A stretch of 64,000 bases of DNA from an uncultured Prevotella sp. (GTDB lineage: Bacteria > Bacteroidota > Bacteroidia > Bacteroidales > Bacteroidaceae): the NCBI GenBank assembly GCA_946548085.1, contig CAMNPN010000011.1, positions 27,481 through 91,480 on the forward strand, written 5' to 3'. The notes under the pieces were generated by a model. It was not told where the DNA came from, ran no database searches, and saw only the letters and a list, made by a program, of their open reading frames with translations. A program made the position numbers and the translations under genes. Shown in pieces: positions 1 to 64,000 of this stretch. Position 1 is the first letter of the stretch. The number at the start of each line of letters is the position of its first letter.

Positions 1-2
1 TC

Positions 3-1025
3 ATAGCCTTCGGGGTAGCTGTCGCAGTGATGGTCTCTGGTTGCTCAGTGATTGACGATGATCTGAGCGATTGTGGCGAAGAGCTGGAACTGGACTACGA
101 CCTGCACTTGGTGACCAATATGTCTATCGAGCTTCAGAATGAGCTCGACAGAAAGGCTGATGCCAATCTGTTGAAGGCACTTCGTGACTATCTCGCTCCT
201 GTCTTTACCGACTATGCCCATGATTTAGACCTCTCGTTCTATGATACACAGGGCGATTCAGCCCAGCTGCACCATGAGCGGCATATCATGGATGCCAACG
301 AGTTGAGTTATAAACTCTATCTGCCTCGTCGTTATTATATGCACACGGCAGTTGCTAACGTGGAGGATAATAAGTCTGTCTCGTATGAGGGGACGGAGAG
401 ATGCCATCAAGCCTCGTTCCGTCAGGCGGCTACAGACACCGTCGTCACTCACAAGACGGGGCTCTTCACGGCTCGTCAGCCGATGCAGTTGTCGGGTGGA
501 GCCAGTAAGACGTTTTTCATACATCTCTACATGGCGAACTGTGCTGCAGCCTTGGTTCTCGACACCAGCGCAGCCTCATTTAGTGGTATTAAAGTGGTGT
601 CTACGGGGTTTGCCTCACATTTTAATATAGCTGACAGTACTTATGTATATGCTGCCAATCCTCCTATCGTGAAGACTGACAGAATCGAGACTGGTAGTGA
701 CGGTCAGTTGTGTTTTTGTACCGTGAACTTCCCGTCGCAAGAGTTGTCGGCAGTAGCCACTCGGAATATCATCGAGACGGAAGCACCTTTCGTGTCTCTC
801 GATGCTGACAGGGCTTTATGGCAGTTTAGAGTGTATGTGACCCTCCCTGACGGAAAGGTGACAGAGAGTATTCTCGGCGTTAGGAAGCCGCTCCGTGCTG
901 GACAACTGAAGATTATCCGAGCCCGTGTCTATGCCAATGGTGGACTTGAGCCTGACGACCAGAATGTGGGCGTTAGCGTTACCCTCGACTGGAATGAGGC
1001 AGGGCATCATCATGTGCCGCTTTAG
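3..1025 (+). CDS. FimB/Mfa2-family fimbrial anchor lipoprotein, 5' end beyond window edge
   Basis: Frame is open to the window edge (IAFGVAVAVMVSGCSVIDDDLSDCGEELELDYDL). It has a lipobox followed by the DDLSDCG...L.L.Y.L signature typical of FimB/Mfa2 proteins. Confidence 0.8.
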   Translation: MAFGVAVAVMVSGCSVIDDDLSDCGEELELDYDLHLVTNMSIELQNELDRKADANLLKALRDYLAPVFTDYAHDLDLSFYDTQGDSAQLHHERHIMDANELSYKLYLPRRYYMHTAVANVEDNKSVSYEGTERCHQASFRQAATDTVVTHKTGLFTARQPMQLSGGASKTFFIHLYMANCAAALVLDTSAASFSGIKVVSTGFASHFNIADSTYVYAANPPIVKTDRIETGSDGQLCFCTVNFPSQELSAVATRNIIETEAPFVSLDADRALWQFRVYVTLPDGKVTESILGVRKPLRAGQLKIIRARVYANGGLEPDDQNVGVSVTLDWNEAGHHHVPL

Positions 1026-1055
1026 GAGGTGAGAGAAAAAAGTCAAATGTAAGAA

Positions 1056-2882
1056 ATGAAGAAAGAGGTATTCATAGCAATAATCGTGATGTTGGCAGTC
1101 TTTACGGGGTGTGCCGACCATGACGAGTTGGTGGATAATGATGCCAGCGACATGCCTGTTGCCGTGAATCTCGCCTTCTCCATGCCCACCGCTTCAAAGA
1201 GCATGACCCGTATGGCTGATAGCGTTGTTCAGACGACTCCAGACTGCTATCGAGGCTTAAAAGAGGTACGTATTATACCTTTTAAAGTAACGGGATTAAT
1301 CGGAAGTGAAAACCTCCCATTTGTCTATGATGTCGCTGGCGGTGACGAATCCGGACGGGTGTCTGGCAAGCCTTCAGCTCTCACACCTTCGGCTTATTAC
1401 TATTATCCTGATTGCCCTTTCTGGTCAGGCACAACTTCTGTGCTGTTCTATGCCCGTGGTGCTAACTCCGTCAAAGTGGGGGTGGATGCCATTCCTGCTA
1501 CCGACAAGACCTATTACGGTTCTACTGTTACAAACTATATGGATGTCAGCAGCCCAGCTCAAATCCAGTTCAGCCCAGAACAGATTCTGCAAACTACGGA
1601 TGTTCATAGCAGGGCACAGGCTTTGGCAGACTATCTCACTGCTATCGCAAGCACGACAGGATGGTCTGTTTCCGAGGATCCGAAGCTGAAAGCACTCTAT
1701 AAGGATTTCATCCATCAGGATGATAATAGGAACAATGCAGTCATTGGTGGTTCGTCTGCCTGTGTCAGGGCCTTTGTCGAAGAACTATACCGGGAGGCAG
1801 GCAAGCAGGAGACTGCCGATGCCGCAGCTACAGCAGTGGCTGCCGCTATCCGTAATAATATCCAAGCCGGTGCTTCCGTCGACGATCAGGGCAAGGTGAC
1901 GCTGACAAACTGGAATGGAACCGAACTGACTGGCTATCCTGCGGTGATAGGACTGCCTGATGGCGCCGCTGCCTTGAAGTGGAACGGAAAGGCTTTCGAG
2001 TCACATACCCAGACATCTGTCGAGACATCCATTACGAGCCTCGACCACTTTGCCTACCCTGCAGAACTCTGTTATTACGGCAATAGTACCATCAAGACCT
2101 CCAGCGAAGATGTGGACAAAACGGTTTATCAGAATGCGACAACATGGAGCGAGGTGCTCGGTAATTATAAGGCTGGGACGGTGATTACCTCCGCCACAAA
2201 GTCGGCTGCGATGGTGTCGCCTGTCCAGTATGGTGTGGCACAGCTGAGTGTCAGACTGAAGCAGGTTGTGGCCGCCCCCTTTCTTGATGCCAATGGTGAT
2301 ATAGTGAGCTTTGCCGATAACTATTATCCTCTGACGGCAGTTATTGTGGGCGGGCAGTATCCTGTGGGCTTCGACTTCAGGCCGGAGACAGTCCAGTCCT
2401 GGCCGGAAGGAGAGACAGAGTCGGAGAAGATGACCGACAAAATGCTCTTTGTCTATGACCCGCAGGTGAAGACGGACAAGTCTGCCGGTACGGCAGGCTA
2501 TTACTGTCTGAGCAGTTCTGGTGATACTGGCACGGCCAACACACTTGTATTGCAGACGTATGAGAAGAAGAACGTGAGGGTGGTCCTTGAGTTCGAGAAT
2601 CGGAGCGACAAGAAGTTTATGGGACACGACGGCATCGTCTACCCTGGTACGAAGTTCTACCTGTTAGGCGAGGTGAATCCGGCAATGGGTACTAATACGT
2701 CGCCAGATAGTAAGAACCGTGTGTTCACTCAGGATTTCACGACGACGTTCGATGTTCAAGTGGAGAGCTTCAAGGGTGCTTATAACGTTATGCCCGACCT
2801 CTTAGCACCTCGGATGGAGATAGGTGTGAAGGTTGTTAATTGGGAGACGATTCGCCCCACTACGGTGGAGCTTCAGAAATAA
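1056..2882 (+). CDS. Fimbrillin-family (Mfa1/Mfa-like) lipoprotein
   Basis: 608-aa ORF with lipobox (VFTGCADHDE), 30 bp after the FimB/Mfa2-like gene on the same strand. Composition is fimbrillin-like. Confidence 0.65.
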   Translation: MKKEVFIAIIVMLAVFTGCADHDELVDNDASDMPVAVNLAFSMPTASKSMTRMADSVVQTTPDCYRGLKEVRIIPFKVTGLIGSENLPFVYDVAGGDESGRVSGKPSALTPSAYYYYPDCPFWSGTTSVLFYARGANSVKVGVDAIPATDKTYYGSTVTNYMDVSSPAQIQFSPEQILQTTDVHSRAQALADYLTAIASTTGWSVSEDPKLKALYKDFIHQDDNRNNAVIGGSSACVRAFVEELYREAGKQETADAAATAVAAAIRNNIQAGASVDDQGKVTLTNWNGTELTGYPAVIGLPDGAAALKWNGKAFESHTQTSVETSITSLDHFAYPAELCYYGNSTIKTSSEDVDKTVYQNATTWSEVLGNYKAGTVITSATKSAAMVSPVQYGVAQLSVRLKQVVAAPFLDANGDIVSFADNYYPLTAVIVGGQYPVGFDFRPETVQSWPEGETESEKMTDKMLFVYDPQVKTDKSAGTAGYYCLSSSGDTGTANTLVLQTYEKKNVRVVLEFENRSDKKFMGHDGIVYPGTKFYLLGEVNPAMGTNTSPDSKNRVFTQDFTTTFDVQVESFKGAYNVMPDLLAPRMEIGVKVVNWETIRPTTVELQK

Positions 2883-2888
2883 ATAGAG

Positions 2889-4055
2889 ATGAAGATACAA
2901 AAGAGATATAGATGGTTGTTGTCTGGCGCCCTGCTCTTGCTGCCGGTGCTGTTGCTATTTATGGCCTGCAGCAGCGACGAGACTGTGGATGAGCCAAAGC
3001 TCAATATCTATGTCTATGCACCGGAACAACCGGCAATAACACGTAGCGAGATTGTTCCTACAGAACCGGAGGCAAAGATTTACAACTTGCAGATATGGGT
3101 GTTCCGAAGCAGCGACCCGACAAAGTTGGTGGCCAGTCTCACGCTAAGGAAAGAAGAGGAGCTGCAAGGCTTGAACGAGAACAAGAGTGCCTCGTATAGT
3201 ATCGCCCTTGCCGACAGGAGCTTCGCTGAGCGGCCAGAACCGGTAGACATCTATGTGATGGCTAACGTGATTGATAACAATGGTACAAACTATCTCGAGC
3301 CTATCAACAATAGTGCAGACCTGAATAAGGCTGCCTTTGATGGTGGTCACTTCTTCAGCTATACAAAATCTCCCTATCAGGCTGTTACCACGATTCCTGT
3401 CGGCAGAGGTGTTCCCATGTCGGGTGTGGCCCGTGGCAAGAGTGTTGTCGATAGGAACAACGTCCTTCATATCAACGATGCGAACCTGACGCTGGTGCGT
3501 ACCGTATCAAAGATCCGTTTCGTGTTCTCTTCTCTGGAAGAGGAAGGCGTGGAACGGGTCCTTGTCGATGGTATCAAACTGAACAAAGACCTGTTGTATT
3601 CCAAGGAGCGCTTCTTCCTCGATGGCGACCATCCTAACTATTGGGTCGAGGGCTCTGCCTTTAACGAGGAGGTGCTGTTGGTGGCTGGCGACCGGGTGAA
3701 TCCGATTATTCAGAACACCGATCCCACCAAGTATGCTTATAGCAGTAGCATGGCGGATGATGACTATGAGACTCTCATCAATGAAGGCATCCAGAATGGT
3801 GAACTGACAGAGTTTGGGCCTGTCTATCTGCCTGAGAGTGACAAACGGCTGTCTGGCACCATCTCCTTCCGCTTTAACAACGACAAGCAGCTGTCCGCTT
3901 CTTTCTCTATGGCAAACGGTGACTTCCGGCGTAATCAGACATGGATCGTCTACGCCTATTACTTAGGTTCATCTAAACTTGAGGTCAACACCGTCAAGGT
4001 GGTGGACTGGGAAGACGTGCCTGGGACGCCGGATCATGATATACATAATTGGTAA
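2889..4055 (+). CDS. Fimbrillin-family / accessory fimbrial lipoprotein
   Basis: 388-aa ORF with lipobox (LFMACSSDE). Contains 'RTVSKIRFVFSS' and a C-terminal 'VKVVDWEDVP', both common in type V fimbrial subunits. Overlaps the next ORF. Confidence 0.65.
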   Translation: MKIQKRYRWLLSGALLLLPVLLLFMACSSDETVDEPKLNIYVYAPEQPAITRSEIVPTEPEAKIYNLQIWVFRSSDPTKLVASLTLRKEEELQGLNENKSASYSIALADRSFAERPEPVDIYVMANVIDNNGTNYLEPINNSADLNKAAFDGGHFFSYTKSPYQAVTTIPVGRGVPMSGVARGKSVVDRNNVLHINDANLTLVRTVSKIRFVFSSLEEEGVERVLVDGIKLNKDLLYSKERFFLDGDHPNYWVEGSAFNEEVLLVAGDRVNPIIQNTDPTKYAYSSSMADDDYETLINEGIQNGELTEFGPVYLPESDKRLSGTISFRFNNDKQLSASFSMANGDFRRNQTWIVYAYYLGSSKLEVNTVKVVDWEDVPGTPDHDIHNW

Positions 4056-5203
4056 TGATAAAGATGAAGTACAGATATTGGCTATTCCTCCTGGCAGCTC
4101 TGCTGCTCACAGCCTGTTCAAAGGATTCCGACCAGGCTGTTGATCCAGGTGATGTGCCTGTTCCTGGTTCTAATCCCACGCCCTCGCCCGGTGCAGGCGA
4201 GAGTCGGTTGTGGGTGGCATCCGTCACCCGGGCCTTGGCCGACGATCAAGTCTATGATGCTGCCACCGCTTATACCACCCATGCCCCTGTACATATATTC
4301 CTGATGTCTGGCACTGATGATCAGGCTATTACCCTGAGTCGAGAGGGACAGTTCGTGTTTGACCCTAACGCTACTCCCCAGTGGTCCTCAACCATTGGCC
4401 TGAAAGAACAGTATAACTGTATCTATGGCTATTCACCGGCTTCAGCTGCCAAGGCGTCCATCAGCTATCCCAGCGGTGCAACCTCCTATAAGAATGGGGC
4501 GGTGCTCACCCTGACAAATGTCGGTGCGGCCTCGGGAAGCGACCTTTGCGTCGTGGTTGGCATGAGGCATGGGGCCACCATGGCAGAAACGGCAGAGACA
4601 CCTGAGAGAGGACAGTTCTACTTCGTGAGGAATGCGTCGTCCAACTACGTCAGTCTGTTGCTCGACCATATCTTCTCTCGTATCGATTTCAAGATAAGCC
4701 TGGGCACAGCCTACAGCGAGCTGCGCCGTATCAAGATCAAGAAGCTGGAGCTGCTGTCGGCTTACGAGCTGACGAGTGTGACGGTGCCGTTGACTGCCAA
4801 CACCACCGATGCCAGTCCCATCGGGGATATCACCTATACCACCAGGGCATTGGCTGACGGACACTCGTCAGGAGTGCTCTATGACTTTACGGCTGATGCT
4901 GACAATCCTACTGGCAAGGAAATCGCTGTCGATGGTACGGTGTTCCAGGGATTCTTTGCGCCGGATGAAAGCAAGTTGATTGCTAAAGGTCTTTCATTAG
5001 TTTGCATTTATGATGTATATAATATAAAAGGTACGCGTGTGCGAGAGAACTGTGTGTCGGCGAACAGTCTGACAGGACTGACGGCTTTGACGACGCTAAC
5101 ACGTGGCAAACGGACGACGGTCAGCCTGACCGTAGAGCCTACATATCTCTACCAGCTCTCCGAGGATGAACTCGATAATCCGGGCATAAAGATTGATAAC
5201 TGA
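4049..5203 (+). CDS. Fimbrillin-family lipoprotein (Mfa-like)
   Basis: 384-aa ORF with lipobox (LTACSKDSD). Contains 'LLDHIFSRIDFKISLG' and 'IKIKKLELLSAY', typical of Mfa-like fimbrillins. True start may be MKYRYW. Confidence 0.7.
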   Translation: MVMIKMKYRYWLFLLAALLLTACSKDSDQAVDPGDVPVPGSNPTPSPGAGESRLWVASVTRALADDQVYDAATAYTTHAPVHIFLMSGTDDQAITLSREGQFVFDPNATPQWSSTIGLKEQYNCIYGYSPASAAKASISYPSGATSYKNGAVLTLTNVGAASGSDLCVVVGMRHGATMAETAETPERGQFYFVRNASSNYVSLLLDHIFSRIDFKISLGTAYSELRRIKIKKLELLSAYELTSVTVPLTANTTDASPIGDITYTTRALADGHSSGVLYDFTADADNPTGKEIAVDGTVFQGFFAPDESKLIAKGLSLVCIYDVYNIKGTRVRENCVSANSLTGLTALTTLTRGKRTTVSLTVEPTYLYQLSEDELDNPGIKIDN

Positions 5204-5220
5204 AGATTGGACGTTTAACT

Positions 5221-8200
5221 ATGATAAAAGGGATTTTACATAAGATAGACAGACAGACGGCATTGAAGCGGTTGCTATTGTGCATTGCATTGTTCAGTGC
5301 CCCATGTTCAATGTTCAATGTTTTTGCGCAGATCACCATCGGCGGTAATGTCTATGGCGGTGGCAATGCCGGTGCCACGGAAGGACAAACGAAGGTTGTC
5401 GTCCGTGCCGGTGAAATCCAAGGCGAGGTCTATGGCGGTGCCCGTCAGGCTGACGTTAAAGGCTCTGCTTTCGTCAATATCGACGGTGAGCATATGAGTG
5501 GCGACATCCTCATCAACCGTGTGTTTGGCGGTAACGATATCTCCGGCACCATCGGCTCGTCGGAGACATTACAGACGACCGTGCCTACAGAGTTGACACA
5601 TGCGGCGGACTACGGTATCACAAATGAAAACACATATAATGCCTATGTGCTGACGACACCCGAACGAACCCAGACCGCGACGACAGGTGAGGGTGATGCT
5701 GCTACGACGACCACCACAAAACCTTACGGCATTTTCATCGGACAGCTCTTCGGCGGCGGTAATGGTGACTACGACTATACAAAAGAGGAGTTTGCCGGCA
5801 AGAGTGCGCCCAACCTAGTCAAAACCTACCTGGAGTTGAGAGGCGGTACCATCGCCTACGTCTATGGTGGCGGCAACAACGCGACAGTGACCGAGGCCAC
5901 GGATATTTGTATCGACAATGGCGCTGGTGTGACGACATCTATTCCTGCCAGTGCCAGCGGCACGGCAGAAAACAAGTTGCGTGACTTGGAACGCCTTAAG
6001 ACTATGGGTATAGCCGTTCTCGGGGATGTCGTAGAGCGGGATCTCTATCATTTCTCCCGTGTCTTCGGTGGAAACAACAAAGCTGAGATGAAGATCCGCC
6101 CCACCTGGCACCTGCTGAAAGGTAATATCGAGAACCTCTATAGTGGTGGCAACGAGGGAGACATGACAAGTCCCGAAGGCCTGGTGCTTCAGATTGACAA
6201 AGGTTCGGAGATCATGGTCCACAATGTCTATGGCGGTTGCCGAAAGGCAGATGTCCGTCCGTTGTATGCCGATGGGACTGATGTGCCTAATGCTGACATC
6301 AAACTGAATCCCAATCCGAACAACATCCCTGCAGGCTTCTCTGCCCGTACTCGTATCCTTGGTGGAAATATCACCAATGTCTATGGCGGTAACGATATCT
6401 CAGGAAATGTCTATGGCGGTAATACTGTCGGCATCTTCACCACCATCCACGGCGATGTCTATGGCGGTGGCAACGGCTCGTACCCCTATACCGACAATGC
6501 GGCACTAAAAGACCATGACTATTATCGCGACTATTATTATGATCCGGGCGATAACTCCGTAGAGGCCCTTAACAATCATCGTCCCAATGCTGAACAGGTA
6601 TCAATCCTGCTTAGGGGTACAGAGGCGGAGCCCGTTTTTGTGGAGGGTGCCGTCTATGTAGGTGGTAACAGCGCCTCGCTCCAGAAGCTCACAGACATCC
6701 CCAACCGTCAGGCACATGTCAAGATTGGCTCGTATGTGACGGTAGACAAGGTGTTCCTCGGCAACAATGGTGAAAACATGGTGAAGAGCAATGTTGCTGA
6801 CGATGCGAACGACATCGGCGAGGGCGTGCTGCGCACCTTTGCCAACACGACGATTGCTGGCTCTAAGTTCAATTCGATAGACCTGACGGATGCCAGCCTC
6901 TTTGCCAAGTACATGGAGGGCTGTGCCATGAAGTTGATGCCTGGTGTGCTCTTCGAGTCCAAAGCCAATGGAGCCCCCTATGACTATGAACACTACTCTA
7001 GTCAGTTTGGCTCCTTCTACTTCGGCGGCAATGTCGGAAGCATGATGACCGACGGACTGACCGACATATTGCTCGACGATAATGTTATTATATATAATAA
7101 GGTGGTGGGTGGCTGTAACAAGGCCGATGTTGATGCCACTGAATTCAATGCCGCCTTTAAGGGGGGACTTCTTGGCAGTCCTGACGCTAACGGAGATAAG
7201 TTGAAACTTACCTTTGCCGGACTGAAGGTCCAGCCTAAGCGGTGGAAGAATCCCGACGATCTGACCCAGGGTCTGGTGTGGAACACTTACATCGGAGATA
7301 CCCCTGTCGATGCGCCGACAGACCTGCCCAGTGGCGGCACGTCTTCTGTTAACGACAAGAACCGTCGCTTGAAGGGGGGCAACGTCTATGGTGGCTGCTA
7401 TGAGTCGGGTCATGTGAACGGCAATGTGATCATCAACCTGAACAAGTCACTGGTAGACCGCCAGGGCGACTTCGCCATCTTCGACCAGGTGGAGAAGGAC
7501 GAGGGCGAGGCCAAGCTCTACCATAATAGTGTCAATGGTGAGGAATACCAGTATACGATTACCAAACGTAACTCCGGTGTCATCCTCGACGAGCAGGGTA
7601 TGGACGTGCTGGGTGCCGCACTCAATGTCTTCGGCGGTGGCTATGGTAAGTCCTCCGAGATATGGGGTACCACCACCATCAACCTCAACGGCGGCTATAC
7701 CTTCCAAATATTCGGCGGCGGTGAGCTGGGACCTGTCGGCAATCCGAGCGATACCAACACGGCTGACTATGATACGAAGTACAGCACCTACATCAATTTG
7801 AACGGAGCTGTCGCTGGCGTGGCAAGGGATGCTGAGGGCGACAGTGAGGAGATGGCTGAGGCTGAGTTCATCTATGGCGGTGGTTTCGAGGGACTTGTCT
7901 ACGGCAGCACCCACATCCACCTCGGCAACGGTCGAATCTTCAACTCCTTTGCCGGTGCATGCAATGCCGATATCCTCGGACACACCGAGACCTATGTGGG
8001 CAGTTGGACTGACAAGGCTGGTCGTACCGTGACAGGCTTCCCATGGATTCGTGACCATGTCTATGGCGGTAACGACCTCGGTGGGCATGTTCTTGGTAGC
8101 AAAAGCTTCGTCAGCCAAGTCAGCGACGTGGCTCTGCCGAAGGTGTATGGCTATAGTGCTTCCAACGCCACTCCCGATGTCCTGACGGCCTCCGCCTATA

Positions 8201-11200
8201 TGGAGTACAATCAGGGGCGTGTGGAGAATATCTTTGGTGGTTGTTACGGCGACTACGACTATAGCAACGCTGCTTATAGCCGTCGTGTCGGCGAGAAGAA
8301 GCCGCACATGGACAATGCCTTCGTCAACATCCGCCCGTTCCGTCATAATAGCAATGTCATCAAGAAGGTGTTCGGTGCCGGACAGGGCTATACCGGCGAC
8401 CGCGACGGCGATAAGATGCAGAATCGCAGTTATGTGCTTATTGACATCCCGCAGGGCATGGACAACTTCCGTGGCACCGAGGTCTTTGGCGCTGGTGCCT
8501 ACGATGGTCTGGGCATGGCCTTCACGCCTACTGAGGCAAAGGCTAACCCCGACAATGCCACTGCTGTTGTCGATCTTGTCCGCGGACAGATCAGCGCAGC
8601 CTATGGCGGTAGCTTCAACGAGGGCGTCACCCGTCGTACCATGGTCAACGTACCTGTTGGCTCGACCATCCATCTGGACAAGATATTCGGTGGAGCCTAT
8701 GGTAATATCGTCAATAATCCGTGTGATGTCTATGAGAGCAATGTGAACTACCGCAGTTCCGATGCTTTGGTGTCGACCGTCTATGGTGGCAACAACAGTG
8801 TGCGCCGCACTGTCTATGCCAAGGTGAACGTCTCCTCAGAGGTGTGGTCTGACAAGGCGAAAGGCTATATGGGAACGGTCTATGGTGCCGGCTTCGGCCC
8901 GAACACCTGGGCAGAATACACCGAGATCAACCTCGAGCGGGGCGCCATGGTCTATGAGGTCTATGGCGGTGGTCAGCAGGGAACGGTGCAGAGTGCCGGC
9001 AGTATCGATAAGTATATGGAGTGGAACCCGGTAGCGACAGCCTGGAACTTTGGCGACTACTACCACTACGGGGATAACTATTTCGGTAACACCCTAACCA
9101 ACCTTGACAATGACTTGGTGAGGAGGGCAGAGCTTGATGTCAGGGCTAACCCGACCTATAAGTACAATACCAACGTCATCATCAACGAGGGTGCCACCGT
9201 GACCAACTACGTCTATGGTGGTGGCTATGGTAGTACGGCCGCAGTGACCGGCTCTACCTATGTGGCTCTCCTGGGCGGTACGGTGATGAAGGATATCTAT
9301 GGCTCCGGTACCAGCGGTTCTGTGTCGGATACACACGATGCTAAGACCTTCAAGGCCAGTACCAATATCTATATAAAAGGTGGCACGGTGCGTAATGTCT
9401 ATGGCGGCGGCTGGCGTGGTCATGTGGGTCGGCACGACGGACTCATCAGCGACATCGCCAATAATGCCAACGATATCTTCGGTGAGGCGAATGTCGTCAT
9501 CGGCGATGTCGGCGGCAGCAGCTTCTTTAATGGCGTTCCAGCCGTTACCCGCAATGTCTATGGCGGTGGTGAAGGCGGTGCCATCTTCGGCACGGCCAAC
9601 GTCACGGTCAACAATGGCTATATCGGTTACCGTTATGTGAACGGTGAGTATGTTGAGGAACTCGACGATGTCGAGGTTGGCGACAACCAGCTCGACGAGG
9701 GCGGTAACGTGTTTGGTGGCGGCTATGTGGCCAACAGTTATGTCGACTCCACCAATGTAGTGATGTGGGGCGGCACCGTCCGCGGCGGACTGTATGGCGG
9801 CGGTGAGATCGGCCCTGTAGGGCGTGGCACGGTTCTGGCAGGTGCGCCCGAAGGACTGCACAGCAATGGTAAAGCCCAGATCTATATGCCTGGTGCAACC
9901 CAGGTGATTCTCTATAATGGTCATGTCATGCGTGACGTGTTCGGCGGTGGCCGCGGCTTCGACAACTGGGGCGGGGAGGGCTATATGACGGCCGAGGAGA
10001 AGAATACCATGGACCTCAGTTCGAAGGGTTTCGTCTTCGGCAGCACCGATGTCCGTATCCGTGGCGGTGAAGTGGGAACAGTGGCCAATGTGGCGAAGGG
10101 CTATGGCAACGTCTTTGGTGGCGGTAACGTAGGACTGGTTTATAGTGGTACGGGCGTGAAGCATGGAGACCGCGGCTCGCAGGCCATATCAGAGCTGTCC
10201 AAGGGATTGCCTGTCACTGGCGGCGGCTATTACTATAAGACGTGGTATCCTAATGAGGCCGACCGTGACAAGTGTGAGCTGAGTCTCGACTGTAATGTCG
10301 TCGTGGAGCCCTACGCCCTGGTGACCTCCGCAAGCGGCATCTCCCTCGGCGACAAGACATTCCGGCAGGGAGAGTATGTGCCCACAGACTACCTGAACCT
10401 GTTACAGGATAAGAACCATGACAGCCGATGGAATCTCATCGATTATGAGTCGGGTGTCACCATCCATAATGCTGTCTTCGCTGGTGGAAATATCACCACG
10501 GGTAGCGACCAGGTGTCGGCCAGCACCTCTACCGTCTTTGGAAATGTGACGGCAGCCCTGCGCGATGTCTACAACCGCGACCTCATCACTCTCGGCACAG
10601 AGCATGTGGGTGGCCTTTACGGTGATGGTAACCTGACGTTCGTCGATGGTTGGCGCGAGCTGCATGTTAGTAACTATGGTACCGACTACTACAGCACTGA
10701 TGAGACCATCACCAAGGAGACCTACAACAGCATGAGCGACCGTGAGCGCGCCTACTTCGTACTGAACTACCGTGTGAAGGAGGGCATGACTGTCAAGGAT
10801 AAGTACAATGAGTCTCATAGTGCCGGATGGCGTGTGACCTCCGACGAGTTTAAAGACCTTTTCGAGGACACGGAGTTCATCGGCGAAGATGGCACGCCCA
10901 ACATGGCTTACTTTGATGAGCTCGGCTTCTGCTCTATCTACGCCGGTCGTCTGCTGAACACCATCCAGCGTTGCGACATGGCAGCCATCTGGGGTAGTCG
11001 TATCGTGCTCCAGGGTGCCCGCGACCGTGTGCCGGAGAAGGCCGACTACACACGCTATACCATCAACCGTGTGGGAGAACTGTCGCTTAATCAGCAGAAG
11101 TCTTCGATTGATGGCGATGATACCACCCACGGAAACTACTTCGGTATCTACAGTGTCGTGAACTACCTGGGTAACCTCACCAGCGACGTGTTCTTCACCC

Positions 11201-14200
11201 ATGAGGATGTCTCTGGTTCAGGCTACTCATCTATCCGTACCACCAACAGTGCCAATCCCAACAACCAGGCGGATGGCACCACCACCTACTATGATTGGAA
11301 GATAAACCATGCAGGCAAGTCCAACCGCAACAATGCCACCAGTCCTAACAAGGTCTGCCTGGCATCGGGCGTCTATCTGGAAATTATCCGCGAGGAGAGT
11401 GAAAAGTCTGGCAAGACCGAGTGGGGGCTCATCACCGGCGTTGTCGAACTCGACCTCATCGACGTGAAGACCGGTCTTGGTGGCGGCTATGTCTATGCCC
11501 GTAACCAGCACGGTATCAAGTCCTGGCACAGGGATTGGGAGAAAGTGAACCTGTCTCCCTACAACCTTACGGCCCGTACCTATAAGCGATTCACATATAC
11601 TGATAGTAGTGAGTCTGATCTCAGAGAGGCGGAGACATCGGGTAACTTCGTCCACAACACCAAGCAGATTGTCGACGACTGCTATCCTAACATCAATGCC
11701 TACGTCAAGACCAATTCGCCCTATTCGGAGGCCCACTACTGGTATATCAAGGGCTCTGTCTACGTCTACGACCAGTATATCTCTGCCTATACCGGCTCTG
11801 CCAACGCTTATGCCGAGACGGTGAACATCCCGCTCACCATCTCTGCTGCCTCGCACGGCAGGATGACGCTGCGCGAGGTCCAGCCCAACCGCTATGCTTA
11901 TTATAATAATGAGGGAGCACCCCTTGGCAATGAGGGCAGTGTCATCATCAACGACATCACCTACAAGGCTGGCGATCCTATCGACTACTGGACCTACCAG
12001 TCGCTCTCGGCCGTCGACCAGTCACGCTTCGTGGATGAGGTATATACCACGATTGCCGAGTGTAAGATCGGCGATACCACCTATCCGGAGGGCACTATCC
12101 TGTTGCCGTCGGATTACGAGAAGCTGAGAAACACGGCACCGAAGGAGGTGGTCGATGAGGACGACGCCGAGGCTGTTCCTGCTGTCTATCATGTCGAGCA
12201 GGGTAAGGATGTGGCGTTTGATTTCGTGTTCCGCCCGGCTAACAACATCGGTCACGACACGGGTTATGTGCTTACCTACGATGTGAACAACCCATCCGTT
12301 TGGAGCGACTATTACACCAAGGTAGATGGCGGTACTGGTAAGACCATCAGCTTAGATGCCTACAACGCACTGAGCGATGAAGAGAAGCAAAACTATATCG
12401 TCGGTCCTACCTACACGCCGTTGTCGGGCGGTGTCTATGGCCAGCGTAAATACAATCATGGTGAGATCATCGCCAAGCATGTCGTCGATGACTATCCTGC
12501 CACGCTCGTCACTGGTCGTGACGACCAGGCCGTGGTTGAAGAGGCTTACGTCGTTACCAAGGAGCTGACCACCTCGAACAAGACCGGCACCGAGCAGCAT
12601 CTCTATCCGGGAACGCCTGTGGTCCAGTCTGCCTATACGGCTGCTCAGTGGTCTGCCTTGTCTGCAAGCCTTTCGAAGGCGACGGTATGTACTACCACGC
12701 TGGAGATGCCAAGTGGCGATCCTGTCTTTGCTGGCAGCTTGTTGTCTGTCGCCGAGGTGAATAGCTTGAAGCAGACCTTGAAGGCTGCCAACACGACGTG
12801 GACTGATGCCGAGCTGGACAAGTATCTGAAGAACTATCTCGACGATGCCTACTACTGCTCAGAGGAAGGCCTCTATGGCGGTTCCTTCTTCGAGGCCGGC
12901 AAGTCGTACAGTGCCCTGAAGGCATGGTGTTCGCTGACTGACGAAGACCGCACGAAGTTCCGTTATAACTATGACGGACTCGACCTCTTCATCGATCCGA
13001 CCTATGGTGGCGGCTACGGCAACAAGGTGCAGTACGACGGCTACATGCCGGGCAGCTCCATGTCGTCGACCACCCCGCAGTATACCGGCAGCACAACGCT
13101 CACTCCGAAGCTCTACTCTCCAGCCCAGCCCGTCGACTATGAGGCGGAGTACACTGGTGGCGACGGTGTCAACGACCTTACCTATATCGATGAGAAAGGA
13201 AAGTCGGTGACGGTACGCCGCGGCTATGACAACCGACTCAAGCGGGCTGCCTTCGAGGATATTCCTAACGAGCGCATCCACTGGGCTCCTGTCATCATCC
13301 AGGATCCCGGCACGTATTACGTGGTTAAGGAGGCATTCATCAGCGGTGATATCCCCTATACCGTCGGACAAGTGATCGACTCGAAGGTGTACAGCTCATT
13401 GAGTGCTGACAAGAAGAGGTACAACATCGACCCGATAGTGATCAAGGAGAGTGATGTCTCTGAAACTGGCGAGGCTCTCCACCTCTACTATTGCCGTGAG
13501 GCCTACACCATCAATGAGAATGGCGAAGGCAAGCCTGTCACCACCCTGGGCATCAAGAGCGGCTCCACCGTCTCTACCTATGGCATAGGCGATGTGGTGC
13601 CGACGGGTGTCCTCATCAATGAAGCCACGTATCAGACGCTGGTGAACAAACAGGCGGGCTTCGTCATCCATGGCATGTCGCCAGAGGAGACCACCACGCT
13701 CTATGTCGCCCGCCAGTCGGACATCTACAACCTCCAGAAGGAGAAGATCATCACCGTCATCTACCTCTATGAGTATGAGGAGAGCGACGAGACGGGTAAC
13801 AATATCACGCCTGTCAGTGAGCGTCATATCGTCAATATCCACATCAACTTCGAGAGTGGTGTGCCTGAGATAGGACCGCTGAGCAAGCCGTCTACCGTGA
13901 TACCTGGTACCACCGTGGGTCTGAAGATCCCGACCGTCACGCCGGGTGCTTTCGAGATCACCAGTTCGGGATGGGAGATCTTCACGAATGAGGATGATGC
14001 TGAGCTGCATGTCAACGGACAGCCCTACCAGAACAACAATACCCCGATGTACTGGTATCAGAACAACTACTGGGTGGCCTACTATGCGCAGACCTATCTG
14101 GGCAAGACCTACTCGAACCCGGTACAGTTCTCCGTGGCCAACTACCACGACCTGAAGAAGGTGATGGACGACAAGCAGAACCACTACTTCATCGATCATA

Positions 14201-16887
14201 AGGATGTAGACCGTGCACCGAAGATCTATCTCAACGACTACAAGGTGGTCGACGAGAACGGTCAGGAGACGGCCGACAGCCAGAACGGTCTCGACCTGCT
14301 GAAGGATCTCTACGACCTGAGTCGTCTCAACAGTACGTCGACAGGCGTCACCAATGGTGTCGTCACCGCCGATGGCAGTCTGAATGGCCACTCGCTGATG
14401 GATGACCGTGTGAAGGATGCCAAGGGCCTGGAGTTCTTCCTCCATACGAACATCGACCACAGCGGCTCGGCATGGACGCCGATAGCAGCGGTGTCTGACA
14501 ATGCGGACAACGGCTGCTTCGAGGGTACGCTCCACGGTGAGGGATACTACCTCAGCGGCATGACGAACTCATTGTTCGGACGCCTCTGTGGATCGGTCTA
14601 TAACCTTGGCGTCATGGGCTCGTTCACCTCTGCCGGTGTGGCAGATACTGGCGACGGCTACGTGGCCAACTGCTGGGTGAAGACTACCGGCACGCCTGCT
14701 GAAGGTGTGAAGGCCGTCTTCGGCAACCCGTCGGCTGTCGATGGCAGCAAGCAGCTGTTCAATAGTTACTATCCCGAGACGAACGCCTTCGCTGCCGGCG
14801 ATGCACAGAAGATGCCGGAGAAGGCCTTCTACAATGGCGAGGTGGCCTACAACCTGAACGGCTATTATTTATATAAGAGGTATTACGACCACAACAGCAC
14901 CGACTTCGGCACGACGCCACAGTCATACAGCTACTTTGTCGAGGAAACCGCTGTCGATGCCGCCGATGGCAGTGCCACGACGTCGTTTGTGAAGAAGGAC
15001 GGCAAGTACGGTACCGACTTCACGAAGTTCACCTACGTTGAGGACCGTTATGCCGATGGTGACTTCTACTATGCCGACGGTGTCATCCCCGAGGGCGTGA
15101 ACCAGCGGGAGTACATCGATGAGCAGGCAGAGGATATTGTGAAGCACTACTATCCGTTGTGGCCGGATGACTATCTGTTCTTCGGACAGACGCTGAACTA
15201 CGGTCATGTTGAGGGCTACAACCATCAGGATGTGCCGTCGACTATCGCGAAGAGCGATACACGTCTGGTGACCTCTGAGTCGGGCAACCGTGTCTACCGT
15301 GCACCGGCATACTTCAAGAACAGCGTGATGCAGAAGGTTCACTTCAACCCGTATGCCATCTTCGCTACCTCGAAGTTTGAAGATCCTGCCACCGTCGCCC
15401 ATAAGGACCTGACGGCCATTGACTTCACGGGCTACAACGATGTGACGAAGGGCTACAAGAAGGGACTCGTTGCCAACAGCGACGGCTCTTCACACTTCTT
15501 CCCGCCGTTGCTCGACGAGGCAGGTCTGACGGGCTTCCACAATGTCGACCTGACGCAGAACCTGCTCGTCTACTCGCCTGACCAGCAGACGAACCAGGCC
15601 ACGTACGACGTGCTCGACAACTACCTCGACGACATTGCCTGCGTGGAGGAGGCCGACGACGAGACGACTGCCGACATCGACGAGTCGCTCTACCGCAGGG
15701 TCGGTGCCGTGAAGCCTGCTGACGTCATGGGTGTCAAGGGTCATCTGGTTGTGGCTACGGGCAACGCCTATGTCACCGACCGCGACCACTTCCTCGTAGA
15801 CCGTCAGGACTTCAATGCACCGATAGCTTACACCTTCGGCGCAGAGAACCGTATGTGGTACCAGCGTACGCCGGATAACTATGTCGACGAGAAGAGTGGG
15901 TGGGAGGCAGTGAGCCTGCCGTTCAGCGCCGAGCTGGTGACCACCCAGACGAAGGGTGAGATCAGCCACTTCTACGACGGCAGCACCACAGGCCATGAGT
16001 ACTGGCTGCGCGAGTTCAAGGGCGGTGCGGTATCGAGCACCGATGCCAGCACCTTCGTGGCAAACTTCAACAAGCCGGCTGCCGGCACGGCAAAGAAGTA
16101 TTACACGAACACGTTCCTCTGGGACTACTACTATAGTTACGACACCTATCTGGATAAGAACACCGACGAGTATCAGAAGACGTACTATCAGGACGAGCAT
16201 GTCTACAGCGGCTATCCTTACAATGCTGCGGGTACGGCTTATATCGTGGGATTCCCAGGCAGCCGTTACTATGAGTTCGACCTCAGCGGACAGTTCGTGC
16301 CGCAGTACACCCATAAGGGAGACCTTGGTGCGCTCGACGCTCAGACCGTCACCTTCGCCTCGGCGACGGGAGCCTTCGTAGCCGTCAGCGACGGTGAACT
16401 GAAGAGCGCCACGGCCAATGGCTACAATTTCGTGCCGAACTACCTGAACACCACACTGTCGGCGGCTGCCGGCTACGTGCTCAACGGTGAGGGTAGCAGT
16501 TTCGACAAGAGCACCACCGATGCTGTGGTCGGTGCCTTCAGACCGTACTTCACAAAGGCTTATGGCGGAACCCGTACCGTGGGCTCGGATGTCGTGGAGC
16601 ACATCGTCTTTGGCAGCGACAGCGGCACAGGTATCAGCCAGCAGGGTGATCCGTCGAATGGCCTCGACGGCACATTGAAGATATACGCCAAGAAGCGCAC
16701 GATCATCGTGGAGTCGTCGCTGAACCATACTGCCGAGGTGAGCATCTACACGCCTGCCGGCATCAAGGTGGCCTCGTTCGCCGTCAAGGCCGGTGAGACC
16801 GTCGAGACGCAGGCCGCTGTCGGTGGTGTCTACATCGTCCAGGGCAATGCCAACAAGGTCTACACCAGGAAACTGATCGTCCGCTGA
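5221..16887 (+). CDS. Giant (3888 aa) secreted repeat protein with V[YF]GGG repeats, Y-x2-LS[DA]-EE/K modules and a T9SS type-A-like C-terminus
   Basis: Signal peptide (LLLCIALFSAPCSMFNVFAQ). Many NVYGGGN/VFGGG repeats in the first half. C-terminus 'AEVSIYTPAGIKVASFAVKAGETVETQAAVGGVYIVQGNANKVYTRKLIVR' looks like a T9SS sorting domain. Only 17 bp after the fimbrillin ORF. Confidence 0.85.
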   Translation: MIKGILHKIDRQTALKRLLLCIALFSAPCSMFNVFAQITIGGNVYGGGNAGATEGQTKVVVRAGEIQGEVYGGARQADVKGSAFVNIDGEHMSGDILINRVFGGNDISGTIGSSETLQTTVPTELTHAADYGITNENTYNAYVLTTPERTQTATTGEGDAATTTTTKPYGIFIGQLFGGGNGDYDYTKEEFAGKSAPNLVKTYLELRGGTIAYVYGGGNNATVTEATDICIDNGAGVTTSIPASASGTAENKLRDLERLKTMGIAVLGDVVERDLYHFSRVFGGNNKAEMKIRPTWHLLKGNIENLYSGGNEGDMTSPEGLVLQIDKGSEIMVHNVYGGCRKADVRPLYADGTDVPNADIKLNPNPNNIPAGFSARTRILGGNITNVYGGNDISGNVYGGNTVGIFTTIHGDVYGGGNGSYPYTDNAALKDHDYYRDYYYDPGDNSVEALNNHRPNAEQVSILLRGTEAEPVFVEGAVYVGGNSASLQKLTDIPNRQAHVKIGSYVTVDKVFLGNNGENMVKSNVADDANDIGEGVLRTFANTTIAGSKFNSIDLTDASLFAKYMEGCAMKLMPGVLFESKANGAPYDYEHYSSQFGSFYFGGNVGSMMTDGLTDILLDDNVIIYNKVVGGCNKADVDATEFNAAFKGGLLGSPDANGDKLKLTFAGLKVQPKRWKNPDDLTQGLVWNTYIGDTPVDAPTDLPSGGTSSVNDKNRRLKGGNVYGGCYESGHVNGNVIINLNKSLVDRQGDFAIFDQVEKDEGEAKLYHNSVNGEEYQYTITKRNSGVILDEQGMDVLGAALNVFGGGYGKSSEIWGTTTINLNGGYTFQIFGGGELGPVGNPSDTNTADYDTKYSTYINLNGAVAGVARDAEGDSEEMAEAEFIYGGGFEGLVYGSTHIHLGNGRIFNSFAGACNADILGHTETYVGSWTDKAGRTVTGFPWIRDHVYGGNDLGGHVLGSKSFVSQVSDVALPKVYGYSASNATPDVLTASAYMEYNQGRVENIFGGCYGDYDYSNAAYSRRVGEKKPHMDNAFVNIRPFRHNSNVIKKVFGAGQGYTGDRDGDKMQNRSYVLIDIPQGMDNFRGTEVFGAGAYDGLGMAFTPTEAKANPDNATAVVDLVRGQISAAYGGSFNEGVTRRTMVNVPVGSTIHLDKIFGGAYGNIVNNPCDVYESNVNYRSSDALVSTVYGGNNSVRRTVYAKVNVSSEVWSDKAKGYMGTVYGAGFGPNTWAEYTEINLERGAMVYEVYGGGQQGTVQSAGSIDKYMEWNPVATAWNFGDYYHYGDNYFGNTLTNLDNDLVRRAELDVRANPTYKYNTNVIINEGATVTNYVYGGGYGSTAAVTGSTYVALLGGTVMKDIYGSGTSGSVSDTHDAKTFKASTNIYIKGGTVRNVYGGGWRGHVGRHDGLISDIANNANDIFGEANVVIGDVGGSSFFNGVPAVTRNVYGGGEGGAIFGTANVTVNNGYIGYRYVNGEYVEELDDVEVGDNQLDEGGNVFGGGYVANSYVDSTNVVMWGGTVRGGLYGGGEIGPVGRGTVLAGAPEGLHSNGKAQIYMPGATQVILYNGHVMRDVFGGGRGFDNWGGEGYMTAEEKNTMDLSSKGFVFGSTDVRIRGGEVGTVANVAKGYGNVFGGGNVGLVYSGTGVKHGDRGSQAISELSKGLPVTGGGYYYKTWYPNEADRDKCELSLDCNVVVEPYALVTSASGISLGDKTFRQGEYVPTDYLNLLQDKNHDSRWNLIDYESGVTIHNAVFAGGNITTGSDQVSASTSTVFGNVTAALRDVYNRDLITLGTEHVGGLYGDGNLTFVDGWRELHVSNYGTDYYSTDETITKETYNSMSDRERAYFVLNYRVKEGMTVKDKYNESHSAGWRVTSDEFKDLFEDTEFIGEDGTPNMAYFDELGFCSIYAGRLLNTIQRCDMAAIWGSRIVLQGARDRVPEKADYTRYTINRVGELSLNQQKSSIDGDDTTHGNYFGIYSVVNYLGNLTSDVFFTHEDVSGSGYSSIRTTNSANPNNQADGTTTYYDWKINHAGKSNRNNATSPNKVCLASGVYLEIIREESEKSGKTEWGLITGVVELDLIDVKTGLGGGYVYARNQHGIKSWHRDWEKVNLSPYNLTARTYKRFTYTDSSESDLREAETSGNFVHNTKQIVDDCYPNINAYVKTNSPYSEAHYWYIKGSVYVYDQYISAYTGSANAYAETVNIPLTISAASHGRMTLREVQPNRYAYYNNEGAPLGNEGSVIINDITYKAGDPIDYWTYQSLSAVDQSRFVDEVYTTIAECKIGDTTYPEGTILLPSDYEKLRNTAPKEVVDEDDAEAVPAVYHVEQGKDVAFDFVFRPANNIGHDTGYVLTYDVNNPSVWSDYYTKVDGGTGKTISLDAYNALSDEEKQNYIVGPTYTPLSGGVYGQRKYNHGEIIAKHVVDDYPATLVTGRDDQAVVEEAYVVTKELTTSNKTGTEQHLYPGTPVVQSAYTAAQWSALSASLSKATVCTTTLEMPSGDPVFAGSLLSVAEVNSLKQTLKAANTTWTDAELDKYLKNYLDDAYYCSEEGLYGGSFFEAGKSYSALKAWCSLTDEDRTKFRYNYDGLDLFIDPTYGGGYGNKVQYDGYMPGSSMSSTTPQYTGSTTLTPKLYSPAQPVDYEAEYTGGDGVNDLTYIDEKGKSVTVRRGYDNRLKRAAFEDIPNERIHWAPVIIQDPGTYYVVKEAFISGDIPYTVGQVIDSKVYSSLSADKKRYNIDPIVIKESDVSETGEALHLYYCREAYTINENGEGKPVTTLGIKSGSTVSTYGIGDVVPTGVLINEATYQTLVNKQAGFVIHGMSPEETTTLYVARQSDIYNLQKEKIITVIYLYEYEESDETGNNITPVSERHIVNIHINFESGVPEIGPLSKPSTVIPGTTVGLKIPTVTPGAFEITSSGWEIFTNEDDAELHVNGQPYQNNNTPMYWYQNNYWVAYYAQTYLGKTYSNPVQFSVANYHDLKKVMDDKQNHYFIDHKDVDRAPKIYLNDYKVVDENGQETADSQNGLDLLKDLYDLSRLNSTSTGVTNGVVTADGSLNGHSLMDDRVKDAKGLEFFLHTNIDHSGSAWTPIAAVSDNADNGCFEGTLHGEGYYLSGMTNSLFGRLCGSVYNLGVMGSFTSAGVADTGDGYVANCWVKTTGTPAEGVKAVFGNPSAVDGSKQLFNSYYPETNAFAAGDAQKMPEKAFYNGEVAYNLNGYYLYKRYYDHNSTDFGTTPQSYSYFVEETAVDAADGSATTSFVKKDGKYGTDFTKFTYVEDRYADGDFYYADGVIPEGVNQREYIDEQAEDIVKHYYPLWPDDYLFFGQTLNYGHVEGYNHQDVPSTIAKSDTRLVTSESGNRVYRAPAYFKNSVMQKVHFNPYAIFATSKFEDPATVAHKDLTAIDFTGYNDVTKGYKKGLVANSDGSSHFFPPLLDEAGLTGFHNVDLTQNLLVYSPDQQTNQATYDVLDNYLDDIACVEEADDETTADIDESLYRRVGAVKPADVMGVKGHLVVATGNAYVTDRDHFLVDRQDFNAPIAYTFGAENRMWYQRTPDNYVDEKSGWEAVSLPFSAELVTTQTKGEISHFYDGSTTGHEYWLREFKGGAVSSTDASTFVANFNKPAAGTAKKYYTNTFLWDYYYSYDTYLDKNTDEYQKTYYQDEHVYSGYPYNAAGTAYIVGFPGSRYYEFDLSGQFVPQYTHKGDLGALDAQTVTFASATGAFVAVSDGELKSATANGYNFVPNYLNTTLSAAAGYVLNGEGSSFDKSTTDAVVGAFRPYFTKAYGGTRTVGSDVVEHIVFGSDSGTGISQQGDPSNGLDGTLKIYAKKRTIIVESSLNHTAEVSIYTPAGIKVASFAVKAGETVETQAAVGGVYIVQGNANKVYTRKLIVR

Positions 16888-16910
16888 AGCCAAAACGTGA
16901 ACAGAGCAAT

Positions 16911-17111
16911 GGGATTATTATTAATATAGGAAATGCAGGGTTCCAGTCTGCCCGTAATGGAGAGTACGTCGACAAGTCGGAGCTGATAGGCGTGGTGAAA
17001 AGTACGCTCAATTCCGAGCATCGGTTCAGTTGCGTCATCCGCTGCCGACGCTTCGGCAAGTCGATGGCAGTCAAGATGCTCTATGCCTACTGCGACCGCG
17101 AATCAAAGTAG
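16911..17111 (+). pseudogene. N-terminal remnant of an AAA-ATPase-like protein (PF09820-type)
   Basis: Manual translation gives GIIINIGNAGFQSARNGEYVDKSELIGVVKSTLNSEHRFSCVIRCRRFGKSMAVKMLYAYCDRESK*. This matches the start of the family (GN.GF...G.YVDK...I, RRFGKS Walker A-like). No ATG in frame and the rest of the protein is absent. Confidence 0.75.
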
Positions 17112-17166
17112 CATTCCTGTAAGATAGGACGATGTTGATTGATTCTTAGAATACTATTATATTTAT

Positions 17167-19917
17167 ATGAAGAAAATATTACTGACCTTATTGGCTATTT
17201 GTCTCTTGCCGCTCGGATTGCTGGCAGGAGCTGGCGACGTGAATGGTGACGGCAAGGTGGATGTGGCTGACCTTGTGGATTTGATAAACTATCGTAGAGG
17301 ACAGGCTTCTGAGCATTTCAACCTTGAAGCTGCTGATGCGAATCATGACGGCACGGTAGATGACAAAGACATCGAAGCGCTTGCTGGTCAGTTAGTGAAT
17401 GGTGAGGATGCCGACTTCGAGATGGTCGTCGAAATGAGGGATGGTACTGTCTATACGATTCCCATTACCAAAGACTATCCGATTCTGCGATACGAAACAG
17501 ATGTCCTAAATATCGCAACATCTTCTGAACAGACTTTTGTAAGGCGTCAAGAAGTAAAGCGCATCCTTACACGTGAGTATTCTGGCAACACCTTTCTGCC
17601 ACCTTCTTTAGTTTCGGGAGATGAGACGGATTCTTATGCCGGCCAGCGTATCAGCATCAAACAGACTACAGGTGATAGTCTTTCATACTATTTTTCTGAT
17701 TGTGCAGGAAGTTTCAGGCCCGTGGTTAAAGACGGGAAAATTGTGTGGTCTTTCAATCATTGGATATATAAATTAAATGAAAAGGAACATTACAGTTATG
17801 CTGATCACGAAGAAGAAGTGTTCCAGGTGGAAGATGTGGAAAGTGTAAAATTTCTGTCTAAAGAAGAGGAGATTGGTGCAGTTCGCAAAGCCTTGACAGA
17901 TTTTTATTATGCAATGGATGGTGATAACTGGATTAATAATGACAACTGGTGTACAGACAAACCAATTAGTGAATGGTATGGTGTGTGGATGGATACAGAT
18001 ACACGTGTAGGATTGTTGAATTTATCAGATAATGGCTTAAAAGGGAATATCCATGAGAGTCTTTTAAGAGTTGGACCATTACGTGAATTACATTTTTCGG
18101 AATATATGAATCGGGGAATTTCTGGAACTATTCCATCTTCTTTAGCACGTATGGTAGATTTAGAAGTTATCCGTTTGAATTATTGTGGACTATCTGGAAC
18201 TATTCCTGCTTTTATGAGCAAATTTCCCCATCTCCGCTATCTATTCTTGAATAACAATGAGTTTGAAGGTCCGCTGCCTGAACAATTAATTCTTGAATTA
18301 GCAGATAAACAAAAGGAGAGGCCTACAGAGTTTCGTTTCTCGATAAGTGACAATCACTTTAGCGGCAAAGTTCCAGAAAGTATTGCAAAGCACGAACTAT
18401 TTAGCGAGTTTTGGCCAGAGGTACTCATTCAAGATGGTAAAATGGATTTTTCTGACCTGAAAATCCCTGCACCAGTAGGTGAAATAAAACTCATCGATGG
18501 TAGTGTGTTAGATTTGGCCGAAACATATAAAAACAACAAATACACTCTTCTTTATGTATGGGGATGGTGGTGTCCTTGGTCTGAATTATTTAACCAAATG
18601 CTAATACCTGCATACAACCAATATAAGGATAAAGGTTTGGAGATTATCGGATTTCATTCTCAGCAAAATGATGGGTTGGTTGACTATATGAAAGATCATA
18701 ATATTCCTTGGAAGAATTGTTGGGAGAATGAAACGACTTATAATCTCATTGTATCTGGCCTTACCCCAGAAGTACATTTAGTTGACCAAAATGGCAATAT
18801 TGTCTTTACGAGCCTCATGGATGACAAAGGTGGTGATATGAGAAATACTTTATATCGGGATAATCTCTTCTCTTATTTAGAAGAGCATCTTGGACCAATA
18901 GACTATAATTTCTATACCTCCACAGACTATTCCCGTGATGGCGAGGTAACCACCTTGCAGGAAGCAACGATGGGGCAGGGTGTTGACTTGGTATTTATTG
19001 GTGAAGGATTTACCGATCAGGCGATGGATGATGGAACGTTTGACCAACGAATGTCTGAGGCTTTGGAGCAGTTTTTTGCATTTGAGCCATATACTTCACT
19101 GTGCGACCGTTTTAATGTATATGCCGTGAAGGCCATATCGCCTAATGCAGAATTCTTTGGAGCAAATGTTCATCATGCTATTGACGAGGACATTTCCAAG
19201 GCTTTGGAATATGCCTCCAAAGTTCCTAACCTGAAAGAAGGGCGCCCGATGTATGTCAATGTGGTTTACAATCAAGCAAGTGGTGGACGAAGCTATTGCA
19301 TGATGATGGAGGACAATTCATACGTCTGCTTTGCTATGGATGGTATAACCAATGTACTTAATCATGAGGCAGGCGGACACGGCATAGGAAAGCTCTTAGA
19401 TGAATATGTGGAGCAGGGAAATGAAAGTCAGACGCTCCCTGAAGAAAATAAGGCAGAGATGGAGAGCAAATGGATAACCCTCGGCTGGGGTGCAAATGTC
19501 GATTGGAGTTCTGATCCATCTGAAGTGAAGTGGTCGAAGTTCATCAATGATCCCCGCTACGTCGGCGAAAAGATTGGTGTCTATGAAGGCAGCAATCTCT
19601 ACCAGTTTGGCGCCTACCGTCCTAGTGAGAACAGTATGATGCGATACAACGATATGCCGTTCAACGCACCGAGCCGCGAGGCTATCTATAAGCGGGTGAT
19701 GCAGGAGTCGGAGGGCGACGGTTGGACGTATGACTATGAGACCTTCGTGGCCTTCGACGGTGCTGGACGCCAGCAGTTCGTCGATGCACTTACTAATGCA
19801 AGCCGTGCTAGTTCAAGAGGAGATAGGCCTGGCGGTTCTAAGGCCCAGCGGCAAATCAAAACTCGTCCGCCAGTGTTCCTCAAGGGCACCTGGCGCGATG
19901 CCTTGAAACGGAAATAA
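17167..19917 (+). CDS. Secreted multidomain M64-type metallopeptidase: dockerin-like, plant-type LRR, thioredoxin-like and peptidase regions
   Basis: 916 aa. N-terminal GDVNGDGKVDVADLVDLIN...ADANHDGTVDDKDIEAL (dockerin pair); LSGTIP-type LRRs; 'LLYVWGWWCPWSELFNQ' thioredoxin-like; 'LVFIGEGFTDQAM..' and 'NHEAGGHGIGKLLDEY' as in M64 peptidases. Confidence 0.8.
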   Translation: MKKILLTLLAICLLPLGLLAGAGDVNGDGKVDVADLVDLINYRRGQASEHFNLEAADANHDGTVDDKDIEALAGQLVNGEDADFEMVVEMRDGTVYTIPITKDYPILRYETDVLNIATSSEQTFVRRQEVKRILTREYSGNTFLPPSLVSGDETDSYAGQRISIKQTTGDSLSYYFSDCAGSFRPVVKDGKIVWSFNHWIYKLNEKEHYSYADHEEEVFQVEDVESVKFLSKEEEIGAVRKALTDFYYAMDGDNWINNDNWCTDKPISEWYGVWMDTDTRVGLLNLSDNGLKGNIHESLLRVGPLRELHFSEYMNRGISGTIPSSLARMVDLEVIRLNYCGLSGTIPAFMSKFPHLRYLFLNNNEFEGPLPEQLILELADKQKERPTEFRFSISDNHFSGKVPESIAKHELFSEFWPEVLIQDGKMDFSDLKIPAPVGEIKLIDGSVLDLAETYKNNKYTLLYVWGWWCPWSELFNQMLIPAYNQYKDKGLEIIGFHSQQNDGLVDYMKDHNIPWKNCWENETTYNLIVSGLTPEVHLVDQNGNIVFTSLMDDKGGDMRNTLYRDNLFSYLEEHLGPIDYNFYTSTDYSRDGEVTTLQEATMGQGVDLVFIGEGFTDQAMDDGTFDQRMSEALEQFFAFEPYTSLCDRFNVYAVKAISPNAEFFGANVHHAIDEDISKALEYASKVPNLKEGRPMYVNVVYNQASGGRSYCMMMEDNSYVCFAMDGITNVLNHEAGGHGIGKLLDEYVEQGNESQTLPEENKAEMESKWITLGWGANVDWSSDPSEVKWSKFINDPRYVGEKIGVYEGSNLYQFGAYRPSENSMMRYNDMPFNAPSREAIYKRVMQESEGDGWTYDYETFVAFDGAGRQQFVDALTNASRASSRGDRPGGSKAQRQIKTRPPVFLKGTWRDALKRK

Positions 19918-19957
19918 ACAAAGACAGAGGCTGTTTTTAATGATATACTGGATAGTT

Positions 19958-22900
19958 ATGAAGAAATTGTTTCTCACATCATTGATGCTCCTTGCAGGTA
20001 TGTTTACCATGAAAGCGGAGCAAGTGTCAAGGCAGGAGGCTTTGCAGATTGCAAGGCAATTCATGCCAGGCAAACAGTTTGTTGAAACGAAGAGCCAATC
20101 CCGTTCCAGCTCTGGATCTGGGAGTGATGCTTTTTATATTTTTAATGCAGAGGACAAAAATGGTTTCGTAATAGTATCTGGAGATGACAGAATGCCGGAG
20201 ATATTGGGTTATTCAGACCATGGAAAGATTGATGAGGAGTCAGTGCCATGTGGCTTGAAATGGTTGTTGGGCCTTTATGAGGAGATGGCAAAAAACATTG
20301 CGACATGTAATAGTCAACCTGCGAGAAGTCGAGCAAGTACTGTTAAAGCCCCCATTGCCCCATTTGTAACTACCACTTGGGGACAGGATTCACCATATAA
20401 TGCTATGTGTCCTGAATACAATGGAGAACGTTGCCCTACGGGATGTGTGGCAACGGCAATGGCTCAAGTTGTTAACTATTGCCGCTGGCCAAAAGAACCG
20501 ACGGCCAGCGTGCCTTGGTATACGACAGGAATGGGTATCGATTTGGAAGACCTTAATCCTGTCCAGTTTGACTGGGACAATATGACAAATGATTATATAG
20601 CACGCTTGATGCGCTATTGTGGTCAGTCTATATTAACAGACTATACACCATGGTACTCAAGCGCTCAACCTCCAGCGGTTCAGGAGGCTCTTGTAAATGT
20701 GTTTGGGTATTCTCAGGCTACACATTATGTAAAGCATGCTAATTATGATGAGTCCGAGTGGGAGGATCTGCTTTATCAAGAACTTGCAGAGCACCGTCCT
20801 GTTCTTTATGATGGCTACGCAGATGTAGGTCATGCATTTGTCCTCCATGGATATGACTCAGGGCGTTTCTATGTGAATTGGGGATGGAATGGAGATGAAG
20901 ATGGCTATTTCCTTTTGACAGGATTGAACACCAGTGCAGGAACTTATGGTTCGGATCAGGGGGCTACTATAGGAATATGCCCTCCAACGAATAATAATCG
21001 GCCTATGGTCGTTGTAAAGTCCGTCTCATCGACCAATACTAAATTTACGCCAAGAGGAGATGATGGGAATATTATTGACAATCAGGTTGGTTGTACATTG
21101 GTGAGTGACCTATCAGAACAGGAAACCATGCAGATAGGCCTTGCACTTTACAGCAATGAGACTTTCCAGAAAATATTAAGTTGGGAGAATCATGATTTCT
21201 CTGTTGGCGAGACCTATCAATATAACGCCACTTTTAACCTTGAGAATACAGCCAACGGCACCTACCGCATAATGGCTGTCTGGCGTCACTCTGAGAGTGA
21301 AAGTTGGCAGACTGATGCTAATGCTTCTGAAAACTATCTGGAGATAACACTTGATGACGAGCGGATGAGAATGCGTACATTCCCAATGAGTATGGACGAA
21401 AGGCTGACGGAAGAGGTTGTTGTAACCATCGACGGACTTACCTATTGCCTCAAGACGGTGAATTCTTTAAGGCTTGCTACTGTGATGAATGAGAAGAAAC
21501 ATAAACCTTCGGGGGACGTCTATATACCTGATGATGTTGAGTATAATGGCGTTCAGTATCATGTGTATGATGCGGAGTATGAGGCCTTCGACAATTGTCC
21601 GAACTTGACATCATTGTCAACATCAATGACGAGGTTTCATGGCTTAAACAGTTGTAAGAACCTTATCAGGCTTGAACTGCGTGAAGGAGTGACTTTCATG
21701 GATAGTGGGGTCGAAGGATGCCAAAAATTGGAATCTATAGAGTTACCTAAATCTGTTGTTTATGTCAGTCAAGTTTCCGCATCCTCTACCATCAAGACTA
21801 TTAGGTTCAAGAATCCCAACTCCTTCGAATATCAGATGTCTTTCGGTTATCCTGAAGAATGGATTACTGCACTGACTGACATCTATTTCGCATCTCCTTT
21901 TGCGCCCGAACTAGGCCTGAGTGCCATAGACGGTTTTTTTCCCGTTAACTCTCATGTGACGATTCATGTGCCCCAAGGTGCAAAGGCTAACTACGAGGCA
22001 GGCGGATGGAAGGGCTGGAACATAGTGGAAGACCAGCAGTTGCCAACAGAGCAGTCTATTGAATGTGGTTACTGTGCGGGTTCAGAATTTTCTCCATTTA
22101 GTAGGGTATATGATAGTGGAAATAATAATAATGAATTTGCCATTCGTTTTCTTCCTGACATGCTTGCACCATTTGTCGGGAAGACGATTAATTTGATTCG
22201 TTTTAATCCTGGGTTTACAGCTGACTATGTGTTTATTTCATCACCAGGAACAGATTATATCGTTAAACAAGCTGTTACAGGAATAGAAAGTGGAAGGACA
22301 TGGACATGGTTTGACGTTTTCTTGTCTGAGCCATATACCATCACAGGAGATACACTCTATATAGGATGGGGAGCTAATGCTCAACATATGACATGTGCTT
22401 ACCCCGTTGTTAATGAGGACCTGACAAACGAGGGATATTGGCATCGGGTCATGGGTACAGATACAAGTAATGAGATGAGTCCTGGGGTATGGGAAAATCT
22501 TGCTGAGGAATACTTCTATCGTCCAATCGGTTTAAAGTTCTATGTCTCTTCCTCTGGCGAAGACCCACTTAACGACCTGGCTATAAACAAAGCCTCGGTG
22601 ACAAGTAAAGGTGGTGGCCAATATACTTTCAAAGCCAAGGTGACAAACCGTTCTCCGAAGACGGTCCACAATTATACGGTGGCATGGGATATTGACGGTA
22701 ATGTCAAAGGTGAAAAGACTTTCCAAACATCACTTGTTAATGATCAGTCTGAGACTATTACGTTTGATGTCTCTTCTCAGCTCGACGGTAAAAACCATCG
22801 TTTCAACTACACCATCACCAGCGTTAATGACCATTCTGATGATGTGGCATTCAACAGTTCGGGCTCTGTCCGTTTTATAGCAGCCAAGACGGTATTCCCA

Positions 22901-23821
22901 CGAAAGGTTGTGATGGAGGAAGGTACTTCATCAGAGTGTGGTTCATGTGTAAGGGGGTATGCAATTACTGACCATCTGTTAGAAGATTATCCAGACAATT
23001 TCATACCAATCTATATACATAATTATGGTGAAATGAATACTGAGAACTATGAATCTGTTATTGACAAATTCATCATGCTGCCAAATGGTTTAGTAAATCG
23101 TATCTATATCACTGAAGGGATGCATTACAACCAAGTTATGGAGACATTTGAACGGCAAAACCTATTGTCTGAAGCCAAGATACTTCCTTCAGCTACTTTT
23201 GCGGCGGATGACAGTTCTTCTGTAGCGGTGACAACAGAATGTTTGTTTGGATTCACCGATTCGGATGGCTCTGCATATAAGATTGCATATGTTGTCATAG
23301 AAGACAACGTGGGCCCGTATATGCAATCCAATTATGATTATTCTAATCCGTCAGCTGCTCACGACGATTCGGATTACTTGGATGGTTGGGTTCATAAAGA
23401 GCCTCAAGTGAAAATGCTCTATAATAATGTAGCACGTTCCATTGTTGGGGGAATTAATGGTGTCGAGGGTAGTGTCCCCTCTATCATTAAGGAAGGGGAG
23501 ACATACAAATATACCTACTGTTTCAAGCTACCAGACAATATTCAGTCAAAGAAGAATGTTAGTATAGTTACACTCTTGATTGATGAGACAAACGGCGAGA
23601 TTGTCAATGCAGAACGAGCGCCAATCGAGGGTGTGAAGATTTACGATGCCAATGGTGACGATAAAGTGGACGATCAGGATATAGTTGACGTGAAGAATGA
23701 CATCATGGGCAATCCGACATCAACGGGGACATTTGACAAGAGTGCTGCAGACGTAAATAACGATGGCGTCGTAAATGCCTTAGACATTGTCCTCATGATA
23801 AAAATCCTTAATAGTCATTAA
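19958..23821 (+). CDS. C10-family (streptopain-like) cysteine peptidase with LRR-like, Omp28-like and C-terminal dockerin-like regions
   Basis: ORF 19940..23821, likely start MKKLFL at 19958. 'CPTGCVATAMAQVVNYCRWP' catalytic Cys and 'HAFVLHGYDSGRFYVNWGWNG' catalytic His. Omp28-like 'VVMEEGTSSECGSC'. C-terminal 'DANGDDKVDDQDIVDV...AADVNNDGVVNALDIVLMI'. Confidence 0.85.
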   Translation: MKKLFLTSLMLLAGMFTMKAEQVSRQEALQIARQFMPGKQFVETKSQSRSSSGSGSDAFYIFNAEDKNGFVIVSGDDRMPEILGYSDHGKIDEESVPCGLKWLLGLYEEMAKNIATCNSQPARSRASTVKAPIAPFVTTTWGQDSPYNAMCPEYNGERCPTGCVATAMAQVVNYCRWPKEPTASVPWYTTGMGIDLEDLNPVQFDWDNMTNDYIARLMRYCGQSILTDYTPWYSSAQPPAVQEALVNVFGYSQATHYVKHANYDESEWEDLLYQELAEHRPVLYDGYADVGHAFVLHGYDSGRFYVNWGWNGDEDGYFLLTGLNTSAGTYGSDQGATIGICPPTNNNRPMVVVKSVSSTNTKFTPRGDDGNIIDNQVGCTLVSDLSEQETMQIGLALYSNETFQKILSWENHDFSVGETYQYNATFNLENTANGTYRIMAVWRHSESESWQTDANASENYLEITLDDERMRMRTFPMSMDERLTEEVVVTIDGLTYCLKTVNSLRLATVMNEKKHKPSGDVYIPDDVEYNGVQYHVYDAEYEAFDNCPNLTSLSTSMTRFHGLNSCKNLIRLELREGVTFMDSGVEGCQKLESIELPKSVVYVSQVSASSTIKTIRFKNPNSFEYQMSFGYPEEWITALTDIYFASPFAPELGLSAIDGFFPVNSHVTIHVPQGAKANYEAGGWKGWNIVEDQQLPTEQSIECGYCAGSEFSPFSRVYDSGNNNNEFAIRFLPDMLAPFVGKTINLIRFNPGFTADYVFISSPGTDYIVKQAVTGIESGRTWTWFDVFLSEPYTITGDTLYIGWGANAQHMTCAYPVVNEDLTNEGYWHRVMGTDTSNEMSPGVWENLAEEYFYRPIGLKFYVSSSGEDPLNDLAINKASVTSKGGGQYTFKAKVTNRSPKTVHNYTVAWDIDGNVKGEKTFQTSLVNDQSETITFDVSSQLDGKNHRFNYTITSVNDHSDDVAFNSSGSVRFIAAKTVFPRKVVMEEGTSSECGSCVRGYAITDHLLEDYPDNFIPIYIHNYGEMNTENYESVIDKFIMLPNGLVNRIYITEGMHYNQVMETFERQNLLSEAKILPSATFAADDSSSVAVTTECLFGFTDSDGSAYKIAYVVIEDNVGPYMQSNYDYSNPSAAHDDSDYLDGWVHKEPQVKMLYNNVARSIVGGINGVEGSVPSIIKEGETYKYTYCFKLPDNIQSKKNVSIVTLLIDETNGEIVNAERAPIEGVKIYDANGDDKVDDQDIVDVKNDIMGNPTSTGTFDKSAADVNNDGVVNALDIVLMIKILNSH

Positions 23822-23906
23822 GAAAGTCTTTTATTTGTTCTGCAGATAGAAGTCGCTACGGAGCTGGCAGTAATGCCAGCCCCTTGTTGTATCTTGTTTG
23901 TAACTG

Positions 23907-24141
23907 CTACAAGCCTGACTGCAGGAACTGGAACAGGCCCATGAAGCGGATGCCCTTGTCGTCGGTATACTCAGCAATATCGCTGCCAACGATGACAACC
24001 TTTCTGAAACTGTCGTCAATCCTCAGGAGCGAGTTGAGTTCTTGCTGCCGCTTTTCTTCATCATCGAGTGTAAAGGCTGACTGGATGTAATATTTGTCAG
24101 TGCCGACAGCGTAGAACTTCCTGATGCTTTCAAAGTACTTA
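23907..24141 (-). pseudogene. C-terminal remnant of a DUF4143-type ATP-binding protein
   Basis: Reverse-strand translation KYFESIRKFYAVGTDKYYIQSAFTLDDEEKRQQELNSLLRIDDSFRKVVIVGSDIAEYTDDKGIRFMGLFQFLQSGL* matches the end of this ATPase family. No N-terminal part is present. Confidence 0.75.
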
Positions 24142-24144
24142 TAT

Positions 24145-24180
24145 GAAGTGGCCGCCGAATATCTGTTCGGCGGCCACTTC
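24145..24180 (-). terminator. Strong stem-loop downstream of the GH32 gene
   Basis: Perfect 15-bp inverted repeat GAAGTGGCCGCCGAA-TATCTG-TTCGGCGGCCACTTC, 22 bp past the GH32 stop. No strong T-run follows on the minus strand. Confidence 0.7.
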
Positions 24181-24201
24181 TCGCAGTGATAGTGATGGTT
24201 G

Positions 24202-25800
24202 TTATTGCTGGCTGACCTTCACGTCGCTCACGGTGATGGTGCCACCGTAGTTGTTGATGCTCCAGCAGTTCTTCTGGATGCCGTAGATACGCTGGGTATA
24301 GGCACAGACATCATTGATATACATCGTCAGGACCGAGTTGTCGGTATAGATGTCGATGTTGTATGTGTTGTCTGCCGGGCGCTCGAACCAGTAGCCGTCG
24401 ATGCCCTCGATGAATCCCTTGCCGGCAGCACCCTCCTGCTCGAAGTTCACCTTCCGGTGGTTTTCATCCTCAGGATTGACAACCATGGTGTAATACCTGT
24501 CGGAGTCTGTACCGCGGACGAAGGAGATGCCGAACTTATCCCAGTTGTTGCTGGTCTTCACGGTCAGCGAGATATGGTTGGCCGTCGCCAGTCTGCTGTA
24601 GAGGGCGTAGGCCCCGTCGCCACTGAGTGTGCCGTTGTTGTATCCATTCGATTCCATGACTGTAGCGTTGACAGCCGTGCTGTATTTCGCTGCCAATGCC
24701 GGAACGGCACCAAGCGTCAGTGTGCCGTCGGCGTGCTGGATCAGTTTGTGGCATACCAGTGCTCCGCTCCAGTTGGGCTCGTTACCGTCGCCGGCTCCTA
24801 CGTTGATATTCTTCTCGTGGATGTCTGCACCCGAACGGAATGGGCACCATCCCCAGATGTAACGGTCCGTGCCGTCAGAGGCTGTCTTGCCGGCATAGAA
24901 AGCCCGGCTGTCGAGTACGCCCTCATGACCGTCGGCAGGCCATTTGGGACCGTCGTTGAAACAGTTCTTCAGTTCCTCATAGGTCGGGGCCACCATGTAC
25001 TTCACCTTGCGGCTCCAACTGGTGCGGAAACTCTCGCTGTAGACCATATACCAGTAGTTGCCCATCTTGAAGATGTCGGGACATTCGAGCATACGGTCCC
25101 AGATCATCCTGAAGTGGCCTACGTGCTCCCAGTTGTTCATGTCGCCTGACTTGAATTCTGCAAAGACGGGGTCGCCGCCATTGACAGGATAGGTGGAGAT
25201 GACCATGTGGTAGAGGTTGTCGTCGGCCATGAAGATCTGCGGATCGCGGAAGTCATTGGCAGAGTAGCCGTAGTCCGGGCCATTGAGCGTCCAGAGGTCG
25301 TCTTTAGTCCAGGTCTTGAAGTCGGTCGATGTGGCGCGCATCACTACTTCACGGTTTCTGCAGTTCCCGTTGTGACCGGTATAATAGATATAATAGGTGC
25401 CGTCTTTCTCATAGGCGCAGCCAGTACCGATGGCAGCATCCTGCTGATAGTCGTTGCTGCCGAAGGGCAGGATCTCGCCCAGCGACTCGTAGTTGGCTCC
25501 GTCCTTGGTGGTGACAGCCCAGATGGGGTGGAAGCGGAAGGTCATGTTGTTGATGAACTCCTGCAGATAGAGCACCTTGAAGTCGCCGGCCTTCTGGTCA
25601 AAGAATGGCATGGGGTCGCCGATGCGTCCTACAGCCGGTGTGTAATACGTGCCGAAGCCCTGGTCGTCTGTCGGGGCGAAGAATGTGGTCGTGCCGTTCC
25701 AGTCCTTAGCGGGGTCGCCGCTGAACGTTTCGTCGCTGCATGCCGTCAGCGCAGAGGCTGACAGCATGAGTGCGAATACTGAATATATCTTTGTCTTCAT
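24202..25800 (-). CDS. Glycoside hydrolase family 32 lipoprotein (fructan hydrolase)
   Basis: 532 aa, lipobox LTACSDE. GH32 motifs 'FRDPQIF' and 'ECPDIF'. Last gene of the SusCD cluster. Confidence 0.85.
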   Translation of the reverse strand: MKTKIYSVFALMLSASALTACSDETFSGDPAKDWNGTTTFFAPTDDQGFGTYYTPAVGRIGDPMPFFDQKAGDFKVLYLQEFINNMTFRFHPIWAVTTKDGANYESLGEILPFGSNDYQQDAAIGTGCAYEKDGTYYIYYTGHNGNCRNREVVMRATSTDFKTWTKDDLWTLNGPDYGYSANDFRDPQIFMADDNLYHMVISTYPVNGGDPVFAEFKSGDMNNWEHVGHFRMIWDRMLECPDIFKMGNYWYMVYSESFRTSWSRKVKYMVAPTYEELKNCFNDGPKWPADGHEGVLDSRAFYAGKTASDGTDRYIWGWCPFRSGADIHEKNINVGAGDGNEPNWSGALVCHKLIQHADGTLTLGAVPALAAKYSTAVNATVMESNGYNNGTLSGDGAYALYSRLATANHISLTVKTSNNWDKFGISFVRGTDSDRYYTMVVNPEDENHRKVNFEQEGAAGKGFIEGIDGYWFERPADNTYNIDIYTDNSVLTMYINDVCAYTQRIYGIQKNCWSINNYGGTITVSDVKVSQQ

Positions 25801-25814
25801 ATTTCTTTTGATTT

Positions 25815-27206
25815 TTATTTGGTAAGATAATCAAATGCATTGAGTATTATCTGGCCCATGTTGTCGTGATAGTTCGATGTGTAAGGCGTGGGAGAGTTCC
25901 AGTCGAAGAGGCCTGAGCCGAGGCAGATGATACCACCCTTGCCGAACTCACCGCCGGCGCCCTTCAGTTCCCACGACGACACGCTGTTGTCGCCACCGAG
26001 AGCACGTCCGCCGGTCTTGGCCTCGAAGGCATCCTTACCGCCCTGGTAGGTATCCCAGAATCCGTACTGCGACGTGGTGTTGCAGATCGTATATCCGTTA
26101 TCCAGTGTGTAGACGGCATTGTCGGCGGCACCGGGATAGGTCTTCAACCCGTTCCACAGCGGGTGAGTGATGTCGTAGGCATAGAAGTGCCAGGGGTCTT
26201 CACCCATCAGGTCGGAGCCTTCGCCGCCTCCGCCACCCCACACATTGTTGGGGTAGGCATCCTCAGGCATGGCACCCAGGGCGATGGCATAGTTGACGGC
26301 CGAACGTCCCAGCACGAAGCCCACGCCGCGCTGCCAGAGTTCCTTCATCTTCGGCAGTGCCGTCATCGCGCCGCTCTCTGCCTCGGCAAAACCGTTGTAG
26401 TTGCCGTATGAAGAGCAGTGACGGTGGAAGAATATCAGTCTGCACTTGTCGAGTGAGATGTTCCCGCTGGCGATGTCGCTCCATGAGGCGTAGGCGGCAC
26501 TCTCTATGTTACCCGTGAGCCACTTGGCTGCAGCCTTCTCCTCATCGTTCAGCAGTTCGATGTTCTCTGCCTCGCCCACGAAGATGGCTACTGGGTCGGC
26601 TATCAGTGTGACGTACACTGTATAGACTGTGGTGGCGGTGTTGTCGGTCAGGGTGATCTGGAAAGGTTCCGTGAAGTTGGCCTTAGTACCGCTGGCAGGA
26701 CTGCAGGTGGCATCCTCACTGCACTCCACCTCGAAGGCGGCATTGCTCAGGTCTATGCCGCTGTTGGCCATCACGCTGACCGTGATCGTCTTATCCTGCT
26801 GGTTGATGGCACCTTTCACTCCTTCCAGGATGAAGAGTGACATCAGTGCCTCGTCATTGCGCACGCTGACCTGATAGTCCATCACCAGGTCGCCGTTGGC
26901 GATATGCAGGGTCCGGTCTCCGTCGAAGTTAATGCGGTCGCCCACCTTCATGTTGGTCTGGGCACCGGGCGAGACCGTCAGGCTGGTGATCTCCATGTTG
27001 CTCTTCTGGTCAAAGTCGGCAGGCACCTTCACCTTCACCAGTCGTTTCTCTGTGCTGATAGTGGCCTCATACTGTCCGTTGAGCACGAACTTCTCCACGA
27101 GGCATGATCCGCTCACGTCGATGCTGCCCGTATGGTCGTCGGAACACGATGCAAGGCCGAGGGCCACGAACGTGAAGAGGCAGTTGATATAATGTTGGAG
27201 TTTCAT
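25815..27206 (-). CDS. DUF4960-type surface glycan-binding lipoprotein candidate
   Basis: 463 aa, lipobox GLASCSDD, Ig-like N-terminal repeats. Sits between SusD and GH32, the position of BT1761 in the B. thetaiotaomicron levan locus. Confidence 0.65.
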   Translation of the reverse strand: MKLQHYINCLFTFVALGLASCSDDHTGSIDVSGSCLVEKFVLNGQYEATISTEKRLVKVKVPADFDQKSNMEITSLTVSPGAQTNMKVGDRINFDGDRTLHIANGDLVMDYQVSVRNDEALMSLFILEGVKGAINQQDKTITVSVMANSGIDLSNAAFEVECSEDATCSPASGTKANFTEPFQITLTDNTATTVYTVYVTLIADPVAIFVGEAENIELLNDEEKAAAKWLTGNIESAAYASWSDIASGNISLDKCRLIFFHRHCSSYGNYNGFAEAESGAMTALPKMKELWQRGVGFVLGRSAVNYAIALGAMPEDAYPNNVWGGGGGEGSDLMGEDPWHFYAYDITHPLWNGLKTYPGAADNAVYTLDNGYTICNTTSQYGFWDTYQGGKDAFEAKTGGRALGGDNSVSSWELKGAGGEFGKGGIICLGSGLFDWNSPTPYTSNYHDNMGQIILNAFDYLTK

Positions 27207-27237
27207 ATATTTTTATTTTTTTAGAGTTATTTTTTTT

Positions 27238-27378
27238 GGAGTTATCGGGAGTTATCGGGAGTTAATGGGAGTTATCGGACGTTACCTTATCGGGTAGGGT
27301 TCAGGGCGTAGGGAACATTTGTCCGTTAACTCCCGCGCCTTGGGCGCTAACTACCGCTAACTCCTATTTACTCCTATC
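27238..27378. repeat. Decamer tandem repeats (GGAGTTATCG) with inverted counterparts
   Basis: GGAGTTATCG/GGAGTTATCG/GGAGTTAATG/GGAGTTATCG at 27238-27277, with inverted TAACTCC-type units at about 27323-27370. Confidence 0.8.
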
Positions 27379-27401
27379 AACTTTTCGCATGTGCGAAAGT
27401 T
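27378..27401 (-). terminator. Intercistronic stem-loop just 3' of susD-like gene
   Basis: AACTTTTCGCATGTGCGAAAGTT, a roughly 10-bp stem with one bulge, adjacent to the susD-like stop at 27408. Confidence 0.45.
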
Positions 27402-27407
27402 AAAACG

Positions 27408-29180
27408 TTACCACTGTCCGCAGTTCTGCGTGTAGTGTCCGTTTGAGGCGGCCATCTGCTCGTAAGGCACGGGCAGATACTCGTTCTTGTTGGCCGTAAA
27501 CTGCGATCCGCTCAGGAAGTTCATCTTCTCACTCTCCGTCGTATAGTACTTGTTGAGCACCGTAGCGGCATCACCCCAGCGTACCAGGTCGAAGAAGCGC
27601 TCACTCTCCATAGCCAGTTCCAGCCGGCGCTCCATCTTCACGATCTTCATCGCTTCTTCCTTGGAATACGTGCCGCTGTACTTGCCCACTGCATAGTGGA
27701 CACCATATTTATTGGGATAGTTCGATACGATACTGTTGGTAGCCATACCGGCGGCACGTTCGCGCACCTGGTTCACCAAGGCGATGGCTTCAGCAGTCTG
27801 TCCCAACTGTGCCAGCGCCTCGGCACGCATCAGCAGCACGTCGGCATAGCGGAAGACAATCCGGTTCATCGAACTGGCCCACTGCGAGTCGCACAGATAC
27901 AGGTAACTGTCGGTCAGGGCAGGGTCTACGTTCTGCTTCAGCGATACGAAGTATCCGAAGGTACCGCCCGAACGGCTCCAGGCATTGCTCTCTGCTATCA
28001 TGAAGCCGGTGTTGAACATATAGGGAGTGCCGGGCACGCCTACTGTGACGAACAGACGGGGATCGACGGTCTGGCTGCTGCCCACGACATAGTCTACATC
28101 GGCAAAGTTGTCGAGCATAGGCAGTCCGTCGCTGTTGGTACGGTAAGCATCCACCAGATTGTGCGACGGCTTGTAGAAATCGCAGCCAGAGTCGTGGACC
28201 TTGGGGATACAGGGTACAATCAGACGGTTTGAGAAGTTCAGGTTGCCGTACACGGTTCCGTCGTTCCTGGAGTACTGGATGGCCCACAGGCTCTCCTTGC
28301 CGTTCTCGTACTGCTCTTCAGGACGGAAATTGTTGTGCAGGTCTGATTCCAGGCCGTAGCCGTTGTAGAGAGAGGCATTCGTATATTCCACCACTTTCTG
28401 CAGGTCGGCATCGTTGATACCCGTCACCTGGTTGGTGTTGGCATCGTCCTGACGATAGGCCTTATAGAGATACACCTTGGCCAGGAAAGCGGCACAGGCG
28501 GCCTTTGTGGGACGGCCCTTGTCTGCCTGCGTCACAGGCAGTACGGCGTAGGCATCCTCCAGGTCGTTGATGATCTGCTGCCAGCCCTCATCGTTGGTAT
28601 ATTCGGTGTTCGAGAGGTTGTTATAATCCTCTTCCTCCATGTTAGGCTTGTTCACGAACGGGATCTTCTTGAACAGGCGCTTCAGTTGGAAGTGGCCGTA
28701 AGCGCGCAGGAACTTCATCTCGGCCGTACGCTGCCGGATGGTGGCATTCTCCTGGTCGGCACTCGACAGAATATCGAGCGACAGCGATACACGCGACAGA
28801 TAGTTATACATCTTGGTCCAGATCGAACTGAAGGGCCAGTCAGTAGTCATCACACCCGTACTCTTCTCTAAGCGGTGGAAGGGTTCACCGTCGGAGAAGT
28901 CTGAACCGCCCACGTAGGCATCGTCAGAGCGGACGTCATAGTTCCAGAGCGAGAACGAGGCGTTCATGTCCTCGATGGTCACCAGTCCGGCATAAGCCGA
29001 GATCAGCACGTTGTCGATATATTCGGCGTTCTTCACCTCGTCCTGGGTCAGTGTTGCCTGCGGCACTTGCTCGTCAAGGAAGTTTGAGCAGGATATGAAG
29101 AGGAAGGTGGAAAGTGGAAAGAGGAAAGAGGAAAGTCTCACCGCTACCTTATTATATATATTAGTCATCATATGTATCAA
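27408..29180 (-). CDS. SusD/RagB-family nutrient-binding outer membrane lipoprotein
   Basis: 590 aa, lipobox FISCSNFLDEQ. Contains 'RAYGHFQLKRLFKKIPFV' and C-terminal 'RRLELAMESERFFDLVRWG'. Immediately downstream of SusC. Confidence 0.92.
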   Translation of the reverse strand: MIHMMTNIYNKVAVRLSSFLFPLSTFLFISCSNFLDEQVPQATLTQDEVKNAEYIDNVLISAYAGLVTIEDMNASFSLWNYDVRSDDAYVGGSDFSDGEPFHRLEKSTGVMTTDWPFSSIWTKMYNYLSRVSLSLDILSSADQENATIRQRTAEMKFLRAYGHFQLKRLFKKIPFVNKPNMEEEDYNNLSNTEYTNDEGWQQIINDLEDAYAVLPVTQADKGRPTKAACAAFLAKVYLYKAYRQDDANTNQVTGINDADLQKVVEYTNASLYNGYGLESDLHNNFRPEEQYENGKESLWAIQYSRNDGTVYGNLNFSNRLIVPCIPKVHDSGCDFYKPSHNLVDAYRTNSDGLPMLDNFADVDYVVGSSQTVDPRLFVTVGVPGTPYMFNTGFMIAESNAWSRSGGTFGYFVSLKQNVDPALTDSYLYLCDSQWASSMNRIVFRYADVLLMRAEALAQLGQTAEAIALVNQVRERAAGMATNSIVSNYPNKYGVHYAVGKYSGTYSKEEAMKIVKMERRLELAMESERFFDLVRWGDAATVLNKYYTTESEKMNFLSGSQFTANKNEYLPVPYEQMAASNGHYTQNCGQW

Positions 29181-29200
29181 TTATCTGTTTCAGTTATCAA

Positions 29201-32200
29201 TTAGAATGAGACGTTGAGTCCGAAAGTAAGGTTGAGAGGGATAGGATAGTTGAATCCCGGGTTCTCAGGATCGGCACCGGTGAACTTGCCGCTCTTGATG
29301 GTCAGCAGGTTCTGGGCTGAGGCATAGAGGCGTATGCGGTCCAGGTGCAACTTGTCTGTCAGTTGCTTCGGCATGTTGTAACCCAGTTGGATGGTACGCA
29401 ACTTGGCATACGACCCGTTCTCGATGAAGTAGGAAGACACGCGTCCCTCGTTGTTGGTGTCCGAGGTGGTGAGCGCGGGTATGTCGCTGCCGGGGTTGGC
29501 CGGGCTCCAGGCATCCAGCACACGGACGCCCTTGTTCAGATAGGGCACGTTGATGGCAGAGTTGGCCCAGAAGTCGGTCTGTGACTTATAGCCGCGACAG
29601 TCTACGTCGACACCCTGCACGCCTTGCCAGAACATCGTCATGTCCCAGTTCTTGTACTGCAGATAGATGTTGAGTCCCCAGGTAAAGGCGGGGGTGGGGT
29701 CATAGATCCAGTCCTGGTCGGCCTCGGTGATGATGCCGTCGCCGTTCAGGTCCTTATAGCGGATGCGCCCCAGGCCGGCTCCTTCCTGCACGGCGTGGTT
29801 GTCTATCTCCTCCTGACTCTTGAAGATGCCGTCGTAGATGTAGCCTACCTGCGAGAACATGGGGTGGCCGACAACGCTCTTGATGCCGTTGCCGCCGTAC
29901 TTGCCGTTGGCGGCAACCGTCTCTGGCAACTTCGTGATCTCGTTCGTGTATTTACTCAGGTTGCCGTTGATGTCCCACGAGAAGCCGTTCTCCAGACTGT
30001 GGCGGTAGCCGATGCTCAGTTCCCAGCCGTTGTTCTTCACCTCACCGGCGTTGATCCACCGGCCGGAGCCCTCACCCATGGCACCGATGCCCTCCATGAA
30101 GAGCAGGATGTCGGTGGTCTTCTTGTTGAACCAGTCGAAACTTCCGTAGACCTCGTTTCCGAGAAGGGCGAAGTCGATACCGATGTTATGCTGCGTGGTG
30201 GTCTCCCACTTGATGTCGTCGTTGCCTCGCTGGTTGCGGACGTAGCCGTTCAGCAGGTCATAGCCGCCGTTCGTTCCGGCGATGTCGTAGGAGGAACCAG
30301 CCTGTCCGCTGCCCCAGAGACCTGTGGATACGACAGACTTATAGAGCGTGTAACGGGCAGTGTTGGAGATCTCCTGGTTACCGGTCTGTCCCCATGAGTA
30401 GCGCAGTTTCAGGTTGTCGAGCCAGCCCTTGGTGCTCTCCATGAACTTCTCCTGCGAGATGCGCCATCCGGCACTGACGGAGGGGAAAGTACCATACTGG
30501 TTGTTGGTACCGAACCGGCTCGACCCGTCGCGACGGATCGTGAACGAGGCCAGGTACTTGTCGTCGTAGTTGTAATTCACCTTGCCGAAGTACGACACGA
30601 GTGAGAAGCCGTCGCCGAAACCCTCGGCCAACTGGCGGCCGGCACCTGCCGAAGGCCACATGTAGTCGGTGTTCAGGATGGCCAGTTCGTAACGCTTGGC
30701 ACTGTTCATCTTATAGTCCTGACGGTTCACCTCAGTACCGATCATGGCATCACCGCGGTGCTTGCCTATTTCCAGGTTGTAGGTGGCGATGGCGTTCCAC
30801 ATCCAGCGCATGGTGTGCTCCTGCTTGCCTTCGACGGCCGTGTCGGTGCGCATCACCTTACCGTTGGCGATGGGGTAGGTGAAGAAGCGCTGCTCCTTCT
30901 GGGTGTAGTCCATACCCAGGGTGGTGCGGATCATGAAGTTCTTGAACGGCGTCACGCTCAGGTGTACGTCGCCGAACATACGCCACTGGGTGTATTCGTT
31001 GTCCTTCGCATTGTCGATCATGCTCAGCGGATTCTCGCGCTCTGAGTAGGCTCCCAGGGCCTGGGCGTATTTGCCGTTCTCGGCATAGATGGGGAAGTTG
31101 GGGTTGAACTCCAGCGCGTGTTCAAGCACACCGCCGGGGGCATCGACACCCTTGGTGCGGTTGATGGTGAAGTTCTCGCCGATCGTCACGATGTTGTCCA
31201 GTAGTTTGTAGTCAGCATTGGCACGGGCGGAGAGTCGGTTGAAGTAACTGTCCTTGATAGTGCCCTGGTTGTCGTAGTAGCCTAACGAGAAGAACGAACT
31301 GCCTTTCTCGGAGCCGTTGCTGACGGACACATTATACTGCTGGACGATACCTGTGCGTGTGATCTCGTCGAACCAGTCGGTGTCGCCGGCGCGGACTGTA
31401 CCGTTCTCGTCGAGGAACATGTTCATCGTCATCTTGTTCAGCACAGGGTGGCCGTTGGCGTCGTAACTCCAGTCGTAGTTATAGCCCAGGTTGTTGTTGC
31501 TGGGGTTCTGTCCGTCGTTCACGCTGGCCTGCCAGTAAGCCTGGCCCCACTGGCTGGCGTTCATGGTCTCGATCTTGTTGGTATAGAATGACGAGGCGAT
31601 ACTTCCGTCGAAGTTCACCTTCACCTTGCCGTCCTTGCCTTTCTTGGTGGTGATGATGATCACACCGTTGGCAGCCCGCGAACCGTAGATGCTGGCCGAG
31701 GCAGCATCCTTCAGCACCTGGATCGACTCGATGTCATTGCCGTTGAGTTCGTGCATGCCGGCCTTGGTGGGCACGCCGTCGATGATGTAGAGCGGGTCGT
31801 TGTCGTTCAGGGTTCCGACACCACGGATGCGTACCGTGGCTGCTCCTGAGGGGTTACCGTCGGCAGAGATGTTCATGCCTGGCACCCGGCCCTGGAGGGC
31901 CTTCATCGGGTTGTTCTCGTTCTGCTTGGCCATCTCGTCGACACTGACTGTTGAGATGGCACCCGTCAGGTCGGCCTTGCGCTGGGTGGTATAGCCTGTC
32001 ACCACCACCTCCTGCAGCACCTCGGCATCGTCCTTCAGCGTCACCTTCATGCCCTGCTGGGCCGGTACCTCCTGTGTCTGGTAGCCGATGTAAGAGATAA
32101 CGAGGATCGTGCCCTCGTTCACTTTCAGGGAGAAGTTGCCGTCGAAGTCGGTAATCGTACCGTTCGAGGTCCCTTTCTCCATCACTGTGGCACCGATGAC

Positions 32201-32311
32201 CGTCTCACCCGAAGCGTCGACGACGGTACCACTGATCTCGCCTTGCGCGTACATTATAGTACTTGTAAGGAGAGCCAGCAAACTTAGAAATAATTTCTTT
32301 AGTTGTCCCAT
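29201..32311 (-). CDS. SusC/RagA-family TonB-linked outer membrane protein
   Basis: 1036 aa. CarboxypepD_reg-like N-terminus 'GTVVDASGETVIGATVMEKGTSNGTITDFDGNFSL', plug 'VRIRGVGTLNDNDPLYIIDGVP', C-terminal 'GLNVSF'. Confidence 0.95.
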   Translation of the reverse strand: MGQLKKLFLSLLALLTSTIMYAQGEISGTVVDASGETVIGATVMEKGTSNGTITDFDGNFSLKVNEGTILVISYIGYQTQEVPAQQGMKVTLKDDAEVLQEVVVTGYTTQRKADLTGAISTVSVDEMAKQNENNPMKALQGRVPGMNISADGNPSGAATVRIRGVGTLNDNDPLYIIDGVPTKAGMHELNGNDIESIQVLKDAASASIYGSRAANGVIIITTKKGKDGKVKVNFDGSIASSFYTNKIETMNASQWGQAYWQASVNDGQNPSNNNLGYNYDWSYDANGHPVLNKMTMNMFLDENGTVRAGDTDWFDEITRTGIVQQYNVSVSNGSEKGSSFFSLGYYDNQGTIKDSYFNRLSARANADYKLLDNIVTIGENFTINRTKGVDAPGGVLEHALEFNPNFPIYAENGKYAQALGAYSERENPLSMIDNAKDNEYTQWRMFGDVHLSVTPFKNFMIRTTLGMDYTQKEQRFFTYPIANGKVMRTDTAVEGKQEHTMRWMWNAIATYNLEIGKHRGDAMIGTEVNRQDYKMNSAKRYELAILNTDYMWPSAGAGRQLAEGFGDGFSLVSYFGKVNYNYDDKYLASFTIRRDGSSRFGTNNQYGTFPSVSAGWRISQEKFMESTKGWLDNLKLRYSWGQTGNQEISNTARYTLYKSVVSTGLWGSGQAGSSYDIAGTNGGYDLLNGYVRNQRGNDDIKWETTTQHNIGIDFALLGNEVYGSFDWFNKKTTDILLFMEGIGAMGEGSGRWINAGEVKNNGWELSIGYRHSLENGFSWDINGNLSKYTNEITKLPETVAANGKYGGNGIKSVVGHPMFSQVGYIYDGIFKSQEEIDNHAVQEGAGLGRIRYKDLNGDGIITEADQDWIYDPTPAFTWGLNIYLQYKNWDMTMFWQGVQGVDVDCRGYKSQTDFWANSAINVPYLNKGVRVLDAWSPANPGSDIPALTTSDTNNEGRVSSYFIENGSYAKLRTIQLGYNMPKQLTDKLHLDRIRLYASAQNLLTIKSGKFTGADPENPGFNYPIPLNLTFGLNVSF

Positions 32312-32356
32312 TGTTGATCTTAGAATTGTTAGTACTCTTGTGAATTAAAACTGTTG

Positions 32357-32364
32357 CAAAGGTA
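32357..32364 (-). promoter_or_regulatory. Bacteroidota -7 element of the susC-like gene
   Basis: TACCTTTG on the minus strand, 46 bp upstream of the SusC start. No clear TTG found at the expected -33 position. Confidence 0.5.
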
Positions 32365-32466
32365 CTAAAATATAAGGTATGGGTATAATAAAAATCGTTC
32401 AGGGACTATCAAAAATGTTACATGAAACAATCGTTGACTATTATGTCAAAAATGTTTTCTTGTTTT

Positions 32467-32602
32467 GTTTACAGTTTACGGTTTACGGTTTATGGTTTAT
32501 GGTTTACGGTTTACGGTTTACAGTTTACAGTTGAAATGACTGTAGGCGAGTGTCATCCGCAAGTGTAATCATCTGTAAACCGTAAACTGTAAACCGTAAA
32601 CC
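32467..32602. repeat. Heptamer array (GTTTACG/GTTTACA/GTTTATG) with inverted second array
   Basis: About 9 tandem heptamers at 32467-32532 and 4 inverted units (CTGTAAACCGTAAACTGTAAACCGTAAACC) at 32573-32602; the arms match at 22 of 23 positions. Confidence 0.85.
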
Positions 32603-32607
32603 AAACC

Positions 32608-34248
32608 CTACTCCGCCCTGAGGTCTGTGGGATACTTGCCGAACTGTTTCTTGAAGCAGGAAGAGAAATATCCCGGGGTGCCGAAGCCCACCTCGTATGC
32701 GATCTCTGCGACGGTCTTGGTGGTGGAGGTCAGCAGGGCGTAGGCCTGTTGCAGGCGCATCTGCCGCAGCAGTTCCACAGGGGTCTGTCCGGTGATGGCC
32801 TTCACCTTTCTGTATAGTTGTACGCGACTCAGGCCTATCTCTTCGCCCAGTTCGTCCATCTTCAGATTGGGGTTCGACATGTTCTTGCGGATGGCATCGT
32901 TGAGTTGCTCGGCGAAGAGCATGTCCTGGCTCTTGGGTGCCGGTGTGTCGTCTGCCGGCCTGACGAAGATCTCATGCAGCCGGCGGTTGCTGGCATCGGT
33001 GTAGAAGAGTGTCTGCTCCTCGTTCATGCTCTGGCGGTGGCGCAGGTTCTTCCTGGACTGCCGCCAGGCCAGCAGGATCATGATGATGGCCACTACCAGC
33101 ACGGCGATACATACGATGCTGCCGATGAGCACCTTCCGCTGGGTGTCGTAGAGCACCAGCGAGTTCTCCAGTTTGTCCTGGATGGTCACCAGGCCTTTCT
33201 GCTGCCTCATCAGTTCCCTGGTCGTGGTGGCGATGGGCCATGCGTTCTCACGCACCACGAGGATGCCTTCCAGATGGTTCATCTTCTTGTATGGCCTGCC
33301 TTCCAGGATGTCGAGCGCCAGTCTGACGATCTCCGAGCCTCCCGTCGGATAGACGTAACTGGCCAACTGGTGGCCGAACTGCACGTAGTCGAGTCCTTCG
33401 TCAGGCATGCCGTCGATGCCCATGATCTTGACCTTGTCCTGTGTGCCTGTCTCCACCACCGCCTTGTAGGCTCCTGTGGCCATGCCGTCGTTGTGGCAGA
33501 ACACGATGTCGGGCAGCGGCCCCTTGTCTATCTGGTCTTTCACGATGCGGTAGGTGCCCTCCGAACTCCAGTCGCTCTCACGCCAGATGTAGTCCAGTTC
33601 GCCGTGCCCCTCCATGGCCTCGGCGAAGCCTTTGTGGCGCTCCTTGGCGGGCGAACTGCTCATCAGGGCCGTCACCTCGAGTATCAGCGGCCTGTAACCG
33701 CGGGTGGCCAGGCCCCTGGCCACGTCGGCGGCGTTCACGCCCACTGCATGGCCTGCCTCCCAGTTGCTGCCTCCGATGAAGGCGGTGTAGTTGTCGCCAG
33801 CCACATGGCGGTCGAAGCATATCACGGGAATCCCTTTCTGTCTGACGCGCTCAATGGCGGCCGAGACAGGGGCTTCTTCGTTGGGGGCCACCACCAGCAG
33901 GTCGATGCCCGAGGCTGCCAGACTGTCGATCTGCCTGATCTGCAGGTCCGTGTCGTCGTGGGCGCTGGCTATGATCACCTTGACATCCTTGTCGTACAGG
34001 TGCTGGGCGGCCAGCATCTCGTTGTTCACCTTCTCGCGCCATCGGCCTTCGGCGCATTGCGACACGCCTATCCTGTACACCTCCTTCTCTGAGCACGATG
34101 CCAGTAGGGTCAGTAGCAGCGACAGCACGGCCGTCGCTATGAAGGCACCACAGATTCCCCTGCGCTTCCTGCCTGTTGCTTGGGCAACAAGGGCTTGCAG
34201 GCACGCCGAGGCATCCGTCAGGGGCTTCAGAATCGGAGAAGTCTTCAT
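32608..34248 (-). CDS. Transmembrane one-component regulator: periplasmic sugar-binding domain, TM helix, AraC-type HTH
   Basis: ORF to 34314, likely start MKTSPILK at 34248. 'YRIGVSQCAEGRWREKVNNEM...' sugar-binding; TM 'VLIGSIVCIAVLVVAIIMILLAW'; AraC 'MDELGEEIGLSRVQLYRKVKAITGQTPVELLRQMRLQQAYALL'. No kinase or receiver motifs. Confidence 0.85.
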   Translation of the reverse strand: MKTSPILKPLTDASACLQALVAQATGRKRRGICGAFIATAVLSLLLTLLASCSEKEVYRIGVSQCAEGRWREKVNNEMLAAQHLYDKDVKVIIASAHDDTDLQIRQIDSLAASGIDLLVVAPNEEAPVSAAIERVRQKGIPVICFDRHVAGDNYTAFIGGSNWEAGHAVGVNAADVARGLATRGYRPLILEVTALMSSSPAKERHKGFAEAMEGHGELDYIWRESDWSSEGTYRIVKDQIDKGPLPDIVFCHNDGMATGAYKAVVETGTQDKVKIMGIDGMPDEGLDYVQFGHQLASYVYPTGGSEIVRLALDILEGRPYKKMNHLEGILVVRENAWPIATTTRELMRQQKGLVTIQDKLENSLVLYDTQRKVLIGSIVCIAVLVVAIIMILLAWRQSRKNLRHRQSMNEEQTLFYTDASNRRLHEIFVRPADDTPAPKSQDMLFAEQLNDAIRKNMSNPNLKMDELGEEIGLSRVQLYRKVKAITGQTPVELLRQMRLQQAYALLTSTTKTVAEIAYEVGFGTPGYFSSCFKKQFGKYPTDLRAE

Positions 34249-34388
34249 GCTGTCATTGTTATTACTGGGGACAAAATTACGAAAAAATGGTGAAACTCCA
34301 AAACTTCTATTCATTTTTTTCTTGCTGCTACTTCTTTTTAGATGGTTAAGGAACCATGTTAAAAAGTGCTCTGCGCAAGTTTTATTAT

Positions 34389-34504
34389 GCTTTTTTTGCT
34401 ACCCCTACTACCCCTTTTAAGGCTAAGCAACTGATTTTTAAATATATAGCAGGGGCAGTATATGCCAATTTTGCTGCCCCTCTGCTGCCCCGTGCTGCCC
34501 CTCG
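34389..34504. repeat. Left arm of 116-nt imperfect inverted repeat flanking the VirE-type gene
   Basis: Its reverse complement aligns with 36932-37047: same length, spacing of GGGG blocks conserved apart from single-nt indels, and AGCAAAA / CTGCCCCTGCTA / AAAAGGGG blocks shared. Confidence 0.8.
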
Positions 34505-34528
34505 AAATTTTGAGTTCTATCGTTTGCC

Positions 34529-34590
34529 TATAGGCGAACGATTGTTTGAGTATAGGCGAACGATCGTTTGAGTATAGGCAAACGATAGTA
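34529..34590. repeat. 22-nt tandem repeat array 1 (TATAGGCGAACGAT[TC]GTTTGAG)
   Basis: 34529-34550, 34551-34572 and partial 34573-34590. The preceding ATCGTTTGCCTATAGGCGAACGAT is a near-perfect palindrome. Confidence 0.8.
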
Positions 34591-34653
34591 AGGATAGGGG
34601 AAAATCCCTTTGAAGATGCCTGTAAACCCCTATAAACAGGCATTTCCGTCCCT

Positions 34654-34719
34654 GTTAGGAGGTATCAGCAACAATGTTAGGAGGCATCAGCAACAACATT
34701 AGGAGGCATCGACAATGGT
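34654..34719. repeat. 22-nt tandem repeat array 2 (GTTAGGAGG[TC]ATCAGCAACAAT)
   Basis: Three consecutive units: 34654-34675, 34676-34697 and a more diverged 34698-34719. Confidence 0.8.
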
Positions 34720-34779
34720 GCTGGCCTGCCAGATTTATGGTGATGCGTATATTTTGTCCGTGAATAATCCACGAAATAT

Positions 34780-34810
34780 TTGGTTATTTGCGCGCTAATG
34801 TGTACCTTTG
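34780..34810 (+). promoter_or_regulatory. Bacteroidota sigma-ABfr-type promoter of the VirE-type gene
   Basis: TTG at 34780-34782, 20-nt gap, TACCTTTG at 34803-34810. Implies translation starts at ATG 34841, not 34808. Confidence 0.7.
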
Positions 34811-34840
34811 CAGGCTGATAGAAAACAACTCAAAACGACT

Positions 34841-36922
34841 ATGAAGATTACGAAAATCAAGACCAAGGCGGGGGCCTTCGGGGTCCCTGTCACCACAGAC
34901 CTCGACGCCATCGTGGAGCGCATGCGCTCGCCCAGGACGAAGGAGGCCGCCGACCGTGTCGCAGCCGTTGCGCTGAGGTCGAGGCTCGCCATCGAACAAG
35001 GTGCGCCGCGATACCACCTGATCGACAGCGACCGCCTGCCGTACCTCGTGTTCAGCGCCACCTTCGGGCGCGACGGCTTCGACAAGCCCAACGCGCTGAC
35101 GGGGCTGCTGATGCTGAACGTGCCCTGTCCGCAGGGTGCGGGGCAGATCGGCGAACTGCGCCGGCGCGTCAGTCAGATACCCTACACGCTGCTGGCCTTC
35201 GCGGGTGTCAGCGGGGTGACGCTGAAGGTGGTGGTACGCTGTGACCTGAAAGATGCTAAAAACATTGACAAAGACGACTATCTCGGATTCCTGCGGGAGG
35301 CTCATGAGAACGCGGCCAGACTATACACCTCGCTGGCGATGTGCGACCTGCTCGTGGGAGAGCAGTCGCTCACGCGCGGCTGCCGGATGAGTTACGACCC
35401 GCAACTCTACTACAATCCCGAGGCGCTGCCGATGCCCGTGGTGCGCGAGGCCCGCGACCCGCTGGGTGTCTACGCGGGCACGAAGGCCGACGACGACGGG
35501 ACGGTCGTGTGGTATCCCGACTCCGACGAGCGGGACAGGATCGACCTGGAGTTCCAGGCCTGCCTGTCGAAGGCCCTCGACGACCAGCCTGAGAACATGA
35601 AGGCCTGTCTGCAGGCGCTGGCCGACTACTGTGCGAAGGCCTGCCTCGCGGAGGAGGGCTGCGTGGTGCGTGCCGGCTGGAACGCCCGTTTCAGGCCGCT
35701 CGGCACGGACCTGATCCGGAAGACGTTCCGCAATGCCTATAAAAAACCTTACAAAGGAGTGCCCGTTTCGCAGATGAACGAGAAGGAGCGCATCATGCGC
35801 TCGATAGAGGACTTCCTCAGCCGTCGCTACGAACTGCGCTACAATGTGGTGAAGCGGGTGACCGAGTTCCGCCCCAACGACCTGCGCTACCAGCAGTGGA
35901 AGCCGCTGACGGACAGGGACTTGCGCAGCCTTGTCGTCGAGGAGATGAAGGAGGGCGGCGAGAGTTGGATGAGCGACATTCGCACCTATGTGGAGAGCGC
36001 CCACGTGGCCGACTACAACCCCATCCACGAGTTCCTCGCCGCCTGCGGCCCCTGGGACGGCAAGGCCGACTATATCGAGGACTTCGCGCGGCGCCTGCCC
36101 ACGGACTACGCCCGCTGGCCCCAGTACTTCCACCGCTGGCTCTTAGCGATGGTGGCCCAGGCCCTCGACCTGAACCGCGACTACGGCAACTCGATGGTGC
36201 CGCTGCTCATCGGCGAGCAGGGCTACCTGAAGACGCAGTTCTGCAACCATATCCTGCCGCCCTCGATGCGCGAGTACTACATGAAGGACATCAAGATGGA
36301 CAATGCCGAGCAGGTGGAGCGCGTGCTGGGGCGCATGTGGCTGGTGAACATCGACGAGTATGACGCGAAGACGCCCCGCGAGCAGGCGAAGATCAAGCGG
36401 CTGCTGACGGAGAAGGAGGTGCAGGTGCGGAAGATGCGGTCGGACCAGTACACGATGACGCCGCGCCTCTGCTCGTTTATTGCCACCACCAACGACCCCA
36501 TGCCCCTGCCCTCGGGCGACGGCACGCGCCGCTACCTCTGCGTCGAGGTGACGGGCAAGGTCGACATGGGCGGCACCATCCCCTACAAACAGATGTATGC
36601 CCAGGCCGTGAGCGAACTGCGCAGTCCGGACTGCCTTTACTGGTTCACCAGCGACGACGAGCGGGAGATCCAGCAGCACAACCGGCGCTATCAGCAGGAG
36701 TCGGCGCCGGAGATGATACTCGGACAGTACTTCGAGCCGGTCTCCCAGCACACGCGTGAGTATTTTTGGACGACGACTGCCATCCAGAAGGAATTGTCAT
36801 GTCATTTGAAGTCACAGGATCTGCCCTCCCTGCGGGATATCAGCGAGTCTGCCAAGAAACTGCGCTGGCGGAAGTTCAAGAATAATGGTGTGCTGGGCTA
36901 CTACCTAAGCCTGCGCTCATGA
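34841..36922 (+). CDS. VirE-type (BT4734-like N-terminal + VirE) helicase/primase-like protein
   Basis: MKITKIKTKAGAFGVPVTTDLD... N-terminal region; C-terminal P-loop region 'VPLLIGEQGYLKTQF', 'NIDEYDAKT', 'SFIATTNDPMPLPSGDGTRRYLCVEV'. Confidence 0.8.
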   Translation: MKITKIKTKAGAFGVPVTTDLDAIVERMRSPRTKEAADRVAAVALRSRLAIEQGAPRYHLIDSDRLPYLVFSATFGRDGFDKPNALTGLLMLNVPCPQGAGQIGELRRRVSQIPYTLLAFAGVSGVTLKVVVRCDLKDAKNIDKDDYLGFLREAHENAARLYTSLAMCDLLVGEQSLTRGCRMSYDPQLYYNPEALPMPVVREARDPLGVYAGTKADDDGTVVWYPDSDERDRIDLEFQACLSKALDDQPENMKACLQALADYCAKACLAEEGCVVRAGWNARFRPLGTDLIRKTFRNAYKKPYKGVPVSQMNEKERIMRSIEDFLSRRYELRYNVVKRVTEFRPNDLRYQQWKPLTDRDLRSLVVEEMKEGGESWMSDIRTYVESAHVADYNPIHEFLAACGPWDGKADYIEDFARRLPTDYARWPQYFHRWLLAMVAQALDLNRDYGNSMVPLLIGEQGYLKTQFCNHILPPSMREYYMKDIKMDNAEQVERVLGRMWLVNIDEYDAKTPREQAKIKRLLTEKEVQVRKMRSDQYTMTPRLCSFIATTNDPMPLPSGDGTRRYLCVEVTGKVDMGGTIPYKQMYAQAVSELRSPDCLYWFTSDDEREIQQHNRRYQQESAPEMILGQYFEPVSQHTREYFWTTTAIQKELSCHLKSQDLPSLRDISESAKKLRWRKFKNNGVLGYYLSLRS

Positions 36923-36931
36923 CCCTCTTGT

Positions 36932-37047
36932 GCAAAGGGGCAGAAGGGGCAGCAGAGGGGTAGCAAAAATAGGTGATGCTGCCCCTGCTAATTGGTTGTG
37001 TTTCAGGAAGAAATCTCTAAAAGGGGCAGAAGGGGCAGCAAAATAGC
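36932..37047. repeat. Right arm of 116-nt imperfect inverted repeat
   Basis: GGGGCAGAAGGGGCAGCAGAGGGGTAGCAAAA...CTGCCCCTGCTA...AAAAGGGGCAGAAGGGGCAGCAAAA. Fills almost the whole convergent gap between the VirE-type and HU-like genes. Confidence 0.8.
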
Positions 37048-37051
37048 ACGG

Positions 37052-37672
37052 TTAAATCTCTGTATAGATATCCGTCTTGCCTATTTTCGACTTCATCAGT
37101 TTCGGGTTTTCTCCCTTCGTCCAGGCCTCCAACTGCTTGCGGGCCGAGTATAGCGTCAGGTTGGCGTGGCGGGCAAACGACCTGGCGGTGACGTAGTCCT
37201 GTTTCAGACACTCCCTCAAGGCTTGCTCCAGGCGCTCCGTGTCCTGCATCAACTGCTGCACGTTGGGGTTGTCGACACGCAGGAATCCGTCGTAGAGCCA
37301 CCCCTCGATGGCTTTGTTCCATATCTTCCCCGGATTGTAGTCTACGCCCACCAGCATCACGTCGCTGTTCTCCACCTCGTCGGCATCGGTGATCTCCCGC
37401 CGCAGTCCCAGCTTGGGCACGAACGAGCCGATGGGCGTCTCCACCCGGTAGCCCCTCGCCATCAGTTCGGCGGCACCCTTCAGGAACTGACTGAGCACAA
37501 ACTCCAGTTCGCCGTCCCTGGTCTGATAGTTCTCACTGCAGTATTTGTCGAGGGCCTTGATGTCGAGCTTGTACCCTCTGGCGGGTCTGGCGTAGACGAT
37601 GTTCCGGCCGTCCTTCCCCTTCATCGGCGTGGGGTGGACCTCATACGGGAATCCGCTTTTCTTTCTTGGCAT
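37052..37672 (-). CDS. HU-like DNA-binding protein with C-terminal extension
   Basis: 206 aa 'MPRKKSGFPYEVHPTPMKGKDGRNIVYARPARGYKLD...GYRVETPIGSFVPKLG'. Such genes commonly neighbour VirE-type genes in Bacteroidota. Confidence 0.7.
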   Translation of the reverse strand: MPRKKSGFPYEVHPTPMKGKDGRNIVYARPARGYKLDIKALDKYCSENYQTRDGELEFVLSQFLKGAAELMARGYRVETPIGSFVPKLGLRREITDADEVENSDVMLVGVDYNPGKIWNKAIEGWLYDGFLRVDNPNVQQLMQDTERLEQALRECLKQDYVTARSFARHANLTLYSARKQLEAWTKGENPKLMKSKIGKTDIYTEI

Positions 37673-37760
37673 AACAGGTGCAATTTTATAGATTTTTCTG
37701 CAAAGTTACGGAAAATATGCCGTCAAAAACCCCTTTTTAAGATTTTTTTCGATAAATCTC

Positions 37761-37791
37761 TTGTGTATAAAGAAAAAAAATGTTACTTTTG
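37761..37791 (+). promoter_or_regulatory. Bacteroidota-type promoter of the 484-aa secreted protein gene
   Basis: TTG 37761-37763, 20-nt gap, TACTTTTG 37784-37791. Confidence 0.65.
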
Positions 37792-37851
37792 CATGGTATT
37801 ATATAAGATGTTCGCGATAACTTGATGAATTAATTAAAAAGACGTAAAGAT

Positions 37852-39306
37852 ATGAAGAATGTTAAAGCACTGTTGCTCATGCTGCTGATGGTGGTGATGA
37901 GCATGGGCGTGAAGGCCCAGGAGACCCAAAATGGTCAGGAGTCGCAAGAGGTAAAGGAGCCTCAGGCAGTTCAGAATGCTCAGGAGGCCCCGAAAGTGGT
38001 GGTCACGGGAACGGACGGCTACACAGGTGGCACGATTGTCGTCAACGAAGAGAAGTCGAGCGGACAGACGGTGGTCATCACGGTGACGCCTGCCACCGAC
38101 TATTATATCGCCAAGAAAGACATCGAGGTGATCCCGGCCAGAGACCCCTCGCTGGCAACCCGTACTGAGGGAGAAAGCACGGCACCGGCCATCGACCAGA
38201 AGCCGCTGGCGCTGACGCTGGTGGTCGCTGACGGCGAGGAACAGAAAGACGATGTCGACGACCTCACCGCCCAGCGCGAGTATAGCTTCACCGTGCCCGA
38301 AGGCCTCGGCGCCTGGATCGCGAAGGCCGACTTCCACGAGGTGGACAAGCCCGTCACTTCTGGAAAGATAGACGGCTCGGACGTGAGTTGGGAGGTGACA
38401 GGCGAGGCCGAGAACACGTCGCTGACACTCGACGGTGAGGGCGCCGCCACCCTCGGAGAGACCGCTCCCTGGGAGGCGTTCAAGGATCAGATCGTCTCGC
38501 TGACAGTCGGCGAGGATGTGCAGGATCTGGGCGACGGTCTGCTCGCAGGCCTCGGCAGCCTCAGGACCATCACCCTGAAGGGCTCGAAGATTGTGGGCCT
38601 CGGCCGGAACACCCTCTCGAAGGAGGTGACCGTTGATGTCGCAGGACAACTCTATAATGAATACAAAGCCTCCGACGACTGGGGCCAGGCCACCATCACC
38701 AGCACTGGCGGCACCCAGATGACGGGCGTCGCCTTCGGCACGAACAACGACTACGACACCTTCGTCAGCAGCGAGGCCCTGCAGGTGCCCTCCATGCTGA
38801 CGGCCTACACCGTCACTGGCGTTGACGGCAGCAGGGTGGTGCTCGACGAGGTGAAGGTCATCCCGGCTGGTGTGCCCGTGCTGCTCTTCAGCAAGGGCCT
38901 CGACGACAGTGACTTCATCACCGCCAAGGCCACAGACCAGGACGGCGACATCACCGTGAAGAAACAGACAGGCGGCACCACATACTCGCTCCAGGTGGCC
39001 CCCGAGGGCGGACAGCCGGTCGGATTGGGAGAGGTCTACCTGCTCTACAACGACGTGTTCTACCTCTCTCAGGCTGGCACCATCCCCGCTGGCGGCATCT
39101 ACCTGCAGCCGGCAAAGGAGCAGCTCGTCAAGACCCGTTCGATGCTCGTCATCGACGGCACCGGCACCACGGCCATCGATGCCCCCGTCACATTCGCCTC
39201 TCAGCGCCCTGATGCCTGGTACACCCTCGACGGCCGCCGCCTCAGCGGCAAGCCCTCGCAGAAAGGTGTCTACATCAATGGTGGCGTCAAGGTCGTGATT
39301 AAGTGA
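37852..39306 (+). CDS. Secreted surface protein with one BspA-like LRR segment and short Prevotella-type C-terminal motif
   Basis: 484 aa, signal peptide MKNVKALLLMLLMVVMSMGVKAQ. 'IVSLTVGEDVQDLGDGLLAGLGSLRTITL'. C-terminal 'WYTLDGRRLSGKPSQKGVYINGGVKVVIK'. Confidence 0.75.
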   Translation: MKNVKALLLMLLMVVMSMGVKAQETQNGQESQEVKEPQAVQNAQEAPKVVVTGTDGYTGGTIVVNEEKSSGQTVVITVTPATDYYIAKKDIEVIPARDPSLATRTEGESTAPAIDQKPLALTLVVADGEEQKDDVDDLTAQREYSFTVPEGLGAWIAKADFHEVDKPVTSGKIDGSDVSWEVTGEAENTSLTLDGEGAATLGETAPWEAFKDQIVSLTVGEDVQDLGDGLLAGLGSLRTITLKGSKIVGLGRNTLSKEVTVDVAGQLYNEYKASDDWGQATITSTGGTQMTGVAFGTNNDYDTFVSSEALQVPSMLTAYTVTGVDGSRVVLDEVKVIPAGVPVLLFSKGLDDSDFITAKATDQDGDITVKKQTGGTTYSLQVAPEGGQPVGLGEVYLLYNDVFYLSQAGTIPAGGIYLQPAKEQLVKTRSMLVIDGTGTTAIDAPVTFASQRPDAWYTLDGRRLSGKPSQKGVYINGGVKVVIK

Positions 39307-39370
39307 GAGAAGCGGCAAAGTTCACATTGACGCTGGAACTGTACAGAGAGACATTGACGCAGGATATGAC

Positions 39371-39541
39371 ATGGATACGGACTATGATTTCAAAGGTAAG
39401 GATTTTGGCTATGCAAGAACATTGGACGAACTGGAACTTGCGCTTGATGAGGCAGATTCTGAACGTAGTGATCCGTCTAAATGGGTTACTCCTGTTGAAT
39501 TTCATTCTCGCATAGAAAACAAATATCCATGGCTAAGGTAG
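39371..39541 (+). CDS. Small antitoxin-like protein
   Basis: MDTDYDFKGKDFGYARTLDELELALDEADSERSDPSKWVTPVEFHSRIENKYPWLR*, overlapping the start (39529) of a RelE/ParE-like remnant. Confidence 0.55.
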   Translation: MDTDYDFKGKDFGYARTLDELELALDEADSERSDPSKWVTPVEFHSRIENKYPWLR

Positions 39542-39660
39542 TTTGGCGAGAAAAGGCTTTGCTTCTGCTTGAAGCGCACAAGGTGTCTGACACATTGTGA
39601 GCATATTTGGGACATGCGAATGAATCCTGTAAAATTGAAAAGAATGAAGTTCGATATATG
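39529..39660 (+). pseudogene. RelE/ParE-type toxin remnant with internal out-of-frame deletion
   Basis: N-terminus MAKVVWREKALLLLEAHKVSDTL* followed in another frame by EHIWDMRMNPVKLKRMKFDI*, the usual ends of such a toxin without its middle. Confidence 0.65.
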
Positions 39661-39678
39661 AAGCAAGAATATATGACA
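39658..39678 (+). repeat. 21-bp direct repeat copy 1 (ATGAAGCAAGAATATATGACA)
   Basis: Identical to 40371-40391. Confidence 0.95.
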
Positions 39679-40302
39679 CACGATATACACACCACGCAGC
39701 ACGACGGACCGCAGCAGGGAGAGATTATTCTCTACCAGCCCGACGAGACCGTACGCCTCGAGGTGCGACTGGAGGATGATACCGTCTGGCTGACGCAACA
39801 GCAGATGGCGGAGTTGTTCCAGACAACAAGGAATAATATAACTTTGCATATTGGCAACATTTTCAAAGAAGATGAGTTGGAGGAATCGTCAGTACGTAAG
39901 GAATCCTTACTAACTGCATCCGACGGAAAAAGATATCGCACAAAATTCTACAACTTAGACGTAATTATTTCTGTTGGATATCGTGTGAAATCCCAGCGGG
40001 GCACAAAGTTCCGTCAGTGGGCAAATAAGATAATAAAGGAGTATTTACTTCGAGGATATACCATTAATCTGCAACTACAACAGATGGAACAGCGTATGGA
40101 TGCTCGTCTTGAAGCACACGTACAAAATGAACAGAAACGTTTCAGCCAGATAGAGCAGACATTGGTCAACCAACAGCAGAAGATCGACTTCTTCGTCCGC
40201 ACGAACCAGCCGCCGGTAGAGGGCGTGCTGTTCGAAGGTCAGATATTTGATGCCTTCGAACTGATGGGAATCGACAAGAACGTCATCCTTGGCCAACTAT
40301 AA
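39658..40302 (+). CDS. RhuM-family protein, apparently truncated at the C-terminus
   Basis: 'ILYQPDETVRLEVRLEDDTVWLTQQQMAELFQTTRNNITLHIGNIFKEDELEESSVRKE' is a RhuM signature; ends early at 'GQIFDAFELMGIDKNVILGQL*'. Start may be 39658 or 39673. Confidence 0.75.
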   Translation: MKQEYMTHDIHTTQHDGPQQGEIILYQPDETVRLEVRLEDDTVWLTQQQMAELFQTTRNNITLHIGNIFKEDELEESSVRKESLLTASDGKRYRTKFYNLDVIISVGYRVKSQRGTKFRQWANKIIKEYLLRGYTINLQLQQMEQRMDARLEAHVQNEQKRFSQIEQTLVNQQQKIDFFVRTNQPPVEGVLFEGQIFDAFELMGIDKNVILGQL

Positions 40303-40370
40303 AGGACTACGAATTTTACGAATGAAGATAAGCGACAACGGATTACACGGATTCAACGGATTCAAGACAA

Positions 40371-40391
40371 ATGAAGCAAGAATATATGACA
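40371..40391 (+). repeat. 21-bp direct repeat copy 2 (ATGAAGCAAGAATATATGACA)
   Basis: Identical to 39658-39678; covers the start of the 1872-aa ORF. Confidence 0.95.
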
Positions 40392-43300
40392 ACATACATG
40401 AATAAGACAATGATGAGGTTTTTTGCCATCGCCCTGCTGCTGATGGTCAGCCTGGGCGCTCGGGCAGAAGTAAAAGTATTGTTCGGAGTAAACGGCACGG
40501 AACTGCAGCCTGATAAGGACGGCAAGGTCACCCTCGGCCAGAAAGAACTGACGGGCGGTACTGTCATTATCTCTCAGGAAGACCAGAAAGACGGCACGAC
40601 GAAGTTGTTCCTCGCTGTGACCCCCGACAAAGGCTACAGGCTGGCTGAGAATGGTCTCGAGGTCTATACCGTCGCCCCCGCCGACATCAGTCAAACCCGC
40701 ACCGTGAAAGCCTCTACCAAACTCGATATCAAAAGCGAAGACTTTAAAGACGAAGCCTCGAAGCGCACCTATACCGCCACCATCGACTCCAAGCTTGCCC
40801 TTTGGGTGAAGAGCGCGACTTTCGCTTCAAATGGATCAAAAGGAAACAGAGATGTTACCCATACTTATTATGCTTTACATTGCAACGGTAATGGCTATCT
40901 TCGTGTGAACGGAGAGGCCAGCGTCAGCTTGACTAACCATGCCACTTTCTACTATGGCAATATCTTTAGCAACGACGGCAGTTCGCTATGGGTAATCACA
41001 TCCGACGGTTACCTGAAGAACAACTACTTCTACCTGAACGTGGCCAACAACAGTACGCTGTATCTCTCCATTGACCCCGTTACGCAGTGGACGCTGGAGG
41101 ATATCGATGGTCAGACAAAAAAACACGTAAAGATAAATGACGGCACCAATGACCTGTACCTCTGCTATGACAATAAAACTATCAAACTTGCCACATCACC
41201 GAGCGGCTACTACAATGCTTGCCCAATCACTTTGACCGAGGAGAGCTGGTCTGGCCCGACAACTGCAGACCTCACCCTGCAGTCGCCACAACTCATCACC
41301 TATCTCCGTGGCTACTTCACACAGAAGTTCAACTACAGTTTCGTCAACGATGCTGGCAAAACAGTGTCGGAAAACAACAAGGAGCGGAGAGTCTATGCCA
41401 CCTACAGCTACGTCAGCGGTGGTAGCAATAAGGGTACAGACTGGAATATCACAAACGATGGCATTATCTATAACATGAAGGCCAGCGGCGACGTCGCTGT
41501 TACTGCCACCTACAATGTACTGCCTGCTGACCCAAAAGCACTTGGTTTACACCCCAATCCATCGTCGATGAACAATAGGAAGTTCACCATCCAGCAGAAG
41601 GCATTTACACCGACCGCTGACATGGATTATCTGTTTTTCAGCATCAAGGGCGGCGATGACTATTGCTATCCCTACGATGATGGCATCAGCGAGAACTCCC
41701 CTGTGAAGGCTAACGGCAAGGGTGGAACGGGAAACACCTCAGTGCTCTCAGACCCCCTTAATGATGGCTCTGGTCGTAACCTGGAAATAAGTTGGAAGAT
41801 TACCACCGACGATGCCGGCTTCTGCATGTTCAAGAATACAAGCACTGGGCGCTATCTATATTTCTACGAGCCGAAGAGCACTTCGGAAAGTATTGGCGAG
41901 CTGCGTGTGGGAGCCACTACGTTGCCCACCGACGCTACACTTAGCCAGTATAAGTTCCGACTCTATAAAACCAGCACCACAGACTATAGCACGTGCTACT
42001 TTATTATTCCCTATAGCAAGTTGTTCGCTATTTACAAGAGTGACGGAATAGCCGCTGATCTTTATGCCAGCCTTAACATCACAGACTACAAGACTGACAA
42101 TGTTATACGTCCCTTCAAATCGAACGATAACTCCAAGTGGTGCATATACAAGTACGAGGCAGAATATCGCGTGAGGAACGACTTTACCTTCAGCGGCCCT
42201 GCCAGTACCGATGCTATTGGCAATGTTAAATTCACATCTACCGATGGTTGGTACGGCAAATATATCAAGGAGTCGCCAAAGGAAGGCAACGGCCAGCGAG
42301 GGCTGGTGGTCAGCGGCAGTTACAACACCAACAAAGTCAACTACATCTGGACGGTGATAGGTCTTGACGATTATATCGACCATACGAACTGGACAACAGG
42401 CGACGGTGGTTACGTAAAAACTATTGTAAACAATAAGAATTTCACTTTCAACGTCAGTTCCCTACCGATATCTACTGCCTCTGGTACCGTACAGTTACAG
42501 CTCAGAGGGGGAGAGGAAGATGAGAATTCTGCGACGAAACCCTACAAATGGTCAGAAAAGAAGACGCTGGGCTTTACTATCCTTGGCAATGGCACGGTGG
42601 AGTTCACAGACATTTCCTCTCTGTCGGAAATCACCAGCAGCGGTGGAGCCTATCGACTGACAGCAGATGTGTCGTACACCGCCCCCGGAGTAACAACTTT
42701 TAGTGGTATCCTCGACTGCAACAATAAGACCATCAGCGGCCTTACGGCACCGCTGTTTAATACACTGACCAACGGCACGGTGTGCAACTTAAATATCTCA
42801 GATGCAAATATCAGTCAGGACGGACAGGTGGGTGCTATTGCCTGTGTGGCCAATGGTGGCAGCCGCATATACAACGTGGGTATCCTCAGCGGCAGTGTGA
42901 GTAGCACGTCAACCAGCACTGCTAATAGTTCAGTGGGCTGTTGCGGCGGACTGGTGGGGCTGCTAGACGGCTCTGCCCGCGTCATAAACTGCTTCAGCTA
43001 TGCTAAAATTACGGGTGGCAACCGTGTGGGAGGCATCGTGGGCTATAACAACTTCGAGACCAAATCCAACGATGCACGTACTATGGTGATGAACTGTATG
43101 TTCTATGGCGATATTACTGGTGGATCGTCTAAGGCTCCAATCTATAATGGCAAGATTATAACAAACAGAAGTGATGCTAATGGTGTGAGCAACTTCAATT
43201 ATTTCTGGGCAGGTGCTTCTTATGTTCAAAACAGACATATAGATGTATATAATTGCGCACTGGCAGCTGAGACACGATTCTTGCAACGGTTTGAATTCTT

Positions 43301-45989
43301 CCGCAACATGCTCAACAGTAATCGAGAATTAGCAGCTTGGTGGGCCACAGGCAGTCGCAACAATAAGGATGAAATGATGAAATGGGTGTTGGAACCTTCA
43401 CAGATTGGTAGCAGCACGCCATATCCCATTCTGAAGAAACAGGGTTATTATCCTTCTGTTGTTAACAACAATTCAGCTACTACGTCTTCTGACAATTCTT
43501 CTGCTATTGATTATACGAAGTCTACTGCTCCTGAGACGCCAGAAACCACAAAAACGCTTTCTGTAACTCTTAGTGGCGAAGGTATTACAACGACCTCATT
43601 GACATTGCCTATCACAGACAAAGATCCGAACCACTTTAACTTTAATTACCATAAAGTACAACTGCCTTATTTTAACGATGTAGGAACCGGGAACTACACC
43701 AACAATAAAGTAGTGACCGGCTGGGAGGTATCTGTTTCTGGTGGCACACATGGTTTTTCTGACGATTCTTCTGATGCAAGTGCAAGTGTAAATGAGGCAG
43801 GCGATATTACGCTTACCACCCCATATAACTTCGCAGATCGCAAAAGCACAGAGAAGGATAATTATGCAAATAGTGGGCGTATCTTCAATCAAGGTGCTTA
43901 CTTTGATGTTCCTGAGGGGGTAACATCTATTACGATTAAGCCTCACTGGGCCAAGTGTGTCTATGTCTCCGACGCATACCCTGATGTCGTGTACAATCAG
44001 GGTATGGGTGGAGCTGCTAACGTTACAACCATTGGTGGCGGACAACGCTTTGAAAACGACAAAAAGTATAATCTTGTTACTTGTACTCGTGATGACCAAA
44101 ATGGCCAGGTTGTTTACACTTCCATGGGTAATGCAGTAAATGCATTGGCCCCTTCTGGCACCGTTTACGATAATGCTATTGTGCTTGTGGGCAATGTTCA
44201 TAGTACCAGTGTTTCTTCTACTGAAAGTAATAAGCCATTTACCATCATGTCTATTGACTTAGATAAGGACAACGAACCTGACTATTCGTATATTTTGCGT
44301 TTTGATAGCCGTGTTCGCTTACACCCTGTCAGGGTTGACTTCATAAATATTATAGGTCTTGGTATGGCACAGAAGTCGAATGGTGGTACTGGTACTTATA
44401 ATTTTGGTATTCTGCAGCCACTCGGTTGGTTTGAGTCAACCAACACATCCCTTTTCCGATTCACGCAGTTCGAGTATGATAAAAAGGATAGGGTGGAAAG
44501 TCCAATGATTTTGCAGGGCGGTGTGATTGAACAATGGGTGACTGTTGGAGGAACTGAAACAACTCATAAAGAAGGAAAAACGGTAACCTACTATCACGTT
44601 GGAGGCAATGTGTGGTTCAAGGAATTTCATATTGGCGTCCATCAGGATAAAACGCAGGATGAGTTTGTCAGTCCCCATCCCCCCATTTCGGTAACAGGTG
44701 GCGACTTTAACGAGTTCTATCTGACAGGTTTATATAACACCCCCAATGCCAATTATGATGACAATGCAGAATGCTACATCAATGGCGGTCACTTCGGCAA
44801 GGTGGCAGGAACGGGTATGCAGGGTATTGGCACAATTGGTGGCGGAGGTAAGGGTAATATTATTTGGCAGATAGACAATGCCGATATCGATGAGTTTTAT
44901 GCTGGTGGAACCAATGCCGCCCATATCGCTGAGGGAGACATCTTTACCGTCATCTCTAATAGTCGTGTAGACCAGTTCTGTGGTGGTCCCAAGTTTGGCA
45001 ACATGAATAGTGATAAGAAAGTGGTTACAAATGCCACCAATTGCACTTTCCGCACCTTCTTTGGTGCCGGCTATGGTGGTAATTCATATAACCGTAGATA
45101 TCCTGCAAATCAGAATAGTAAAATTAATATCGACTGGAACGACTGGGTTTCCAAACAATACACAAAGAAATATGACGCTGCATACAATGGTGTAGAAACA
45201 CGAATTGATTATCAGTTCCTGCCAATGTCTGGCAATACTACTAACGTATGCCGCCTGTTTGTTGATTATGTCAGCTTCTCGCTGGCCACCACATATGATG
45301 TCACATCAAAACTCACTGGTTGCACCATTGCTAAAAGTCCGCTTGGAAGTCTCGATCTTTTCGAAGGATGTATTGGTAACTTCTATGGTGGCGGTAGTCT
45401 TGGCAAAGTAGATGGTAATGTAAAGTCGACACTCACGAATTGTAAAGTAGAAGGTAGTGCATTTGGTGCAGGCTACTCTGCAACACTTCCTACTGTTGCT
45501 GTGATGAATAATAGTTTCCAAACAGAGCCTTACTACGATGGAAACCTCGGAGCCTATTTGGATGCGGTACTCCCTACCACATTGCCCTATACTTGGGAAC
45601 AAGCCAGCACTGTCAATTCTACAGAAACGGCAATTAATACAGGCACACAAAAACTCTTTACCACCGTAAATCTGAGCAAGTCCAACCTTGGCTCGGTGAA
45701 TGGCAATGTCACCCTCACCATCGATGGCAGCAGCGATAAAGGTTCTACAGTCTCTGGCAACGTCTTCGGCGGCGGTGAATCGAGCTATGTCACAGGTACT
45801 GACCACAAAGTCACTGTCACATTAGCGGGAAAAACCCAAGTACTAGGTAATGTCTATGGTGGCGGCGATAAGGGCCTCGTAGAAGGCAGCACAGAGGTGA
45901 ATATTCTGAAGGAACTACCGACTTCCGGTAGTGGTAGTAGCTCAGGAGAAGGCACAGGTGAGGGTTCCGGCAGTGGCTCTGGTAATTAA
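40371..45989 (+). CDS. Giant (1872 aa) secreted surface protein with GLUG-like and V[YF]GGG repeats
   Basis: Signal peptide (MNKTMMRFFAIALLLMVSLGARAE). GLUG-like 'VGCCGGLVGLLDGSARVINCFSYAKITGGNRVGGIVGYN'. C-terminal 'VSGNVFGGGES', 'VLGNVYGGGDKG' then GSGSSSGEGTGEGSGSGSGN. Confidence 0.8.
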   Translation: MKQEYMTTYMNKTMMRFFAIALLLMVSLGARAEVKVLFGVNGTELQPDKDGKVTLGQKELTGGTVIISQEDQKDGTTKLFLAVTPDKGYRLAENGLEVYTVAPADISQTRTVKASTKLDIKSEDFKDEASKRTYTATIDSKLALWVKSATFASNGSKGNRDVTHTYYALHCNGNGYLRVNGEASVSLTNHATFYYGNIFSNDGSSLWVITSDGYLKNNYFYLNVANNSTLYLSIDPVTQWTLEDIDGQTKKHVKINDGTNDLYLCYDNKTIKLATSPSGYYNACPITLTEESWSGPTTADLTLQSPQLITYLRGYFTQKFNYSFVNDAGKTVSENNKERRVYATYSYVSGGSNKGTDWNITNDGIIYNMKASGDVAVTATYNVLPADPKALGLHPNPSSMNNRKFTIQQKAFTPTADMDYLFFSIKGGDDYCYPYDDGISENSPVKANGKGGTGNTSVLSDPLNDGSGRNLEISWKITTDDAGFCMFKNTSTGRYLYFYEPKSTSESIGELRVGATTLPTDATLSQYKFRLYKTSTTDYSTCYFIIPYSKLFAIYKSDGIAADLYASLNITDYKTDNVIRPFKSNDNSKWCIYKYEAEYRVRNDFTFSGPASTDAIGNVKFTSTDGWYGKYIKESPKEGNGQRGLVVSGSYNTNKVNYIWTVIGLDDYIDHTNWTTGDGGYVKTIVNNKNFTFNVSSLPISTASGTVQLQLRGGEEDENSATKPYKWSEKKTLGFTILGNGTVEFTDISSLSEITSSGGAYRLTADVSYTAPGVTTFSGILDCNNKTISGLTAPLFNTLTNGTVCNLNISDANISQDGQVGAIACVANGGSRIYNVGILSGSVSSTSTSTANSSVGCCGGLVGLLDGSARVINCFSYAKITGGNRVGGIVGYNNFETKSNDARTMVMNCMFYGDITGGSSKAPIYNGKIITNRSDANGVSNFNYFWAGASYVQNRHIDVYNCALAAETRFLQRFEFFRNMLNSNRELAAWWATGSRNNKDEMMKWVLEPSQIGSSTPYPILKKQGYYPSVVNNNSATTSSDNSSAIDYTKSTAPETPETTKTLSVTLSGEGITTTSLTLPITDKDPNHFNFNYHKVQLPYFNDVGTGNYTNNKVVTGWEVSVSGGTHGFSDDSSDASASVNEAGDITLTTPYNFADRKSTEKDNYANSGRIFNQGAYFDVPEGVTSITIKPHWAKCVYVSDAYPDVVYNQGMGGAANVTTIGGGQRFENDKKYNLVTCTRDDQNGQVVYTSMGNAVNALAPSGTVYDNAIVLVGNVHSTSVSSTESNKPFTIMSIDLDKDNEPDYSYILRFDSRVRLHPVRVDFINIIGLGMAQKSNGGTGTYNFGILQPLGWFESTNTSLFRFTQFEYDKKDRVESPMILQGGVIEQWVTVGGTETTHKEGKTVTYYHVGGNVWFKEFHIGVHQDKTQDEFVSPHPPISVTGGDFNEFYLTGLYNTPNANYDDNAECYINGGHFGKVAGTGMQGIGTIGGGGKGNIIWQIDNADIDEFYAGGTNAAHIAEGDIFTVISNSRVDQFCGGPKFGNMNSDKKVVTNATNCTFRTFFGAGYGGNSYNRRYPANQNSKINIDWNDWVSKQYTKKYDAAYNGVETRIDYQFLPMSGNTTNVCRLFVDYVSFSLATTYDVTSKLTGCTIAKSPLGSLDLFEGCIGNFYGGGSLGKVDGNVKSTLTNCKVEGSAFGAGYSATLPTVAVMNNSFQTEPYYDGNLGAYLDAVLPTTLPYTWEQASTVNSTETAINTGTQKLFTTVNLSKSNLGSVNGNVTLTIDGSSDKGSTVSGNVFGGGESSYVTGTDHKVTVTLAGKTQVLGNVYGGGDKGLVEGSTEVNILKELPTSGSGSSSGEGTGEGSGSGSGN

Positions 45990-46016
45990 ACACACGGGGA
46001 CAGCCCCCCTGTGATG

Positions 46017-46054
46017 TAAGACGGAAGACGGAATAAAGAATAAGATCAAGATAT
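46017..46054 (+). repeat. 38-nt direct repeat copy 1 (TAAGACGGAAGACGGAATAARGAATAAGAWCAAGATA)
   Basis: Matches 47043-47080 with 2-3 differences; extends into the first DUF3791 start. Confidence 0.9.
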
Positions 46055-46310
46055 GGCAAAGAGTGAATCAATGAAGAATGTTATTGAAATATCAAAGACG
46101 CAGGTAATAATGGCCTTTGTGGCTACATGCATTGAGGCTACGGCACGTTTGCTGAACACATCTTATAAAGAAGTGTATCAGCGAATGAAGCATGTAGGAC
46201 TGATAGAACACTATATCATTCCTCACTATGAAACTCTTCATAGCGAAAGTCGTGAGAATATTGCAAAGGACATTGCTGAGTGCCTAACAGAATGGGAGGG
46301 CAGGAGATGA
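46053..46310 (+). CDS. DUF3791-like small protein (first copy)
   Basis: 85 aa 'VIEISKTQVIMAFVATCIEATARLLNTSYKEVYQRMKHVGLIEHYIIPHYETLHSES'. Stop overlaps the next ATG (ATGA). Confidence 0.65.
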   Translation: MAKSESMKNVIEISKTQVIMAFVATCIEATARLLNTSYKEVYQRMKHVGLIEHYIIPHYETLHSESRENIAKDIAECLTEWEGRR

Positions 46311-46798
46311 AGGAGATAATCGTCTATCATGGGGGAACGGAAATCGTTGAGCATCCGAACTGCAAGGCGGGCCGCCGTAATCTGGACTTTGGCCAAGGCT
46401 TTTATGTGACCAATATTTCTCAGCAAGCTATAAGTTGGGCTCGTCTGGTGGCCGATAAAAGAGGTAAAGATCCTGTTCTAAACCGATACCGTCTGAATCG
46501 CGAGGGAATTCTGGCCGAGGGTCGCTGTAAGGTATTTGAGGCATACGATAAAGACTGGTTGGAGTTCATCGTGGTCAGTCGTCGTGGGCTGGATGTGGCC
46601 AGTAATTATGATTATATTGAAGGCGGCGTGGCAAACGACCGCGTGGTTGATACTGTCAACCTCTATATGGCAGGACTGATGGAAGAGGAAACGGCCTTGC
46701 GTCGTTTGTCAGAACATCGGCCGAACAATCAGATGTGCTTCCTGTCTCAGGAATTAACTGATAAATATCTCATTTTCGATGGAACAGACGATATCTAA
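46307..46798 (+). CDS. DUF3990-like putative ADP-ribosyltransferase
   Basis: MKEIIVYHGGTEIVEHPNCKAGRRNLDFGQGFYVTNISQQAISWA...NNQMCFLSQELTDKYLIF. YHGG and GQGFYVT resemble the H and Y motifs of H-Y-[EQ] ADP-ribosyltransferases. Confidence 0.75.
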   Translation: MKEIIVYHGGTEIVEHPNCKAGRRNLDFGQGFYVTNISQQAISWARLVADKRGKDPVLNRYRLNREGILAEGRCKVFEAYDKDWLEFIVVSRRGLDVASNYDYIEGGVANDRVVDTVNLYMAGLMEEETALRRLSEHRPNNQMCFLSQELTDKYLIFDGTDDI

Positions 46799-47045
46799 CG
46801 ATCCGGTTAAGTCACCTGTCATACAGGAGATTATTATGAGCAATCGCATAGGGGCCATCTCTGTGGAGTTAGCGAAACGCTTGGACATAGAGCCTGTAAA
46901 GGCTTTACAGATGTTCTATGAGAGCCAAACATGTGCCGATCTACACGACAAGTCCACAGGGCTTTACCTCTATGGTGATCTCTATATCGTAGATGAATTT
47001 TTGTTGGAAAATGAACATAAAGGGGAAAATTCCTCTGTAGTATAA
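46779..47045 (+). CDS. DUF3791-like small protein (second copy)
   Basis: 88 aa 'ISVELAKRLDIEPVKALQMFYESQTCADLHDKSTGLYLYGDLYIVDEFLLE'; overlaps the DUF3990-like gene by 20 nt. Confidence 0.7.
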   Translation: MEQTISNDPVKSPVIQEIIMSNRIGAISVELAKRLDIEPVKALQMFYESQTCADLHDKSTGLYLYGDLYIVDEFLLENEHKGENSSVV

Positions 47046-47080
47046 GACGGAAGACGGAATAAGGAATAAGAACAAGATAA
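47043..47080 (+). repeat. 38-nt direct repeat copy 2
   Basis: Matches 46017-46054; lies directly before and at the start of the 4588-aa ORF. Confidence 0.9.
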
Positions 47081-50000
47081 TGACACAAGATATGAACCAT
47101 ACATTAGGGAAAGCCCTTCGGGCAGTGTTCGTGGCAGCGATGATGTCGCTGACGGGTAGTCATGCTTTGGCAGAAGATACGCAGTCAAGTACTGGTACAG
47201 GTGTCCATGTCATGGGTAATGTCTTTGGCGGCGGTAATCTGGCCGAGGTAAAGGGAAGAGTGACCGTGAACATCAAGGCGGGTACTGTTGTGAATGATGT
47301 CTATGGCGGCGGTGCAAAGGCTAACACCAATTCGTCTATTTATACCATTACACAAGAAGACGGAAAGGACGTCTATCCCACGACAGTCAATCTGACTGGC
47401 GGAACCATTGGTAATGCCTATGGTGGTGGTCTTGGTGAGAAAGCGGGTGTCAATGGCGGCACTGAAGATAAGGAAGCCCTTGTGTATGGTGACGTGTTGG
47501 TGAATGTGAACGGCACGGCATTTACTCAGGAGTTCGATACATATCAAGAAGGGACGGGTGAAGCAACTACAACTGTACAGGTTCCGAAGACTGGTCGTGT
47601 GTTTGGTTGTAATAACCTAAACGGCTCTCCACTGAAGACTGTTACTGTTCATGTTCATAAGACTGTTCGCCTTGATGGTGGAGTTCATAAAGCTGGCGAG
47701 TATGAGATAGCAGCTGTCTATGGCGGTGGTAACGAGGCTGCCTACGAACCGACAATATCAGGAGAGGAGACGGCAGAAAATTACGTCCATACCAATGTTA
47801 TTATCGATGGATGTGATCTTACCAGTATCAAACAAGTCTATGGCGGTGGTAACGCCGCATCGACGCCATCCACCCAGGTCACGATTAACGGCGCATTCGA
47901 AATCGATGAGGTCTTTGGCGGCGGTAATGGTAACGACAAGATTAAGAGAACAAGCGGATCTGACGTCAGTTGGCTGATTAATCCTGGTGCTAATGTGGGG
48001 TTCGAAGCCTATGATGCTGATTCTGAAGATTATGACACCCCAGAAGAGCGAGAGACAATGGCTTATGGCTTTGGCAAGGCTCAGGTGAACATTGGTGGTG
48101 GTAACATACATGCAGTCTATGGTGGTAGTAACGCCAAGGGAAATGTGCGTATGGTGGCTGTGGCGATGCTTGAAAAGACTTCCGAGGAGGACTGTTTCAC
48201 TGTTGATGAGGCATATGGTGGTGGTAAGGCTGCTCCTATGGACGGACGGGCCGAGCTGCAGTTAGGCTGTATTCCTGGAGTTGGTACAGTCTATGGCGGT
48301 GCCCGGGCTGCTACTGTAAACAATAATGTGGTTCTGACGATAACAAATGGTACCTTTAACAAAGTATTTGGTGGCAATAATGAAGCCGGCAGTATTAATG
48401 GTACAATCACTTTAAATATCGAGGAAACCGGGTGTACACCAATTGTTATTGGCCAACTTTATGGAGGTGGTAATCTGGCAGCCTATACGGCACCAACAGG
48501 AGAGAATGGCCCCACCCTCAACATAAAATCGTTTACAAGTATCGGTGAAGTTTATGGTGGCGGTTATTCTGCAGATGTGACAGGAAACGTTCATGTAAAC
48601 ATCAATGAGGTTGTAGGTGAACAGGCTGCAACTGTTAACGGCTATCCTAAAGATGCCCAGAATCAGGATATTACTTCTTTAGATGGTGTGGCGATACCTA
48701 CTCATACGAAGGATGCCATTGGTGCCATTCGCGTTGTCTATGGCGGTGGCTACGGTGCTGACGTGATAGGTGATGTTGAAGTCAATATCGGTACTGCTAA
48801 AACCATTGATTATGTATCAATGGTATCAGGTGAAACAGAACCAAGAACTGGTATTACCGTAGGAGGTGCCAATATAACCAACAGCGTCTATGGTGGCGGC
48901 TTTGGTGCGGCAACGACGGTGACGGGAAACGTTGTGGTAAATGTTGGTGGTCAGAAGACTGAAGGAACTACGACAACATTTATCGGTGGTGATATAGCTA
49001 TTGGCGGCAGTGTCTATGGCGGTAGTGCATTGGGAGCAGTGAATGCTACAAAGAGCGGTACAACGCTCAGCCTTACTGAAGGAAAGACAACAGCTGTTAC
49101 ACTTTGTAAGGGTAACGTAACAGGTGCTGTGTTCGGTGGTGGTCAGGGCAATTCAAACACAACGGCACACGTCTATGGTAAGTCTACGGTGACATTGTAT
49201 GGTGATGTGGTTGCTGGTGGCCTATATGGTGGTTGTGATGCCAATGGCGAGATGCATGATGGTGCAGAACTAAACCTCTTTGGTGGTACTGTCGGAACCA
49301 CCTTGGGTGATACGGATCCAATTCCCAATATGGTGTTTGGCGGTGGTCTCGGTCAGGCGACAAGAGTTGATGGCAATGTGACCGTAAATGTTGGCTCTAA
49401 GGACTATACAGGCAATACGTCTGTTACCATTTGGGGTAATGTGTATGGTGGTGGTGCCTTAGGTGATGTAAATACCCCCAAGAATACCAGTGACGCAACA
49501 ACATATACCACCTTGGTGAATCTCTTTAAGGGAACTGTTAATGGTAATGTGTTCGGAGGTGGTCTTGGACAGGCAGCTAAAGCTGCTGTCGGCACAGAGG
49601 GACAACCTGGCTATGAGCCTGCTATCCCAGCAATAGGTGCAGCAGTGAATGGTAATATCAGAGTTGACCTGAATGGATATGAGGGTATCGATATTAATGA
49701 TGAATCAGCGTTTGGTTCTTGTGTTGTGGTTGGTAGGATCTTTGGCTGTAACAATACCATGGGATCACCAGGTGGTAATGCTGAGGTGCATATCTATAAG
49801 ACCGTTGGCACAGGATCTAATGTACGCTCACCTGGGAAAACAAATACGACATACGATCTCGCTGCTGTATTTGGTGGCGGTAATAGGGCTGCATATTCAA
49901 CATCGGGAAAGACTGCCAAGGTGTTTATCGAGACCTGTAATGTAAGTATTAAAGAGGTATATGGTGGCGGTTATGGTGCTGATGTGCCTGCTACCAATGT

Positions 50001-53000
50001 GGAAGTAAATGGTGCTTATGAGATTGGTACAGTATTCGGTGGTGGTTATGGCGCAGGAAGTGATGATCCTGCGGCTGCTGACTACAATCCAGGTGCGAAT
50101 GTCAATGGAATCACGACAGTACTTCTTGAAGGTGGTACTATTCATGAGGCATACGGTGGCAGTAATACAAAGGGTGATGTAACAGGCGGTACAAATGTAA
50201 ACGTCAGTGACAATGGCAATACTAGCTGTCCTTTGAAAGTAGAGCAGATCTATGGTGGAGGAAAGAATGCCCAAATGACGGGCGGAACCAATATTATATT
50301 GGGTTGTCAGCCTGATGATTGGATTAAGGAAATTTATGCCGGTGCTCAGGCTGCTGATGTCGGCGGAAGTGTTGGTCTCACGATTACCAGCGGTAAGTTT
50401 GAGCGTGTGTTCGGAGGTAATAAGACCAGTGGTAAGATAAAGGGATCCATCACAGTGAACATTGAGGAGACAGGAACTTGTGCTACACCTATTATTATAG
50501 GTGAACTCTATGGTGGTGGTTACCAGGCTGGGTACTCGATTTATGGATATAATAATGATAACACTCCCAGAACAAAGGCACAATATGACACATGGTATGC
50601 TGGATTGTCAGATGAAGAAAAGGCAAAACCAGAGAATAAACCTTATAGCAATCCTCAATTGAATGTCCGTTCATTCACCAGTATCGGAGCCATCTATGGC
50701 GGTGGTTATGAGGCTCTTATGGTTGCAGATCCTACAGTTAGTATTAATGTGGTGAAAGGAAGCCATGCGGATGATAATGACTTAGCGGCTGGTAGTACCC
50801 AACCCAACAGCCTGCCTTATCCTGCTCATAAAAAAGGTGCTATCGGCACTATCGGCAATGTGTTCGGTGGTGGTAATTTGGCTACAGTTGATGGTAGTGC
50901 GACTGTTAATATTGGTACTGAAGAAACGGTGAAGTTGACGTCTATAGTTGATGATCCCAATACTACTGATGTTGATGAAAGTCTGCCAACTGTCGAAGGT
51001 GCCAATATCACTGGCAATGTATATGGTGGCGGTAATTTGGCCGATGTCACGGGTAGTACAGAGGTGAATATCTGTGCCAAAGAGGTTACCAGCGGTACTA
51101 CAACATCATGGCAAAGCGTTACCCCAGGTACTGCAGGCGTTGCCATCGCTGGTAATGTGTACGGTGGTGGTAAGGGTGAAGCAAGAGAAAGTGGTGATCG
51201 TGCATTCTATTGCGAGGAAGCAATGGTCGGCATAAATGATACGAATAGCGAAACAAATAATGATGACCCTGATTATGCTAATTATGGAACGCATGTCCGT
51301 ATTGGTAATGGTTCGGTGAATGGTTCTGTCTATGGCGGCGGTGAGATTGGCCGAGTGGAATTCCACACAGAAGTTGTCATTGGATTAGGAGCAGGAACAG
51401 GAGGAACCACCAAATCGCCTGTTATCAATGGTAGTGTGTTCGGTGCCGGTAAGGGTACGAATACTCATGGCTACTCAGGTCTTGTTCGTGGTGACAGTAG
51501 GGTTACTGTTCAGGCCGATGCCAAGATCGGACAAAGTGTCTATGGCGGCGGCGAGATGGCTTCAGTGGGTAAATATGAAGTTGTTGATGGATTACCGAAG
51601 AATCCACTATGGGGTGGAAAGTGTACTGTCACTATCCAAGGCTATGCAGAAATCGGACCAAACAACATGCAGATGGTTACTGAAAGTGGAAAGCCCGATG
51701 ACTCAGGTCACGTCTTTGGTGCGGGTAAGGGCATTCTGCCTTATGAAGGAGTTACAGGTACTCCTTGGAGTATGCAAACAGGTGGTAAGGTGACTTATGA
51801 TAATACCTATGTACCGGGAACGGATGGACTTAATTATGAAGCCGCTTACCTAAAGTTTATTCGGTCTCTGGGCTTAGCCTCCAACACAAATGTGATTATT
51901 GATGGAAATGCCTTCGTCAAGGGTTCTGTATATGGTGGTAGTGAGAACGGTTATGTACAGGCCAATACGCATGTGACTATTGCGGGTGGTCAGGTTGGTA
52001 ATGGTGATGGCGTAAATAAACCTTATACTACTGAAGAATGGGCTTATGACGGATCTGATGATAGTCATTCTCTGAAAGAATGTGCACACTGGCCGTTTGA
52101 ATCACCTTATAAACCTTATGATATATATGATTATCAGACAGGTACTACAAAACCAAATCCTGCTTCCGACGGTCATACTTTCTATGGCAACGTATTCGGC
52201 GGTGGTAGAGGCTACTACCCGTATGATGAAGGACCGGAGTTATCACAAGATCAAATTAACTTGGGATATTCTAAGGGCCTATGGCTTCGTGCGGCTGGTT
52301 CTGTAGGAGGTAACACCGTGGTGGATATCACGGGTGGACATATTCTGACCAGCGTCTATGGAGGTAACGAGCAGACCGATGTGACAGGCAGTTGTACCAT
52401 CAATATGGTTGGCGGTACTGTAGGTGTGCCTCGAACTGTGGATCAGGCAAAGGCTCATCCCGTCACTTGTTATGTCTTTGGTGCAGGTAAGGGTGACCAG
52501 CGTATCAACTTCAACACTTGGACGAATGTTGCCAGCACACAGGTCAATATCTCTGGTAATGCCCGTATCTATGGATCTACCTTCGGTGGTGGTGAGGATG
52601 GTCACGTCTTAGGTAATGTCGAAACGAACATCGGTGGCACCGTAAAAATCGACCTCAACGGCGATGGCGATACATCCGACGAGAGTGAGGCGTTCACAGC
52701 CCAAAACGGCCTGATAATTGGTACTACGGGAACCTCTGGAGTAGATGGAAATATCTTCGGCGGTGGCCGTGGTTTCAGTGAGACGGCCCTGACTGCTGGT
52801 GTGGTTGGCGGTAATGTGGATGTCAATATCTACAACGGTACCATTCTCGGAACTGTCTTTGGTGGCGGACGACTGGCATCTGTAGGAACGTTCTTTGCTG
52901 ATGCCACTGATAAAGATAAATATGGTAAGATGCAGGGTGACTTAACAGACTTGAATCATGGCGTCATCAGAATCAATATCTCGGGTGGTACTATTGGCGC

Positions 53001-56000
53001 TACGGCAAGTGATGGTAAGTTGGCAACATCCGATTATACTATCGGTGATGTGTTCGGCGGCTCTAAAGGAAGTACGAGAAACGACCTGCAATTCGGTCTG
53101 GCTAAACAAACCTTTATCACCATGACGGGTGGTAAGGTGAAAGGTAGCGTCTATGGCGGTGGAGAGGTAGCCGTCGTAGAGGGCAATGCTACGATTGCGA
53201 TTAGTGGCGGAGAGGTAGGTGACGGTGTGACAGCAAAAGGCGGAGCCAAGATAGGAAATGTCTTTGGTGGTGGTAAAGGTAATACGACTGTAGCCGATGC
53301 CGGACTAATCAAGGGAAATACCAAGGTGACGGTCAATCCTGGCTCTAACGGTGAGCCGAAGATATACCATAATATATATGGTGGTGGTGCCTACGGTTCG
53401 GTGGGTACCATCACATACGGTGATGCAACTTATGTTCCTAATCAGACTGCTGCGGTTTCAAAGATGCCGACTGCTTGGGAACGAGCAGCCGATGGAACTA
53501 CTCAAGCGAATACCGGTACAGCCGAGGTTTATGTCTATGGTGGTACAATCGGTACTAATGGTGATGAAAACGGCATGGTGTTTGGATCGTCACGAGGCGA
53601 TGTGGGTACGCCAGGTACAGATGGAGTCGATCCTAATGACCATCTGGCATGGGTTCATAATACGAAGGTTGTGATTGGCGGTGAAGGCATGAGCCCTATT
53701 GTCTATGGTTCTGTCTATGGTAGTGGTGAAAATGGACACGTATTTTATAATACTCAGGTTGATATTCATAATGGTACTATTGGTGTCACAGCCGATGATT
53801 CTTTTGGCGGCCCCAATTACCGTCTGCGCGGTAATGTCTACGGTGGAGGTTGCGGTGAGGATACCTATCCGGGTACAACGGGTACAACGAAAGAGAATTT
53901 CAACCCATTGGCAGGAATCGTGCTTGGTACTACAAATGTCACGATTGATGGTGGACAAGTTGTACACAATGTCTATGGCGCCGGTGCCTTAGGTTCGGCT
54001 ACCAATACCTCGGTTACTATTGCTGGTAATGCCATCGTTGGTGTCTCAGGTAAAAATGGTGGTAATGTCTTTGGTGCAGCCCGTGGTAAGGAAGGCATCA
54101 CTATTGTAGGCTCTAACCTGGCAAACTCCATTGCGACTGCAGTGAAGATCAATGGTGGTCAGATCTGGGGTAGTGTATATGGCGGCGGTGAAACTGGTAA
54201 TGTCAAGCAAGACGTGAATGTTTCTATGACAGGCGGTGCCGTAGCCAAGGATGTCTATGGTGGTGGCGCCCTGGCACATACGCAGACCGCTAACTGGGAT
54301 TTGACTACCAGTACCTGGGCAGAAGGCAAGACCTCTGCCAGTAGCACAACTATCGTCAGCCTGCTTGGCGGAACCATTAATGGCGATGCCTACGGTGGTG
54401 GTCTGGGCAGGAAGGCAGTAGCAGCCAAAGGTACTAATCCTGCTGTTACTGCCGTTGAGGCCATGGTGTATGGCGACGTGTTGGTGGAACTGAACAACAA
54501 CAATGATGGCGGTGAGGCTGATGAAAGTAAGAAGGGCTGTGTCGTCAATCGCGTCTTCGGCTGTAACAACCTGAACGGCACGCCGAAGGGAAAGGTCAAG
54601 GTGTTTGTGTATGCCACACAAAAGAGCGGAGAACAAACTCTTGCTGATAAAGCGGAACTGAATACAGGAACCTACGATGTTCAGGCTGTCTATGGCGGTG
54701 GTAACTTAGCTGAATTTATACCGGCTGATGCCCTGTTAGACTATGCAACCAACCAGGCAAAGGTGGATGCTGCCTATCCAGAGGTGGTGGTTGACGGCTG
54801 TAGGCTGACCAGTATTAAATATGTGTATGGTGGAGGTAATGCGGCTCCTGTTCCTGCCTCATCCGTGGAAATCAGACGTGCCTACGAGATCTATGAGGTG
54901 TTCGGCGGCGGTAATGGCGCTGACGACTATTCCCTGGAAGAGCATGGAGAAACCGTCTGGTATAAGAATCCCGGTGCAAACGTGGGCTATTATACCTATG
55001 CAACCTATCCTAAGGGAGATGGTCAGGGAGCAGGAACACAGGCCGACCCCTACAAAGCAGTTGAGAATGCCCTCTATGCAGGAGGTGAAGAGAATAAAGA
55101 GGCGAGATTAGCCGCTGCTGACATACAATACGGTTCGGGTATCGCAAAGTTGGAGGTCAAGGGTGGATACATCCACGTCTCCTACGGCGGCAGTAACTCG
55201 TTAGGTAATGTCAGGGCGAAGCTCTCGTCACGCTATTCTGCTGCGTTTGATGATTGCGACATGCAAGTGGAGCAGTCTTACGGTGGTGGAAAGAACGCAT
55301 GGAGCGATGCCGAGACCGACATGCTGGCAGACTGTGCCAAGGGTGTCAAGGAGATGTTCGGCGGTGCCAGGGATGCTGATGTCAATGGCGACATCAACCT
55401 GAGAATCACCAACGGCTCGTCGTTGGAGCGCGTGTTCGGCGGAAACAACACCAGTGGTGCTGTCAATGGCTCGATTACCATCACCATCGAGGAGGGTGGC
55501 TGCGAACCAATCCGTATCGGCGAACTGTATGCCGGTGGCTTCCTGGCACCTTACTCGGTCTATGGATATGAAAAGAACGAGGATGGCTCTTACAAGACAG
55601 CCGACGTGGAATATATTGATACAGACGGTCAGACAAAGACTCATACGCAGCGTATCCCACTCAAGAAAGGCGATGAAGGCGCACTGGCAACACCTCACAA
55701 GGATCCACGTATCAATGTGATTTCTGCCACCTATATAGGCAATATCTTCGGTGGCGGCTATCAGGCCAAGCTTGTGGGTAGTCCGCACATCAATGTCAAC
55801 ATGGAGCCGGGCAAGATTCTCGCTCACTATGTGAAGGATACGGAAGAAGACCCGTTTGTCGGTGAACACAAGGATGCTGATAATAACGTCGTCTATGTCG
55901 GTAAGGGAATTGCTGAGAATGGTGACGGTATCCTTGAAACTGGAACTATCGGCAATATCTACGGCGGCGGTAATATGGCCGATATCGTTGGTGACACGTA

Positions 56001-59000
56001 TGTTGAGATTGGTACTGGCAAATGGGTAAATCTGGTAAAGGATAATGATGGAGATTACAGGGAGGTTGAAGAAACGTTAACCCGTAATGCTGCCACGATT
56101 ACCGGCAATGTGTTCGGCGGTGGTAAGGGTAAGGCTGATTCGTTCAAGTGCGCGAAAGCAATGGTTGGAGTTGAAGACAGTGGCTCCGGCAGTACGAATG
56201 TCATCATCGGTAACGGTACAGTGGAAGGTTCTGTCTATGGCGGCGGTGAGATTGGCCGTGTGGAAGCGAATACGAACGTAACGATAGGACTCGAGGATGG
56301 AACAGGTGAACCCGTTATCAAGGGTAATGTGTTCGGAGCTGGCAGGGGCGTACATACACATGGCTATGCGGCTTTGGTACGTGGCAACAGTACTGTCACT
56401 GTCCAGGGTAAGACCAAAGTTGGCGGCAGTGTCTATGGTGGCGGCCAGATTGCGACGGTAGGCAAATATAAAATTGAGCATGATTTACCTTCTGAGACGA
56501 CAGGAGGTGGATTATGTACCGTCACCGTCCAAGACAAAGCTGAAATTACAGGTAATGTCTTTGGTGCCGGTCAGGGTATCACGCCTGCTTATAATCAAGC
56601 TGACTATAAGAATTTCAAGAGCATGGTGAACGCTGTAAATAAACCAAGTGGGGACGAAAAAGATACTTGGGATTATTATGTCGATGAATACGGTCAGAAA
56701 GACGAAAGTCTCGTCTGGAAATATTATAAGACAGAGGCAGATTACCTGAAGTTCCTCCAGACGTTGGCCTTAGCCAGCAATACCGTTGTGACCATCGACG
56801 GAAGTGCTCAGGTCAAGAAGAACGTCTATGGCGGTAGCGAGAGTGGCTTCGTGCAGAATCATACTCAAGTAAATACTCAGGGCAGCAGTGTGATTGGAAC
56901 GCAGACAATCTCAGGCGACGATGTCACGTACTCAGATGGTAATATCTTCGGTGGCGGAAAAGGTCTTGCTACTTTTGCCGAAGCCGGACTCGTGAAGGGA
57001 ACCACCACACTCAATATTACCGATGGTACCATATACGGTAATGTCTATGGTGGCGGTGAGTTAGGTGCAGTCGGTAAATACACTGTTTCTGATGACATGA
57101 GGACGTTTACTTGGGGCAATCCGTATAACAATACGGGTGTTTGTAATGTCACGATTGCTGGTGGTACGATTGGGTCTGGTGTTGCGATGAGTGATGATGG
57201 CACTTATGCTAACGGTAATGTGTTCGGTGCTGGTAAGGGCCTTCAGGATACTTTCTGGTGTGAGAAAGCCATTGTGTACAAAGCGAATGTCAATATCAAT
57301 GCAGGTAGGGTGAAAGGTAATGTATATGGCGGCGGCGAGGTTGGACGTGTGGAGACTGATGCTGAGGTGAAGATAGGCCCCGATTCAGGAACATCCACAC
57401 CCGTTGTCGAAGGCAGCGTGTTCGGTGGAGGAGCCGGCGTCAAGACACATGGCTACTCTGCGCTGGTTCGCGGCAACACGTATGTTACCGTTCAGAGTTC
57501 AGCCCAGGTAGGACATAACGTCTATGGTGGCGGTCAGATTGCAGCAGTGGGCAAGTATTATCTTGTAACTGATGACAATCAGACTGAGCACCCAGGATTG
57601 TCGGTAGGAATGCCATATTCTCTGGTAGATGACGGTTTGGGAATATGTTATGTCACCATTAAGGGCGATGCCGAGATTACAGGTAGCATCTTCGGTGGCG
57701 GTAAAGGAAAGGTGCCTGAGAATCTGGATTATACCAAACCTCAAGGCGCAGCAGCCTCTGATTATCATACTACTTCCTACGATATTGATGCTCACATGCC
57801 TAAACGCATGATGAACGATTATGCAAGAAAGAATACTTACTGGGAATACTTTGGTCCTTCTACGAATAACATTATATGGGAGTATTTCGACACAGAGGAC
57901 AAATACCTGACATTCCTTGAGACACTGGGATTGACCACACAGTCTGTCGTGGCAGTCGAGGGAGGCCAAGTTAATGGCAATGTCTATGGCGGTAGTGAGA
58001 GTGGTTTCGTTCAGCACAATACCTCTGTCACGATAGCAGGTGGCGAGATTGGTACGGAATCTGCCGGTGGCAACGTCTTTGGCGGCGGTCTTGGCCTTGC
58101 GACATTTGCTGAAGCCGGACGGGTAAGAGGAAACACCACTGTCAACGTCAATGCTGGCACGGTGAAAGGTAACGTCTATGGCGGCGGTCAGCTGGGTGAT
58201 GTAGGTACCATTGTCAAGAACGCCGATTACAATTATAAATGGACCGACGAGGCTAATCCTGGCGAAACTTACAATTGGAACAACACCGGCGTTTGTAATG
58301 TGACTGTCAAAGGCGGTACGATAGGTACCGGTGTTGAGCCAGGTGACGACGGTACATACGCTAACGGTAATGTGTTTGGAGCAGGTAAGGGCCTTGAAGA
58401 TACCTGGTGGTGTGAGAAAGCCATTGCATACAAGACGAATGTCACCATCACCGACGGCACAATCAATGGTACCGTCTACGGCGGTGGTCAGGTAGGTCGT
58501 GTGGAAAAAGATGCGACGGTGACGATAGGGACAGCAAATGAAACTGGGACTGGAAGCAAGCCCAATATCATTGGCAACGTCTTCGGTGCCGGTGCAGGTA
58601 TCAAGACACATGGCTACTCGGCACTGGTGCGTGGCGACACTTATGTCACCGTTCAGGGCATAGCACAGGTCGGACATAGTGTCTATGGCGGTGGCGAGAT
58701 AGCCTCGGTGGGACGGTTCACTGTCGTTGGTGGACTGCCGAAACATCCAGATAGCGGTGGAACTTGTACCGTCACGATCCAAGACCATGCTAAGATTGGA
58801 GCCGATGGTACGGGGCATAACGTCTTTGGTGCCTGCAAGGGTGTCAATCCTGCGCATATCGTAACTGCTGATCGTAAGAGTATGCAACTTCTTTCAAACG
58901 CACCAGAGAATGAAGAATTGTGGGATCATTATAACAATGATGAGACGTCTCCATTCATTTGGAGATATTATCCAGATGAGACTGATTACCTTGACTTCCT

Positions 59001-60846
59001 TGAGACGCTGGCCTTGACCAGTCACCCCGTTGTGACCATCGCCGGAGATGCTATTGTCAATGGCTCTGTCTTTGGTGGCGGCGAGAGAGGTATCACCTTA
59101 GGTAGCGTGGAAGTCAACATGAACGGCGGCACGGTGACTGAAGATGTCTATGGCGGCGGTTCTTTGGCTAACACAAACAAAGGCAACTGGGAAACCTCTA
59201 CTAACACTTGGGCAGAAGGCAAGACTTCAGCAAGTTATACCACTGCTGTCAATCTGCATAACGGTACCATCAACGGCACCGTCTATGGCGGTGGATTAGG
59301 AGATGCCAACACAGCAGCACTTGTCTATGGTGATGTTGAGGTGAAACTGAATGAGACGATTGCCAGTGACAACTGTGTCGTAAAGGGTTATATCTTCGGC
59401 TGTAACAACGTGAACGGTACGCCAAAGGGACACGTCAAGGTGCATGTATTCAAGACGGCAGACAGCGCAAATAGTGTGAAGGACTCTGAAACACCTGTGG
59501 CCAACAGAACGACCTATGATGTGGCTGCGGTCTTTGGTGGCGGTAAGAGTGCTGACTATGTGCCTGAGGATACGAAGCAGAGCACTGAGGTCATTATCGA
59601 AGGTTGTGACCTGACCAGCATCAAGGATGTCTATGGCGGTGGCTATGGCGCTTCCACACCTGGTACAAATGTGTTGGTCAAGGGTACTTATATTATCGAC
59701 AATGTATTTGGTGGCGGTTATGGTGCCGGTAGCTCAGATCCAGCAGATCCTGATTATAATCCAGGTGCAAACGTCGGTTACCGCTCTGACGGAACAACGT
59801 CATACGGTCTGGAGGATAGTGGCAAGGCCGTCGTCCAGCTGATGGCGGGAACCGTTAACAACGTCTATGGCGGCTCGAATACCAAGGGTGACATTCGCGG
59901 CGGTTCCGACGTGACGAACGTTACCAACGACGGCGGGGATGGTTGCTGCAGCAGTCTGACTGTTCAGGAGATCTATGGTGGCGGAAAGAGTGCCGACATG
60001 TACGGTGGTGCCGAGATATGCTTGAGTTGTATGCCCAACGACTGGATTGGAGCCATCTATGCCGGTGCAGAGAAAGCTAACGTGGGTAACGACGTGAGCC
60101 TGACGCTGACCAGCGGCAAATTCGAGCGTGTGTTTGGCGGTAACAAGTCGGGTGGTACTATTGAGGGGTACATCGAGGTGAACATCGAGGAGAATCCCGA
60201 GTGCGGTACACCGATTATCATCGGCGGACTCTATGGTGGCGGTAATGAAGCACCGTATACTGTTCCGGCGAGGTACACAGAAAACAATCCCAATTACCAG
60301 TCGCCGCGACTCAATGTGCGTGCCTTCACCAGCATCGGTAATATCTATGGTGGCGGCTTCGGAGCCAATGCTACCGTGACAGGCAATCCCATGGTGAACA
60401 TCAATGTGGTCGAGGGTGGCAGAGCGTATGACGGAGAGACCAGAACGCTGGCAGACGGCTCGAAGGTCACCCTCTATGCCCGTTCTGCAGATGGCAAGAT
60501 GGGTGTCATCGGTAATGTCTTCGGTGGCGGCAACGCTGCTTCAGTGATTGGTAAAACGTATGTGAACATCGGCACGCAGGAGTATGAGCAATTAAACAAT
60601 ATCATCGCTGGCGTAACTGATGTGACTGGCTACTACACCCGCTCTGGAGAAGGTACTGCTGAAAGTCCTTATGCCTACACAAAGGTAGAGCCGGTAGAGC
60701 CTGAAACGACGGTCATCGCTGATGCCCTCACCGTGTACTACAAGCCTGTCGTTGGTGCCGACATTCGCGGTAATGTCTATGGCGGTGGCAACAATGCTGA
60801 GGTCACTGGCAATACAAATGTGGTGATTGGTGCGATGGCACAATAA
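47080..60846 (+). CDS. Giant (4588 aa) secreted V[YF]GGG repeat protein with long internal superrepeats
   Basis: Signal peptide (LGKALRAVFVAAMMSLTGSHALAE), then continuous 'GNVFGGGNLAEVKGRVTVNIKAGTVVNDVYGGGAK'-type repeats to the stop. No recognisable T9SS C-terminal domain. Confidence 0.85.
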   Translation: MTQDMNHTLGKALRAVFVAAMMSLTGSHALAEDTQSSTGTGVHVMGNVFGGGNLAEVKGRVTVNIKAGTVVNDVYGGGAKANTNSSIYTITQEDGKDVYPTTVNLTGGTIGNAYGGGLGEKAGVNGGTEDKEALVYGDVLVNVNGTAFTQEFDTYQEGTGEATTTVQVPKTGRVFGCNNLNGSPLKTVTVHVHKTVRLDGGVHKAGEYEIAAVYGGGNEAAYEPTISGEETAENYVHTNVIIDGCDLTSIKQVYGGGNAASTPSTQVTINGAFEIDEVFGGGNGNDKIKRTSGSDVSWLINPGANVGFEAYDADSEDYDTPEERETMAYGFGKAQVNIGGGNIHAVYGGSNAKGNVRMVAVAMLEKTSEEDCFTVDEAYGGGKAAPMDGRAELQLGCIPGVGTVYGGARAATVNNNVVLTITNGTFNKVFGGNNEAGSINGTITLNIEETGCTPIVIGQLYGGGNLAAYTAPTGENGPTLNIKSFTSIGEVYGGGYSADVTGNVHVNINEVVGEQAATVNGYPKDAQNQDITSLDGVAIPTHTKDAIGAIRVVYGGGYGADVIGDVEVNIGTAKTIDYVSMVSGETEPRTGITVGGANITNSVYGGGFGAATTVTGNVVVNVGGQKTEGTTTTFIGGDIAIGGSVYGGSALGAVNATKSGTTLSLTEGKTTAVTLCKGNVTGAVFGGGQGNSNTTAHVYGKSTVTLYGDVVAGGLYGGCDANGEMHDGAELNLFGGTVGTTLGDTDPIPNMVFGGGLGQATRVDGNVTVNVGSKDYTGNTSVTIWGNVYGGGALGDVNTPKNTSDATTYTTLVNLFKGTVNGNVFGGGLGQAAKAAVGTEGQPGYEPAIPAIGAAVNGNIRVDLNGYEGIDINDESAFGSCVVVGRIFGCNNTMGSPGGNAEVHIYKTVGTGSNVRSPGKTNTTYDLAAVFGGGNRAAYSTSGKTAKVFIETCNVSIKEVYGGGYGADVPATNVEVNGAYEIGTVFGGGYGAGSDDPAAADYNPGANVNGITTVLLEGGTIHEAYGGSNTKGDVTGGTNVNVSDNGNTSCPLKVEQIYGGGKNAQMTGGTNIILGCQPDDWIKEIYAGAQAADVGGSVGLTITSGKFERVFGGNKTSGKIKGSITVNIEETGTCATPIIIGELYGGGYQAGYSIYGYNNDNTPRTKAQYDTWYAGLSDEEKAKPENKPYSNPQLNVRSFTSIGAIYGGGYEALMVADPTVSINVVKGSHADDNDLAAGSTQPNSLPYPAHKKGAIGTIGNVFGGGNLATVDGSATVNIGTEETVKLTSIVDDPNTTDVDESLPTVEGANITGNVYGGGNLADVTGSTEVNICAKEVTSGTTTSWQSVTPGTAGVAIAGNVYGGGKGEARESGDRAFYCEEAMVGINDTNSETNNDDPDYANYGTHVRIGNGSVNGSVYGGGEIGRVEFHTEVVIGLGAGTGGTTKSPVINGSVFGAGKGTNTHGYSGLVRGDSRVTVQADAKIGQSVYGGGEMASVGKYEVVDGLPKNPLWGGKCTVTIQGYAEIGPNNMQMVTESGKPDDSGHVFGAGKGILPYEGVTGTPWSMQTGGKVTYDNTYVPGTDGLNYEAAYLKFIRSLGLASNTNVIIDGNAFVKGSVYGGSENGYVQANTHVTIAGGQVGNGDGVNKPYTTEEWAYDGSDDSHSLKECAHWPFESPYKPYDIYDYQTGTTKPNPASDGHTFYGNVFGGGRGYYPYDEGPELSQDQINLGYSKGLWLRAAGSVGGNTVVDITGGHILTSVYGGNEQTDVTGSCTINMVGGTVGVPRTVDQAKAHPVTCYVFGAGKGDQRINFNTWTNVASTQVNISGNARIYGSTFGGGEDGHVLGNVETNIGGTVKIDLNGDGDTSDESEAFTAQNGLIIGTTGTSGVDGNIFGGGRGFSETALTAGVVGGNVDVNIYNGTILGTVFGGGRLASVGTFFADATDKDKYGKMQGDLTDLNHGVIRINISGGTIGATASDGKLATSDYTIGDVFGGSKGSTRNDLQFGLAKQTFITMTGGKVKGSVYGGGEVAVVEGNATIAISGGEVGDGVTAKGGAKIGNVFGGGKGNTTVADAGLIKGNTKVTVNPGSNGEPKIYHNIYGGGAYGSVGTITYGDATYVPNQTAAVSKMPTAWERAADGTTQANTGTAEVYVYGGTIGTNGDENGMVFGSSRGDVGTPGTDGVDPNDHLAWVHNTKVVIGGEGMSPIVYGSVYGSGENGHVFYNTQVDIHNGTIGVTADDSFGGPNYRLRGNVYGGGCGEDTYPGTTGTTKENFNPLAGIVLGTTNVTIDGGQVVHNVYGAGALGSATNTSVTIAGNAIVGVSGKNGGNVFGAARGKEGITIVGSNLANSIATAVKINGGQIWGSVYGGGETGNVKQDVNVSMTGGAVAKDVYGGGALAHTQTANWDLTTSTWAEGKTSASSTTIVSLLGGTINGDAYGGGLGRKAVAAKGTNPAVTAVEAMVYGDVLVELNNNNDGGEADESKKGCVVNRVFGCNNLNGTPKGKVKVFVYATQKSGEQTLADKAELNTGTYDVQAVYGGGNLAEFIPADALLDYATNQAKVDAAYPEVVVDGCRLTSIKYVYGGGNAAPVPASSVEIRRAYEIYEVFGGGNGADDYSLEEHGETVWYKNPGANVGYYTYATYPKGDGQGAGTQADPYKAVENALYAGGEENKEARLAAADIQYGSGIAKLEVKGGYIHVSYGGSNSLGNVRAKLSSRYSAAFDDCDMQVEQSYGGGKNAWSDAETDMLADCAKGVKEMFGGARDADVNGDINLRITNGSSLERVFGGNNTSGAVNGSITITIEEGGCEPIRIGELYAGGFLAPYSVYGYEKNEDGSYKTADVEYIDTDGQTKTHTQRIPLKKGDEGALATPHKDPRINVISATYIGNIFGGGYQAKLVGSPHINVNMEPGKILAHYVKDTEEDPFVGEHKDADNNVVYVGKGIAENGDGILETGTIGNIYGGGNMADIVGDTYVEIGTGKWVNLVKDNDGDYREVEETLTRNAATITGNVFGGGKGKADSFKCAKAMVGVEDSGSGSTNVIIGNGTVEGSVYGGGEIGRVEANTNVTIGLEDGTGEPVIKGNVFGAGRGVHTHGYAALVRGNSTVTVQGKTKVGGSVYGGGQIATVGKYKIEHDLPSETTGGGLCTVTVQDKAEITGNVFGAGQGITPAYNQADYKNFKSMVNAVNKPSGDEKDTWDYYVDEYGQKDESLVWKYYKTEADYLKFLQTLALASNTVVTIDGSAQVKKNVYGGSESGFVQNHTQVNTQGSSVIGTQTISGDDVTYSDGNIFGGGKGLATFAEAGLVKGTTTLNITDGTIYGNVYGGGELGAVGKYTVSDDMRTFTWGNPYNNTGVCNVTIAGGTIGSGVAMSDDGTYANGNVFGAGKGLQDTFWCEKAIVYKANVNINAGRVKGNVYGGGEVGRVETDAEVKIGPDSGTSTPVVEGSVFGGGAGVKTHGYSALVRGNTYVTVQSSAQVGHNVYGGGQIAAVGKYYLVTDDNQTEHPGLSVGMPYSLVDDGLGICYVTIKGDAEITGSIFGGGKGKVPENLDYTKPQGAAASDYHTTSYDIDAHMPKRMMNDYARKNTYWEYFGPSTNNIIWEYFDTEDKYLTFLETLGLTTQSVVAVEGGQVNGNVYGGSESGFVQHNTSVTIAGGEIGTESAGGNVFGGGLGLATFAEAGRVRGNTTVNVNAGTVKGNVYGGGQLGDVGTIVKNADYNYKWTDEANPGETYNWNNTGVCNVTVKGGTIGTGVEPGDDGTYANGNVFGAGKGLEDTWWCEKAIAYKTNVTITDGTINGTVYGGGQVGRVEKDATVTIGTANETGTGSKPNIIGNVFGAGAGIKTHGYSALVRGDTYVTVQGIAQVGHSVYGGGEIASVGRFTVVGGLPKHPDSGGTCTVTIQDHAKIGADGTGHNVFGACKGVNPAHIVTADRKSMQLLSNAPENEELWDHYNNDETSPFIWRYYPDETDYLDFLETLALTSHPVVTIAGDAIVNGSVFGGGERGITLGSVEVNMNGGTVTEDVYGGGSLANTNKGNWETSTNTWAEGKTSASYTTAVNLHNGTINGTVYGGGLGDANTAALVYGDVEVKLNETIASDNCVVKGYIFGCNNVNGTPKGHVKVHVFKTADSANSVKDSETPVANRTTYDVAAVFGGGKSADYVPEDTKQSTEVIIEGCDLTSIKDVYGGGYGASTPGTNVLVKGTYIIDNVFGGGYGAGSSDPADPDYNPGANVGYRSDGTTSYGLEDSGKAVVQLMAGTVNNVYGGSNTKGDIRGGSDVTNVTNDGGDGCCSSLTVQEIYGGGKSADMYGGAEICLSCMPNDWIGAIYAGAEKANVGNDVSLTLTSGKFERVFGGNKSGGTIEGYIEVNIEENPECGTPIIIGGLYGGGNEAPYTVPARYTENNPNYQSPRLNVRAFTSIGNIYGGGFGANATVTGNPMVNINVVEGGRAYDGETRTLADGSKVTLYARSADGKMGVIGNVFGGGNAASVIGKTYVNIGTQEYEQLNNIIAGVTDVTGYYTRSGEGTAESPYAYTKVEPVEPETTVIADALTVYYKPVVGADIRGNVYGGGNNAEVTGNTNVVIGAMAQ

Positions 60847-60867
60847 GTAAAGATGTAGACTGAAAAC

Positions 60868-61722
60868 ATGAGAATGAAAAGAACGATTATAGTGTCGCTT
60901 GTGACGCTGATGACCGTGTCAGGCATGGCACAAGTGATGGACTGTGAGAAGGACTGTCAGAAAGACTGCCAGCAGCAGAGGTGCTGGCAGCACCCCTGGC
61001 AGGGAAAGCGGGTGGCGTATTTCGGTGACTCAATCACAGACCCGAGGAACAATGGGTCGAAAAAGAAATACTGGGGATTCCTGCAAGACTGGCTCGGTAT
61101 CACACCTTATGTCTACGGCGTGAGTGGACGGCAGTGGAACGATATCCCCCGTCAGGCGCAGAAGCTACAGGAGGAGCACGGCGACTCGGTGGATGCCATC
61201 CTGATCTTTATCGGCACGAATGACTATAATGCCGGTGTGCCTATCGGAGAGTGGTTCACCGAACGGCCGGAGAAGGTGATGGCGGGCATCCATGAGCCGA
61301 AGCACATGGTAGACCGCAGACACCGCTATCCGGTGATGAGCGACTCGACCTACCGGGGACGTATCAACAAGGCACTGGACTGTGTGAAGCGGATGTATCC
61401 GCAGAAGCAGATCGTGCTACTGACACCCATACACCGGGCGGAGTTCTATGCCAACGAGAAGAATTGGCAGCCAAGGGAGGACTATACGAACCAGTGCGGC
61501 GAGTATATCGATGCCTATGTCGAGTCGGTGAAGGAGGCTGGTAACCTCTGGGCGGTGCCGGTGATCGACCTGAACGCCCTCTGCGGACTCTATCCGCTGA
61601 TGGACGAGATGGCACCGTACTTCCACAATACGGAGAACGACCGTCTGCATCCCAATGATGTGGGACAGGCCAGAATGGCGCAGACGCTGATGATGCAGCT
61701 GCTGACGCTACCCGTCTATTAA
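60868..61722 (+). CDS. SGNH/GDSL-family hydrolase, secreted
   Basis: 284 aa, signal peptide; 'VAYFGDSITDP' (block I), 'IFIGTNDYNAGVP', 'DRLHPNDVGQARMA' (His block). Confidence 0.85.
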   Translation: MRMKRTIIVSLVTLMTVSGMAQVMDCEKDCQKDCQQQRCWQHPWQGKRVAYFGDSITDPRNNGSKKKYWGFLQDWLGITPYVYGVSGRQWNDIPRQAQKLQEEHGDSVDAILIFIGTNDYNAGVPIGEWFTERPEKVMAGIHEPKHMVDRRHRYPVMSDSTYRGRINKALDCVKRMYPQKQIVLLTPIHRAEFYANEKNWQPREDYTNQCGEYIDAYVESVKEAGNLWAVPVIDLNALCGLYPLMDEMAPYFHNTENDRLHPNDVGQARMAQTLMMQLLTLPVY

Positions 61723-61752
61723 GTAATAGTCGTGGCGGATATTAATTCGCTA

Positions 61753-62538
61753 TTACGAGTTGTAGGTGTGTACCGAGGTCCCTTGAGCCGAAGGTAGGTA
61801 GTTGATGCCCCACCAGCACATCTGCAACAGAATGAATGAGACGAGCAGCACACTGAGTGCCAGTCGGGGGTTGTGCCCTGGCAGCTGACGGTAATGTATA
61901 TAAATAAGGTACGCGAACCAGGTGATGGCAGCCCATGTCTCCTTCGGATCCCACGACCAGTAGTGTCCCCATGCCTCTTTCGCCCAGAGGGCACCAAAGA
62001 GCATGCCAAAGGTCATAAAGGCCAGGCCTGTATAGACGAGGTTGTCGGTGATGGCGTACTCCTCATCCGTCGCGGCCGTACGTTTGAAGAACAGCAGATA
62101 GAGGGCCATCACTGTGGCAGCACCTAAGAGGGCATAGGCGAACATATAGACAATCACATGAGGTGCAAACCACGGACTCTGTAAAGCCGGCATCAGCGTC
62201 TTAGAGTGAATCTCGGGCTTGAAGAGGTTCACGCAGATGAACACCAGTGACAGAATGGTCGAGAAGGTGAGGATCCACTTGTACTTCCAGCGTGAATACA
62301 CCATCAGTCCTGCCAGCGGCAGGAAGAACGAATACCACAAGCGCGTCTCTCCCATCGTCCTCAGCGGAGGGCGTTCCAGCGAAATCCACATCGCCACGAT
62401 AAAGCTGAAGAACACTAATAGTCCTATTGTTGTCGACGAGTATGCCACAACAGTCTTCCCCTTCCATGCGGCAATGGCTCCTATGGCCCATAGCAACACT
62501 GACAGGACGGCAAAATAAATAAACTCTTCCCAAGTCAT
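61753..62538 (-). CDS. ccsA: Cytochrome c biogenesis protein CcsA-like
   Basis: 261 aa with 'WGHYWSWDPKETWAAITWFAYLIYIHYR', the WWD heme-handling motif of CcsA/CcmC proteins. Confidence 0.85.
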   Translation of the reverse strand: MTWEEFIYFAVLSVLLWAIGAIAAWKGKTVVAYSSTTIGLLVFFSFIVAMWISLERPPLRTMGETRLWYSFFLPLAGLMVYSRWKYKWILTFSTILSLVFICVNLFKPEIHSKTLMPALQSPWFAPHVIVYMFAYALLGAATVMALYLLFFKRTAATDEEYAITDNLVYTGLAFMTFGMLFGALWAKEAWGHYWSWDPKETWAAITWFAYLIYIHYRQLPGHNPRLALSVLLVSFILLQMCWWGINYLPSAQGTSVHTYNS

Positions 62539-62558
62539 AAGTATAGTCCTTTATCTTC

Positions 62559-63452
62559 TTACTGTTTCTCTCTCCTTCTCACTCCCCTCCCGAAAATAAA
62601 CATACAGAGGGCACCGCCGAGCATCATGTAGATGCCAGTATAGACGAGGGGCAACCACGGGTCGCTCACAAGTTCGAGGATAGAGATCTCGCTCTTGGCA
62701 CCCATGGCCGTGTCGTAGCCGTACTGATAGATCTTCCACCCCTCTATCTCATAGGGTTTGTTCACGTCGACAGTTGTCTCGATGTTCTTCCCACTCTCTG
62801 TCTTGATTCCTATCAGAGAGGCAAAGCGCTTGGGTGAGCCGTCGTCGTAGGTCTCCATGATGAACTTCTTCAGTTCAATCTTCAACGGCATCTCCTTCAC
62901 GGTGCCATTCGTTGTCAGTGCCCGCCACTCTGGCTCTCCTATAGCCGTGATCATCTTCAGCCGTTGCATGTCGGCATTGCCCAGGGAGGCCGTTGTCATG
63001 GCAAGGAAGAGTCCCAGGTGGTTCAGCATGAAGGGGATGTCGCGCTTCCAGTTGGTGAGATGCAGCGCACGGCGCAGGATGACCTGTCCCAGGATGATGG
63101 CCATATACACATAGATGAGCACGAACGGCCAGAATGACAGCATGTCGTTCAGCCACGTTCCGTTCGTCTCCTGTCGTGTCAGTCCCATGATAATCGTCAG
63201 TATCACGGCGTAAGTAAGTGCCGGGATGGCCGCCTGATAGGTGCCGATGAACTGACAGCCGTACACTTTCTTCCTCAGCAGGTAGATGACCGTTACCAAT
63301 GCGATGAAGCCGGCCAGTACGATGCCGTTAACCGGCCAGGCAAAAGCATCCCATACGACTTGCCCGACGCACTGCTGCAGTGCCAGACCCGCTACGATCA
63401 GGCCTCCTCCGATGAGGAAACCCTCTTTCATTGACCAAGGTCTATTCCACAT
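62559..63452 (-). CDS. ResB-like cytochrome c biogenesis protein
   Basis: ORF to 63512; likely start MWNRPWSMKEG at 63452, because a promoter overlaps the upstream codons. 'LFLAMTTASLGNADMQRLKM' and 'EIEGWKIYQYGYD' fit ResB-like proteins next to CcsA. Confidence 0.75.
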   Translation of the reverse strand: MWNRPWSMKEGFLIGGGLIVAGLALQQCVGQVVWDAFAWPVNGIVLAGFIALVTVIYLLRKKVYGCQFIGTYQAAIPALTYAVILTIIMGLTRQETNGTWLNDMLSFWPFVLIYVYMAIILGQVILRRALHLTNWKRDIPFMLNHLGLFLAMTTASLGNADMQRLKMITAIGEPEWRALTTNGTVKEMPLKIELKKFIMETYDDGSPKRFASLIGIKTESGKNIETTVDVNKPYEIEGWKIYQYGYDTAMGAKSEISILELVSDPWLPLVYTGIYMMLGGALCMFIFGRGVRRREKQ

Positions 63453-63472
63453 ATCTTGTCTTTTTAGCGCTG

Positions 63473-63503
63473 CAAAGATACACAGATTCTCTGAAACTGC
63501 CAA
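63473..63503 (-). promoter_or_regulatory. Promoter of the ResB/CcsA-like operon
   Basis: Minus strand TTG (63501-63503), 20-nt gap, TATCTTTG (63473-63480). Confidence 0.7.
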
Positions 63504-63760
63504 ATGATTCATGTATTTTTAGCATCCGCATTCGTGGCTATGCTATTCATCGCAGAGAGGTTGTTAGTGAAATGTGCCATAAAATGTCGGTATCTTACCA
63601 CCAAAGCGCAGGTATAGGCCGAAATATCACCAAAAAGTTGACCATATCCGATGAATTCCTGCCTTTTTGTATAGGGATTAGCGGAATAATGTGTATCTTT
63701 GCAGCACAATCGACAACCATCGATATGTCGGATAAGAAAAAATAACGATTATCAACTGAT

Positions 63761-64000
63761 ATGGAACAACAGAAACCTCTGGTACCGCGTAAGTACCTCC
63801 TGACCTTTATCCTCATCACGTCGCTCTTTGCACTGTGGGGCTTTGCCAACGATATCACCAACCCGATGGTGGCGGCCTTCCAGACGGTGATGGAACTGTC
63901 GGCAGCGAAGGCCTCGATGATACAGTTTGCCTTCTATGGCGGCTATGCCACGATGGCCGTGCCTGCCGCCCTCTTCATCCGCAAGTATTCGTATAAGCGG
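63761..64000 (+). CDS. FucP-like sugar MFS transporter, truncated by window edge
   Basis: MEQQKPLVPRKYLLTFILITSLFALWGFANDITNPMVAAFQTVMELSAAKASMIQFAFYGGYATMAVPAALFIRKYSYKR; 'LWGFANDITNPMV' is typical of FucP-type symporters. TATCTTTG -7 box at 63694-63701. Confidence 0.85.
   Translation, partial: MEQQKPLVPRKYLLTFILITSLFALWGFANDITNPMVAAFQTVMELSAAKASMIQFAFYGGYATMAVPAALFIRKYSYKR

Follow-up and report, generated by a model that had tools for sequence, protein, structure and literature searches.

Gene-end repeats around small defence-type cassettes in Prevotella and other Bacteroidales point to insertion with duplication of the target

Related systems and the cargo of the cassettes

Insertion accompanied by a long duplication of the target has been described for restriction-modification genes of Helicobacter, where the duplications measure about 100 bp (PMC1643837, PMC3031569, PMC3874152, citing Nobusato et al., 2000 and Furuta et al., 2010). 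As these papers describe it, that system shares with the loci reported here gene-sized inserts free of a recombinase, long direct repeats of variable length that are copies of the local target, an empty site in a relative, and selfish or defence-type cargo. It differs in that the cargo there is restriction-modification genes, whereas here it comprises RhuM, DUF3791-DUF3990, Abi, ParE- and PIN-type toxin-antitoxin (TA) and DUF1016 genes; and in that the present cases lie in Bacteroidales, include arrays built on the start of one gene, and are compared between species, not strains. A second precedent is the PeSL promoter/stem-loop module, to which gene shuffling in T4-like phages has been attributed (Arbiol, 2010 and Comeau, 2014, in PMC4503421). 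There, exchangeable genes are flanked by expression modules whose repetition provides homology, and one locus of the present collection (L162) likewise carries a hairpin-plus-promoter repeat; here, however, the modules are chromosomal, are the host's own gene ends, are specific to their locus and include coding sequence. Integron arrays offer a third comparison, since genome G096 holds a run of unrelated, co-directed cassettes with related elements between them, but those elements are giant-gene starts with a promoter and not, as far as seen, of the attC type. By analogy, the pattern described below appears to work like insertion with long target duplication, with a different cargo. Our search found no literature on the same pattern for RhuM or DUF3990, or in Bacteroides, subscription journals lying mostly outside its reach.

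Part of this cargo matches defence systems or candidates for such systems in PADLOC. Intact relatives of the RhuM protein match PDC-S05 (1e-118), a type from which the RhuM of the present locus departs in lacking the phospholipase D (PLD)-like region; a defence role is a candidate label. The DUF3990 gene matches PDC-M13B (6.5e-47), DUF3791-DUF3990 together constituting the candidate defence system PDC-M13, and the Abi protein matches PD-T4-5/AbiD; NCBIfam returned nothing useful for the cassette proteins. In rumen genomes, PDC-M13 and PDC-S05 both rank with the most frequent candidate defence systems (PMC13356809).

Two cassettes in front of two giant genes

The window, by which we mean the whole 64-kb stretch of Prevotella DNA that was analysed, contains the sequence ATGAAGCAAGAATATATGACA at 39658-39678 and again at 40371-40391, exactly 713 bp apart (all window features given here are on the forward strand). 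With its flanks this 21-bp direct repeat grows to 26 bp at 92% identity, the left copy spanning 39653-39678 and the right copy 40366-40391. Allowing up to 3 mismatches, these are the only two matches in the window, where 0 are expected, and the only two in the 3.23-Mb assembly; a chance origin of the pair was rejected on these counts. The right copy lies at the start of a gene for a giant secreted protein of 1872 aa (40371-45989; open reading frame, signal peptide recognised by eye, match to Peptidase_M26_N), and the left copy, a duplicate of that gene start by repeat comparison, begins the RhuM gene (39658-40302). The upstream neighbour (37852-39306; 484 aa) is 34% identical (E 3e-64) to the gene that precedes an empty site in genome G112 (L076). 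The sequence TTGACGCAGGATATGACATGG at 39354-39374 may represent the start motif a third time, in degenerate form; this is weak, with matches to related starts at 14-15 of 21 positions and a null probability of 0.001-0.07 depending on the template.

With 76.8 bits against PF13310, for which the curated cut-off is 33.7, the RhuM protein belongs to its family. Alignment to intact relatives places an in-frame internal deletion in its C-terminal PLD-like region: about 87 residues, including the HDRFLILD motif, are missing from the window copy, which picks up again at the last 11 residues. It is thus not of the PLD-bearing RhuM type, the HDRFLILD region being present in L033 and its relatives. The structure model of an intact relative (pLDDT 62 overall, approximately 75-89 across most of the C-terminal part) suggests that this part resembles the PLD-type domains of TrmBL2, F13, PLD3 and NucT. 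A second RhuM gene, at L033:13090-13935, has likewise lost an internal piece of the PLD-like region, but not the same piece, indicating repeated loss of this domain.

Remnants of a ParE-like TA cassette precede the RhuM gene (39368-39661) and retain 76-88% identity to intact genes of the G096 array. The antitoxin remnant (39368-39538) has lost its 5' part and matches the antitoxin of that array at 77% identity across 57 aa; the toxin remnant (39529-39661), recovered by tblastn with the corresponding toxin, consists of the first 17 and last 21 residues in different frames, the middle having been deleted, and its stop overlaps the RhuM ATG. Within the decayed ParE gene, at 39573-39604, lies a GTGTCTGACACATTGTGA-like sequence, a small dispersed repeat also found on contigs C72, C22 and C31 of the same genome and in front of a truncated KilA-N gene in G013 (L034), and possibly tied to deletions.

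The second giant gene (47080-60846; an open reading frame of 4588 aa) is preceded by a comparable arrangement. A 37-nt repeat (score 31) at 46017-46053 is followed by a DUF3791 gene (46053-46310; PF12668, 9e-19; PDC-M13A), a DUF3990 gene (46292-46798; PF13151, 2.6e-42; PDC-M13B) and a small open reading frame that matched no family (46785-47045), the stop of which overlaps the right copy of the repeat (47043-47079; 37 nt), directly 5' of the giant gene. In five other genomes (G074, G222, G145, G107 and G162) the region homologous to 40371-60846 is a single open frame of roughly 7900-8350 codons, which in the window is two genes with the cassette lying in between; the cassette may mark the point of a split or of a fusion.

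An earlier note on this DNA, made from the sequence alone, had described the 21-bp identity and its 713-bp spacing, the truncation of the bracketed RhuM-like gene and a parallel repeat before the other giant gene, and on each of these counts it agrees with the present analysis, the repeat of the second cassette measuring 37 bp. It had also pointed to a likeness between the start of the 4588-aa gene (ATGACACAAGATATGAAC) and an internal start of the RhuM gene (ATGACACACGATATACAC). The likeness is present, but carries little weight alone because it reflects a recurrent start motif (MTQDMN/MTHDM) of the giant-gene family.

Recurrence at giant-gene starts and at other gene ends

A search of 200 genomes of the genus recovered homologues of the 1872-aa gene in 48, and several of these homologues carry cassettes bracketed by copies of their own starts. 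The G032 orthologue has a RhuM gene in front of it within a different, exact 29-bp repeat that is that gene's own start, and the next giant gene of the same genome is preceded by another RhuM gene with a repeat of 15-18 bp. Start repeats of 45 bp surround a cassette in G034, of 70 bp a DUF1016 gene in G105, and of 50 bp a DUF3791-DUF3990 pair in G220; in G140 there are three start copies with RhuM and Abi genes between them, the repeats measuring 76 and 122 bp. Across 53 giant-gene starts, nine had both cassette and repeat, five a cassette only, one a repeat only and 38 neither (p=4e-6), such that a bracketing repeat accompanies 9 of the 14 starts preceded by a defence or TA cassette vs 1 of the 39 others. 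As the cassette queries were taken partly from repeat-bearing loci, the 9:5 ratio may be too favourable, an effect that does not extend to the 1:38 ratio. Cassettes without repeats, which the earlier note had listed as evidence against its reading, thus make up 5 of the 14, the smaller part; AAA-ATPase/PDDEXK genes account for three of these five, and age could explain the absence of a repeat. The comparison with orthologous empty sites, which it had also proposed, came out in its favour: in other species, sites without a cassette carry no repeat. In G112, for example, the homologue of the upstream neighbour is followed by 113 bp and then the giant gene, with neither cassette nor repeat, vs a gap of 1065 bp in the window.

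The most elaborate case is contig C14 of G096 (38000-62683), where a run of about ten cassettes separates two giant genes, namely RhuM, Abi, ParE-type TA, PIN-type TA, three DUF1016-like genes, two RhuM genes and Abi. Nearly every cassette follows a copy of the giant-gene start, several copies reaching through the signal-peptide codons, and most start copies are followed by an 86-bp promoter-like block that is 80-90% conserved before unrelated genes. This block, running from TATTTGGTCGTTTCGG to TAATTTTGC, fronts unrelated TA, DUF1016 and RhuM genes (L075:1-6400; L164, G096:C14). The first RhuM gene of the array is bracketed by a 130-bp copy of the 3' end of the preceding giant gene.

Gene ends of quite different kinds are used as well. 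At the 3' end of comM, a DUF3791-DUF3990 pair lies between exact 44-bp copies in G152 and a RhuM gene between 57-bp copies in G253, while G023, G033 and G195 carry longer, more diverged copies downstream. The cassettes that have entered this conserved gene are not the same in all species. Downstream of RhuM in L239 (G023) and L240 (G033), the copied comM 3' ends remain open for more than 100 codons although they are detached from the gene. Elsewhere, the comM loci examined show just one comM end, with neither cassette nor long repeat, save L198, with a 13-bp match at chance level, and G096, with a RhuM gene but no repeat. At the start of cobB in G188, a RhuM gene lies between near-exact 101-bp copies of the promoter and first codons, an arrangement absent from all 29 other cobB loci, which have one copy each and lack RhuM. 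For comM, cobB and giant-gene sites alike, the empty site with a single copy is found in related genomes, by comparison across species. As comM 3' ends and cobB are also used, the pattern is a property of cassette insertion and not of giant genes or starts, and a process specific to giant genes was rejected. The earlier note's placing of cassettes between copies of a giant gene's start accordingly holds repeatedly, with varied cassettes and repeats, but is too narrow in leaving out 3' ends and the cobB promoter and start.

The frequency of such repeats was assessed at RhuM and DUF3990 loci drawn from the genus by family search, with context ignored, at a repeat score of at least 18. Flanking repeats were found at 12 of 53 loci vs 0 of 55 core-gene loci (p=9.6e-5); among mismatched pairs the count was 5 of 424. 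The enrichment is one over core genes and mismatched pairs. Among single- or few-contig genomes the counts were 5 of 20 loci vs 0 of 200 mismatched pairs, and draft assembly is therefore not the cause. RhuM loci from other families of the order gave 9 of 25 vs 0 of 150. Top-scoring DUF1016 loci showed the signature in just 1 of 24 cases, and the claim is consequently restricted to the families tested. Most RhuM loci are without a flanking repeat, which may reflect decay or another route; the scoring was ungapped, so that old repeats are missed.

Origin of the repeats and significance

Insertion events at these sites are well supported by the empty sites of other species, every comparison being between species and not between strains of one species. 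We consider it probable that the repeat copies arose when the end of the target gene was duplicated upon insertion of a defence-type cassette, and that this has happened many times in the genus and the order. In the window, RhuM would have been inserted at the start of the giant 1872-aa gene; RhuM would now draw its start region from the left copy, and the giant gene would retain its own start unbroken in the right one. More generally, the insert would be one gene or a small operon, the duplication would take in a long stretch of the local gene end, variable in length (about 15 to about 400 bp), and starts, promoters and 3' ends would all be entered, with the roles of the copies reversed at 3' ends. 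Once repeats exist, homologous recombination at shared gene ends may spread cassettes, stack them, as in the G096 array, or remove them. Candidate sources of the first duplication are repair of a staggered break, or template switching during replication with capture of DNA.

Duplication in place and crossover with homologous donor DNA are the two leading routes. In the latter, which would offer an alternative source of the first copy pair, a circle or linear DNA bearing a relative's gene end would be taken up by a single RecA-type crossover, one copy being the donor's and nothing being duplicated in place; we regard this as a serious if somewhat less than even prospect. The two comM tails in G152 encode similar ends by different codons, ERAL and stop in the left copy and ERGV and stop in the right, as if one were foreign; the copies in G023 and G033 differ by 20-30%, some longer repeats there being about 70-75% identical, and may stem from different species because they are so diverged; and the units of the G096 array amount to exchangeable start modules. 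Short repeats of 17-44 bp, by contrast, fall under the length at which homologous recombination is usually efficient, a nearest-relative comparison of left and right copies singled out neither as the donor's, and how a cassette first gained a given gene end is left unexplained by this route.

Ordinary transposition or site-specific integration, with the repeats as transposase target duplications or attL/attR sites, would account for direct repeats at the ends of the insert and for the repeated use of the comM 3' end, but is very unlikely. The repeats vary in length between 15 and about 400 bp, with a different sequence at each target, and a fixed-length transposon duplication was rejected for this variation in length. 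Further, in the bracketed segments shown in detail the right copy begins approximately -23 to +70 bp from the cassette stop, so that neither a recombinase nor terminal repeats would fit, and these cassettes hold defence-type genes alone, transposase and integrase being absent; the inserts in G023 and G033 contain extra genes, none of them recombinase-like in the annotation as judged by eye. Still more doubtful is the derivation of left copies from decayed tandem giant genes, as stumps whose lost body was replaced by another gene: left copies in G096 and G140 do include a signal-peptide stretch and then a stop, but single-copy housekeeping targets such as comM and cobB, and repeats of 3' ends, would go unexplained. 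That the repeats are leader or ribosome-binding sequences of neighbouring genes kept alike by selection deserves scarcely any credence, since, though the shortest (15-18 bp, AAGAATAAGAACAAG) look like a common leader, exact repeats of 29, 37 and 44 bp, a near-exact one of 101 bp and repeats of 3' coding ends do not fit, and shuffled pairs reached the loosest cut-off in only 8 of 424 cases.

Beyond duplication of the target gene end upon insertion, a bolder and distinctly speculative proposal, which we think improbable as it stands, is that Bacteroidales possess a recombinase-independent mobility of single defence genes, in which the end of a conserved gene would be the landing site duplicated on entry, integron-like stacking could occur at any expressed gene, and RhuM, which when intact carries a PLD-nuclease-like domain, might help to make the breaks. 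The pattern itself bears on how small defence genes that ride no visible mobile element are spread: of the RhuM loci tested, between one quarter and one third bear a direct mark of insertion in which the target gene is preserved. Flanking repeats of gene ends are an easily scored genomic sign by which new mobile defence cassettes can be found, and the repeat-flanked loci constitute a set in which the mechanism of insertion can be tested.
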